A stretch of DNA of 64,000 bases from Siphonodentalium dalli (Eukaryota > Mollusca > Scaphopoda > Gadilida > Siphonodentaliidae), in NCBI GenBank assembly GCA_032622095.1, contig CP136061.1, positions 35,963,797-36,027,796 of the forward strand, written 5' to 3'. The first letter of the stretch is position 1; each line of letters starts with the position of its first letter. The translations under genes and the position numbers were made by a program. Below are positions 1 to 64,000 of this stretch, one piece after another. The notes below the pieces were generated by a model, which was given only the letters and a program-made list of their open reading frames with translations, did not search any database and had not been told where the DNA came from.

Positions 1-29
1 TGGCGCTTTAATAAAAGTGTACACTCTTA

Positions 30-720
30 AAACAATAGGTACTCCAGAATACCTACATGGGTGTTGAACTTGTCCCGTGGGGAGTACCAAATTGTTGGTA
101 ATCTGAAGTACCAAATATTGTTGGTACCCTGAAGTACCAAATATTGTTGGTACTCTAACCCTTTACCCAACAAACCGGCCAAAACCGGCCAAATAAAGCT
201 GCAACAGCCTAAATTATCTTGGCTCTGTCTCAATAGAACCATACAAATATGGATATCATTGGAACCAGCTCATTGACCACATTGTGATAGTTACAGTTAT
301 GCCCTGTGCCAATGCATTCTCTTATATATGCGAGTCGACCATAGGTCGCCTCTCATATATAAGAGAATGCATTGGCCTAAAAATTTTGTTTTAATTTTTT
401 CTTACATTTTTTAACAATTAATATGTGTTAAGCCAATGCATTCTCTTATATATGCGAAGCGACCTATGGTCGACTCGCATATATAAGAGAATGCATTGGC
501 ACAGGGCCGTTCTGTTGGGTAAAGGGCTAAAGTACCAAGGTAATCTAGAGTACCTGTCCAGGTACTCTGAAGTACCAAATATCAAGACAGGTACTTTGGA
601 GTACCTGTTCGGGTACTATAAAGTACCAAATATATAGGTACTATGCATAGTACCTAGATATTTGGTACTCCAGAGTATCAAGCATATAGGTACTATGCGG
701 AGAACCTGCCCAGGTACCAA
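30..720. repeat. GGTACT-rich short tandem repeat field
   Basis: Many imperfect copies of a short palindromic motif of the type GGTACTCTGAAGTACC lie at about 36-158 and 531-720, separated by AAATAT spacers. The array is split by the MITE at 159-526. Related motifs recur near 4284-4390. The small open frames here are by-products of the repeat and no gene is supported. The first 20 bases of the window resemble the end of the minisatellite at 4400-4968. Confidence 0.7.
155..530. mobile_element. TTAA-class (piggyBac-like) foldback MITE, copy 1
   Basis: The element runs from 159 to 526 with inverted ends CCCTTTACCCAACA / TGTTGGGTAAAGGG. It is flanked on both sides by CTAA (155-158, 527-530), a one-base variant of the TTAA target seen at copy 2. 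Two imperfect ~69-bp hairpins sit inside, at about 310-378 and 433-501, each built around GCCAATGCATTCTC and a TATATGCGA...TCGCATATA stem. There is no coding capacity. The TTAA target and CCC-start ends are typical of piggyBac-type non-autonomous elements; that assignment is inference. It inserted into the GGTACT repeat field. Confidence 0.75.
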
Positions 721-963
721 GCCCCCGAAATTACGAAAAAAGTCCAACGGCAAATTTAGCAATGTGGCACGTTATATTCCAAATGATGCGTTAAACGTCG
801 AATTAAGTACAAAACCCCGATCGAGGTTCTTCCAGATCATGTTATCAGCTACATGGACTCCATTACATAATACAAAATGAAATAATCCGAATTATATTAC
901 TTTTATTAGTATAGAATCTTGATCGTGTTTGTGTACTTAATTCAAGTTTTAATACCTCGATTT

Positions 964-2060
964 CAAGATTTCCCTGGCATGTTCACTGAACGTGGATTAA
1001 AATTTGTCTGAATGTCTAAAATAAACGGCTAAATTATTAATTTGTGTGTAATATTATTAAAGTAAACATTATAAATCAAACATCTTAAACAGGTCTGGGT
1101 GAACCACCAATCGATCTATAATAGCACGATAAATCAAAACTACTGTGCGATAAATCGCAAGCCTTTGCGAATCGCAAACTACTTTCTGATAAATATATGT
1201 GATTTAATGCAAGGATTTCGATTTATCAAAAAGGTTTGAGATTAATCAAAAACTACTTTGTGATATATATATGTGTGATTTAGTACAAAGGTTTTTGATT
1301 TATCACAAAGATTTGGGATTAATCGCAATGATTTGTGATTTATCGCAGATATATTTTTATGCGTTGGCACTAATGGGCTTGAAATGTATAAACATAAATC
1401 AGACATCTTCAACAGGTCTGGGTGAACCACCAATCGATCTATAAATAGACCGATCTGTCTTTCACAGCCAGATTGCATGTGGTATAAGGGGAGCAAACCT
1501 TTGCGATAAATCTCAAATACCTTTAAGATAACTCTAAACGTACTTTGTGATTATACTTTGCGATTTATCGCAAAGATGTCTGAGATTTGTGATTTATCGC
1601 AGCTATATTTGTAGGCGTTGGCGCTAATGGGCTTATGTGTAAACGTTATAAATCAGACATCTTAGAGAGGTCAGTGTCAGGATTTCCCAGACATGTTGCC
1701 TTCACGTGGAGTAAAATTTGTCTGAATGTCTGAAATAATCGGCCATATTTCTAAATGTGTGTGTAATTAAAGTAAACATTATAAATCAGAGATCTTAAAC
1801 AGGTCTGGTGAACAACCTATCGATCTATAATAGCCTGGTCTGGCTACAATAGACCGATCAGTCTTTCACAGCCAGCATGCATATGGGATAAGGTGAGCAA
1901 ACCTTTGCGATAAATCCCAAAACAAATTTGCAATAAATCACAAACATCTTTGCGATAACACACAAACCTTTCCAATAAATCTCAAACATCTTTACAATAA
2001 ATCGCAAACTGAGAATATTCAAATTAAACATATACAAATATTCAAACAAACAGAATTTCA
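964..2060. repeat. ~710-bp diverged tandem repeat with GCGATAAATC motifs
   Basis: A block starting 'gatttcc..ggcatgtt' near 964 recurs near 1675, giving a period of about 710 bp. A sub-block containing AACAGGTCTGG and CGATCTATAA occurs near 1070, 1390 and 1790, with a partial copy near 1650. Between these lie many short runs of TTTGCGATAAATCGCAAA-like sequence on both strands, so the region is rich in small inverted repeats. No gene is visible. Confidence 0.65.
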
Positions 2061-2286
2061 ATAGTCAAGAAATTTTGAGTTCCCTCTATTACAACAGCGA
2101 GCACTGTGCCAAGAAGACTGATCGGTCTAGTTTAGGCTGTTGGCACACTCAGGATATTATAGATCAATTTGTGGTTCACTCAGGCCTTTCTTTATACCCA
2201 TCATAAATATCGCGTAAATATTATGAAATTGTTAAGTTTGTACACTGTGATGTAAACGAGGCCAAATTATGTTACATAACATTTAG

Positions 2287-2515
2287 TACAGTGCGTAAAT
2301 AGTGTTTGATAAGCAAAATACTCAACAATGGGAAGACCTCACGAATGAACTTTGGTAAATTAAAGCTAACACCATGTTGTTTGCAATATACCGTTATAGC
2401 ACTCACTAATTCTCGCCACAATATTTTGGTGTTGAATGGTCACCGTGAATCACTTTCCTAAAAAATTGCCACAGTGTTGAGTGTTTTGCTTATCGTACAC
2501 TCTCTATGTGCTGTA
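2287..2515. mobile_element. Short Tc1/mariner-like MITE with TA target
   Basis: Inverted ends of about 40 bp begin CAGTGCGTA on the left (2289) and end TATGTGCTG on the right (2513), each flanked by TA. The inner part of the ends contains GATAAGCAAAATACTCAAC and its complement near 2472-2495. Related single ends occur near 11049 (left type) and 14020 (right type). The 225-bp body has no open frame. CAGT ends with a TA duplication suggest a Tc1/mariner derivative. Confidence 0.6.
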
Positions 2516-3643
2516 ACGGTATATGAACAAACGTTCAGCTCACACTAAGAGAGTTTAATGTATTTAATGTATGATCAAGTTTGGTACAGCCATAGTGAAT
2601 AAATTATTCTCCATTCGCATCAATGCGTCAACGAGTCAATATCTGACATTGCCTGATCACCAGAGACATATATTGTAGCATTTTGCGGATATGGTTTCCT
2701 ATTATGGAAGAGGTTATTTCCTAGCAAAGCGGAAATGGCCGAATAGTTCATAATGGTAGCCACACATGTTTTGATAAGAACATGATGCATCTGGACATTG
2801 GATTGGTCTACATGTATACAGCTATTCTCTAATTGATTGACCCCCCATTAACGACGTTGACCACCGATATTACTGGGTTACTCGACCGCGTTGATGCCAT
2901 TGACCGTGATCAATTCTACGGTGTCCGACCTTCGTACCTTTTTAAGTCAGCATTATAAACACCACAGAGTGTATATTTATGGCATGGCTTGACGCTGCAT
3001 TGATGATGCAATTGTGAATTCGGTAAGTAACCAACATCGAATGTTGATTAAACCTAAACAAATTATTAATTGAAATATTGTTTTGTGCATAGTTAACGCG
3101 GTGCATGGCGCTCACGAAAAACTGAACTGGGTGTAAAGTGGCCATGTGAAAAATTAATGCGGAGTACAGCAGTCGCAAAAAAATATTACTAGTACCATAA
3201 TAAGATTACCCGCGGATGCCACATGTCAACCACTTGACCGTGGTTGAATGGCAGTATGGTATAACAGCTGTCATTAACAACCTATAATCTCGATTAATTA
3301 GAACATAGCTGTTGTACGTTACAGTGAACAAAGTCAACTTCTAAAAAACGGATTCTGTGATATTGTGTGTCCCTCAATTGGATCCATATCTCCGAGATTA
3401 TCCATCATTCCATACGTATATCACAACAATATCACAGTGTCCCCGGTTGTTCGATCAATAAAATAGCAGACTCCGTAACTGGGCGATATGTTATGGAGAC
3501 ATGGTTCTCAAATAACGTTTCGATGAAAATTGAATATGATCCATCGTCCGTTGTACAGGTACTTGTATGTTGTTGCCAACAAACTTGTGACTGACTTATC
3601 ATAAGTCATGACTGATCTGTGACGTCATAATTCCGACTAATTT
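2516..3643. other. No gene recognised
   Basis: AT-rich sequence with no open frame longer than about 80 codons and no recognised domain. Nothing beyond scattered short inverted motifs was seen. Confidence 0.5.
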
Positions 3644-3955
3644 CTACATTGTTGTATGTCTTGTAATCGTAGTCACCAACTCGTAGTCACCAGTGGGTGA
3701 CTCTTGTGAGTTACTCAGGCGGTTTATAATTTTGTGAAACTTAAGTATCTGTCTTTTGAAATCCTCAACACTGTCGTGCATGTCAAGCGTAACCTCACTG
3801 CACTCAGCCTGTTGCAGGTTGAAGTTGGTCAATCTCAGATCACTGCAAATTGCTGCTCTCTTGCGGAGGAAAATATCAGTGAAAGCCATATTTAATTTTC
3901 GGAGATTATAACATCCTGTCCAGTTCACATACAGACATCCAGACAGTGCTAACAA
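3644..3955 (-). CDS. Unrecognised open frame, possible exon
   Basis: About 100 codons are open on the minus strand and end in a stop at 3644. No start is convincing: the frame begins at a non-ATG codon, and the first internal ATG is near 3889. A TTGTTAG acceptor-like site lies just inside the upstream edge, so this could be a terminal exon. Composition is balanced and rich in charged residues, including a stretch around DMHDSVEDFKRQILKF that could be helical. I do not recognise a family. It may equally be decayed transposon coding sequence or chance. Confidence 0.2.
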   Translation of the reverse strand: MLALSGCLYVNWTGCYNLRKLNMAFTDIFLRKRAAICSDLRLTNFNLQQAECSEVTLDMHDSVEDFKRQILKFHKIINRLSNSQESPTGDYELVTTITRHTTM

Positions 3956-4399
3956 TATTCCAGGTTTACAAGGAGCAAGTTAGGTCCAATTTCACAAAAG
4001 AAATATGTTGATAAATTTCCGAGAACGTACACTTCCGTATTCTTAAATACCACCAGTCAAAGTACCTAATTGGGCACACTCTATAACATGTAAGCCGAGG
4101 CCGAGGACGGATCCAACATAAAATGTGTAAGCCTGCTATTATTTTGTGTCTTCTCCGTGTTTATATATTGTTAAAAAAACGCAATCGCCTCAAGTTGCCG
4201 GATGCTGCCATATATTTGTGGAATTGTATCGTGCATCACGTGATGCAAATAAGTGGGTCACCATTTGATTATGAGACTACGTAGTACCAAATGCTCGTTG
4301 GTGTTACATTCATATATAAAACCTAATGATTCTCAATACCCAACGCTTTGGAATTGAGACACGTATTGGTACTCTGAAGTACCTACACGGATCGTTACA

Positions 4400-4986
4400 T
4401 CTAAGTGTGTACGAGTTGAGGATGCACTGAATTTTATGTTGGGCATTGACTTTTAACAAACAGAGGACGCACTAGATTTTCTGTTGGACATTGACGATTT
4501 AACAGAGGATACACTGGATTTTCTATTGGGCATTGACGTTTTAACTAACAGAGGAAGCACTGGATTGTTTGTTTGTTGGACATTGGCGTTTTAACAAAAC
4601 ATGAGGCACTGGATTTTCTGTTTGACGCTTTAACAACTGTGCGTAGACAGAGGATGAATGCGTGTTCTGTTGGACATTGACGTTTTAACAAACGTGTATA
4701 AGCAGGGGGTGCACTGGAGTTTATGTCGGACATTGGTACTTTAACAACCGCGCACGCGTAGTAGAGGATGCACTGGACATTGCCGCTTTAGCAGCCGTGC
4801 ACGAGTAGAGTGCGCATTGAATTTTCTGTTTGAAATTGACACAATAATAACCGCGTACGAATAGAGGATGCATGGTAAATTATGTTGGACATTGGCGCGT
4901 TAAGAAGAACTGTGCACAAACAGAGGATGTCTTGGATTTTCTATTGGACACTAGCGCTTTAATAAAGTGGGGGGGGGGGGGGGGGG
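4400..4986. repeat. 50-65-bp minisatellite ending in a G run
   Basis: About ten degenerate units of the form 'gaggatgcactgga ttttctgttggacattgacgttttaacaa' repeat between 4411 and 4968. The array ends in a run of about 17 G (4970-4986). The last unit's 'gcgctttaataaa' also matches the first bases of the window (4-16), so another copy probably lies just upstream of position 1. Confidence 0.75.
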
Positions 4987-6047
4987 TTGAGACCACACCC
5001 AATTACCCAACGTAGCAAAGTCACTGTATGGATACCTACAATGAATGAGAAAATTGTTGTCATGAGTCAAAAGCTCTTGACAATTGGCAAATATGACTTA
5101 GCTAGAACTGTTAGGGTTCAACACGAAGTTGATTGCGAACTGGATCTGCGTAAAAATAACACAAAGACAAATATTTACATAGCCCGTGTTTGTTACACAC
5201 TAAATCCTGATTGGTGATTGGTCCACTGTCAACTGGCCCGACTTGGGACATGCGATAATATCCATAATAAGACAATCACAGCACGAACAGACGTAACATC
5301 TTCTTGACATAGAGGACTTAAATTCGAGCTTGGCATTTAGGTGGTCGGTCATCTAAAAGTAAAACAAAACTTATAATATAAAATGTTCAAAACCGCCACA
5401 TTCGACCATGAGAGTGAGAAACGATAAACATTTTACACGTTTTACATAAAAACTAGCTGGAATGTGTTTTAGTAACGAGAAATCGGCGGAAATTCAGCTT
5501 CATATTTTGATTTAAAATACGAGTTTGGCGGTCGGTGATCGGTCATCTAAAAGTAAAAGGTTCTCAGTATATAATATTCAAAAATAATTATTAAACATTT
5601 CGAATAAAAAACTTGGTACAACTGGTGTTTAAAAGGAGTTATCGGCCAAAAATCGACAAGAAATCTGCGGTGTTTTTATTTTGTGACCAATCGGGGACAT
5701 TAGTGCCAATATTGTCGATTAATGTACGAAAATTGACCATATAAGTAATTGGCTGGTGCTATTCCAACATAATTCACGCTAAAACAGCGTTTAAAAGGCT
5801 TTTAAAAAATTCAAACCGCCAAGCTTGTCTTTTAGTCATCACCCTCAAAAACTGCCAAGCTTGCATTTTAGCCACTCTCGACTAAAAGTGATAAATAGAA
5901 CAGACGGGCGTTTTTTAAGTACCCGGCCATTGACTAATCGATCGATAGTAGAATATTTAGCTAAGGTATAGTGCAGCGTGGTATAATATCCAACCTCCAC
6001 ACTGAACTGCGGGAAGATTTCATTTTAAAGGTAATTAATAAGGAAAG
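4987..6047. repeat. ~205-bp degenerate direct repeats
   Basis: The phrase 'gcggtcggtcatctaaaagtaaaa' with surrounding sequence occurs near 5340 and 5535, and weaker versions follow to about 5900 ('aaactgccaagcttgcattttagcc'). No gene is supported; a 76-codon frame at 4987-5217 shows no recognisable motif. Confidence 0.5.
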
Positions 6048-6845
6048 GCTATATACAGGGATGTGGCTAGAGGGGGGTGTGGGGGTGTCTCACCCCAACT
6101 TTGGTCAAAAATTTCAACAGTTGGAAATTTCATACCTGCCAACACATTAGTTGGAATGGTCATCAGTTGGAAATTTTCCAACCTTAGGGGGGTGACAGTT
6201 TGGAAATTTCCAACACTTGGAAAGCTTGTGTCCTGGTCCTCCCCCGTGGCTAGTCAAAACTGCTACTAAATTCAAGAAAACAATATTGTCATACATTTGG
6301 TCAACATTGTCATTGGAATTGTCATCATTTGGAAATTTTCCAACCTAAGTGGGGGGGGGGGTGTCAGGTTTGAAATTTTCAACTCTAAGAAGACTTGAGG
6401 CTAGTCTAGATGCTAGGATTTTGCGATTTTCTTGTTCAGATTTCAAAATTTTCGAACACCGGACCGAACCATGGTCACTGTCCCTCCCCCGTGACCAATA
6501 CAAAACTGCTAATTAGTTTAACAAAACAATAGTTCGGTCAAACTTGTGGACTGAAATGGTCATCAGTTGGAGAATTTTCCAACCTAAGAGGGAGTATGAG
6601 TTTGAAATTTCCAACACTAGGGAAGCTTCAGTTGAGGCCAGTCTTGATGCTAGGATTTGCGATTTTCTTGTATAGTTTTCCAAATTTTCTCACACCGGGC
6701 TGAACAAACATGGACGGACACAATGTCCTGGTATCTTACCCGTAGCCGTGTGCATTTGTCTGGAGTAGGCTACTAGATGTTAGGATTTATGCAATTCTCA
6801 GGTTAAAGTATCTGAATTTTCTTATACCGGGCATATAGAACAACA

Positions 6846-7376
6846 TACACTCTTAGAACAAATGTGTATAAATACTACACAAAATGTGTTACAATTGATC
6901 TTAAACAAAATTGTGTAGAAATGACACATAACATATAATTATTAAATATGTCGGTGGAATATCATCAACGTTGAATATGATTGAATATGTGAGTGTATCA
7001 TAGTTATTAGATGAAATGTGTTATATTGGAGACACAAAACTCGTAATGGCTACCACAGAACAAACAATAATTTATTGCCAGCTTAAAATTTTGTTATACA
7101 CTATGTTTGTGTAAAAACTGAACAACACATAATTGTGTAGCACAAAATTTTAAAGCAGCTGCCAATTTGTTATTATGGCAGCTGTTACGAGGTTTATGTC
7201 TCAAATAGAAAATATCTCATATATTAAATATAATATACTCACATAGTCACTCATATTCAATGTTGAGAAAATTCCACCGACACATTTATGTCATGTTGCA
7301 TTTCTACACAATTTTGTTTAAGATCAAATGTAACACATATTGTGTAGTATTTATACACATTTGTTCTAAGAGTGTA
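6846..7376. mobile_element. 531-bp foldback MITE with TA flanks
   Basis: Ends TACACTCTTAGAACAAATG (6846) and CATTTGTTCTAAGAGTGTA (ending 7376) begin long, nearly complementary arms of about 80 bp. Weaker inverted pairing continues inward, for example TCGGTGGAAT near 6950 against ATTCCACCGA near 7272. TA at each extremity would be the target duplication of a Tc1/mariner-type element. There is no coding sequence. It is nested inside the hAT-like element. Confidence 0.7.
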
Positions 7377-7420
7377 GTTTATGAATACATAGGATATTAG
7401 GCCCGAGGACTGATGTGCAA

Positions 7421-7690
7421 GGGGGTGCAAATGGAATTATGCAAAACTTGTGTTTGGTCTGTGATATTGAGGGGGGTGCAAATGGAATTTTGCAAAACTT
7501 GTGTTTGGTCTGTGATTCTGATTCAAGGGGGTGGGGGTGCAAATGGAATTATGCAAAAGTTGTGTTTGGTCTGTGATTCTGATTCAAGGGGGGGGGGGGG
7601 GGTGCAAATGGAATTATGCAAAAGTTGTGTTTGGTGTCTGATTCTGATTCAAGGGGGGTGCAATTGGAATTTCCCAAGGCGAACACCCCC
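7421..7690. repeat. Five-unit tandem repeat (50-68 bp)
   Basis: Units start with a G run followed by TGCAAATGGAATT at about 7421, 7471, 7532, 7600 and 7654, and continue 'atgcaaaacttgtgtttggtctgtgattctgattcaa'. Unit length varies mainly through the G run. The open frame across it is an artefact of the repeat. Confidence 0.8.
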
Positions 7691-7728
7691 CCCAACGGAG
7701 ACCCTCTAGCCACATCTCTGGGTATATA

Positions 7729-10239
7729 CAACATAGCTTGATTGAGAAGTATGACACTGTGGCCGTTGGAGACAAGTCCGATGGAGACAACTGAAGCTAC
7801 CCTGGGCAGACAGTACTAAAACCCGAGAGAACATTTAAGCTACCGTATTTAGATAGTATTATTAGTTAGACAGAGACAGAATATTATCGTTGTTGTATAA
7901 TTATATACGGCATGTGTGCATGGTACATATTACAAAAACCCCGCCTGCCCCATGTCTATAATGTATATAACGATATACTGTGTAAATATGTTAAATGTCT
8001 CAATACCCAAGTATACTGTTGAGTGAAGAAAATAAACAAATTGAATTGAGAACATTTAGTGTGAAGAGTTTCGCGCTTCACACAATGTGTTCAACAGTCA
8101 CACCGATATACCCTTCAAAAAATATAGTCAAACTACAAATGTGCAAGTACAGGTACAATCAATGTTACAGTTTTAATTATTATTAACGTAATGTTCACAA
8201 AGGGTCATACTGTCTTTTGATCGGATGAAGCGCGAGCACGTGCCAGAGTAGTTTTGACCATTGACTGTCAAGCGAACTGTCGCCCGCCTGCTGACGTCAC
8301 GAATAGAGCGAGGCCAGAATTGTCACAAGAGAACTATACCGCCCGGGCTATAGTCTTCGAATTGTAACCGGCCTGTTGAAATTGCGGCTGGCGCGAGGCG
8401 AGAATTGTGTCGTACATAATGGAATACAAATTGACTCCGTGAGTTCGAATGGCTAGAAGTATTGACCGAGTATTGACCGAGGCCGCAACTAAATGTCCCG
8501 ATTACTGTTCAGATGGCGCAATCAAGGTAAAATGGCACTCGATATTCCACTCCAAAGCAGGCAGTAGTTGTTTTATTATGTATGACACAATTCTCGTCCC
8601 TCGCCATCCGTTACGCTAGCAGGCGGCTACGTGACTTGAAAAACAAAAACCCACAATTGTCCATTTATGGATAGACGCCTATTCGCTACTATTTATTATA
8701 AAGTTTAATTTCAACGATGAACATAAATAATACAGAACGACAACAAAACTATAACCAAAACATCGATTGCATATAACATTCGTCACCACAACACACCAGC
8801 GTGGATCAAAGCATGAATTCAAATCACGACAGTTAGACAACTCGTGTTCCGACTTTTATTCAACGTGGAACAATAAAGAGCGTTATTTGTTAGTCTTGAT
8901 ATTCTTGATGTGGTATGAATAAAGAGCGTTTGCGTAATTTCTTTGGAAATTTTTTAAAACGACTGAAACATTACTGACTTTTTTGAATCTCATAGACCGG
9001 TATGTTGTGTTTTAAACAACCCATCTTTTAGCCATTCCAAGTTACATAAACCATGTCCGTATACAAGTTGTCGGTTGGGGTTCAACATCGATTCATCCGC
9101 AAGGCAATATCACGACAACGAACAGATAAATGTTGTTAGAAACTATGTAGCGAATTAATTGTGTACACCGCTGACAGTGGATGAGATTAAACAAAGATAT
9201 ATTAAAAACAAGAACACCGCCACGGTGTCATAATACGCTCGTTGCTTTGGTTCAGTTGCATCTCATGAAGTTTCCGAAAACCAATCAAATTAAAAATCGC
9301 GGAGTAAAAACGTTCCCATAAGTCTGAGGAACATCATTGGACGAATTCCCGATTTTAGCACATACCAAGTTTGGTGGTTATCAACCGACCCGAACTGCAG
9401 TTATCAACAAGAAACCAATAACATTCGAATTTCAAAGTTCTAAAATACCACTATATCCGATAAAAAATGGACAGACGGAACCGAAGATGGAATTTAATCT
9501 GTAATTTATGGTTTCCAACATAAATACCAAATTTCATTCCATTCAGTCACCATTATCATCCAGAAAGCCCCCCCCTCAAATTGCGACCAGTCGAAATATG
9601 TCCGTAACTCTGGCAAAACTTGGTATAACGGAACCCAAAATGGAACGTAACTTGTATGTCATGCTTGTAAACATTCATGCCAAATGTCAATCCCATCAGT
9701 AACTTTAACTAAACTTATCAGGAAACGAAATTCAGCACAAACTTCAGCAAGGGTCGTACCTCTGTTTAAAAAATGGGCGACCGGATCCCAAAATCTGACT
9801 TGACCTGCAATTTGTGGTCGTGCTCCTACATACTAAATTTCGTCCAATTGGTTCATTAAAAATATGAACGGATGGACATACGGACGAACCAAACACAATA
9901 CGTCCCATTTAGAATGGGCATATACATGTAGAAAAATCACACAAACGTCAAAACGCTATCCACTTGGATTCAAGAATATGTACTCAATTAACTAGTGTAC
10001 ACACATACATGTATTGCCATATGAAACACAACATTAGCATAAAACTAACTGCGGAATAATATTTAGTGAAATAGTCAAACGAATGTTCAATTATAAATAA
10101 TGACCATGAGTAAATTCTCCCTGGGGCAAAATAAAAAATAGCTTTATCAAAGACTAACTGGTACAAACTACATTGTATAATAAATTCTCACTCAGAAGTA
10201 GCACACGGAAGAGATGACTTTGAAATATATGTAGCATCA
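7729..10239. other. No gene; scattered repeat relics
   Basis: No coding region is supported. Contents: a CpG-richer stretch at about 8220-8640 with an inverted repeat ('cgagaattgtgtcgtacataat' near 8400, complement near 8575-8600); an AATAAAGAGCGTT motif near 8870 and 8930 that recurs at 14400-14455 and 41775; and a degenerate repeat at about 9290-9905 with phrases such as 'accaaatttcattccattcag' and a GGACATACGGACGAACC end. Similar sequence lies at 22740-23200 and 45850-46270. Confidence 0.45.
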
Positions 10240-10829
10240 TTAAAGGGGTACTGTACGCCATTTTCAATAAATTTCCGGTGATAACAACGATCTAATATCG
10301 ATAATATATAGAAACATAAGTAATTTGAGTCGAAGATGTATTCTGTAAACGCTCAGGTGAATAGGCTATCTTAAAATCAAAGGTAATAATTTTATATAAA
10401 TTTCATTTATGACTGGAGCCATAAAATGGCGTAAAGTAAATTACGAATTTCCGTGTGCAAGACGTAATCAAATTAATTGAGGGATACTGGATTGGTAAAC
10501 GGATGGCACACGCGATCGTTTAAAACAGTATGATGATACGGGGAGAAAGCCCAAGCCACTCACTGACTAGTGACGATACAATAACTTAAATGTGTATATG
10601 GGACTAGTATTCATATAATATAACTTTTATTTGATACATTTGGTTGAAAAATGTCCAAAAATTACTCGACAACGACAATTTGTATTTTTGCATTCCGGTA
10701 AATTTGTCATCCGTAATACTATACTTCGTACTCAACAGACTTTCAAATGATGAAAAAATTGTTACCTTATTCTCCGACTCGGAGACTATAGAAACCAACA
10801 ACAACATTTGGCGTACAGTACCCCTTTAA
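10240..10829. mobile_element. TTAA-flanked MITE with AGGGGTACTGTACGCCA ends
   Basis: Ends AGGGGTACTGTACGCCA (10244) and TGGCGTACAGTACCCCT (to 10825) are perfect inverted repeats flanked by TTAA at 10240-10243 and 10826-10829. The 582-bp body shows no transposase; short open frames on both strands in its right half are uncharacterised. The TTAA target suggests a piggyBac-type or Kolobok-type parent. Confidence 0.7.
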
Positions 10830-13189
10830 ATTGTTTTTATTTTTGGTCAAATTTTCCATATCTCACAACTGAAAAGTTCACAACAAATAGAAATTGAAAA
10901 TATCGCAACGTCCTTGTTATATTCATGTGTATGTGAGAGAGAATACGATATAATTTCACCAAATGGTCACAGTAGCTTCTAATGAGTGATCCGGTATCGA
11001 TAATATATTTTTTTATAATTGATTAATCTGGTGTGGGCATTTATAATTCAGTATGTAGCGTGTGTCCGATAAGCAAAACACTCAACACCGGGGGTACCCC
11101 ACTAAGCCCACCGCGGATCACTATGATTTACGGTGATTTTATTCGCAGTGATCCAGCGGATTAATATGAATCAACAGAAAGCCTGCATGGAGACTGACCA
11201 AAGCTCACCAAACTACTTAGGATATCGATGTATTTTTATAACAGTATTAACTAAATATTGATAAGTGTCTTGTCTTGACTTGTACAAGCGTTAAATGACA
11301 GCGAAAATGACAATTTGTGGAAATTGTAAACTATGCAATGCTATTCCCGTTGCATATACAGAAGGGTCGTGGTTACCGGTGATCGATGGTGTGTCGTACA
11401 TGGTGATTACAGGTGATCCATGGTGCGCCGTGGTGATTACAGGTGATCTGCAATGATCTGCAATGATTTATTCTCATGATACATGACAGATGCGTATGGA
11501 GATTAACATAACTTATATACAAAAATTGGTATCAAGTATATACAATATGTACAACTGTATGGCGGCATTGGATATCATGTAGTTACGATTATAATATTAT
11601 ATGTACTCATTTGAAAGGTTGCATACGTAGCAATAACTAAATAGTTCAGATGGTATGTCAACCAGGCGGATTTTCGTCGAACCTCTTAAAATGGTAAGTG
11701 TAAATTTGCATATCGGAGACTATAAATTACATGCATATTTAAAAATCATACTAAAATATTTCATAAAATAGTCTGTGTAATTTTGAAAGTGTAAAGCGTG
11801 AGTGAGTTGCGATCGAAAGCCCCCCTCCCAAAAATACCAGGACATCATTATTGCTATTGTCATTATGCTGTATTTTAATATATGAATATGTCCATGTATA
11901 TATTGTTGTTAATAAAAAAACGCCGTATTTGACATGCGTCTTGTACATTGAGAAGTTCGATCGATGGTGTGTCGCAGTTATTTATGTTCGTGGTCGTATT
12001 TAAGCAAGTTTGGATAAAACTACCATCACCATGTTTTTGTTTTTAAATAATTTTTATTTAAATCAAAACAAGCTTATTTTTACATGTATTATACAGTTTA
12101 GAAAAAAACATAACATAAAAAACAGAGACAATCATATTTTAAAGACAAAGAGGGCATGTCGGTATAGCATGTTTAATTTCGTTTTTTTGTAGGGAGAGGT
12201 TTCCCTTTATGGAAAGTGATAGAGTTGTGAGAAAGTGTGTAGTTTAAGTTTGTTTTCTAAATTAATGTCATGTGGCATAACAGTTAAGTAGGGTTTGAGT
12301 CAGTGTGTTAATGTTATTCCTCGGTTTTAGCGGTCCATTAGGAATATACAAGAGGTATTGGGTGATTGAACGAGCCTGATTAAATTTCCACACTACAACA
12401 GTTTCTGGTATCATCATATATGGTGAATAATATGGAGGGGAGATATAAAGGAAAGATCTCACCAGATATAGTCCCTGATAGCATTTATTCCATATCAGAC
12501 ATCATAACATCATGCCATACAAGTGGCCACATTGTACACAATCATCTTCTAATACATGAAGGACATCTATGTCTTTATGCGAGTAATTCGTATCAGCTCA
12601 CGTACATATATATAATCAGTAGACTCCGATCGATTTGACCAAAGTCACACATAAACTACATCAAGTCTTCCATAGAAACATCTCATGCTATCAATACATC
12701 AACTTGATAATCATTCATACAATGTCAGACAATCATATTTTCAAGATGTCGCCTGAAACTCACCAACGAGACTGACTCTTTCTGAATATTGTCAGAACGA
12801 GATTTACCAATAATTAGCCAAGTGTGAAAAATAGGGTTGACTGCACATGGACAAAATATTGGGCTAAGTTGAGAAAATTAGATGCGGGGATAGTTTGGAC
12901 TAAACACGAGACCATAGTGAGAGTGTAATGCTAGATGATCGCGCGCAACTGCAAATGAACGTATAAACGCTAGTGCATACATATTAATAATAAAACATAT
13001 TAATTGCCTATGTTACATTAATGTATTATCAATGTGTGGTACTGGTGATGGTTATAGTTGGTTGCTTTTAAGGTATTCGCTTTTCTTTTCTTACATATGA
13101 ATAGAAGCATACTACAATAATCTGTATTAAAAGTGCCAACGTACCACCACCATGTTGCTTACACCATATCGCTCGCTTATCCTGACCTA
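10830..13189. other. No gene; one transposon-end relic
   Basis: AT-rich, with no supported coding region. Near 11049-11085 is a left-end-like sequence (CAGTATGTAGCG ... GATAAGCAAAACACTCAAC) related to the MITE at 2289. A matching right-type end lies near 14020-14069, so the two may bound one decayed ~3-kb element. Short GTGATCTGCAATGATC-like direct repeats occur at 11400-11470. Confidence 0.4.
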
Positions 13190-13276
13190 TTGACCTTTCG
13201 GGGTTGAGTGGGTCGCCGTGATCTTTCGGGGTTGAGTGGGTCGCCGTGACCTTTCGGGGTTGAGTGGGTCGCCGTG
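13190..13276. repeat. ~30-bp minisatellite, three units
   Basis: Three near-identical units of 'tttcggggttgagtgggtcgccgtga' follow one another. The repeat is open in one minus-strand frame, but the short protein it would give is an artefact. Confidence 0.8.
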
Positions 13277-13960
13277 AGCGTTCTCCTGAAAATAAGCTCA
13301 TATTGAACTTATTTTAAAAACAACAACAAATAAAAGGCCGCTCGGCCACAGTGTCCCAAGTATGACCCGAACCGGTGGCTTCATTTGGAGAAGAAGTATG
13401 CTATATGGATACTTCACTTGTGCATTGTATCATTACTGACATGCATACAAATAACCAAATCTTTAAAAAAAACTCTTACAGTCAAAATATAACCTCAAAC
13501 TGGCACAAAATGAAGAAAATTACAATAAAAATTGAATTTTCTGTCGAAAAGCCCATAACTCTGAGAAAAATCATCGGAGCAAACCTGTATTTTGGTCTGA
13601 TAAACTCACCTATGAAATTTGCTTTTGATCTAATAACCGAAACTAAAGTTATCATCTGGAAACCATTTCCGGACTGACAGACACCGGCTATTTTAATAGT
13701 CTCCCGAAACATTTGTTTCGGGGGACAATAAGCCCATATCTGAATTACGTTCTATATGAACCTAAAACTCGTTATTTTAAACCGTCCATTATGGCGGGAC
13801 TATTTCATTACGAAAGAAACCAATATTCTCATTATTTAATCTACCGTTTTTCATCGACACGACATACCAGATCACGCTCTTTATAATGTGTTTTCACTCC
13901 GGTCCGCGCCATTCAACATTCAACACTGTGTGCTTATTTCAGAACCTGTATGGATATTGT
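13277..13960. mobile_element. Dispersed inverted-repeat element, copy A
   Basis: It starts near 13283 with TTCTCCTGAAAATAAGCTCA and ends near 13955 with TGCTTATTTCAGAACC, which form short inverted ends. Another copy (42903-43078) starts TTCTCCTGAACATAAGCTCA and shares 'cgctctttat.gtgtgttttcactc' before its right end. The body has no recognisable coding sequence. Confidence 0.4.
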
Positions 13961-14019
13961 GGTCTAATATTAACCTATCTGCATGAAGATATGTTGCAGC
14001 GAGTCACTCTCCCAGAAAA

Positions 14020-14735
14020 TTCGTCACAGTGTTGAGTGTTTTGCTGATCGCATACTCTTTACGAACTTTGACATCAAGTAGACAGTCGGCTGCATGGATG
14101 ATGAAGAATATAATAATGACAGTTATATTGCGATTAACCATTTACTTCTCTAACATGCTTTTAAACATTACCATATTAAAGGCACATGAGGCCTTAATTG
14201 TCGAAAATATTCATATTTGTTCCAATCACCGTAAACAGAAAAACATTAAAACGCATACAGTTTCGTTCATATATACCATGACCATCGCGTAAACAGCATG
14301 TTATCATAAAGATTTATATATTTTACTTAAGCAAGAGCCTGATTGTGTTCCAAAAGACAGCACAATGCTGCTGGCTAATCACACACAAATGACATAAACG
14401 CTCTTTATTCGTTCCATATCAGGAATTCACCAACAAAGAACGCTCTTTATGTTTACCATCATAATATAAACAAACACCAGAAAAGTAACTTTTTATGCTT
14501 TTGTTTACATAACAATGGTAAAATATATGACAATAAAATACTGTTTATGCGATATTTCTTATTTGTATACGGACAAAGTCTGTCTACATTTTGTTGTTCT
14601 TTCTGTTTGTGGCGGTTTTTGACGGGTGGAAATATTTTCACAGGATACCCACCGCCAAGGCCAACCGTACCTTTAACACAGTCATTTTTACAAGCCAACC
14701 AATAAACCGGCTGCAGCCATTGCAGGCCCTGCTCT
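14020..14735. other. No gene recognised
   Basis: It begins with the right-end relic of the TA MITE family (TGTTGAGTGTTTTGC) and includes inverted copies of the AATAAAGAGCGTT motif near 14400-14455. A 79-codon minus-strand frame at 14459-14698 matches no family I know. Confidence 0.35.
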
Positions 14736-14739
14736 AGTT

Positions 14740-15005
14740 TGATCAGAACATGTTCTGATACTCAACAGTATGACCAGCTGACTGATACTCGTTTAACTCA
14801 AGAGTGGTGCGAAGCCGATACAGTACGAGTGTACAAGGGTCACAACTTGACGCGGGATTTGAAACGGCGAACAATCCGACAAGTGCACGTCGCTTAAAGC
14901 GAACAAACCACTGATGTGTGAACACTCGCAATAGACCAGCGATGCGCTGCGAACTCTTATCGTTGTGTGTACAGCGAACCACTGGATCACTAACCCATAA
15001 GCTTC
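14740..15005 (-). mobile_element. tRNA-derived SINE, minus strand copy
   Basis: Read on the minus strand, it begins near 15001 with GTGATCCAGTGGTTCGC, like a tRNA A-box region. About 100 bp later is a second tRNA-like stretch with TTTAAGCGACGTGCACTTG and a B-box-like GTTTCAAATCCCGCG. This matches the plus-strand SINE at 25572-26012 along most of its head. The tail is not preserved. It is likely a 3'-truncated insertion. Confidence 0.6.
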
Positions 15006-16021
15006 AACACACATCATTTTCTGTGTTGTGAAAGAATGAAATATAGATTTGATGATAATTGTCATAATACAGCTGCTGATATAGACTACTATATACAATA
15101 TAGATGGTGGCAGTTTCTTCCTCAAATAAAAGCTACCAAACGCAGCCCAAAACTGACTCAGGCAACACATTTAATCGGCGATTGAAGCAGGCATATAACG
15201 AGTACTCAACAATGACAACCCGTGATACATATATCCGATAAAAGTTATAGGAACAAGAACTCTATTAAACACTGTCCATATATAATGGTAGTCATTTCGA
15301 GATGTTTAATCTACGTTTCAATATTATTTTTGGATCTATGAATGCAACATTGAGATGGGAAGAGATGGCCGATAGGTATGTCGGAACTTCATAAGTTCAT
15401 CGCCTCATTAAAGACTAAACATTTGGAGGCCGGGGTTCTAATTTCATAGACACCACAAACAATCCAGACATAAGAAACAAATATATCACAGAATTATTTT
15501 AATATCTTCCAACATACCATTTTCGGATACTATATCGGGAATTTCATACATCTCCCGATATTTCCATTTTCCAAATCTGATTCGGTCGCTGATTCTTGAT
15601 ATATTATCCAGTTCAGTTTCGAGAAATCTAACAACACATAATCCTAGCCACCTCCTTTTCTTAACTGAGACATTTTTCAGTCAACGGTTTTTGAGCGATT
15701 TCACTTTCAGTGTTGAGTAAAAAGTTTACTCAATTCCTTGAGTAGAAATAGTTTACTCAAAGTTTTACTCAACGTTGCTAGGGGCCATAACAGCGCTGAA
15801 GTGAGTACTTGTTGAGTAACATCTTGCTCAACGAGATTTTGAGTATAGCGCAACACTTGGGTCTGTATTAGAACAAAGCAAATTGCAGCGTCATTGCTTT
15901 TGGCGCTACCAGTTTGGACGATTTTAAAATTCGGTGAATTCTGTAGTAGGTTGTTGAATGATAGAATCATTGACAGCTGGTAAACATGAAGAAAACATGA
16001 AAAACAAGACCGTCGGGTCGT

Positions 16022-16205
16022 CGACGTTTTACTGGACCATTAATAGGTCTCGGTGGTGAACAATAATATACTTTTAAAAAATCGATATCTAATAACTCTG
16101 GGCTTTGAAAGGTGGGTTCCTCGATTCGAATCAAATATATTTTTTTACCCCCGAATCCAAATAAATTGTAATTGAGGGGCGCTTAATCGGATTAAGCATC
16201 TTTAA
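16022..16205. repeat. 5'-truncated copy of the 43377 TTAA MITE
   Basis: This stretch matches 43637-43812 closely ('aaaatcgatatct', 'gaggggcgcttaatcgga') and ends in TTAA at 16202-16205. The left half found in the 43-kb copy is missing. Confidence 0.6.
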
Positions 16206-16330
16206 AACATCGCAAAGTGAGTGGCACACGTGTAGTTGGCAGCGGCTTCGTGTGTCCATCATTCAATCGTGGTATTGAGACAGGATGAAAGTAAGAACAG
16301 TTCACCTCATTGTTTTGACATTACATGTAT

Positions 16331-16440
16331 ATGGCTTTCTCACGTGATTCGATCGTCCTAGTACCACCATGACTCATACAACATACCTCACGTGATTCGA
16401 TCGTCCTAGTATCACCATGACTCATACAACACACCTCACG
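16331..16440. repeat. 57-bp direct tandem duplication
   Basis: Two adjacent near-identical blocks start CTCACGTGATTCGATCGTCC and continue to 'catgactcatacaacatac', followed by the beginning of a third. Each carries the palindrome CACGTG. Confidence 0.75.
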
Positions 16441-17580
16441 GGATGCACCCCACGACTAACGGGTTCTACATTAGGGGATTCGTACACATCGCAATGGGGC
16501 CATAGATCTATCCTACCATGGGCACACATATAGAGCAATTCAGCTCCCATGTTAATAGTAAGTTTTCGGTGAAGTTATGAGTTGTTAATTTAAAGACGCA
16601 TATGTCCGATGTGACACCAAATAATTCCGAATTACCATGTCAATATTCCACTTGCCCGACAAACAAATATATGTAAAATACTAACACTCACCAATGGTAT
16701 CACAATGGAATCGTGAAAATATACTAAACCATCCGTATGTAACGAATATTAGAGGGTATCACCCCGCCCCCTGAATCCTGAATACTAGTTAATTTTGGGG
16801 GGTGAATCCTGAATACATGTTAAGAAATAATATGCGATAAATGACATACAAATTGACTGTTTTAACATCAGACAGATACAAGCAGAAGTTACATAGACAC
16901 ATTATGATCCATTATACCCGACATGCTATTGGAGTAGAGTGTTATGGGCGTTATGATGCCGTTATGATACGATTAATGATACACTATGATGGCATGGTGG
17001 TCGAATATGCCCAATAAGCTATTCTACCCACTCATTCATACAGATAACTAGCACAAACTATTATTTTGCACCATCAAAACCTGCGTCCAAGATGTTTTGC
17101 TTGAACCCGAATACCAGTTAATTCCGGGGTATGAATCCCGCCTACGGCTTCTAAAACACCCTGAATTCCGCGTACCGAACGGGGGGGGGGTGATACCCTC
17201 ATATTACATACTCATAATTGAAGACAAGCATTGGAATGTTTGCTCGTCCCACAAAATGTCAAAAAGTTTTGAAAATTGTAAAGTAGATATCTTGCCATCA
17301 AAACTTTCTATTATTGGGCTCATGATAACCGTATAATTATTGCCCTGTCCAGAAATTGCAAAAATACAGTTAGTTGTGTATATCGGGGGGGGGGGGGTGG
17401 GGGTCTTTAACAACTCCGATTGACAAACATTGCAATCAACTAATGTTCAAAACAATTACATTATGGGTTCCATATAAAAAAATAATCTATTGGAGGTGGT
17501 ATTACATGATAATTTCACCAATGCACGAACCCGCTATGTATTATCATCTTCTGACGCTGTCATTAATACATTTCCATCTG

Positions 17581-17807
17581 TTACATGTCAATTTGACATA
17601 TATATTCAAAGTGACCGGTCCCGCATCCTCTGTCATTGAACTTCATTCCCTTTGGACGGTAAATCTCGACGCAATTCTCTCCAGTACCGCTGGGTTCACC
17701 GTTGCCCCAATACTGGAAGGTCATCGACGAACCGTCGCTGTACTTCCATGTCCCTAGATGTCCCGCCTCTGATCCGTCCACATAGAAGTCGCCTTTTCCG
17801 CTGTACG
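17581..17807 (-). CDS. Lectin gene exon 4: C-terminal half of the C-type lectin domain
   Basis: Minus-strand acceptor TTGCTGCTTTCAG precedes 17807 (phase 1), and the exon reads to a TAA stop at 17581-17583. It encodes residues 180-254. Hallmarks are a GxWKYSDGSSM core, the GEPSG loop (residues 216-220), ENC (Cys225), the KFND motif (235-238), Cys241 and a terminal YIC (Cys250). In calcium-binding lectins the loop is usually EPN or QPD and the later motif WND; here they are EPS and FND. Sugar binding is therefore plausible but of uncertain specificity. There is no domain or tail after the lectin fold. Confidence 0.88.
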
Positions 17808-20800
17808 CTGAAAGCAGCAAATGAGATATGAGAGAAGTTTCTTGTATCCACAGAATCCACGTGGGGCAAAAAACATTCGTTTCGGAAAACATAACGACTA
17901 GGATTAGGATTATTATTGAATAGCGAATTAAGTTAGCATGAATATCGTCCTGCAAACAGGGGGGGGGGGGGGGGTCTGAATTTTTTTCAGACACGTATGC
18001 TGATTTTTTCCTTTCGACCTTTGTTGAGACCCACCCACCCCCGCGTCCTAAATTTGTTTCGTTTTCGGCAGATTTTTCCAGACCATTTTGGACACCCACC
18101 CCCTTTTAACACTAACACAGATTTGCGGGGGAAAATTCACTGTGAACAGCTGAGTCAAAAAGACTTGCAGGGAAAATTTTGAGTTGCGGAAAAAAAAGTT
18201 GTTGGTCACCACCCACCCACCCCGGCATACGTGCCCGGAACCCCCCCTGCTGCAGACTGAACTTTGTTGTGGTGTCTCATCCGCCCCCCCCCTCCGAACG
18301 AACTTTTGTCAGAACTTTCAACACTTGGAAATTTCATACCTGGCACAACACTAGTTGCATATTGTCCAACCTTATAAGCGGGATATCAGGTTGGACATTT
18401 GCAACACTTGGAAAGTTTGAGGCCAGCCAGTCCTAGGATATTCAATTTTAATATTCCGATTTCAAAATGTTCTCACACCGGACCCAACCATGAACTTTTC
18501 ATCTCAAAATGTTCTCATGCACGGCCACACGATTGCTGAGCCATTCAGAATTGGCTACCACCCATGCATGTGAGGGAGCAGTTGGGAAACATCAAAGCTA
18601 GAATCATATAGCTACTTGCCACATCCATGTACCATTTGTATTCACATCGATAATTTCTTCCAGCGTAACTGTCAAGGGCGTCATCTGGCGAATCGCCAAA
18701 TTCACTACTATACAAATTTAGCTTAACATTACAGTCAAATGTTTGATACATACATAGCCTTGCAATCTATATTTACATCTTCCTTAAATATCACAATAGA
18801 TATAGATATGCACATATTTATGCTCGTTCTAATTGGTAATCCATAAACATACGCTGAAAGATGTTATTCGACATAATGCAAATTCAAATTGTTTTCTCAC
18901 CATGTACAAACGTTTCTGTTATCGCCTTTTGTCATCTTATAACAATGTATTGTCAATTTTGTACGGGAGAGGGACTACCTAAGTTGAAATAACTTGTGCC
19001 CCGATCCCTTTTGTATATTTATATACGAATAAAATATGTTTAAAGTAAAAGTAAGAAAAAGAGTTGGTTAATTTGGATCTGCCTACCATGTTGAACCGAA
19101 ACATTTATTTCTTGCTGAAAAATCGTTCTTGTTCACAGAAATATTGTTTTCCAAACATACTCATCAAACGGATATTGCAATAATGCTATCATTTGTAATC
19201 CAAAATGGTGAAGTAGTTATCTGACAAATATATGTAGAAAGAAGTTAACAGCAATTTGGAACTGTTTGCGAGATACTGGATTTTAGCTACCCCTCCTACA
19301 AACATTTATTTATTGATTTTAATGGGACCCAAAATGAATCGACTGCCGAAAGTTTGGTTCAGATACCGTTTAATTGATTATAGATGTGTTAAGGCTTCCA
19401 GACCCCAGTTAAACCAACATATTTTATTGATAACAGGTCATTCTGCATGCATTAACATCGATTTCGTAGTACTAAACTATTTGTTATAAAGAACACATGA
19501 CAAAATATATAACTCATATGGCTATGTACTTATCTGAACATCACACATGTAGAAAAAAATTGACAGATTTGTGACCGTTTTGGATTTTAGCTACCGCTCC
19601 CCCGAACACGTTTTGTTTATGATAACGACAGCAAATCCTTTGTTAAATGATTACAATGCGACCAAATCATGATCCATGTGATGAAAACCGGATCCATAGA
19701 CACCGCAAGCGTGGTTAAAGATGTCCTCAGGCTTCCGAACCACCAGTTACAAAACATTTGATTTATATAACATGTAATATTATATTAATATATAGCGATT
19801 TTGTAGAACTGAAGTAATTGTTATATGCGACACATTATATATACAAACATGTATATAGAGCAAAATCATTGATGTTGCCATATTAATTGTTAGTGCCCCT
19901 CTAAATCTACCAACATTTTGAGGAGATTACTCAAAATAAGCATCTAATGCTTGTTGTCAAATCCTCCTTTCCCTCCAATTCTCTCTACATATATACATGT
20001 GTCATGCTCATTAATTATATATTTTATTTGGGACGAAATAGATATTGCTTAAACCAGATCTATCAAAAATATAAAGACAAAAATGGATAATGTATACAAT
20101 GGGAGTCCGAGGTGGCAAGCGTTAGCTCAAACATGTTCTATGTTTTGAGGTCCCCCCTACACTATTATAAGTATTGAACACACCACGCACTGAAAGAATA
20201 TATGACAACGTGGACAACGGATAGTTATATAAGGAAATACACAATGTTTATGGGTGCGATGGTTACCGAATTAGTGTGGCTCTTGGCAAAACGCGACTGC
20301 ATGGAAAATAGGCTAATTTGCTATTTTTCGAGAACACTCTACCCGATTTAAAGCCTTGAATACAATACGAACTGAAGCGATATGCTGTCTTTTTTAACCG
20401 AGAGTGTGAACGGAAAGTAGTTCTAGCAGGGAATACATAATTTATATGCGTGGTTTGTTTTCCGAAAGCCGGTGTCGCTTTACACAAAGCGGCTGATAAA
20501 TAAGAAAGACGAATTTTCCGTGGGTTCCTTTAACCATTTACCCAACAAACCGGCCAAAAACGGCCAAATAAAGCTGCAACAGCCTAAATTATCTTGGGTC
20601 TGTCTCAATAAAACCATACAAATATGGATATCATTGGAACCGGCTCATTGACCACATTGTGATGGTTACAGTTATACCCTGTGCCAATGCATTCTCTTAT
20701 ATATGCGAGTCGACCATAGGTCGCCTCGCATATATAAGAGAATGCATTGGCCTAAAAACAATATTTTTTAAAACCTTTTTACCATTTTTTCGTACATTCT

Positions 20801-23800
20801 TTAACAATTTTATATAATTTTAATGTGTTAAGCCAATGCATTCTCTTATATATGCGAGGCGACCTATGGTAGACTCGCATATATAAGAGAATGCATTGGC
20901 AAAGGGCCGTTATGTTGGGTAAAGGGTTAACCCATTTAAACTCTTGAACACAAAATGCACCGAAGCTGTATGCTCTTAATAATAATTGACACATAGTGCT
21001 ATCAGGAATAAGCAATTTATGTATGATTGGTTGTTTGGTTCCAGAAATAATGTGGTACTTTACAAAAGGTGGCTGGCAAACACTAAAGTTGAATGTTCTT
21101 TGTTTCGAACCCCCTACCCCATGTAAAGTCTTAAACACAATACGAACATAAAGGATATGCTCCCTATATTAACTGAGTGTGTGGACAAATGGGAGCTATA
21201 TAATGAATATACATTTTTAATGGCTGAGTTGGTTCCGAAGTGAACTGTGCGAATGAAAGGTAATGCTATCAGGGGATTTATCAATTGTTATGGGTGGCGT
21301 GGTTTCCTCGAAATCATGGAGCACTTTACTAAAAGCGGCTGGCAAATACGAAGGTGAAATTTCTGTTTTGAGGTCCCACTTTCCCACTTGAAGTCACCAC
21401 GTACTGAAATATACTCTCAATTTTAACTGAGGGTGTGAACAAATGTTAATGTTATCAGGGAATACACATCTGATGGGATGGTTCCGAAAGCCTATGAAAC
21501 TTATTTTTTTTGAATTTTTGATTGTGACCACTCTGTTGGTTGATTGTTGAGTATATTTCACAATCAAAAATTCAAAACTGGCATCAAGCTGGCAAAAGAA
21601 ACAGCTACTTTTCACTTTATTAGGAGACCCCAAATCCCTATTTGAAGTCTTAAAGACTCCACTAGCTGAATGGATATGCTATAATTTTGGCTGTTTTGAG
21701 CCTAGGTCACTTTACAAAAAGCAGCTGGCAAATAACTTTTTGTGACCACAGACGCTATTTTAAGTCATGAAACACCATGCACTAAATGGATATGCTCTCA
21801 GCTTTAACTGAAGGCGTGGGCATAGGGTTGACCTATCAGGAAGTAAACAATTGATATGGATGGGTTGGTTCCTGAATGATGGGAGTCTGGGCCACTTTGC
21901 AATAATCGGCTGGCAAACACGAAAGGCAAATGTTCACTGCTTTTGCGAGCCCCTACCCTATTTGAAGTCTTGGACATACTATGAACTAAAATTATATGAT
22001 ATACATTTTAAGAGGGTGTGGAGAAATGCTATTCGATCAGGACATTTACAATTACGATGGATGGGCTCGTTTCCGAAAGCCCGTAGCACCTTACAAAAAG
22101 CAAGCGACGATAAGATAGACCATTTTTTCGATGGTTTGGAGACCACCTACCCTATTATTTTACAGGCCCAGATCATCACATTACATACAAAATATTATAT
22201 AATAAATACCAGTTGAAAGAGGAACCAAACCTATATATATACACCGGAACAAATGTGGCATAGGAGTGTACACCAAGCGATAGAGATTTTCATTTTCACT
22301 CAAGACTTCCCCTTTTAATTTCCCAGAATGCATCATAATTCACAACTAAGAGTTATTCCCCTTCCATTGAGAATAAGAGACTGACAGTATTGTCCCAATC
22401 GAAATTAACATGTTCACAGTTCATTCGACCGGATAAGTTGATAATACAATGTGTTGGAAATTCCTCCTTCAAATGGTATATAATATGGCCTATGTTCTAC
22501 ATAATGTGATCTGGTGATTCGAAAATTAAGTGGGCCTTTAACGCAGTCTGTGCGATTTTCAATCTCTTATATTAGTGGAGTTTTTTGTGGCCCTGTGTTA
22601 TGACACATTTCGTGACAGAAAATGTATACTGATTTACAAGGCGGCATAGCTCATGGTGCCAAATTGAAACATGGACAGGACAGGAATAAAAATAAAAAAC
22701 TGTCAAAGGGCAAATTCGAACATAACCATACAAAACCTCATTGAAATGCCTTGTGATAATAAATACCAATACCAAACTTCATTGAGATTCTACAAACAAC
22801 AGTGTGGTCATTCTTTAGAAATAACTCCCAATGGCTAATAACCATACCAGATTTCAGTCAGACCCGATAAACCATGGCGAGATAAAAAACAATTATTTTC
22901 ATATAAACAAGAAGGATAACTCTAGAATGGAAAATGCAAACAGCGTTATTGTCATGTAAATAAAAATAAATCTCAAGAGCGAACATTAATTCCAAATATC
23001 ATTGTTATTTGATGAACCGCGAATGATTTATGTGCACGTACGGACACACACGCTAGATTTCCAGATAACAGAGTGATAACTCTACAACTGGAAAACAGAA
23101 ACGTGATTAGCTCCTCTTCATGTGAACTTCCATAGTAAATCAAATATAATTCGAATCCGGTAACCTATATGGCTGATATATATGACCAGACGGACAGACG
23201 GACGACGTCAGTCCAGAATGCATCCATTGATCTTCGAAAAGTGGTTTCATAACCAAGGTTATGCAAGTGTATTGCTGACTTACCAGGCTCGGCGAGCACA
23301 CCCACGATCATGGTCCATATATCCATGGTTGTGACCCGCAGCAAATGCCCTCCATCTGCAGCGCATGAGGATAGTCCTGTCCAGTAACTACCGTGTCCGA
23401 TTCTCAAGCAAATGTTTGTCCCGCCAGCTTAAGCGCAATTATTGAGCATTTCAAACACAAACCACTTAATTCTAATATAATTACTCTGAATTCTAATATA
23501 ATTACTCTGCATTATGACTATCAGGTAACAATTTTATAATCGTTCATTGGTAATTTTGGAAACGTTGCTAGAGCAATTGAGCATTCGAATTCTCAATTTA
23601 AGATGGCTAGCAAACCCATTCATATGTTCATACATACTTCCAAATTGATTCGGTAAATACGAGATACATGCAGTGTGAATGACACATTTTCCAAAGAAAA
23701 CAAACGTCGATATATGCCCCAAATGAAGAGAATTTCTCATCATTCCGCCCATCGCCGATAAAATCAAAACGTTTAATCCATGGTAAAAAACAAAACGGAC

Positions 23801-26800
23801 ATTGTGACAAAACATTAAACAACCCGCTCATCCCAATTAGGGCGGACGGGGGTCATACGAAATATTCCGCGCAGAGCGCTGGCGTAGGTGGGTGGTCCGG
23901 AGCCCAGAAAATAACCCTTTTTTCCCGGTGCTTGCAATATTTTTTCTGATGGTTTTTCATAATTATAGACAAACAATGAAACTCTTTTATACCATAATTG
24001 CCTGTTCTATTATGTGTATAACACCTATTTTGTAAATTTCACCTTTACACCCTACTGTGGGTATACAGCTTCCTACTGTGGGTATAAATTTCTACTGTGG
24101 GTGTAAATTTTCAAACGTAATTTCATGTGTTAAACGTGTATACCCATAATAGAACTACATCGTAGTTAGAAAAATAGTTCCTATGTCACATTCATTTAAA
24201 ATTGGAAGTTGTCATGATATCAATTAGATATGAGGAAAATTTCATGAATTTCAATCAAATGTAGCTTGCTAGTGCTATACTAACTAGGAAAAATATGAAT
24301 GATAATTCCATGTGACTGATCGCTCAGAAATAGGATGACGTCATGACGTTAATGTAAGCATCACTACGCGTGACGCACATTCCTTATATCGTCATGTTTG
24401 TGTCTCTGGGTGATATGAGAGGATACACATTCAAAGTAGTTGAATTCGCATACAAAATTACAAAAATAATAATTATGGCATAAATAAAATACACGCATAG
24501 TACCCGAGAGTATAAAATTTTCACCACTCGTCGCCAAAAGGCTCGTGGTTAAAACCACAATTCCACTCCTGGTGAAAATTTGGTATTCTCGGCTACGATG
24601 GGTGTATTCTATATCTATTACTCAGTAGCATAAATAACACCCTTTGGTAGGAGGGTGAATATATACATGCATTTTACAATACTGAATTTTAATTTGCCTT
24701 AAATTCTCCCAAAACTGATGTTATTGCCCATGTTATGGCGAACGGTTCCAAACTTACTGGAATAGACTTGATTGAGGTAGATTCTCTCAAAACGGATGCT
24801 ATTTTTCATGTTATGGCGAACGGTTCCAAACTTACTGGAATAGACTTGATCGAGGTAGATTCTCTTAAAACTGATGTTATTGTCCATGTTATGGCGAACG
24901 GTTACAAACTTACTGGAATAGACTTGATCGAGGTAGATTCTCTCAAAACTTATGTTATTGTAAATGTTATGGCGATCGGTTCCAAACTTACTGGAATAGA
25001 TTTGATCGAGGTAGATTCTCTCAAGACTGATGTTATTGCCCATGTTATGGCGATCGGTTCCAAACTTACTGGAATAGAATTGATCGAGGTAGATTCTCTC
25101 AAAACTGATGTTATTGTCCATGTTATGGCGAACGCTTCCAAACTTACTGGAATAGACTTGATACCTCGATCAAGTCTATTCCAGTAAGTTTGGAACCCTT
25201 CGCCATAACATGGGCAATAACATCAGTTTTGAGAGAATAATTTATATATATCTGGAGAAATATTTAGCAACAACAAAATAGAAATGATATATATATGTAT
25301 CATATCCTGTTAACCCTTTCAGTGCCAAGTCCGATTTTTGTGTCAACCCATATTTTCTTGATCATTTTTCAAATTTATTGATTATAATAATGTGATACAT
25401 TGATGGAAAGAGGTCTTAGAGCTCTTTCCATCAATGTATCACATTATTATAATCAATAAATTTGAAAAATGATCAAGGAAATATGGGTTGATACAAAAAT
25501 CGGACTTGGCACTGAAAGGGTTAATATATAATGATCATGAGATCAGTTGCCGTGAGATAACTAGATATGCTCCACTCAATTGTGGTCCAGTGGTTAGCGC
25601 GTTGGACTTGTCTTCGCTGTCAACACAGCGAGGCGAGTTCGCGGCTGGCTGGTGGTCTGTATTGAGTTTCCACACAGCAGTGGCTTGGCCGACTTGAGCG
25701 ATGTGCAATTGTTGGATTGTACACTGTTTGAATCTCGCGCCAAGTTGTGACCCTTGAGCAAGGTCGCTCGTACTGTGTCTGCTTTGCACCACCCATGCAT
25801 TACAAGGGTACCTGATAATGAGCAGTGAAAGATCTTGTCAGTATGCTAGCCATATGGTATCCTCGCATACTCCCGGCTGTACCTCCCCCTGTCCCCGGGG
25901 AGCAGTAGATGGTTACTGAATGTTCAGGCTCATCAGGGTAATAATTGTAAAACTTTGAGCGCGTTGGGCCTCATGGGAAAGGCGCTTTACAAATGCTATA
26001 CATTATTATTTAATTAATGCAGATATGATACCATATGATAAGTGTGCGATGGCTTATACCATTGGTGACCCAATGCCAGATATAATCAAGAATTGTTCGA
26101 TAGCAGAATAGAACAGGGCAGAATAATCAGTCTAAACGTGGACCCATTGGCTATCAAAAATAGCACGGAAGGGAATCACGTGAGAACCACGCATTCAAAA
26201 TGGCCGAAGCGAGTGCAAACGCACAAAAACATAACATACGAGGAACTGACACAAAACATAGCATTTTGACTGTTACGAACATATGATAGTTTATTTTTTC
26301 AACAAGCTGATACCTCAATTGTTCGCAAATACTGAGTAGTTTTCTATAACATTCTGACCAAAGTTGCCAGTCTGGAGGTTCGTGAAATACACAAGTCCAT
26401 ATGCTTTGGTCAGAATGATTGAGCAAACAACTGTGAATTTGGACACAGATGAGGGATCAGCTTGTTTGCAAACTAGTATAGGATATGCTTGCAGCTGCCA
26501 AAGTACTATGTAATATATCATTATCCTAGTTTATTACCCTTTCCTTGTTTCTGGTGGTGTTTGCAATTACCTTGGCCATTTTGAATGCGTGATAATCATG
26601 AACTCTAAACCACGTGATTCCCCACCGTGAATAGGGACGGTGATCTAACGTATGCAGTACAGAATGTTTACAGAATATAAACAATACAAGATACTAGTAG
26701 AACAATCGAATTCTCGGAAACCATGGGTGTTATGCAAATAATTGTTACTATCGCTTGAAATCAACAAAGGTGAACCTCTCAAGTGAGTCAGACCTTTAAA

Positions 26801-29800
26801 TTAAAATTTTAATTGCAAATTAGCAAAGTCAAATCTTGGTCATGCACGCTGATAAATATGATATCGGCTACTTTATCTGCATCATATAGTTTATCACTGA
26901 GAGATTTGAAGGCATTAATCAGCATTAAGGCTAAATGTTCCAATACTTAGCACACAAAAGTTAGGAGTTGTCATTTAAAAATCTGCTATATGTGTTAACA
27001 TCATGCAAAAGGAGGGTTGGGTCCCCAATTTGTCGGAGGAACGAAAATTTGTTTGGAACGTAAGGTGGTGATGGGTCCTTGATTGGATGGAATTTATTCA
27101 CCCCGCTCGGATTATTTTTGCAGATGACCCCCCCCCCCCCGATTACGCACCTCATTTTCGGATTAAAAGCTATGGATTATGCGCGTAAGCGAATCTGGGT
27201 AGAGTTGTGAATAATTTTAAGTCCAATTATTTAATAAATGTGAAAACGGCTTCCCAGTGATCGCACTCTAAAGTTAATTTAATTGGATGCGTGTCCTTGT
27301 GCAAACTGTTGACTGACTATGTGAATGGAAATGTTTGCACGATTTCTTTTGATTGATTGATTGATTTTTATTTGTACAATAACAAATGATTTAACAACAA
27401 AATTATGAACAAGTATATGATAAGTATTGTACAGGAGCAGCATGACCATAGTTGGTCGTCTTCCTGCTGCCCCGGAATGATATATATACATAAGGATGGC
27501 GGATGAATTTAAAGATGTATTCAGGGTTTGATACCTTTAGATACGGCACCAATATATTTTATAAAAATCTATTTCTGGGAAAGCCACTAGCTTTGTGGCA
27601 CTGAACAGTTTTACTATACGCAGAGTCGACACAATTTCATAGGTTATAAAATTATCAACAAAAAAGCAAACAAAATCTGATCTGTCAATTTAATTGTCCC
27701 TCAAGTATTCCACTGAATTACATTAATTCTAGACTTGACTGATTATTTTCCCCAACGCAAATTTGTGTTATGCATTATGGTGCTTATCAAGCTAGAGTGT
27801 TTACACGATATCAATATCCCTGAATACATCGTTAAGTATATGTGCTATATACATGCTGTTCCAGACTTGAACGCGAAGCTGAAATTAAAGAAACACAAAC
27901 TTTATTTAGGGCATACTAGACTAAGTGTATACGTAATGTGGTTGCCTTGTTCCAATTCAAAGGATTAAAACAAGGTAACCGAGAAGGGCGGTGGATTCAG
28001 GGAGGATATATATACGGTTAACCAAAGTTGGCTTTATATAATGCTAAGACGTGAAGCTAATACTTTTGTTTTTGTTTGTTTGTTTGTTTGTTTTTATTTT
28101 TAATGTTGACATATATAACACGCTCTACCGGTGCATTTATTTGTAAATGAGTACGTTGATAATATGTGATTCGTTAGACTCTTTTTAAAGTTATGTCTAT
28201 ATTTACAATCTTTTATTATTTTTATCTAAGGGGTTCCAAATGTCCGGAAAATCGTGTTTTGGGAGAGCTGCAGAAAAACAAGTTCTCGGCTTTTTCAACC
28301 TTATGGTATTAGTTCTTCTGGACTTAACATTGTTGGCATACTCAAAAGAATTTGCGAAAGATTTAGGCAGAATGTTTCGTGTCCAGTCATGCATAAATAA
28401 AGAAACATTTACAAAGTGCAAATCTTTGAATTTTAATATCCGCTCTCGTTTGAAAAGGGGTTCGGTATGGCATCTGTATTTAGCATTGCACATAATACGG
28501 ATTGCTTTTTTCTGTAGAGTAGTGATTGTGCCAATTTGACTGGCATTTCCCCATATCTGTATACCATATGTTAAATGACTGTGCACCAGTGAATAATAAA
28601 GTATTGTTCTCGATTTCTTAGGCAAAAAGCGTTTAACTTTGTTCAGTAGATAGATAGAGCGATTGAGCTTGTTACGAAGTGAGGAAATATGGTATTTAAA
28701 AGTTAGATTTTCATCAATTGTGATACCTAGAAATTTTATCGATGTCTCCTGCATGTTGTTACCAACTCTGATTAAATCATCGCCATTCAACTTGAGTCTA
28801 AAGTTTCTCCATTTATTATCATTGTTTTTGGGTGGATCAGCATAAATTTACTTTTGGAAGGGTTTATTGATAGTTTATTACAACAGCACCAGTTAAAACA
28901 GTTGGACAGTTCAGCATTTGCAATTCTTCGCATTCTATCACCGTTGTGGTCGGATGCATAAAGAGTGGTGTCATCGGCAAAAGATAACAATGGTAACGAT
29001 GTACAATTAGGCATATCGTTTACGTAAATTAGAAAAAGTGTCGGCCCAAGAACCGATCCTTGTGGGACACCACACGTAATGTTGTTCAAATAAGATCTTT
29101 TCCCTAGAAAATCTACATACTGTTTTCTCTCAGTTAGATAGCTTCTAAACCACTGATGTGATATTCCTCTTATTCCGTAGTGTTCTAATTTTTTCAATAA
29201 TATAGTATGGTGTCAAATGCCTTAGAGAGATCTAGAAAAATTGCTAGTGTTGAGTCCGTAGTTGGCTTATCGTTATTTTCGGCTATATGATTAAGGAGAT
29301 GCACCAATGGGTGTACTGTTGAATGATTCTTTCTAAACCCAAATTGATTTTCGTGTAAGATGTGATGTTTAGAGAGAAATGAAAATATTCGTTTTTGCAT
29401 TAATTTTTCTAATATTTTTGAAAATACAGGAAGAATACTGATAGGCCTGTAATTTTTTATTTCATCACGGGAATTACTTTTATGAAGTGGAACAACTTTT
29501 GCGATTTTCATTTTTTCTGGGAAATTTCCGTGTTTAAAAGACAAGTTGAATATATAAGCTAATACACCCGCGGTTTCATTGATTGTCTTCTTCATTAATT
29601 TTGATGATATACTATCGACATCGGTACTGCTTTTGCTGAGAATACTATTGGAGACGTTGAGTACTTCATTGCTGTCAGTCGGAAATATATAAAATGTTTT
29701 TGGATTGGTACTACTCAAGTAGTCGGTAAAGGATTTATTAGAATCAATTTTGACTGCATCGCTCGTTTTTTGTCCTATCTGAGAAAAGTAATCATTGAAT

Positions 29801-32800
29801 GTCTTAGCAATTTCTGTTGGTTGTGAAATAATGTTATCCCCGTGCACAAAATGTTTTGGCAATTGAGGAATAGTCCTTGACAGCTTGAGCGCGTTTTTCA
29901 AAATAGCCCACGTTTGTCTCATGTTGAATTTATTTTCATTCAGGGTTGTCTCGTAATAAGACTGTTTGCTTTTTCTTTTGAGTCGGTTATAAATTTGACA
30001 GTACAATTTGTATTTTTCTGTATTTACTTCCGATGGATCCTTAAGTTTTTTAACGTATAGTTTATTTTTAGTAACCGAGGAATTGATTAGGCCCTTTGTC
30101 ATCCATGGTTCTCTTCTGATATATTTTTTTGGAGGATTGAAATCTACCACCGGGAAAGCTTCATTAAAAGCCCATACATAGATAGATAAGAAATTGTCAT
30201 AGGCTTGATTCGATGAAGTGCAATTATATACGGATTGAAAGTCTTGCTGCTGTAAAATAGTTTTGAATTTTTCAATATTTTGTTGGCTCATTATTCTTCT
30301 GGCATTATCTGTTTGATTTTCAGGCGTGTAGTTCGTGATACTATATTCTGAATAAAATGTTGCAAAATGATCCGACACTTCAGAAAGAACAACCCCCGTA
30401 ATTGCGTTAGTTACAAGTGTATTGGTGTATATATGATCAATCAGCGTTGCTGAGTGATCGGTTACTCGTGTCGGTCGCGTTATTTGTGGTAAGAATCCAT
30501 TTTCAAACATGATATCGATAAAATTGCTCGTTTTGGTGTGAGACTGAAAATTCAATAAATCAATATTGAAATCGCCCAATAAGTATGCATTAGTGTCGGT
30601 GTCATTTAGATGTTTTACAATTTTTGTAATTTCTAACGAAAAAACATCTATGTCTGCACGCGGTGCAGTGTTGGGTCTATAAATAGAGCCGACAATGAAC
30701 GGTTTTGATTTTCGTCCAGCATCCAATTCCACAAATAGGGTCTCAATGACATGTGGTATAAATACAGACAGATCATGTCGAATTTTTAAAGAGAAACTAT
30801 CTTTTATAAAGATTCCAACGCCGCCTCGCCCATCGTCATTCTCAGGTCGTAAATTAGTTATGAGGTTGTGATAACCCGGTAATGGATAATCTTCGTTAAT
30901 TCTAAATATTTCGGTCAGTGCTAGTATATCAATCGAATGTTCAGGGCTATGACAATCGGTTAAAAGATCTAAAAATGAGTCCCAGTTAGCACTAAGGCTA
31001 CGACAGTTAAGACCAAGCATAGCTAAATTAGTTTTGGATGCTGCCAGTTTATCCTTCAACTGGTTTGGGACATAATAATCACAAGAATGGCTTATTGCGC
31101 TGTACGGCGACATGATGTCGGTCTTATCTTCGGAATCATCCGTTTGGGATTCACTGTCTCGTGAAGCAAAGTTAAAAGAGTTATCTCCCTGAATGTCGCC
31201 TAGTGTAATTCTATCCACCGTCATATTTTATGGTTTTGAAAATAGAGTTACTTCCCTTGCCCTGTATCTCATCGATTTCACATTGAATTGAGTAAAAAAC
31301 TGACAGTGTTAATTCATGTTGAACATGTGCGTAATTTTGAAATTGCTCAAGTCTGGAAACAACTGGTATAAGCGAAATAAACATGGTATAGCACAAAATA
31401 TATATGATATTAAGACACGGTGAGAGAATATACAGGTAATATGATCAGACAAAGATTCAAATATTAATACATGTCATCATAATCAAATAATATAAGTTAT
31501 ATGTGTTCCGTAAAGGGGGATCTAAAATAGTACCAGTTCCTATCTCATATATCCAGTGCTGTGAGAAAATTGTGGATAAATTAGTTTAATTTTAAGAGCA
31601 ATTTGTAAACATTTACATGAGGGCATGTTTGATTAGCATAACAGCTTGCTTCAAGAAATGCAGCCTATAATACATTCAGAGAGCACAATGCGTACGCCCT
31701 CGCGCTGATAACTTCGCGAAACCTCTCCTCTTTTTTTAGGGGGGGGGGGGCAGGATGCTTCAACGGTTTTCTGTTGATGTTTTCAAGCTGAACAAGTGAA
31801 GGAAAACAGAGTATCGTCCCTATTCCAATTGTCGTGTGATTGACTTTACTGGGGCGAAAGCGTGAGGAGTTGGTGACATAATTATTAGGTCGTGACATGA
31901 TCACGTGGAGCTGCGGGGTACGAGAACGACTTTCTCGTGTTATGGGATTTTGCACGGATAATATGATAAAATTGCGATGTTGTGTTGCTATACAACTGGG
32001 TCATGTACCACAACAAGAAAATTTAGTCGAAGCAAATTCCAATTGTGTGCTTGTATGTTGATGGATTCGATGTGTGGATATATATGTTCTTATGCTAAAC
32101 TCCGGGAGACATTTCTCTGTGAACAGTTCAGATAGGTAAATATGGTATTTTACATACAGGGGCATTTTTCAAACAGGAGCGGGGTATTGGGTGAATAACT
32201 TAAATTTTGTTTTGTCACTCAGACTGGTCATATAACTTTTTGATAAATCATGGGTGGGGACTTTCACTCGGCAGTTATAGATATGGGTCATGATTATGTT
32301 TCCTCATAAAGGGCCTATTACCAATAAATGGGATGTCGTGAGTTAGGGCTTTCACTTGGCCAGTCTGGGGGTGGGTTTTTTTTTAAAATTTTGGATAACT
32401 GATGCATATAACATTACCCATACAGTTCACGGGCCTGTGTACTAATTGTTTTGCATGAGGTATTAATCGGTGACTTTCGTTTTAAAAATATGGTATTTAC
32501 TCTTCATGTGCAAACTATGGCAAATAATTGTACTGATTTACTCATTCATGGACACAGTTGAGACATTATTCAATGAAAATGATGGAAAAATGAACTCTAG
32601 TGTTTCACAAATCAATGACTTTCATTGAATAATATAAATATGCTGGGTTTTTTTTCAATTGAGACACAATATGACTATTTTGCTTGAGGTAGAAGTCAGT
32701 AACTTTAATTGAGTTTTTTTTCTTCTGGTTTAGTCATTCTTTGGTACACTTGAGGCATTGTTCAATGAAAATCATGGAAAACTAAATCCTAGTGTCCCAT

Positions 32801-35800
32801 AAATCAATGACTTTCATGAACACTAATAATTATTCTGATTTATTCATTCACTTGATGCACTATATAATTATTTAGCTTCAGTTAGACATCACTGACTTTG
32901 ATTGAAAAAAAATATTCTGGTTTACTCTATCTTTGGTACACTTTAGGAAGTTTAGGCATTAATACAAAAATCATGGAAAACTAGATTCTGGTGTCTCATA
33001 AATCAATGAATTTCATTGAAGAATATAATTATGCTGGTTTACTCATTCACTTGAGTCACAGTTTAATTGAGAGGTATAAATCAATGACATTAGTTAAATA
33101 ATGTAAGCTGTTCACTCATTCATGTTGGCAACTTAAGCATATGACACCATCAAGAGACAGGATATACACTATACTAATTATTTAGCTTAAGGTGTCTATC
33201 AGTGGATTTCATTGATGAATATATTCTGGTTTACTCATTCATGTGCACACTCGAGGCATTTTTCAAGGAAAATGATGGAAAATTAATTCTAGTTGCCCAA
33301 AAATCGATGACTTTCATTGAACAATAACATATGCTGGTTTACTCATTCGTGGACACACTTGAGGCATCATTCAATGAAAATGATGGAAAACTGATGTCCA
33401 GTGTTTCATAAATCAATGCTTTTCATCAAAGAATAAAATTATGCTGGTTTACTCATTCACTTGATGCACTATATAATTATTTTGCTAGAGGTATAGATAA
33501 GTTACTCTAAATGCAAAAACTATTTTCTGGTTTGATCATTCTTTAGCACACGTGAAGGCATTAATCAATGAAAATCAATGAAAACTAAATCCTTTTTCTC
33601 ATAAATCAATGAATTTCATTGAATGACTCACTCAATTGATGCACTGTATAATTATTTTGCTAGAGCTATACATTAGTGACTTAAATGATCAAATATTTTC
33701 TGGTTTACTTATTCTTTGGCATGATTAAGGCATTATTCAATGAAAATCATCAAACACTAATTTCTAGTGTTTCATAAATCAATGACTTACATTGAAGAAT
33801 GCAATTATTCTGGTTTACTCATTCACTTGAGGCTTTCTGTAATTGGATTGATTGAGGTATAAATCAATGACATTAATTCAATAATGTAGGCTGGTTCACT
33901 CATTCAATTGGACAACTGAGGCATATAACATCAACAAGAAGGACATACAACATACTAATTTTTTGCTTTATGTATCAAGCAGTTGAATTCATTGAAAAAT
34001 ATATTCTGCTTTACTCATTAATGGCATTATTCAATGAATATCTTGGATAATTGAATTCTAGTTTCTAAACAAAGCAATGACTTTCTTTGAACAATACATA
34101 TATATACATCTACATACATATACATATATATGTACATATATATACACATACATGTACATACACATAGACACACATACATATACATATGCTGGTGTACTCA
34201 TTCATTGCGACAACTTAAGCATTATTTAATGAAAATAATGGAAAAACTAAATTATACTGTCTCATGAATCAATGAATTTCATTGAACAATAAAATATGCT
34301 GGTTTACTCATTTGTGGATACACTTGAGGCATCATTCAATGAAATTGATGGAAAACTGATGTCCAGTGTTTCATAAATCAATGCTCTTCATCGAAGAATA
34401 AAATTATGCTGATTTACTCATTGTATAATTATTTTGCTAGATGTATACATTAGTGACTTTAAATGAGAATTTTTTTTCTGGTTTACTTATTCTTTGGCAT
34501 GATTAAAGCATTATTCAATGAAAATCATCAAAGACTAAATTATAGTGTCTCAAATCAATGACTTACATTGAAGAATGCAACTATTCTGGTTTACTCATTC
34601 ACTTGAGGCTTTGTGTAATTGGATTGCTTGAGGTATAAATCAATTACATTAGTTAAATGATGTAGGCTGGTTCACTCATTCAATTGGACAACTGATGCAT
34701 ACAACATCAACAAGAGAAGGACAAACAACATACTAATTGTTTTGCTTTATGTATCAAGCAGTGGAATTCATTGAAAAATATATTCTGCTTTACTCATTCA
34801 TGGCATTATTCAATGAAAACTTGGATAATTGAATTCTAGTTTCTAAACAAAGCAATGATTTTAATTGAACAATACATATATATATATCTACATACATATA
34901 CATATATATGTACATATATATACACATACATGTACACACACATAGACACACATACATATACATATGCTGGTGTACTCATTCATTGGGACAACTTAAGCAT
35001 TATTTAATGAAAATAATGGAAAAACTAAATTATATTGTCTCAAAAATCAATGAATTTCATTGAATGACTCACTCACTTGACGCAATGTCTAATTATTTTG
35101 CTTGAGGTATACATCAGTGACTTTAAATGAACAAATATTTTCTGGTTTACTCATTCTTTGGTATTTTGAGGCATTATTCAATGAAAACCATTAAACACTA
35201 ACTTCTAGTGTTTCATAAATCAATGACTTACATTGAAGAATGCAATTATTCTTGTTTATTCATTCACTTGATGCACTATATAATTATTTTGCTGGAGGTA
35301 TACATAAGTAACTCTAAATGAAAAAAATATTTTCTGGTTTGATCATTCTTTAGCACACTTGAAGGCAATATTCAATCAAAATCACTGAAAATTAAATCCT
35401 ATTGTCTCATAAATCAATGAATTTCATTGAATGACTCACTCACTTGATGCACTGTCTAATTATTTTGCTTGAGCTATACATTAGTGACTTTAAATGAGCA
35501 ATATTTTCTGGTTTACTTATTCTTTGGCATGATTAAGGCATTATTCAATGAAAATCATCAAACACTAATTTCTAGTGTTTCATAAATCAATGACTTACAT
35601 TGAAGAATGCAATTATTCTGGTTTACTCATTCACTTGAGGCTTTCTGTAATTGGATTGATTGAGGTATAAATCAATGACATTAATTAAATAATGTTTACT
35701 TATTCTTTGGCATGATTAAGGCATTATTCAATGAAAATCATCAAACACTAATTTCTAGTGTTTCATAAATCAATGACTTACATTGAAGAATGCAATTATT

Positions 35801-38800
35801 CTGGTTTACTCATTCACTTGAGGCTTTCTGTAATTGGATTGATTGAGGTATAAATCAATGACATTAATTAAATAATGTAGGCTGGTTCACTCATTCAATT
35901 GGACAACTGAGGCATATAACATCAACAAGAAGGACATACAACATACTAATTGTTTTGCTTTATGTATCAAGCAGTGGAATTCATTGAAAATATATATTCT
36001 GCTTTACTCATTCATGGCACTATTCAATGAAAATCTTGGATAATTGAATTCTAGTTTCTAAACAAAACAATGACTTTCACTGAACAATACATATATATAT
36101 ATATATCTACATACATATACATATATATGTACATACACATAGACACACATACATATACATATGCTGGTGTACTCATTTATTGCGACAACTTAAGCATTAT
36201 TCAATGAAAATCATGGAAGGAAAAACTAAATTATACTGTCTCATAAATCAATGAATTTCATTGAATGACTCACTCACTTGATGCACTATCTAATTATTTT
36301 GCTTGAGGTATACATCAGTGACTTTAAATGAACAAATATTTTCTGGTATACTCATTCTTTGGCATTTTGAGGCATTATGCAATGGAAATCATGGAACACT
36401 AAATTCCAGCTTCTCACAAATCAAAGACTTTCATTGAATAATATAATTATGCTAGTTTGTTCATTCAGTTGAGGCAAATTATTTTGCTTGAGGTATACAT
36501 CAGTGACTTTAATTGAAACAATATGTTCTGGTTTGCTTTTTCTTTGGCCAATTTGAGGCATTATTCAATGAAAATCATGGAAAACTAAAGTCTAGTGTTT
36601 CATAAATCAATGACTTACATTGAAGAATGCAATTATTCTGGTTTACTCATTCACTTGAGGCTTTGTGTAATTGGATTGATTGAGGTATAAATCAATTACA
36701 TTAATTAAATAATGTAGGCTGGTTCACTCATTCAATTGGACAACTGAGGCATATAACATCAACAAGAGAAGAACATACAACATACTAACTGTTTTGCTTT
36801 ATGTATCAAGCAGTGGAATTCATTGAAAAATATATTCTGCTTTACTCATTCATGGCATTATTCAATGAAAATCGTGAAGAATTGAATTCTGGTTTCACAA
36901 AAATCAATTATCTTTATTGAACAATAAAAATATGATGGATTACTCATTCATTGGGACAATTTAGGCATTATTTAATGAAAATCAAGGAAAACTAAATTCT
37001 AGTGTCTCACAAATCAATGACTTTCATTGAATACTATTACTCATTCATTGGGACAGCTGGGGTACCATTGAATGAAACAATAGAAAACTGAATTTGGACA
37101 TTATAATATGCTGGTTTTTTCTCATTGTCGATGTAATTTTCTGAGAGTTTGATGACAAATTTGTGAGATTCATTATGAGTGATGTGTGGAGCTCACTTAT
37201 ACTAATTTCTTCATTGTCAGCTTAGGGTTACTAGTATGCCAGCTTAGGGTTACTAGTATACTGTTTTATATGTGGTCATTTATTTTATGATAAAAATAAT
37301 ATGTTCATATTCCAAGAACTATTTACACATTGTTATTATATCAAATATCAATGATAGTTATATATCAGCTAGAGATCCTATCTTCTTGTTCCTCTTGGCT
37401 TTGTCATGATATTTAATGTACATCTTTCCTCCTATAACCCATGAATCCTCAACTGCTTGGTGCTCCTTAGCTTTCTTGAGAATGTTTGAGTTGGTTTGAG
37501 TTAGGTCTTCTTTAGCAACAATGTTTGACCCTTTCAGAAGTTTCCTTTGTCTCACTACCTCATCCTTCTTTTTTCTGGACATGAATTTAACAATTATACC
37601 TCTATAATTTTTCTGTCCAGTGGCCCCAGAAACATATTGCCCAAGCCTGTGTGCAATGGATATGTCACCATTATTAAGTTTGACATCCAGCTTGCTGTTC
37701 AGTGCTGCAATAACTTTATATTCACTTTCATCAGCTGTATCAGTCTTGCTATCTACATCTATCCCATATACTCTGATGCTGTCCTTCCTTGTGTGCTGCT
37801 CTAGTCTATTGTTTTCTTGTTGTAAAGCTATGCATTGTCCTTCTAGATGTTGTATTACCTCATCCCTCTGTTTTGCTGCTTCTTTCATTGCATCACATTT
37901 GTTGTCTAACAGGTCCATCCTCTTCTCCATGTCATACACATCACTTCTGAATGCCTCCTTAACATCTGTAATCTTCTGCTCATATTCAATCTTCAGATTG
38001 CTTACTATGGAGTCTAAATCAGCCTTTTTAACCAACGGTTCCAAGCTTTTCTGCAGATCATCCTTGGTCACCATATTTCCAAGTTTGAAATTTATATCTG
38101 CCAAGATTGTTTCGAACGAGCTATTCTGTGAGGCTTGTGCAGCTTTTTGTTTGTCATCTGCGAAGTTTATTGCGGATTGTGTTTTTTGTTTTTTGGGTGG
38201 CCCAGCTTGTGACTTTGTTCTGTTGACAGGTTTAGTAGTATCCTTATTTATACTGTCGTCAGCATCTGAGGTTGAACTCATTACTGTATTTCGTTTATCT
38301 GGCATACTCTTTGTTTGTATTTACTTTTGTACATCGACAATGGGCTACTTATCTTGTACCAACTGAATCAACAGAAAGTGATCTTCTGGCGGCGTATTTT
38401 TCAATGGATATTGCTCCACTTATAACAAAGTATATCTTATATAACTCAGCAGTAGTCTGTAGTTATCTTTGCCAACAAAATAGTGATTTTCTCTCACCGC
38501 AATTAAAAATATATCTCTAGACCGCCATCTTTGTTTCTGTATTTCACTCTTTAATCTCAAAATTCGTGGTTATAAGTTATAGACCACCTTTTTGTAAATG
38601 GTCAATTATTGTATGTATAATATACTCTTCGTATCCTGGAGGACAATAAAGGTATATATATATATAATGTACTCACAACGTTGGCAATATTTCCCCGCAT
38701 ACCTCGGTCCCGGAGGGCACAGGCATGGTAAGTCACCAAGTAGAGTACCGTTATGGAGACACGATATCTGAAATGACATGTAGTTAGAATCAGAAAACGC

Positions 38801-38946
38801 CGCCCTGGTTATATACATGTATCTACTCATATAGTCGTGATGACTTAATTTAACCTAACACTCACTCTCTTTTGTCAAGTTCTGGGTTAATACCGAAATA
38901 CATCAACTCTTGCCCTCTATTCCCCCTCTCTCTCTTTCTCTCTATG

Positions 38947-39018
<72 letters not shown>

Positions 39019-42000
39019 CCTGCTATCCCTAACACAATCTTTTTCCTCTGTTCCATCCCTAACCCAAACTGCTATTTTCTCCAAAACCTTCATTTCCAAC
39101 ACTTCTCGTCTGAACTGTACACCTCCCTCACTTATTGTGGGACGGGGCATGTAGCCATCTGGCTTGTTATCTGATCCTCGTTTCCACATAATATAAAGTT
39201 ATTATACAATGTTGTGTACAGTATGTGTTTTTCTTGTACGAGTCCAGGTAGTGGTGAAAACTGAAAAGTCATATTGGACGAGACACGCCAGTGTCGAGTC
39301 CAATATGACTTTTCACCACAACCTGGACGAGTACAAGAGTATAATGACATTTTTATTATCCATCTGTATGTTTATCCAAATTTTGGAAATAAAACTTTTG
39401 TGGTTATTTTTGGTATTTGTCGGCACTTAATTCTCTATAAAAGCCTGTACCGTATATTGATCATCAGAAAGCATGATTTGGAAAAGTAAACACGGAAGTG
39501 AGAACAAAACTCAACGCGGAAGTGAAACGTCTGCTAAAATCCATCAATGTTGCGCGCGCATCACAATTTCACCGATTCATTTCGCAATAGAGTTAATTCG
39601 TGACGTCACGGAGTCCAATATGAGAAGTCATATTGTACAGTCGGGAGTCCAATATGACTTTCGGGAGTCCAATATGACTTTTTCCAGGACTATCACGTGG
39701 CGGCTTTTGCCAAATCGGAAATGGTGTTAGTTAAGGAATGGATAATTATATAAAGTTATTATACAATGTTGTGTACAGTATGTGTTTTTCTTGTACGAGT
39801 CCAGGTTGTGATGAAAAGTCATATTGGACGAGACACGCAGTGTCGAGTCCAATGTGACTTTTCACCACAACCTGGACGAGTACAAGAAAAACTCATACTG
39901 TACACAACATTGTATAATGACATTTTTATTATCCATCTGTATGTCTATCCAAATTTTGGGAATACAACTTTAGTGATTACTTCTGGTATTTGTCGGCACT
40001 TAACTCTCTATTAAAGCCTGTATTGATCATCAGAAAGCATAATTTGAAACAGTAAACACGGAAATGAAAAACAAAACTCAACGCGGAAGTGAAACATCTG
40101 CTAATCCACCAGTGTTGCGCGCGCATCAAAATTCACCGATTAATTTCGCAAAAGTTAATTCGTGACGTCACAGAGTCCCGATAAAAAAGTCATATTGCAC
40201 ACTTGGGAGTCCAATATGACATTCGGGAGTCCAATATGACTTTTTCCAGGACTGTCACGTGGCGGCTTTTGCCCAATCGGAAATGGTGTTAGTTAAGGGA
40301 TGGATAATAATATGTTCATGACCCAATAGAGTGAGTAGACCTGTTATAAATTCATTATAGACTAGCTACTTGCCATTATAAATAACAAAACACATAAATG
40401 ATTTATAACGTTTACGAACCAAAGCTAAACCACTCACATGAGGGTATCTGTAGCGTCTAAAACAATTCTGATCAAGATCACTGTATAGATTCCCACCAAA
40501 TAAGATTCACATGCATAAGGTTTATATTTCGTGTCGGTAATTATAAATAGTTATATACATGTATGCTGTCGAGAGTGGAACTGGACCTAACCATTATATT
40601 ACTTGGCGTGCTGGGGGAGCTCTCCGCTTGAGATACTCAGGCCAGATGTCATCATGTCGATTTCAACGACAGTCGACAAACAACGTCATCGTGTAAGTTT
40701 CCCCATTGACCGAATACGAGTGGAACTCAATGTATCTTCTGCTTTGTTCATAAGTATGTGATTTCATTCTATTCAAGAACATTGGATATATATATGGATT
40801 AACAGAAGCATGTACGTACTATAAAGACTTGTGATAATAATTAAATCAATATTAAATATTATGTTATTTCCTTTCGCATGGTATATAGTCTCTACAGCAC
40901 CATGCAATATTGATCAACTGCCGTGCATTAGTTGGAAAATAAAGCTTTGAGATACACGTAGATCGTGTTATGGCTGTCACGATAAGGCACCTCGCAAAAC
41001 TGTCCGCCTCTGACGGAGAGCTATATAGGTCCGATAATTTGACCCAATAGAGTGAGTAGACCTGTTATAAATTCATTATAGACTAGCTACTTGCCATTAT
41101 AAATAACAAAACACATAAATGATTTATAACGTTTATATAAATAGGAGAATGTTGCACATCGACTGATTTGTGTTGGCCTCTTGACAGCCGATTACGACAT
41201 TAATGCTTTAACCCCACCGATCTACTGTGAGACATAAGCACTCGCGAAAATTCAAAACAGCAGTGTCGTATTAGATAATAATTGGTGACGTCACAAAATC
41301 AGATATAGTCTATATACGACCAAAAGCGTTCGGCTTTGGTTCGTTATTAACACTTCTATTATGCTTATATGTGTCATCTGTATAATATGTGATCTGTTTG
41401 GATTTGGAAATAGAAATATGGTTACACTAAATACTCAAAGGCGGATTCCATATCATATATGAACAGACGATGTAAATTATCAGTAGTGTTCTCCGTTCAA
41501 ACACTCTTTAGTGTTGCCTTTCCAAGAAAAAATTATTAACGAACTCTCTTTATTTTGTAGGAAAGGCATTTCTTCGACGCACAGTGTGTGGAAAGAATGT
41601 AACATGACATGACGGTCTACAACCGCAACATATACCCGTGTTTAATACACTTGCTTATGTCGCATTCCGGTCCCGTTCTTGTGATAAAAATAGGTCGAAC
41701 AGGCCTATATGAATAACAGGCATAGGCCTATAATTTAGAAAACAATTGGGTTGATACTTCTCTGCGGTGTGAAACAATAAAGAGCGTTCAGTGTTAGTCT
41801 ATTCATAGTAAGGTTTTTCTGATTTATTGAGAACTAGCAGATTAGCCCGCCACTGGCGGCATTGGTCCCATGGCTTTGGTCGATCCATTAATTTTTGTTT
41901 TTCACCCGACAAAAACATTGCCCGTCCCGCGTTGACCATACATAAGAAATTTCACGTCGATGTCACCGCTGACGACCGAGATATCGCCCAAGGTCATTTG

Positions 42001-45000
42001 TGGGTACCCGTTTCAAGGTCAATGTCACCTGAGGCGGACAAACTGACCCGACGAAAATCTCCCCCGTCCCTTGGAAGCCCTAAGTACGAAATCCCCAGTT
42101 TCCGAGACGGTCGTACGATATCCTAACGTTCAATACGTTATGTGAATTTAGAGTTGTCCTTCCTGCATCGGGTAATACATTACATGTCTGGACACAGACA
42201 TAAGAATCACACTACACAAAGACAGACTTATAGCAGGGCGATAGGGTGAAGGAGTGGTCGCACGGGCTCGCGAATGGTCCGATGACACTGCCCGTGGCTT
42301 TTTACCTTAGATAGCAAGTTTGGGCTCAATCGATCGAGCCGTTTTCGAGTCTATAAAGGATAGACAGATATATATATACATTCCGTAGTTCTCAAAATAT
42401 ATAGTAGATCAGGCGACCTAATTCGACCCGAACAGAACCATGAGAATATGCAACTGGAAATTATTTTTTGCAAATATGAGCAAATAAATTGGTTTGATTC
42501 ACTTAACATATCGCGACTTTAATTTGCCTAATGGGTAATAACTATAGTGATAGAATACATTTCATACTTATTTGAAATTTTAGTCCCGAGCACATGTTTG
42601 CAGTGAATCAGGAAATAAGAATTTGCAGTCTCATTGTCAAGGTCAATTTCTTCTTTTTTTTCTAATACATTTACCGTCTATAATGTTTTTTTCTGTATGT
42701 TTTTTTTTCAGTTATGCCAACTTGTGTGCTGTTAACTACAAATTTTTGATTGAGATAAATTTATTTTCCAGTTGAAGTCCCCTGGGGTCCTCTGAACACA
42801 ACAACTGGAAAATAGAAAACGACTGTCTGTGGCTATGATCGCAGAAAGCTTTTTCAAAGTATATACCAGTTCATATAAATGGACAAATGTCTTTCTACAG
42901 CCCGTTCTCCTGAACATAAGCTCATATTGAACTTATTTCAACAACACAAATAATCCTATTTCGGTATAAATTGAATCTGAAGCACCAGGCGTACGCTCTT
43001 TATGGTGTGTTTTCACTGTGACCCGCGAAATAAAACGGAATAACGGGTTTAAGTGACTTTGGGCTTATTTCAGAGTCAAATAAGTCCAATACGAACAAGA
43101 CCACATGCCATTGGAAAACAAATTCAAGTTGATTTCAAATTGAAACTTCCTCCACCATTTACTGTTTGAAACATACAGTCTATGTGACAATCAACGTTGC
43201 AAAGACTGCGAATAATGAATTAAAGACATACGCGGGCTTAATTTAGTGAACCAAACTTAGTCCGAGGACTATATCTTTATTGGAGTAATGTTTCAATAAA
43301 CTAATTATAAGATTGTAGAAATTTCCAAGATTATCAGCAGTCGAAAATTCCAAAGTTGTGGCTGTTCGAAGCTTAAAGGTACTCAATCCGATTCGATGGT
43401 CCCCATATCATCAGATTCCAACAACAACAATTGTTTTGTGAAATTCCGCTCAGTTATCAGAATCGATTCATTAACCAAAAATAATGTCAAATATAGTATA
43501 CAATTGCGCAAAACCTGTTATTTATCGACATTTTGTTCAACGAAATTTTGCCGGTTTGTCAAATAACTGACCCAAAAAAACAATTAATATTAGATTTATC
43601 CATCTTCATCCGCAAATTTGGTCCGAGACAGTCTTCTCGTTTACTGGGCCACTAAATATTCCAGGTGGTGAAAAATAATAGATTTAAAAAATCGATATCT
43701 GTTTACTCTGAGCTTTGATGGGTGGGTTCATCGACTCGAATCAAATATTATTTACCCCCGAAGCCAAATAAATAGTAATTGAGGGGCGCTTAATCGGATA
43801 GAGTACCTTTAACGGATGTTCCATTTCAGAGAACACAACATATGAACTGAGCTCAAATGTAAATATTTACTCTTTTGTTCGGGATGAATTTGGCGGGCAA
43901 TAAAGAAAGTCGCTGAATATAATATAGTTTGAAAATTAAGAACGGTATTCGTTCATTGTTGAATATTTATTACATGTATGTACATACAGCTATATCGGTT
44001 TCGGCACATCTCGCCTTTTCAAAAGCTTGGAGTCACTGATGAAAGTGTGTACTCATCTTGGAGTCTGTAAGACAGTTCATGGTGAATCACGTGATAATTA
44101 CATTTAATTGAATTAAGTTATACGAGGAACCTCATTAAATTGTTATGGCTTTGACAGAGAGACGTGCTCAGACGTTCGTTTCTAACGGCGCTTGTATCAT
44201 TGAACGCTTGGACATAATGGTCATTTTATTTCAGTTTGATACCGTTTAATCTGTTGATAGGTTTGTGGTGGCGATTCCATCTTAATCTAATGTTTTTCTC
44301 CTTAATATCACTTGCCATCTTTAATGGTGACATTCTATAAGAAGCATGTGTATTTGCGCTATATTTATGTTGCTTCATTGTGTTCGACTGAACACTCAAA
44401 GTTCGTGCCGCGTGTTTCATTTGTCCAACTTTCGAAAGAACGTCCATAACAACGTGTATAGTTACTGTGAACACAAATTATCATGAATCAGACTGATCAA
44501 CAGGCTGATGAACATGGATAATTTTATTTGGAATAAATAAAATGTGTTACCCGATTACAACATTATTAATTTGTTTCTGCTTTATAACAATGGTAATGAC
44601 ATAGCATTGTCACGAGAAGATTAGATGTGATCAGGGCATTTGTTTACAAATTACATCGGGCTGGATGCCAGGGGTGCTATTCACCGGCTGGGTTTATAAT
44701 ATAGTCCAGGTAGTTTTACGAGGCGACGCTCAATGCGAAGCTATCGGTGGACATATCGATGGGAAGACATCGCCGCGCCATATAGGATTATCCAATCAAG
44801 GTGATTGGCGTCAATCATAGATTGACCACCGGTCACATAAACATGCTGCGTGTAGCAGTACACGTTTGTACACATTTCAACAATGAGCAACCGAGGAAAA
44901 GGACGTGGGGCAAAATATACCACCGACGACATGAGGGGGTCTACAAACAAAATCCGTATATAGGGCCGGGTTGGGTGGGTGGTCCAGAGGCCGAAACAAT

Positions 45001-48000
45001 CGTGCTTGTAATTATTTTTCCAAAATGGGTTTTTTTCAAACAATTTACAAGTACTGACCATGTAATGTTGTTTGTAAGCATGCTAGTATCATGTTTGTTG
45101 GCATATGGCTATATGGACATCTATAGTGACTATTTAGCCTCAGATTTAGCAACATTCTGGATTTCACAGGATCCCGTCCCACTTCTCAGTGGAAAACCGT
45201 AATTTAGTAAAAAAAATTAATGTATTACCCAGTGTAAATATGTTTTGGCAACTCTAATGCGTGTTGACTCACGATTGAGTTCATTAAAGCATACCATATA
45301 TTACCCGAATAAAAGTAATAAAATAAAAAAAACTGTATCACAAATACTACATGGTGAATACTCAATGATGACTAGATATCATTGACCCGATTGTTGCATA
45401 ACATGAAATTGAAAAGGGTGTCTCATAAATTTCTAATGTCTGAAATACTGTCTTGTTCTGGCATGCAATCAATTTCATTCCTTCTGGTTATTTCTCATCT
45501 TTTTAATGATTGCAAGTAATGTTAATTTGCAGCACTTATCCAAATAAAACTGAATTGGTTATAATGAATGGCCGTTACTGTTTATTGTTCAGACAATCCC
45601 AACTGAAGGTGACGCTATTCTCCTTGAATTGACGAACTTCATCTTGAAGCTTAAATACTGCTCAACAAGACTAAACTACAATACTAATTGTATACTGTTA
45701 TCGCTTACAAATATATGAACTGAAATAATGTGATGCATTCAGATGCTTTGAGAAATGACATTCTTCAATGTCTTCAAAGTTCAAACTAAAATCAAGAATA
45801 AAATCTGACTGAGACTATACTGCAGACTCTAGCGCACAAATATACATACAAATGGTTGAGTTATAATAATGCAAAATGTGTTTACGGATGGAACCAAGTT
45901 GGTAGCTCTGGTATGCATCGACAGGCAAAACCTGTGATATGCAGTAATATCTGCACACATCATTCCCGTATCATTCATGTCTATCACCATACCAAACCAC
46001 TTCAAAATTCGACAACCGACACTTCAACTTATATGGCAAAAACTTTGTACGGATATAATTTCATAAACAGGGCCCATGGATAACTCTGGTAGGCATTGGT
46101 ACTGACAATCCGTGATATTATGCATATTCGTTCCCCATTTCTGGTCCGTCACATGTCATAGAGCATCAAAGTATGACAACCGACTCTTGAGTTATGATGC
46201 AAAATGTTTGTACGGACGGACACACGGACGGCTCGAGACGTCAACTATATACCCGCCGACTAATATCGGGGGTATAATAACCATATATCTATGTGTATAC
46301 CTAACCAACACAATTCCCCACCCTGGTAAATAAGACTAAAGAGTTCTTTGATCATGCACAAATAATTGTAGAACCCCTGACCTGTTTACTACTATTTACA
46401 CTGGCCAGTGTTCTCTGTCAGACTAAACACGCTCGATATATTAAGGCTATAATGGCGGTCTAGGGCAATTTGTGACATACAGTGTACCCACACAATGCTT
46501 TATTATTGTTGTTAGATACTGGAAACACCAGGAAACACCTGGAAATACAGTTTATTTTTCGCAGTTAACACAGTTATTGAAGAACGGCTAAAAAACTCTG
46601 AAATTTTGATAAAAACATGAGAAAGGGGGTGGGTCCCTAACATTTGGAGGAACAAATTTGCACAAATGGGGTGGTGGGTTCCTCGGGGTCGGAAAAAAAC
46701 TTTTTGAGCCCTATATGTGCGATTGTTTTCCAGACCCCCCCCCACTGCCGACGAGCGTAACACTTTTTTTGGGCATTGTGGAGAGAAGAATCAAAATATT
46801 AAAGAACAAAGAAACCTGCACCATTCACCATCGCCTGAAAAATGATGCATGGAAAGAAATAGCAGGGAAATATCCAAACTGCAGAACCAAAACACAAACA
46901 AAATTCTTCTGAGACGTTATCTTCTTGGCTCTTCATTTTCACACTGTGCTAATTAAAAAAACCTCATTAATATCATTGAAACTCATTCTGCAGATATATA
47001 AACGAAAGCATGAGTCTCCACACAATTATACCCAAAAATTATACCGCTATACATGCCGATTGTGGCCGGTGAGTGTTCGTGAATTAGTCGTAAGACGGCG
47101 TCAATTGACAGGTGACAAATCTGATAGATTGGATCAATCACACCATCGACAGCGTGTGTCGTTTGCGCTAAAGCAAAGATACCTTTGCGTTCAGCCGCTA
47201 CCATATAAACTACCTGGTTTATAAAATAGTCTCGCTTGGTGAATAGCACCCCTGGAGTCTGGACTGGAGTTAATAATTTTACCGGAGATCGCTATCCAAT
47301 CGCTTTGGATTCGACTCTGGGTGTGTTGATAATTATTGAGTTGTTATTGAGTCATTTTAAACGTAAATTGTAGCCAAACAAGTAATTTTTGTTATCATGG
47401 ATAGTTAATTGCTGAAAATTTAAGTTGAGGTGTAAATATTTATTTTCTGAAAGTTTGCTTGGTCGTTGACAATTTCGGCCAATTTATTTTCGGCCCATCA
47501 ACCAAATTCGGAGATCGTCCAACGGAAAATCCTGTTGTGGCAATTAATTTTCTGAGATGGATTAATAGTAGATAGTTGAAAATGAAGTGTTATCTTTGTA
47601 ATTATAATCCATCAACGTCGTTGGTAGGTTGATCTATGAGCCTATAAATCGATCAGTAGACGAATAACATACTTAGTATAATCCGCTTCGTGGAATTATA
47701 CAGTATGTTATTCGTCGACTGATCGATCTATAGGCTCATAGATCAACCGAAAAACGACGTTGATGGCATATATACATTGATATTACTATATATATTTATA
47801 GAGAATCTCCAACGAGTTATGTTGGGATATAAGATTTTATGAAACGAGTTTGAAAAATTTCTACGAGTCGTAGAAAATACAATGTTTTGGAGCTCACTCT
47901 TTCAAATGGTATATGATATGGCATATATTTTATATAATGTGATTCGGGGGGGGGGGGGGGTTCTGGGGGGGGGGGGAGGTAGAAAATTAAATGGGCCTTT

Positions 48001-50456
48001 AAGGACTATAGATACTAATTTTTTGGATAAACGTAAATGTAGAGAAACATTTAAGGGTATCCTAAACGTGACAGAGTTGAAATTTCTTCCAATATGGCCG
48101 AAAATTTATAAAATAAATAATGAGCTCAAATTCACTATAAGGTTTACAAAATGGCCAAAATGAACCAATACAATATTATAATTATAAAACAAAGATCATT
48201 TTGAAATGTAAAATGTTGTCCCATCTTACAGGAATCTATATAAAAAAAATTATGAAACAATTGTTGTATTGAGAGGGACCTTGCTTTTTCATTATAATGT
48301 TTCTTGTGTCAGAAATTCACCGTGTAAAATGTTGTCGTATCCGCTCGATATGCGAAATCCACAACAACACTCGAAAAATAGGGAACTTCAATTTGTGGTT
48401 AACAGATATTAAAATCTGAGAATATATAGTCACCACTAATTAGCCTATTTAAGTACTTTATGACCAAAACTAACATTAGAACATCGCTGATTTAAATGAC
48501 AATTTCCTAGAAAAAAGATATTTGAAGGCAAACTTTGACAAATGGATTGTAAACATCACGTGACTAAAAACTTGGAATACCCTCCGAACGAAATTTCTCA
48601 CAAGTATGAAATAATTCACTCTTTAAATAATTTTTGTTCTTAAACATGGCAAAATACCTGAATATGCATTAGATTGACAACCAAAAACACGGTATTCATA
48701 TATAAACAGAATTGATTAAATAATGTATATATCTATCAAGTATTATTTTGTTAGAGGGTACGGATTCATGGTCTTTCCCAAATCTATTTTTAGTGTTGCA
48801 CGCGTTTCCCTCTTTGCAGATGCAAACTATTCTTATTAAAAGCAATCAAAACAAGGTTACACGCATCATACACAGCGGATATAATCAACACCATACGTAA
48901 TTCATGCAGGTATAGATAACTGCGCAATCGGTCATCCAAGTTAATTTTTAGGGCTGTTGTATTGTTTGATCAACTTTCTCAGAAAAACAAAAACATGTCG
49001 AAATCTTGTTTTGGTTTCGTTTTAATGGCTGACTAAATGATTTCAAAATATTTTTAAAAACAATATTAGGGGTAATTAAACTATAATTATATCAAATTAC
49101 AATATATGCTAGCTTCTTAATGTTGTTTTTCAACTGTCTGGGGTAATTTCTGTTAGTAAATCTCTGAAGTATGAATGTATGCCAGGCCATTTGTGTCAAA
49201 ATGCACCAGTATCACAAAATATGATGCATCTGATTTTCGTATGGAATGTTGGAAATATAGCTTACAGTGTATTTTTTTGTTTAAATATGTTATACAGTAT
49301 CAATTGTGCATGAGGTATTGTTGAAATAGGGTCAAAATAGACAGCGTTATACATCCTTATGATCCAGCTCACATCATTGCCAACTTGGCTTCCCATACCA
49401 TAAAATAGTCCCAAAAAGCAAATGGCCACATTTTTGTGTTCAACTGATGGAGGGTGCCTTCAACTCAATGGATTTGTAGCTAAAATAGTGATTTATTTTA
49501 TAAAATGACGGTCCCTCTCCTCATCACGGAATCCTAATCTATAAGATGTCACAATAATTATAACTGATTGCTTTATTAGTTTTGACTTCTGGTGATTGGC
49601 ATAATTTCGCTCACTTTCCAGTTAATTTTCTCAGTCAAATATATCTTTTAAAAATATGGATTTGATGCCAAACAATTGTTCAATCATATTCCTATATCCT
49701 TCTGAAATTTCATGTAAATTGGAAACATAGTCTTGCAATGGCTGGCATTTATCGGAGAGAGGGGTATAAAAACTCATTCGGCCATCTTTGTCACGTTTAT
49801 GATACCCTTAATAACCACGATGCCTTTTAGCTAAATAATACCGATTTAGATAATTTTTCTGAAGAAAACTGAAAAATTATGCTCAAATTAGCAGTCTCCG
49901 ATCATGTTGCCATTTCTGAGGTAAACATGTGCTCAGGTGAAAATGTGGTATATTAACAACATCTGTTTTTCTACAGAGGAATTGTTTGTCAATAATACCA
50001 GTAAGCCTTCAATTATTATGAACTAAGTAAGGTAAATGAAATATTGTACAGTTCATTTCTTTAAAAAGTGACTTATTCAGTAAATAATCTTGTACTGCCA
50101 GTTTTCAAGGCATGCTACTACTTTCCTGTCCTTAAATTCCCGTTAGAACTGACCTTCTGCAGTGACACCGATCCTTCCTCTGCTTGCAGTTCCGTATCAT
50201 GGTCATCGAACCATTCCGATGACATTCTACATTCACTATTAGAATACGACGCCGAACCACACGTTTCCATTGATGTACACGCTATACCACATTGCAAACT
50301 GTTCAGAACGGTCACCGATTCTAAATATCCTTCATCGGAGGTGAAAATGCTCCGTCCTGTCGACGTTTTATAACGTACTAGTGTAGATGCCGCAGCATAT
50401 CTAATAACCATGGCAACTGAACATAAAGCTAATTTCAATATTAAGCGAATGCTCAT
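17581..50456 (-). CDS. Secreted PAN-EGF-C-type lectin gene (4 exons, spliced)
   Basis: A predicted extracellular lectin of 254 residues. Exons in transcript order are 50154-50456, 38677-38767, 23284-23427 and 17581-17807. All introns are GT-AG, phases agree (0, 1, 1), and the total is 765 nt with one terminal stop, which is strong internal support. Order of parts: signal peptide (about 1-23), PAN/apple-like module with Cys56, 60, 66 and 76, EGF-like segment (102-131), C-type lectin domain (about 132-254). C-type lectin proteins of this sort are common in molluscs as innate recognition or adhesion proteins; the ligand here is unknown. Introns of about 11.4, 15.2 and 5.5 kb hold LINEs, satellites and DNA transposons, several in the gene's own orientation. 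No orthologue name is claimed. Transcript data would be needed to exclude extra exons. Confidence 0.8.
17950..18256 (-). mobile_element. G-capped 7-bp-TSD element, 293-bp MITE form
   Basis: The element is 17957-18249, with ends CAGGGGGG... and ...CCCCCCTG. It is flanked by CTGCAAA (17950-17956) and CTGCAGA (18250-18256), a 7-bp duplication with one mismatch. Read on the minus strand it has the family layout: G run, a GGGTGGGTGG motif, then further GGGTGGGT motifs before an A-rich stretch and a terminal C run. It lies in intron 3, 142 bp from exon 4 of the lectin gene. No coding sequence. Confidence 0.65.
18290..18500. repeat. Relic of the hAT-like element interior
   Basis: Phrases such as 'tttcaacacttggaaatttcatacct' and 'ggaaagtttgaggcca' match the interior of the element at 6056-7720. 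No inverted ends were found. Confidence 0.5.
18501..19239. other. No gene; intron 3
   Basis: AT-rich intronic sequence. A 68-codon minus-strand frame at 18545-18751 has four cysteines but no lectin, EGF or PAN pattern, and the four-exon model is already in frame without it. Confidence 0.4.
19240..22170. repeat. Degenerate ~190-260-bp satellite inside intron 3
   Basis: From about 20230 onward units share 'ctttacaaaaagcggctggcaaa.acgaa', 'gaggtccc', 'tgaagtc', 'atgctctca', 'ttttaactgagggtgtg' and 'atggttccgaaagcc'. The GGCTGGCAAA-type marker recurs near 20491, 21072, 21333, 21583, 21722 and 21909. A looser ~310-bp pair with 'ttttggattttagctacc' lies at 19270 and 19580. The array is interrupted by the TTAA MITE at 20534-20926. 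Open frames across it are incidental. Confidence 0.65.
20530..20930. mobile_element. TTAA-class (piggyBac-like) foldback MITE, copy 2
   Basis: The element spans 20534-20926 with TTAA at 20530-20533 and 20927-20930. It is highly similar to copy 1 (159-526), including both internal hairpins built on GCCAATGCATTCTC. It splits a satellite unit: the unit continues directly after the right TTAA. No coding sequence. Confidence 0.8.
22171..23283. other. No gene; repeat relics in intron 3
   Basis: 22440-22550 resembles 47870-48003 ('ttcaaatggtatataatatggc', 'ataatgtgat', 'gtgggcctttaa'). 22740-23200 carries the 'accaaacttcattgag ... ccagacggacagacggacgac' style repeat also seen near 9500-9900. No coding exon was seen until 23284. 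Confidence 0.4.
23284..23427 (-). CDS. Lectin gene exon 3: N-terminal half of the C-type lectin domain
   Basis: The exon is 144 nt with phase 1 at both ends. The acceptor is CGCTTAAG before 23427, and the donor is CCTG|GTAAGT at 23284/23283. An in-frame stop overlaps the acceptor, so the exon cannot start earlier in this frame. It encodes residues 132-179: Cys138, the YWTGLSSC helix segment (Cys153) and the DGGHLLRV strand, the classic opening of a C-type lectin fold. The split glycine/alanine codon joins exactly to exon 4. Cys153 is expected to pair with Cys250. Confidence 0.85.
24020..24120. repeat. Short CTACTGTGGGTATA repeats
   Basis: Three close copies of CTACTGTGGGT(A/G)TA lie within about 60 bp (24051-24105). 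Nothing else is recognisable here. Confidence 0.5.
24722..25240. repeat. 78-bp tandem array capped by an inverted unit
   Basis: Six head-to-tail 78-bp units start with ATGGCGA(A/T)CG at 24735, 24813, 24891, 24969, 25047 and 25125. At about 25163-25240 one unit follows in inverted orientation, making a hairpin with the last direct unit. Because 78 is a multiple of three, the array stays open on both strands (about 150 and 140 codons). These look like repeat artefacts and not a protein gene. Confidence 0.85.
25310..25524. mobile_element. 207-bp near-perfect palindromic TTAA MITE
   Basis: The element is 25314-25520, flanked by TTAA on both sides. Its arms start CCCTTTCAGTGCCAAGTCCG and are almost exactly complementary for about 97 bp, leaving a centre of roughly 10 bases (GGTCTTAGAGC). 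The CCCTTT start and TTAA target match the piggyBac-like group of copies at 159 and 20534, though the rest differs. Confidence 0.85.
25572..26012 (+). mobile_element. Dimeric tRNA-derived SINE
   Basis: The head contains GTGGTCCAGTGGTTAGCGCG (A-box-like). About 105 bp later is a second tRNA-like stretch, GACTTGAGCGATGTGCAATTG followed by a B-box-like GTTTGAATCTCGCG. The 3' part ends 'ggcgctttacaaatgctatacattattattta', a common metazoan SINE tail with ATT repeats. A related head lies on the minus strand at 14740-15005. Two tRNA-like modules in tandem would make this a dimeric SINE; that reading is inference. Confidence 0.65.
26171..26623. mobile_element. Inverted-repeat element with GGGAATCACGTG ends
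   Basis: The left arm is GGGAATCACGTG followed by CACGCATTCAAAATGGCC; the right arm near 26565-26623 is the complement, with about 18 extra bases. An inner pair (CATTCTGACCAAAG / CTTTGGTCAGAATG) lies at 26350 and 26404. No target duplication was resolved and no coding sequence is supported. Confidence 0.5.
27345..27490 (-). mobile_element. 3' end of a truncated LINE (minus strand)
   Basis: Read on the minus strand it ends GTACAAATAAAAATCAATCA with further ATCA units. This combines an AATAAA-like signal with a short-repeat tail, typical of 3' ends of CR1/L2-type LINEs and the SINEs that borrow them. Only about 140 bp is present, so it is a 5'-truncated insertion. Confidence 0.5.
27491..28063. 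other. No gene; intron 2
   Basis: AT-rich, with no recognised coding or structured repeat. A 77-codon plus-strand frame (27735-27968) shows no motif. Confidence 0.4.
28064..28202 (-). mobile_element. LINE 3' UTR and (TTTG)n tail
   Basis: This lies downstream of the ORF2 stop of the LINE at 28203-31224. On the minus strand it ends in repeated AAAC units (plus-strand TTTG run at about 28064-28095), the microsatellite type of 3' end used by CR1/L2-like LINEs. Confidence 0.65.
28203..28835 (-). pseudogene. CR1/L2-like LINE ORF2, part 3 (RT thumb to C-terminus)
   Basis: About 200 codons continue the reverse transcriptase after a second frameshift and end at a stop at 28203. Recognisable features are IKFLGI near its start, a helical region LRNKLNRSIYLLNKVKRFLP, and LVHSHLTYGIQIWGN, all standard for the region after the catalytic core in jockey-superfamily LINEs. 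The break near 28836 is a one-base loss in an A run. No C-terminal zinc finger was seen. Confidence 0.8.
28836..29202 (-). pseudogene. CR1/L2-like LINE ORF2, part 2 (RT core)
   Basis: This frame carries GVPQGSVLGPTLFLIYVNDM and the catalytic FADDT box, i.e. RT motifs B and C. It is separated from part 1 by a shift near 29203, where two extra bases (or one missing) follow the motif-A region, and from part 3 near 28836. With two frame breaks the copy cannot make a full ORF2 protein. Confidence 0.85.
29203..31224 (-). pseudogene. CR1/L2-like LINE ORF2, part 1 (endonuclease and RT start)
   Basis: ATG at 31224. An apurinic-type endonuclease occupies about residues 65-295, with LNC (Asn73), LTE (Glu105), IYRPN, GDFN (217-220) and SDH (284-286). 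An RT begins about residue 540 with KIAKVVPLHKS, NYRPISILPVFSKILE and QFGFRKNHST, and motif A (FLDLSKAFDT) sits just before the frame break. The endonuclease catalytic set is intact. The order and the PQG.LGP / FADD style fit CR1/L2/jockey-type LINEs. It lies in intron 2 of the lectin gene, in the same orientation. No ORF1 directly precedes it. Confidence 0.88.
31225..32499. other. No gene; possible LINE 5' flank, then plain sequence
   Basis: No ORF1 is visible upstream of the LINE ORF2, so that copy may be 5' truncated near here. A G run (about 31740-31751) follows a T run. The region then grades into the satellite beginning near 32500. Confidence 0.4.
32500..37100. repeat. ~4.6-kb satellite with higher-order repeats
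   Basis: Dozens of degenerate ~100-bp units contain 'ctggtttactcattcacttgaggcattattcaatgaaaatcatgg' and the inverted pair AATCAATGACTTTCATTGAA. Composite blocks recur: a segment with (TACATA)n-like sequence appears at about 34099-34193, 34872-34967 and 36087-36170. At 35512-35694 and 35695-35877 there is a 183-bp tandem duplication that appears identical by eye. There is no coding content. It lies in intron 2 between the LINE and the ORF1-type gene. Confidence 0.85.
37358..38305 (-). CDS. Intact LINE ORF1-type nucleic-acid-binding protein
   Basis: 315 codons, ATG at 38305, no break. Layout: a disordered basic N-terminus with PPKKQK (36-41), a long coiled coil (about 85-172), an RRM-like segment opening HTRKDSIRVYGI and ending YRGIIVKFMSRKKKDEV (about 171-250), and a basic C-terminal domain with WVIGGKMYIKY (289-299). 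This is the pattern of L1-ORF1-like proteins that coat LINE RNA. No endonuclease/RT frame follows it: the next 4.6 kb is satellite. It is either a relocated ORF1 or a separate element. It lies in intron 2, about 370 bp from the EGF exon and in the same orientation. Confidence 0.75.
   Translation of the reverse strand: MPDKRNTVMSSTSDADDSINKDTTKPVNRTKSQAGPPKKQKTQSAINFADDKQKAAQASQNSSFETILADINFKLGNMVTKDDLQKSLEPLVKKADLDSIVSNLKIEYEQKITDVKEAFRSDVYDMEKRMDLLDNKCDAMKEAAKQRDEVIQHLEGQCIALQQENNRLEQHTRKDSIRVYGIDVDSKTDTADESEYKVIAALNSKLDVKLNNGDISIAHRLGQYVSGATGQKNYRGIIVKFMSRKKKDEVVRQRKLLKGSNIVAKEDLTQTNSNILKKAKEHQAVEDSWVIGGKMYIKYHDKAKRNKKIGSLADI
38677..38767 (-). CDS. Lectin gene exon 2: EGF-like segment
   Basis: 91 nt, phase 0 at the start and phase 1 at the end. 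The acceptor is preceded by a good branch-point-like TTCTAAC and the tract ACATGTCATTTCAG; the donor is CGTT|GTGAGT. It encodes residues 102-131: CLHNGT, then PCLCPPG, then YAGKYC. The spacing fits EGF cysteines 2, 4, 5 and 6 (Cys104, 116, 118, 129), while cysteines 1 and 3, which pair with each other, are absent. It would keep two of the three disulfides. Confidence 0.8.
38950..39014. repeat. (CT)n microsatellite
   Basis: An uninterrupted CT repeat of about 32 units. The open frames across it on both strands (Ser-Leu or Arg-Glu repeats) are artefacts. Confidence 0.95.
39190..40312. repeat. ~560-bp tandem duplication with large hairpins
   Basis: Copy A runs from about 39190 to 39746 and copy B from about 39747 to 40312. 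Each carries a hairpin built from CTTGTACGAGTCCAGG and its complement around GTCATATTGGACGAGACACG; in copy B the stem extends over about 160 bp (39757-39920). Each also has GTGACGTCAC (CRE-like palindrome, near 39601 and 40163) and repeated GGGAGTCCAATATGAC. No internal retroelement region separates the copies, so they are not an LTR pair. Confidence 0.75.
40320..40414 (+). repeat. 95-bp direct repeat, copy 1
   Basis: Apparently identical by eye to 41041-41135. It starts GACCCAATAGAGTGAGTAGA and ends GATTTATAACGTTTA. The two are 721 bp apart. Confidence 0.85.
41041..41135 (+). repeat. 95-bp direct repeat, copy 2
   Basis: The second copy of the block at 40320-40414. Nothing coding is seen in the 626 bp between them. 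Confidence 0.85.
41136..43372. other. No gene; dispersed repeat relics in intron 1
   Basis: Contents: an AATAAAGAGCGTT motif near 41777; a ~500-bp repeat-like block (about 41830-42380) ending 'gagccgttttcgagtctataaaggatagacag', a style common at the 3' ends of invertebrate retroposons; and copy B of the inverted-repeat element of 13283 at 42903-43078. The 99-codon frame at 41827-42126 has no recognisable domain. Confidence 0.4.
43373..43812. mobile_element. TTAA-flanked MITE with AGGTACTC ends
   Basis: The element is 43377-43808, with ends AGGTACTCAATCCGATT and AATCGGATAGAGTACCT, flanked by TTAA on both sides. The right half is also present at 16022-16205. Non-coding. Confidence 0.7.
43813..44667. 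other. No gene recognised
   Basis: Intron 1 sequence. An 82-codon minus-strand frame (44226-44474) is basic and uncharacterised; no splice or domain evidence supports it. Confidence 0.35.
44883..44939 (+). pseudogene. Myb/SANT-like gene, 5' fragment
   Basis: ATG at 44883 opens a basic start (MSNRGKGRGAKYTTDD) that runs straight into the inserted element; its last seven bases are the insertion duplication CCGACGA. The frame continues at 46748 after the insertion. Myb/SANT-like proteins of Harbinger elements bind transposon ends and assist the transposase. Confidence 0.5.
44940..46747 (+). mobile_element. G-capped 7-bp-TSD element, 1.8-kb copy
   Basis: It starts CATGAGGGGGTC and ends GACCCCCCCCCCACTG, with an exact 7-bp duplication CCGACGA at 44933-44939 and 46748-46754. 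Left subterminal: CCGTATATAGGGCC then GGGTGGGTGGTCC. Right subterminal: GGGTGGGTCCC, then GGTGGTGGGTTCC, then CCTATATGTGCG. These match the copy at 52679-54427. The interior differs and includes a repeat relic with 'cggacggacacacggacgg' (about 45850-46270). No transposase frame was recognised. Confidence 0.75.
46748..46913 (+). pseudogene. Myb/SANT-like gene, 3' fragment
   Basis: After the insertion duplicate the frame reads a typical Myb/SANT-like helix set: GIVERRIKILKNKETC, then HHRLKNDAWKEIAGKY, with a stop at 46911-46913. A T run near 46763-46769 appears to carry one extra base, shifting frame between the fragments, so the gene is broken both by the insertion and by a frameshift. The domain is the tri-helical DNA-binding type annotated as Myb/SANT-like DNA-binding domain. 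Confidence 0.55.
47609..47766. repeat. 158-bp foldback palindrome
   Basis: Arms start CCATCAACGTCGTT and end AACGACGTTGATGG. The inner stem GGTTGATCTATGAGCCTATA pairs with its complement, and GAATAACATAC pairs near the loop, which holds CCGCTTCGTGG. It is probably a short foldback MITE; no target duplication was resolved. Confidence 0.75.
47870..48005. repeat. G-rich dispersed repeat
   Basis: It is similar to 22440-22550 ('ttcaaatggtatatgatatggc', 'aaattaaatgggcctttaa') but has two G runs (about 47946-47960 and 47966-47977) inserted after 'tataatgtgattc'. Confidence 0.55.
48006..50153. other. No gene; intron 1 near the first exon
   Basis: AT-rich with no open frame of note, no recognised repeat and no RNA gene seen. 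Confidence 0.45.
50154..50456 (-). CDS. Lectin gene exon 1: signal peptide and PAN/apple-like module
   Basis: 101 codons from ATG at 50456 to a phase-0 donor (CTGCAGAAG|GTCAGT). I chose this ATG because the frame upstream has only a non-ATG opening and it directly precedes a clear signal peptide (MSIRLILKLALCSVAMV..., cleavage likely near residue 23). The rest has a C-x3-C-x5-C-x9-C set (Cys56, 60, 66, 76) with CGSASYSNSEC, typical of the PAN/apple-like modules placed before EGF and lectin domains in molluscan secreted proteins. The last ~20 residues are acidic and linker-like. No clear TATA box was found upstream; a CCGCCC motif lies about 110 bp away. Confidence 0.8.
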
Positions 50457-52170
50457 TTTTACAGCAAACAAGTTGATCGGGGAGTTAGGTTTGATACTAA
50501 CTGAACAGTACGAATTATGACAAGGTCCTATACATTTGTACTTCGTCCCCGCCAGTTGCTGTTTGTGGGCGGAAGGAACGTCTGCCCGTTGTATAGTTGC
50601 TAATTAAACTCGATAACGTGCACGGAAACTAAGTACAAAATACTCAAGTCATGCCTCATGGTCATATTCATCGCCCAGGTGAATTCGGTTGGTTGGTCTC
50701 AAGATTAATAGTTTATGAACATACCATCGAATCGATTCGGAAATGTCCCCCTCGGTTGTTTCTCACATAATTACAAATAGATTTTCATTATAATTATTGA
50801 CAAGCATATAATCTCCACAGTAAAATACATCTCAAGACCAAGAAACACATAGTTCATACTTCCTTCTGGCCCATATAGTGACTCACTCGGTAGGTGCATA
50901 GCACATTTACTTAGTAAATCAGTCAGTTGAAATGAATGTCTAGTATACATTAGCCAAACTAATGCGAGGATCCTGATTATGAACAGTTCTTGGTATATAA
51001 TTGTCTTGTATTGTGCGTTCTCACACAGAGAGGTATTGACCAGTTGATTTTATCTTGAGAGGACTGTCTCAATATTCATATTTTATGAACATAGTACCCA
51101 ATCGATTCGGAATTACCCCCTTGGTTATTTCTCGATTAATTACAAATAGTTTCCATTGTTCTCATCGCTGAGTATATACTATACCCATACACACTACACA
51201 ATATATAGAAAGCAAGAAGTACATAATTCATACAACCATACTTCTCTGTGCCCCTATAAAGTAACTCACTCAGTAATCAGTAAGTTCATAGCGCATTTAA
51301 TTAAAGACATATGTTGGACTTATTTCATTGAATAAAACGAAGTAGTTAGTATCCAGACACTATCCCCATTGGAAGAATGTAGCAATGAAACAAGATCGTC
51401 GAAAATTTCAACCACATCGAATGTACATTTCAGATAACACAACGGTTGAACTACGCACATATGAAAATATTTACTACTTTAACGGGGCGCATTATTGGGC
51501 ATAAACATTACGACAATGGTCGTGCCAATAATAGTCATTGTGTGTAATTCGTTTATAATAATGATGCTGTTTTCCGACTATGTGGATATCAGATAACGGA
51601 AAATAACTTATTTGGGCATAATTATTTGTTATTCCGTTCGGAACACCTGGGTGGAGTGTTTCACATCACTTTAAGCTGACGAAACCAACTAGCGATAACG
51701 AAAAGATTCATTTTAGGCGCGGATTCGTCCACACAAAAGGAGGATTGCATGACTCGTGTATCTGGGCAAATTGTTCTGTTGCTTATTGTGGGTCGGTGGT
51801 TTCAACGATCAGCGTATTGATCTCCCATGCAGTGTTCTTGATGTGAACATATTGTATTGTAACCCAATAAATACATAACTTACATATACATTGTAATAGT
51901 GAATAGTATGTGTGCACGGGAGATAGGACCACAAGTAACATAACAAAGCACTTGTTGCAGAATTTGGCTGTTATATCTTAAGTCGAATGCGGATTAATCT
52001 CCCCTGTCAGAATAGTGAGCTAAATTCAAATCGGGCGGGGCATAATTAAGTATACTGTCTTGTAAACTACTCGGCTTTGAGAGTTTTTACGCAGATCACT
52101 GTTATTTTTGACTGCATATAGTGTGCCCTGAATGATAAACATGTAACCAAGCTAATACATTGGGCCTATA
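50457..52170. other. Upstream flank of the lectin gene, with direct repeats
   Basis: A ~360-bp direct repeat is recognisable: about 50690-50900 and 51050-51310 share 'tttatgaacata', 'atcgattcgga', 'ttacaaatag' and 'agtaactcactc'-like sequence. It sits within 1 kb of the gene's 5' end and could include regulatory DNA; nothing specific was recognised. The remainder is plain AT-rich sequence. Confidence 0.4.
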
Positions 52171-52174
52171 TATT

Positions 52175-52678
52175 ACCATTTGCCTGAAATTCTTGAACAT
52201 TACAACCGAATTCTTGATTCAGAATTAAACTCACCTGACCAATTAGATCAACAGGAAACCGATCCATGTAGAATATACGATTCAATTGTAACTTTTGTAA
52301 GTGCAATATCAAATGCATCCAAAACAACCCTGCCAAAAAAGAAATTCAATAAATGCCTGAAACCCTTCTGGAACGAAAATTTGAAAACCATGCATATGAA
52401 TATGCGGACTCTTCGGCAAACTTGGGTGAATGAAGGCAGGCCTCGCGCAGATACTCACTTTGAAAGTTATATAAAATATAAACATGCGAAATGTGACTTC
52501 CGTAGAGAATATAGAAAAGCATCTTGTAAATACCTGGCCGAACAAAACGATGAAATTGATAAACGTGCTCAAATTGATCAGAACTATTTATTCCGTATTT
52601 TACACACGAAACGTCAGAAAAATCACATCGATAAGAACGCATTTTTTTCATATGAGGGACAAACTCTTCGTCGTGATC
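52175..52678 (+). pseudogene. Truncated LINE ORF2 fragment (plus strand), first part
   Basis: About 165 codons match the linker between endonuclease and RT of the minus-strand LINE at 55306-59524: GRPRA, FRREYRKAS, QIDQNYLFR, NHIDKNAFF and YEG are shared. The fragment begins abruptly (5' truncated) and is cut by the element at 52679; the last seven bases are the duplication CGTGATC. Its frame resumes at 54435. Confidence 0.8.
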
Positions 52679-54427
52679 CAGGGGGGGGGGGTCGCGCACA
52701 AAAATTCCATATATAGGGCGGGGGTGGGTGGGTCATTTGGACCCGGAAAAAATGCGTAAATGACCAAAAACTAACTACCATTTAGGGGTGTATGTATGCT
52801 GATGTATGTCAAAATTAACGTACCAGATTTCGACGGATGAAAGATATATTATATATATATAAACAAATCATATAACAAACATTAAAACACAAGAACAAAC
52901 ATTTATAATATGTATATCCAAGATAGCCTTTCAATTGTATGTCAAAGTGTATGTTATAGCTATATATATACACATGTGCATCCCTTCAAGGGTTTGAACA
53001 AAATATAAAGCTGAGTGATGAATTTTTCAATTACTTTTGACAAATTTGTTAACTGTTATAACATAATTATATGCTGAGATACGATCAGTCGACAATGCTT
53101 GCATATAAGCATAATTATGAAATGATTACCATCTTCTGTTCTTAATCCACATAATGGATATTATTTGTTATCAAGATAAACTTGATGATACAAACAAAAA
53201 TAACAATTCCACTATATTCCACTGGTTTAAAACTATAAAACAAAATAACTCATACAAAAAGTTCATACTATGTGGATAACAATATGAAAGCTTAGCCTTT
53301 TGTGATATTAATTCAACCACAGTTATTATTCACAAGTCTAAGCTGTTACGTACTGTACAGATACATGTAGTAAGGTAGTATATCTGGAGTTCCAGTTATT
53401 TGACTGCCAATACATATGGTATTGTAATTATTAGTTGCTTGTTCATTATTGGTTGCTTTGATATTCAATTTAGGATATAGCAGGATAGAGCAATGTAACT
53501 ATAAAAGTAGCTTTTGGTATTAAAGTCTCAACTTATTCCACATGCAACATAAAGCTAGAATATAAACATGACTAATATGAACTTTGTTCTTGAAACTAAT
53601 TATAAATCATACTAACCTGGATCAAACTGCACAGGTAATCTATGCAACTCTCTTCATGCGAACTTTCTCAGAGTCACATATCTTAACTGGACAGTCTGAT
53701 CCAGGATGCTTGTTCTTATGTGTTTCCCTGCGATACGTCCAGTAAACCACGTTGCACAGGGCGCACCTACATGTATACGGACGGTTTGTACAAGGTGACC
53801 GTGGCTTGGATATCTCCGCTGGCTTCAAACTAAACTTTATACTCTGATAATAAGTTAATAATACTACCAATTCTTCACTAATATTGTTATATGTCAATCT
53901 GCACACCAACATGACATACATACATGTATTTAGACTGTGAGCTGCTGTGAGTGTGACTTTCCTTGGGTCCCATCATACCCATGTGCAGATATATATCACA
54001 GAAATAGGGGAGATGAAATTTGTTCTACCCCTATTACTACAGTATTACTATTGGGCATTGGCTCTAAAACATCTTATACTATTGTTATATAAAAGAATAT
54101 GGAGTTATTGAGGATATCAGTTTTTAAGTGCATGCATTCAGCATTTCCACATTTTATACTAATAGAATTATCTCCCTTTAGAGCAGTTTAGAGGTTTATT
54201 AAAATGCTGGGAATAGTATTAAATAATAAGAAATGGAACAATTCTTTGCTACGCTATGATTTGGTTTTTATTTTATGTTTTTTGTAAGATTTTGGGGGTG
54301 GGTCCCAAAAATTGGGCGGAAAAAAAAAAAAAAATGGCAGGTAGAGGGGTGGTGGGTCCCCGAGAGGGGCAAAAACATTTTGTTCGCCCTATATATGTAA
54401 AAAAAAATCCGCGACCCCCCCCCCCTG
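52679..54427 (+). mobile_element. G-capped 7-bp-TSD element, 1.75-kb copy
   Basis: It starts CAGGGGGGGGGGGGTCGCG and ends CGCGACCCCCCCC...CTG, flanked by an exact 7-bp duplication CGTGATC (52672-52678 and 54428-54434). Deleting the element and one duplicate restores the LINE reading frame, which proves the boundaries. Subterminal motifs: CATATATAGGGCG and GGGTGGGTGGGTC on the left; GGGTGGGTCCC, GGTGGTGGGTCCCC and CGCCCTATATATG on the right. The interior has no recognisable transposase, but a zinc-finger-like frame lies on the minus strand. Confidence 0.85.
53640..53830 (-). CDS. Possible zinc-finger-like exon inside the element
   Basis: The minus-strand frame ends at a stop at 53640 and includes TCRCALCNVVYWTYRRETHK and KNKHPGSDC. 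CALC followed by 11 residues and H-x3-H is close to a C2H2 finger but one residue short of the usual spacing. Splice sites are unclear. It could be a captured host exon, a fragment of the element's own DNA-binding protein, or chance. Confidence 0.25.
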
Positions 54428-54434
54428 CGTGATC

Positions 54435-55305
54435 ACGAAATTTCAGAAGGATGGGCATCTTACTTTGAAAAATTATTTTCGCCGCTATATAGACCCGACT
54501 TTGACACACAGCACTTCAACTATGTCAGTGAATTTGTTACGCGAAAAACCACCAGCGATCAGCATGGTGATAATTATAATGATATACTCTTTTGTGTAAC
54601 TCCACTTGAATTACTTTCTGTTTATCGCAGCCTGAGAGTTGGAAAAGCAACCGGTTGGGATGGCATATCGAATGAACACCTGATATATGGAAGCCATAAG
54701 TTAACTCAGACGGTATCTAATCTTATGACAGTCATGATTCAAACACAAATTATCCCTTCACATATGAAACGTGGTGTAGTCATAACACTATACAAAGGTG
54801 GTTCAAAATCCAGAACTGACTTTGATAGTTACAGAGCTATAACGCTGATGCCCACTTTATACAAGTTACTCGAAAAGATTTTACAAACTAGAATAGAATT
54901 ATACGCCCCAAAATTACTTAATGTACATCCGCTTCAACACGGTTTCCAAAAGGGCATAAGCGCAACAATGACGTAATATGTAATGAAAGAATGCTAACGG
55001 ATTGTTATACAAATTGCACACATGCGTATTCAGAGGAAACTTATTTCGATTGATGCGCGAACGTCTGATCAATGTAACCTGTTCCATTCGTCATAACAAC
55101 GTTTTCCCCAGGTGGTTTGATATGCGACATGGAGCCAGGCAGGGAGGAATCCTCTCGCCTTTGTACTGTATGATCTACGTTGACGAGTTGATACATATCC
55201 TTGCAAACTCGCCGTTTGGCTTAAACATGCTCGGTGTAAATTGTACGTCTCCGACACATGCAGACGATATGGTTCTGCTGTCTCTCAGCAAATCTGGTTT
55301 ATCAG
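54435..55305 (+). pseudogene. Truncated LINE ORF2 fragment (plus strand), second part (RT)
   Basis: Continues the frame from 52678: EISEGWASYFEKLFSPLY, then GWDGISNEHLIYGS, TLYKGG, SYRAITLMPTLYKLLEK and HGFQKGISATMT. In-frame stops follow near 54974 and 54991. About 27 codons are then deleted relative to the minus-strand copy, removing RT motif A with its catalytic aspartate. The frame picks up again near 54995 and retains RHGARQGGILSP and the HADDM box near 55256. It ends at 55305 where the opposite-strand LINE abuts. Non-functional. Confidence 0.85.
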
Positions 55306-55624
55306 CACTATATATATGACTTTATTTCCTCCGTAAACGAAGATATAGTGTATAAAATCACATACACATTATTACATAATTAACATAATTATACATTAAA
55401 CATATTCATTGGCATAATGTGCGTGAAAAAACAATATATCGAAAATGATTTGAGTATAATTCGCGACGAATACCAGCTATATACAATTGATTGTGGTTGC
55501 ATAATACAAGTATGCGTCTACATGTCCGTTATACATAGCAATTACACATATGATGTACAGTCATAGAGATATGGATATACAGTCGTATGTCACGGGTACG
55601 TATATATATAATTTTAATACAGAA
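55306..55624 (-). mobile_element. 3' UTR of the minus-strand LINE
   Basis: Follows the ORF2 stop at 55625. On the minus strand it ends GGAGGAAATAAAGTCATATA: an AATAAA signal some 13 bases before the junction with the plus-strand LINE fragment at about 55306. The short ATATATAG end replaces a long poly-A. Confidence 0.65.
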
Positions 55625-57770
55625 CTATGGAGGTACAGGCATAAATGATGATATGCTATCAACATATGCTTTCCATAGAGAATCTGATTTCCTAACGAAA
55701 AAATCGATCAATTCATTATCTATTTCGCGTATACAATGGTCAAGTTCAGCTATTCCGGATAATAGAACTCGCGTTTTGGATTCCGCATTCAAACTATCAT
55801 ATTGCATGTATACGTCTACATGAAATTCGTTTAATAGGTCAAATTCCAACATATTACGGTTATCACATATTGAGACACACTCGATTAATGCATGTCTGAC
55901 CAGATCATTGTATTTCCTGTCACACAATAGGCACGATTGTTCGTCCGTTTCAAGAATGGAAATAAGACGTGCTACAAGGAGATAAGAATCTTTATGCTTG
56001 GGATATATGTAACAGTTTTCCCATAGCCTAGACATGCATAATTTAGGCTGAAGTGCCGAGTAACGGTTTAATCGAGTACCATCGCCTTTGCTACATTCCC
56101 ATTCATCTCTATTTATATTTAACCATGATGTCTTCGTTATATTTTTCCATGATAATTTGTTGGGAAAGGTCACATTTAATAAGTATTTCTCGAAATATTC
56201 GGTCATTCCATATTTGTCCAATGTACAAATAATATCAACCATGAAGTTAGAATGTGAAGCTGTAGGAAACATTAGGTATTGGTATAACCGTGTAATAAAT
56301 ACATCTTTTGCGGTTTTGTTCGACGAAAGATTGCACATTGAACCAATGAATGACAGTTTACGTTTTTCTATTAATGATACCATTGACGACATACCGACTA
56401 ATCCTTGAGCTATAACTGTTTTTGTGCGATTCTGAAGACCCTGATAATATTTTAGACAGAAACGGTGCGTTCTCTCGAGACGGTCGCATAGAGTGTTATT
56501 CACACACCATAAAAGTTCAGATCCGTATAAACCTTTTGGAATGACCACCGAATAATAAATCAACGAACAACTTTTTGGTGTAATGCCACCGGGGTATATT
56601 CCTGCGTTGGTTAACATCATGAATGTACTTCGGGTTTTATCACATATCCGATCAATGAAGACAGAATTAAAATCGTATTTATCGAGTGGAATACCAAGGT
56701 GGGTAACTTCTGTACATTCTTGTAAAATAGTTGTCCCTAAGTTCCAGACGCGATGTTGACGAGAGAACTCTGACTTTTTTTCGTTAAATACTATTACCGA
56801 GCATTTATTGGAATTATACTTATATCGCCACTTTTTTCTGTATTCAAAACACATATCAATAAGAGCTGATAATCCGACACTGTTGAGTGATAATAAAACC
56901 ATGTCATCAGCATGTGTTGGGCATGTGCAATTTACTCCGATCATTTGTAGGCCATATGGGGAATTTGCGAGAGTACATATCAACTCGTCAACATAGACCA
57001 TGTAGTAAAATGGGGAAAGAATACTTCCCTGACGAGCCCCTTGACGAACGTCAAACCACCTAGATGAGGAATTGTTATAACGAATAGAACATGTAACATT
57101 TGTCAACAATTCATTAATGAGACAAAACAAATTTCCTTTAAAACCGCGTTTATCTAATTTATATAACAATCCGTTAATCCAGACGGTATCGAAAGCCTTC
57201 CAGACATCTAAAAATAAGCTGTATAATTTTTGTTTACTAGCGGACACATAGTCAATACATTCCTTCATTACGTAAGATGTCATGGTTGCGCTTACACCTT
57301 TTTGAAAGCCATGTTGAAGCGGTTGCACTTGTATTAAATTGGGTGCATAAGATTCCAATCGAGTTTGTATAAGTTTTGCAAGTAACTTGTATAAAACAGG
57401 CATCAACGTTATAACCCTATAGCTATCAAAATCTGTCCTGGGTTTTTTGCCACCTTTAAATAATGTAACGATTATACCGCGTTTAATTTGACTCGGGATC
57501 TTCTGTGTATTAATTATATTAGTTAAAAGTTTAGAAATCGCCAACGTCAATGTGTTACTTCCGTATAATAAATGTTCATTGGATATCCCGTCCCATCCAG
57601 CCGCTTTCCCCGTACTTAGACCCCGATATATTTGATTCAGTTCATCAGTTGATACAGGAAAAATTATGCGATTGTCAATCTCACTGCCTTGTTTACTGGC
57701 CATTGTACGTGCAATAAATGCATTAACACAGTGGAAGTGATTGAAATCAAAGTCTGATTGGTAATTGGTA
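55625..57770 (-). pseudogene. LINE ORF2, RT and C-terminal part
   Basis: A long frame open to the stop at 55625. Positions in the 757-codon open stretch that starts at 57898: GWDGISNEHLLYGS (101-114), HGFQKGVSATMT (196-207), motif A DVWKAFDTVW (231-240), RQGARQGSILSP (285-296), the catalytic HADDM (329-333), and a C-terminal C-x2-C-x9-H-x4-C finger (Cys656, 659, His669, Cys674). The HADD box and C-terminal finger differ from the CR1-like LINE at 28-31 kb; the clade is not assigned. The frame is joined to the endonuclease only across a 7-bp duplication at 57757-57770. Otherwise it looks undamaged, suggesting a young copy. Confidence 0.85.
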
Positions 57771-59294
57771 TAGCGGTGAGTACAGATTTTCAAAATACGA
57801 TGCCCAGCCTTCAACAACATCAAGATCATTCCGTAGAACTTTCCCTTCATAACAAAAGAATGCATTTTTATCGATATGATTTCTCTGTCGCTTTGCATGT
57901 ATCACGCGAAATAGATAATTCTGATCGATCTGAGGGCGTTCGTCAATTTCATTATTTAATTCGGATATATAATTTTCGGACGCTTTTCTGTACTCTCTAC
58001 GGAAATCACGTTTTGCTAATTTATATTGAGTGTAACTATTACATTGCGTACTTGCTCGAGGTCGACCATCACGTATCCATTGTTTCCGGAGATCACGCAT
58101 ATACTTGTGCTTATCTTTCAAACAATCTCCCCAATATGGTTTCAGGCGTTTAGTATATGACTTATTTGGTAAACATGATTCAGATACTGTTGATATTACA
58201 CGTGCAATTGACTGGTAAACTTCAGATATGTCTGTATCATCAGTGTATATGATTTTGTGTGCTGTTAGTTCAACATCAAGACTTTGTTTGTAAAGTTCGA
58301 GAATTTCTGGTTCAGATTTAACTTTACGCCAATTTATGGTTTTGTCTGTTTCTCTTTCGGCTATATACGAAGATTGACTGCGTAGCTGGAATTTCAAATG
58401 TAATGTAACAGGTCTATGATTAGATACGTTAATGGCGTCATCATCTAAAACGTGTACCTCATGAATAAATGGAATAAATGTGGATGGAATAAAAATGTGA
58501 TCGACAATTATTGTTCCTTCGTGTAATTGGCAGTAATCACCGAAAGGAATGCATGTAGATAGAGGATCATCTTCACAGAATTCATAATTCACAGATACCA
58601 TCTCGATTCGCTTAACCATTTTCTTGAATATCATATTTCGTTCATCAGATTTGTCAAATTGTCCGTTTGTGTCTCCCATTACGATTACGTTACCATATGA
58701 TTTGTAGGTGTCACATAGGTCACCAAGCTTTTTCGCATACTCTTCATAATATTCTATGGTATAGTTAGTAGAGGGTAGATATACTTGAAGGAGATATATA
58801 AAACTTTCACCCGTCATCCTAATTTGTATCCCTATAATACGATCATCATTAATTGCAAGCGGACATATACGATTTGAAAATTTCTTATGCCATAGCAAGG
58901 CAACACCACCACTAGGTCTACCTCTCTTGTTGGGAATATTTTGGCGAGAATCGCATACGGCATGATACTCATAGTCCTTGTTAAGCGAATCGAGGAAATC
59001 AAGATCGCATTGATAAAGCCAATGCTCACTTAAGCCTACAATATCATAAACGCCATTCTTGAGCAATGATGCCAAGTAATGACCCGAAGATGTGATACCT
59101 GTACAGTTCAAATTGAGTAGGTTTAATTCAGGAGATTCCATCACGCGTTTGCATTCAACTACTGTTAATGTGATACTATTAGTGGTTACATTTATACTAG
59201 TAATTAGATATATTAATGTCAACAGCAATGTCGTATAACGCATTGTTGAATAATGTATATGCAATGTAAATACAACATAAATAATTGAACACAA
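57757..59294 (-). pseudogene. LINE ORF2, endonuclease part
   Basis: The likely start is the ATG near 59141 (MESPELN), since upstream ATGs precede only a hydrophobic, non-conserved stretch. Endonuclease landmarks: LNLNCTG, LSEHWL, GRPSGGVALLW, VYLPS, MGDTNG and VSNHRPV (the usual SDH is SNH here). The linker NHIDKNAFFCYEG is shared with the plus-strand fragment. The frame ends early because ATTGGTA is duplicated in tandem (57757-57763, 57764-57770); with one copy the endonuclease and RT frames would be continuous. Confidence 0.85.
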
Positions 59295-59321
59295 TCATAT
59301 ATAAATGCATACATGCATTGA

Positions 59322-59524
59322 TTAGTCACGATTTTTATGGACCCACAATCTGCAGATTGTGCCTTTTGGCCAGAAGTTGGAACCGAGAACGTTGTCCAGA
59401 TCATCGTCACAAATGTTGATACGAGCCGTGTTGCCTCTTAGCATCCGGATAACAGTGAAACATTCATTTTCATACAGTAAGTGTTTCTTGATGTCGTGAA
59501 TTGTCACTCGGTTGGAGAAACCAC
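59322..59524 (-). pseudogene. Probable LINE ORF1 C-terminal remnant
   Basis: About 65 codons end at a stop at 59322, just upstream of ORF2 on the same strand. It includes NICDDDLDNVLGSNFWPKG and CRLWVHKNR, a pattern I associate with C-termini of some LINE ORF1 proteins; this is a weak recognition. It is cut at about 59524, where the inverted-repeat arm begins, so the LINE is 5' truncated within ORF1. Confidence 0.4.
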
Positions 59525-60024
59525 CATACTAGAGTAGCTCATGATGGTTTTGTATGCACTTGTATGTCCAGAGCAAAACTCTTCACGAATCCACTAATAG
59601 AAGGTAAACGAACAATATTTGGTTGGTAACACATTTCCCATTGACGGCGAAATGGGTCAAATGGCCACGGCCCTTTTTGCGCGAAGTACTACCACCCGTC
59701 GTGACTATATCTCCAGAACCGTTGGACATAGGGGGTCGTGTGACCACTCAAAATGTGCGGAATGGCCACGTTATGGGGGGTCAGTAATACATTTTCATAT
59801 CCAAAAGTCAATGGTTTTTAAGATAATTGCCAAAAACCAAAAAAATCCATTTTTGAGGGCCTGAACCCCAATATTGGGATTCAGCACTTTTATCTCAAAG
59901 TTGAGCCCCCAATTAGAATTTTATTGAGCTATATCCATCGGTGCCACATACAGGTATCATTTCTGATATTTTCTGTACCATTATCGGATGGGATTGACCT
60001 TCAGGGAGCTCTTGACCCTGAACA
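59525..60024 (+). repeat. Left arm of a ~0.5-kb inverted repeat
   Basis: Matches the reverse complement of about 63097-63588 at high identity. The first ~100 bp (to a TAA at 59627-59629) is coding-like in the plus direction, with CTCMSRAKLFTNPL and RTIFGW, the same C-terminus as the frame at 63487-64000. The rest is non-coding and includes 'ccaaaagtcaatggtttttaagataattgcc'. Confidence 0.8.
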
Positions 60025-63016
60025 TAAGGTTTTTGGATGGAATATATTGGTCGTAGAATGAAAAACAGACATTTTCCCAATAACAAAGATGTTGAGGAAA
60101 TGATCAATTACAGGGTATTTGATCAGTAACCTAAAACTCCTACAAAAGGTTACCTGGTGATATAATTTGAATGTAGTTCATCTTTTGTTATCTAGATTTC
60201 ATGGCCTTTGATGTGAGATGGTTACCAAATGGTTATAAATGGAATGACATATACATGTATCACATTAGCAATATACATGTAAATGAGTTCAATGTGTTAT
60301 TTTCTTTACACTTATGGGAGAACAGGGTGTTTTTATGGTATTCTAATGTTGAATTGAATTATACTCAGCCCACAAGCAGGTTTAGTGATGTTGAGTTACT
60401 ACAATTTGATCAATCAGTATGATTCAGTAGTCGAGCAGGTTGTGTCTTTATCAGTCCCACATCAATATTGATTGGCTGCATCACCATTTTGTATAAAGGT
60501 TCTACAATTTCCCTAACACGTACATTATTTTAGAACAAATAATGGCTAGCCTGGCATGATCGCCTATATTTATATCCTGATATATGTATATGTACACGTA
60601 GATGTATATTTGCCCTAAATTATTTCTGGTTCAAATTTGGGAGTTTGTAAGAAAATAAGTCATAAGAAAGATGCAGTTGCAGTAATATTAAAATATATTG
60701 TCCTGTTCAAAACTAACAAATACATGTCTATTGATTATTGGTGTGATATCCAGTAATAAAGACTAAAATAATCCTTCAGATTATTTTATAAGGGCTTTAG
60801 TCCAGTTATAATAAATCCACACATTAAAAATATAGGGCTTCCATACATACAGAATATTTTCCAACTTGACAATCGTTCCTTGTGTTCAACTGAGTGAGTT
60901 CATGTGAGGTTCATGGAAATTTATTTGGCAAGCTTGATTCTAAAGTGTCTAGCTTTATGGGCTTGAAATTCCGAATGCAATCCTGTTGCGTTGTGAGCTC
61001 AGAGTGAGTTAGAAGAAAAATACAAGCATCAGTTGATATGCAGATATAAATACATACAAATCTACATTCTGCAGGTAGCCATGCATGCTATGCAATCCTC
61101 CCTCATGTTTCAACTTGTCAAGGAAAAATGATCACATTACCAATGATAGTCAGATGTTTTTGTAAATTTTGTAGATTTGTGGATGTTGTAGATTTTGTAG
61201 ATTCGTGGATGTTGTAATGCAATATAGATCTCCATTATAGTTGCACAAATTTATTTTTCATTTCGTCCCTTTAAATTGACTTTTATTTTTTATGTATGTA
61301 TATGTGCCACTCCAAAAATGTCAGTAAAAGTACTGTAAACCGTTTGGTTTGATGTTATAGGCACAGGAGATATACATATATATATATATATATATATACT
61401 TTACATGTCAAATATTGTGAACCCTGCAGGTACGTGTATGTGTGTCAGTCGCCTTATGTGTGTGATGTACATGCAGTAACTACATGTATATTCTAGTGAA
61501 ATATATGGTCTGCACTCTGCAGTATTTCAAAAACATGCTATGGCCATGCCTACATATACATATGTACACTGATTCTAACACAATGATTGTCAGGTTATAA
61601 TCTATGTTTGAGGAAAGTTACTATGTATTTTTCATTTGTGTTGCATTTGTCAATATTAATGGAGCCCAGATGTTACTAGTGCAGAGCCCATTTAATTTTC
61701 ATGAGACTGGTGGACTTCATGTCTATACTCCTAAATAAACATGACTCTGTGTCTTATCAGACCAAGACGGTATTGTGTATGTTTTACTAGAATTATATTT
61801 AGAAAAGACTCAACCATTATATTTCCACTACCCTAGAAATCACAATATATTCATTTGGCAGTATTCATCCCAAGTTTAGTGGTGATGCTAATAAATTTGG
61901 TATGATAGTCAGGTAGAGCAAAGCGATCTGAACAAATCGAGGATAAGCCACTATGTGTAGTGTACATTAAAAAACTGTATGTATATTGTGAAATATTTTA
62001 ATAATGGGTGCTGGTTTTTACAAACTGGACATAATTGAGATGACTATTCCTGTTGTTTACCAAACATCAGCGTACACATTAAATATTTTGAAGTATATAT
62101 GTTCTTGAATGTTTCATACAGACACTGACTTTTGCACAAATTGCTCGGATTAGCCAAACAATGCAAAAAGAACCAACTTTAGGTAAAATGATGGTACTAT
62201 TTCTTAACAGAATCGCATTGACCTACAAACATCGATCATAGCAATCCAGCAGTACCCATCAGCAAAATATAAAATTAGCAGGACCACTTAACCTGGGGTG
62301 GTATTGAAAATGAAAATATCTTTAAAATGGTAAGTTATGAGGGCTATTAGATTTTATGAAGAATTATGTTAGTGAAATTATAGACCCACATCTTCTCCAA
62401 CATGCAACTATCATGGCCAATCAAAAATAATGTGGGACTGACAAAGGCTCATTCTACTATTGATTGAATAGTGATGATTCCATCATTTCCTAAAACTTTT
62501 TGTGAGATGAGGTGTCCTTTTGGAAGAATTGATTGCTTCTTAAATATATACTGGTATATATGGTCATCTCTCATCCGATTACAACATGTTTTTACTATGC
62601 CCAGATGCAATACCCATTTTAAGATCGCAACATGTGGCTGCTGCATGAAGCAAACAGTTGGTCATTCCATTTAGTAAAAGTGTTTAGCATGTTTCATAGC
62701 TTGGTCACTTAAATCAGATCAGCTGTTAAATGTTGATAACAAATTTTGAAAACCTGTTTTGTTCAATCTGTACATTTCTGTTGATTAGAGCACAATTGTT
62801 ACCTGATTTTTGGTAAAGCACACCAGTTTCCAAGGCATGTTCAGTCGGGAAGAGCTCATGTTGTGTGTCGGGGTCAACACATCCTCAGCAGCAATTTCCA
62901 GCTAATCCCATTGTGTGTGGTCAATTGTGCTCTTAAGTTGATCAGAGAATGCGGATAGTTCTTTAAAAAGTGTCTTTGTGGTATTGTATACTTGTGGTGC
63001 ATTACACGCTGAAATC
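60025..63016. other. No gene between the inverted-repeat arms
   Basis: AT-rich. Minor features are a (TA)n run near 61375-61400 and a short duplication of TTGTAGATT(T/C)GTGGATG near 61165-61215. No open frame shows a domain. Confidence 0.45.
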
Positions 63017-63588
63017 GGTTTTTGGCAATTATCTTAAAAACCATTGACTTTTGGATATGAAAATGTATTACTGACCCCCCCCCCCATAATGTGGATTTTC
63101 AGGGTCAAGAGCTCCTTGAAGGTCAATCCCATCCGATAATTGTACAGAAATTATACCTATATGTGGCACCGGTGGATATAGATAAATAAAATTCTAATTG
63201 GGATCTCAGCTTTAAGATAAAAGTGCTGAACCCCAAAATTGGGGTTCAGGCCCTCAAAAATGGATTTCTTTTGGTTTTTGGCAATTATCTTAAAAACCAT
63301 TGACTTTTGGATATGAAAATGTATTACTGACCCCTGCACAGATTCCGCACTGATTCCGCACAGTTTGAGTGGTCACACGACCCCCTATGTCCAACGGTTC
63401 TGGAGATATAGTCACGACGGGTGGTAGTACTTCGCGCAAAAAGGGGCGTGGCAATTTGACCCATTTCGCCGTCAATGGGAAATGTGTTACCAACCAAATA
63501 TTGTTCGTGTACCTTCAATTAGTGGATTCGTGAAGAGTTTTGCTCTGGACATACAAGTGCATACAAAACCACCATGAGCTACTAGAGT
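63017..63588 (-). repeat. Right arm of the inverted repeat, with an extra internal copy
   Basis: 63097-63588 is the counterpart of 59525-60024. The segment 'ttttggcaattatcttaaaaaccattgacttttggatatg' occurs twice here (near 63020 and 63281) but once in the left arm. A C run at about 63077-63086 follows the outer copy. Confidence 0.8.
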
Positions 63589-64000
63589 ACCAAGGAATAC
63601 CTGTGATGTTTTAATCGGGCCATCTTGCTTATTAAAGTAATAGTCATCAGGTTCATTGTCCGAATATCGCGGGCTTCTTGTATTGTATGAGACGTTATGT
63701 CTGCGATTATCTTCATATGATGGAACTCTGGATTCATAGGAAATATCATTTGGGGCACTGGAATGCGAATCATCCACTGAAGCTTCATCACTGGCCTGAG
63801 AGCGCACACATGTGTCATCATAAGCAAGGAATGCATCATTCATTTTATTGAGTGTGTCTGATATATCACGTTGGGTTTTGGATACATTGTCCATTGAAAC
63901 ACTCACACATTCCACAAATACTTGTAGATTATTGGTCACGCCTGTGGTGAAGTTCCGGAATTCATCTTTCATTATATTCACGTTATTTTTAATTGTTTCA
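63487..64000 (-). CDS. Partial coding region, 3' end of an unknown gene
   Basis: Open from the right window edge to a TAA at 63487 (about 170 codons), so the start lies outside the window. The first third (TTGVTNNLQVFVECVSVSMD, then KTQRDISDTLNKM) has heptad-like hydrophobic spacing and could be a coiled coil. The middle is acidic, Ser/Tyr/Asp-rich and disordered. The end, CTCMSRAKLFTNPLIEGTR then TIFGW, is duplicated at 59525-59629. Family not recognised; a structural protein of a retroelement or a host adaptor are both possible. Confidence 0.45.
   Translation of the reverse strand, partial: ETIKNNVNIMKDEFRNFTTGVTNNLQVFVECVSVSMDNVSKTQRDISDTLNKMNDAFLAYDDTCVRSQASDEASVDDSHSSAPNDISYESRVPSYEDNRRHNVSYNTRSPRYSDNEPDDYYFNKQDGPIKTSQVFLGTLVAHGGFVCTCMSRAKLFTNPLIEGTRTIFGW

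Follow-up and report, generated by a model that had tools for sequence, protein, structure and literature searches.

Maize Ac/Ds has 11-bp inverted repeats and repeated subterminal hexamers that are bound by the transposase, and its Ds members, Ds2 and Ds-l4 in particular, keep shared ends around unrelated filler in copies that have no complete transposase; its duplicates are 8 bp long, its motif is AAACGG, and G-run tips go unmentioned in the excerpt cited (PMC3260210). Hermes, an autonomous hAT element, has 17-bp imperfect inverted repeats and subterminal repeats (motif AAGT/AAGC) that are asymmetric between the two ends, and makes 8-bp duplicates at nTnnnnAn targets (PMC10368747). The duplicates of hAT elements are usually 8 bp long, with 5, 6 and 7 bp in named sublineages, the 7-bp case including hAT7 of rust fungi, which encodes a transposase and often a TET/JBP gene (PMC12730594). 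In Galileo, a P-superfamily element, the duplicates are mostly 7 bp and sometimes 8 bp long, with a target preference for GTATTAC; most copies have no transposase, many of them consisting of a pair of ends spaced by DNA whose origin is unknown, and the most complete copy has inverted repeats of hundreds of bp (PMC4168063). Kyakuja (KDZ) elements of fungi make 7-bp duplicates, have CA..TG termini and, as described in the part cited, are without terminal inverted repeats (PMC12730594), and Dada, which occurs in molluscs, makes 6-7-bp duplicates and has subterminal repeats, is without terminal inverted repeats and inserts in snRNA and tRNA genes, the elements with clear termini sitting in small-RNA genes (PMC3706591). 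For transposons that have no transposase, duplication length serves as a superfamily label, and the extraction of hAT families annotated '7-bp TSD' is a worked example in the account of Repbase Update (PMC4455052).

In this article, I describe four related DNA transposons, A to D, that make up one family and generate 7-bp target duplicates, all lying in one window, by which I mean the whole stretch of 64,000 nucleotides that was analysed (Table 1). Like Ac/Ds, and especially Ds2 and Ds-l4, they combine short inverted repeats and repeated subterminal motifs with shared ends, unrelated filler and copies lacking a complete transposase; like Hermes, they have short imperfect inverted repeats and an asymmetric subterminal layout; and unlike either, they duplicate 7 bp and have other subterminal motifs. 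They resemble hAT7 in duplicate length, which is the extent of that comparison, and Galileo in both duplicate length and composition, although their inverted repeats are short and none of their four target sites resembles GTATTAC. Duplicate length and CA..TG tips are shared with Kyakuja, duplicate length and subterminal repeats with Dada, and from both of these they differ in possessing terminal inverted repeats. A length of 7 bp is uncommon, yet already documented, and since it is in print for Galileo, hAT7, Kyakuja and Dada (6-7), length alone marks no new superfamily; an earlier note on this DNA had read the 7 bp as a possible sign of an undescribed or little-known superfamily, a proposal that is therefore not borne out. 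A to D could well form a new family, though one of an ordinary kind.

Table 1. Positions in the window of the four elements, their flanking duplicates, subterminal motifs and associated features
Feature	Position	Strand	Remarks
Element A	52679..54427	+	1749 bp; first 18 bases are the reverse complement of the last 18 (perfect terminal inverted repeats, CAGGGGGGGGGGGTCGCG); no coding domain recognised
A, left target duplicate CGTGATC	52672..52678	.	exact match to 54428-54434
A, right target duplicate	54428..54434	.	exact match to 52672-52678
A, left subterminal motif TGGGTGG	52725..52731	+	left tip 47 bp away
A, right subterminal motif TGGGTCC	54299..54305	+	right tip 129 bp away
A, right subterminal motif TGGGTCC	54353..54359	+	right tip 75 bp away
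A, 110-aa open frame	53643..53972	-	CxxC...HxxxH pattern
Second LINE copy, unoccupied counterpart of A target site	57600..58100	-	alignment of the joined A flanks
Element B	44930..46747	+	1818 bp; ends CATGAGGGGGTCT / AGACCCCCCCCCACTG
B, left target duplicate CCGACGA	44923..44929	.	exact match
B, right target duplicate	46748..46754	.	exact match
B, left subterminal motif, two overlapping TGGGTGG	44972..44982	+	tip 43 and 47 bp away
B, right subterminal motif TGGGTCC	46630..46636	+	tip 118 bp away
B, right subterminal motif TGGGTTC	46675..46681	+	tip 73 bp away
Element C	17957..18249	-	miniature member of 293 bp; orientation opposite to that of A, B and D
C, adjoining duplicate CTGCAAA	17950..17956	.	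6/7 against CTGCAGA
C, other adjoining duplicate CTGCAGA	18250..18256	.	6/7 against CTGCAAA
Element D	23843..27141	+	about 3.3 kb, more decayed; internal repeats and probable later insertions
D, left decayed duplicate ATTAGGG	23836..23842	.	5/7 against ATTACGC; boundary chosen by CGG/CCG ends
D, right decayed duplicate ATTACGC	27142..27148	.	5/7 against ATTAGGG; boundary chosen

Insertions and their target sites

Elements A and B are insertions with a 7-bp target duplicate. The earlier note had argued for A from exact CGTGATC duplicates and from a LINE reading frame that is restored upon its removal, and both observations hold: when the flanks of A are joined with a single duplicate (...GQTLRRDHEISEGWASYFEKLF...), they align at the DNA level with the minus-strand LINE copy at 57.6-58.1 kb without a gap over the junction, the first gap lying 55 bases downstream of it. 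The limits given there, 52672-54434, are correct with the duplicates counted in, the element proper being 52679-54427. For B, the exact CCGACGA duplicates and the end at 46747 were likewise right, but the start had been placed ten bases late, at 44940 instead of 44930. The one-mismatch pair reported at C (6/7) is present as described, and D does share the end anatomy of the others in a more decayed state, with a duplicate of 5/7 at the boundary set by its CGG/CCG ends. The window contains two related LINE copies in opposite orientation, 52156-55316 and 55628-59294, the first of which is broken by A.

The target of B is a Myb/SANT-like frame, which the element splits. To its right, a match to positions 14-54 of the PF13873 profile (E 1.2e-4; score 22.4 bits, cut-off 21.7) begins 15 bases past the duplicate, and to its left the apparent start of the same domain can be discerned by eye. 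The joined frame needs a one-base shift, downstream, to reach the Myb frame; this shift probably lies in a T7 tract and may reflect decay or sequence error, and a 45-residue peptide over the joined flanks gave no match. The gene remnant at 46755-46909, split by B and carrying the one-base frame shift, could, I presume, come from a PIF/Harbinger element.

The flanks of C, once joined, offer no helpful reading frame, and the C-type lectin frame that adjoins it, which scores above the Pfam cut-off, lies outside the element. Both ends of C were recovered by profiles of the A, B and D ends that had been built without it (E 0.0018 and 0.00016), and because each was matched on the strand opposite to the corresponding ends of the other three, C is an inverted member. 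Two profiles of the A, B and D ends gave an E of 0.13 or worse elsewhere in the window, and a stretch at 63053-63085 brought up by a profile of all ends (E 0.013) is part of a different element.

Duplicate length and shared ends

With the boundaries held fixed, the flanking heptamers agree at 7/7 (A), 7/7 (B), 6/7 (C) and 5/7 (D) positions, and 7 is the best length in all four elements among lengths of 4-12, the best result at any other length being 3/4 (B, at a length of 4). Of 200,000 random position pairs drawn from the same window, 33 reach 7/7, 508 reach 6/7 or better and 3,711 reach 5/7 or better. I also searched the window for every combination of a CA-G4 end and a C4-TG end that lie 150-4000 bp from each other and have an identical stretch of 4-11 bases on either side. 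The end pattern was composed with A and B already in view, so their tips were not judged blindly, but the duplicate length was. From 17 left-like and 18 right-like ends came two pairs only, A and B, both at 7 bp, and 100 Markov-4 simulated windows yielded none when tested at 7 bp only. This search missed C because its duplicate is inexact and D because its tips differ. Another scan of the window, for exact 10-base inverted repeats with exact flanking duplicates of 6-10 bases, returned ten rows with A among them; B does not appear there, since the inverted repeats at its tips are inexact. The other rows comprise six whose duplicates are palindromic, two that fall in a simple repeat of the CATATA type at 34.1-34.9 kb, and 33531-33693, which on reading is a plain direct repeat.

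The window is rich in G and C runs, 27 of them of six or more, so one might attribute the whole pattern to chance, with short repeats lying beside homopolymers by accident. The window scan, the simulations, the unoccupied LINE site and the motif anatomy speak otherwise, and the probability of such a coincidence is negligible; for A and B, it is refuted by the unoccupied LINE site together with the scan and simulations.

The tips of A and B run from CA and a G-run to a C-run and TG, and C and D share the end anatomy, the tips of D being read as CGG/CCG, while the interiors of the four show no similarity beyond short words. Inside the tips lies the motif TGGGT(G/C/T)(G/C), which occurs 44 times in the window over both strands; the terminal 150 bp of A-D (1,193 bp) hold 13 matches against 0.29 expected from the rate elsewhere. 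The earlier note had claimed subterminal motifs common to all copies and running one way, and for this motif that is true, as 13/13 terminal matches point in the same direction along the elements, a count to be read with the motif having been picked after inspection and the orientation of C derived from profiles in which the motif is present; for A, B and D by themselves the count is 10/10. The particular sequences then proposed are not family-wide: ATATAGGGC occurs at 4/8 ends only, both ends of A and B, and is absent from the ends of C and D, and TATATAGGGC occurs at 3/8 ends, none of them in C or D. In this layout the left end has a single G-rich subterminal site and the right end a pair of them, all on one element strand; the left sites lie at +47 (A), +43/+47 (B), +46 or +47 depending on the choice of start (D) and +31/+35 (C), and the right sites at -75, -73, -70 and -81 and again at -129, -118, -124 and -145 in A, B, D and C, the last of these fitting the motif only loosely and not being among its strict matches. 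Such a one-way arrangement provides a testable handle on how a transposase discriminates left from right ends.

The Repbase rule asks for the same duplicate length and at most one mismatch in the first 11 bp (PMC4455052). Compared with A, the right tips of B, C and D pass and their left tips fail, with 3 (B), 2 (C) and 4 (D) mismatches in 11 bases. Folding of the four DNA ends of A and B gave z-scores of -1.17 to 0.54, which is no structure signal, and the predicted folds contain no G-quadruplex, a type of structure that lies outside that folding test.

Coding capacity and candidate transposases

A Pfam scan with an E limit of 10 covered all 67 unspliced open frames of at least 45 aa in A-D, including all 15 in A, and matched no transposase domain, whether hAT, THAP/P, KDZ, MULE or any other. 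A hAT transposase would have an RNase H fold with the hAT dimerisation region and a BED finger, and one of the P superfamily would be a GTP-binding enzyme with a THAP domain. Near the elements, only the flanking C-type lectin (by C) and Myb/SANT (by B) matches exceed the cut-off. Matches inside the elements are all below it; the strongest, to E 1.3e-4, fall in the 78-bp tandem array of D and name mutually unrelated families, and I take these to be chance on repetitive sequence. The 110-aa frame of A, which has a finger-like pattern, found no match in Pfam and none in the PDB by sequence, and its AlphaFold2 model from one sequence is uninformative (mean pLDDT 40.2); it may be captured filler, or transposase debris or an exon. 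Viral contigs contained two stretches that fit this pattern, neither of which was confirmed as a relative, and no match to the left-end anatomy.

With no recognisable transposase in A-D, the copies are most likely non-autonomous and moved in trans. The reading that I favour, at a probability of about 0.5, is that they are Ds-like elements mobilised by a transposase most likely of the hAT type that makes a 7-bp stagger. They appear to be built like maize Ds, with some 130 bp common at each end and unrelated filler for the remainder; an enzyme encoded elsewhere would recognise the CAG-Gn-TC tips and the one-way subterminal sites, cut both ends and join them to target strands 7 bp apart instead of the usual 8, and gap repair would then leave the 7-bp duplicate. 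The tips are of a kind that I take to resemble those of hAT elements. It is the Ds-like plan and the Hermes-like asymmetric subterminal layout that place a hAT-type enzyme first and a P-type enzyme second. The elements have the short terminal inverted repeats (18 bp in A) and repeated subterminal motifs of hAT, and their duplicates are not the usual 8 bp but 7 bp in A and B, with 7 as the best fit in C and D. This is the length of hAT7, whose members are recognised by 7-bp duplicates together with a transposase of the hAT7 clade; A-D show no recognisable transposase. That most hAT elements make 8-bp duplicates and that the printed hAT7 elements are fungal would argue against this assignment. 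The open-access literature searched, which leaves Repbase entries aside, brought up no paper on a 7-bp hAT element in an animal. In favour of hAT, a curated bivalve library holds 133 autonomous hAT elements and, in the part cited, none listed as P (PMC10294476), a comparison that is relevant only for a mollusc host. Should the hAT reading be true, hAT-like ends with 7-bp duplicates would make the length label misleading in animals too, as it is in rust fungi.

The enzyme behind this anatomy could instead be a THAP-domain transposase from the P superfamily, of the Galileo/1360 type, which is possible but doubtful. The 7- or 8-bp duplicates of this superfamily agree with A-D, those of Galileo being mostly 7 bp and sometimes 8 (PMC4168063), and P elements have internal transposase-binding sites that are unequally distant from the inverted repeats, as in A-D, but they and the zebrafish THAP9 elements make 8-bp duplicates, and P elements also carry subterminal inverted repeats (PMC7776569) where the sites of A-D run one way; nor does any of the 67 frames contain a THAP or P domain. 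That no transposase was found in these frames, and that tips capped by G-runs, G-rich subterminal sites running one way and 7-bp duplicates were not encountered in combination in the open-access literature searched (Repbase and Dfam being outside it), would also suit a superfamily that is not yet described. I consider this unlikely, given that precedents exist for 7-bp duplicates, for elements that carry filler between shared ends and for asymmetric subterminal repeats, and that four non-autonomous copies would be expected to lack a transposase. Mobilisation of a Kyakuja-like (KDZ) kind seems more improbable still: the 7-bp duplicates and CA..TG termini of the fungal elements are found in A and B, with C at 6/7, but the described elements are without the terminal inverted repeats that A-D possess (PMC12730594), and the KDZ domain is unmatched in the 67 frames.

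I would give very little weight to MULE- or Dada-related mobilisation. Papers on Mutator-type elements do come up in literature searches for 7-bp duplicates, but no MULE domain is matched in the 67 frames, and Dada, for all its 6-7-bp duplicates and its occurrence in molluscs, has no terminal inverted repeats and targets small-RNA genes (PMC3706591), unlike A-D. Membership of Dada, which the earlier note had raised, founders on these same two points: A and B have inverted repeats, and A sits in a LINE frame and B in the Myb/SANT-like frame. Small-RNA genes were sought in the window, with 0 matches in Rfam and no tRNA from ARAGORN in its bacterial setting. Elements of the piggyBac type duplicate TTAA and those of the Tc1-mariner type TA, and neither accounts for CGTGATC or CCGACGA. 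A bolder conjecture, to which I lend only slight credence, is that the Ds-like elements of this window represent an animal transposon lineage, be it a branch of hAT with 7-bp duplicates or a separate superfamily, with G-run tips of variable length, whose enzyme would read one-way G-rich sites, one on the left and two on the right, and would tell the ends apart by site number and orientation and not by inverted symmetry.

Other elements in the window

Several structures lie inside element D. At 24622-25240 there is a 78-bp tandem array, seen as six 229-nt matches that overlap and are offset by 78 bp each, with an inverted copy after it, and at 25295-25539 there is a palindromic insertion, TTAACCCTTTCAGTGCC...GGCACTGAAAGGGTTAA, with 118-nt arms at 93%, which is bounded by TTAA and which I take to resemble piggyBac-like miniature elements. 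Between the approximate limits 25570 and 26010, a tRNA-like box-A sequence, GTGGTCCAGTGGTTAGCGCGTTGGACT, is visible by eye, and this part is probably a SINE inside D; an imperfect foldback at 26165-26625 has ends, placed by eye, near GGAATCACGTG / CACGTGATTCC and inner arms of 117 nt at 70%.

Elsewhere, a foldback-like element at 59527-63589 has inverted arms (59527-59763 and 63353-63589, 237 nt at 97%), further internal inverted blocks and a 62-nt sequence that is directly repeated without a mismatch at 63017 and 63273; its inner G-runs are superficially like the tips of A-D, but it is a different element. The stretches 318-490 and 20693-20890 have the same 10-base inverted repeat, TCTCTTATAT, adjoining ATGCAT, and are perhaps copies of one miniature element. 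A PAN-like frame in the window scores just below the Pfam cut-off, and with the LINEs and the C-type lectin frame it suggests that the host is an animal. A weak hint of a mollusc comes from TACATGTA, which is common in molluscs and occurs 16 times in the window against 2.2 expected.
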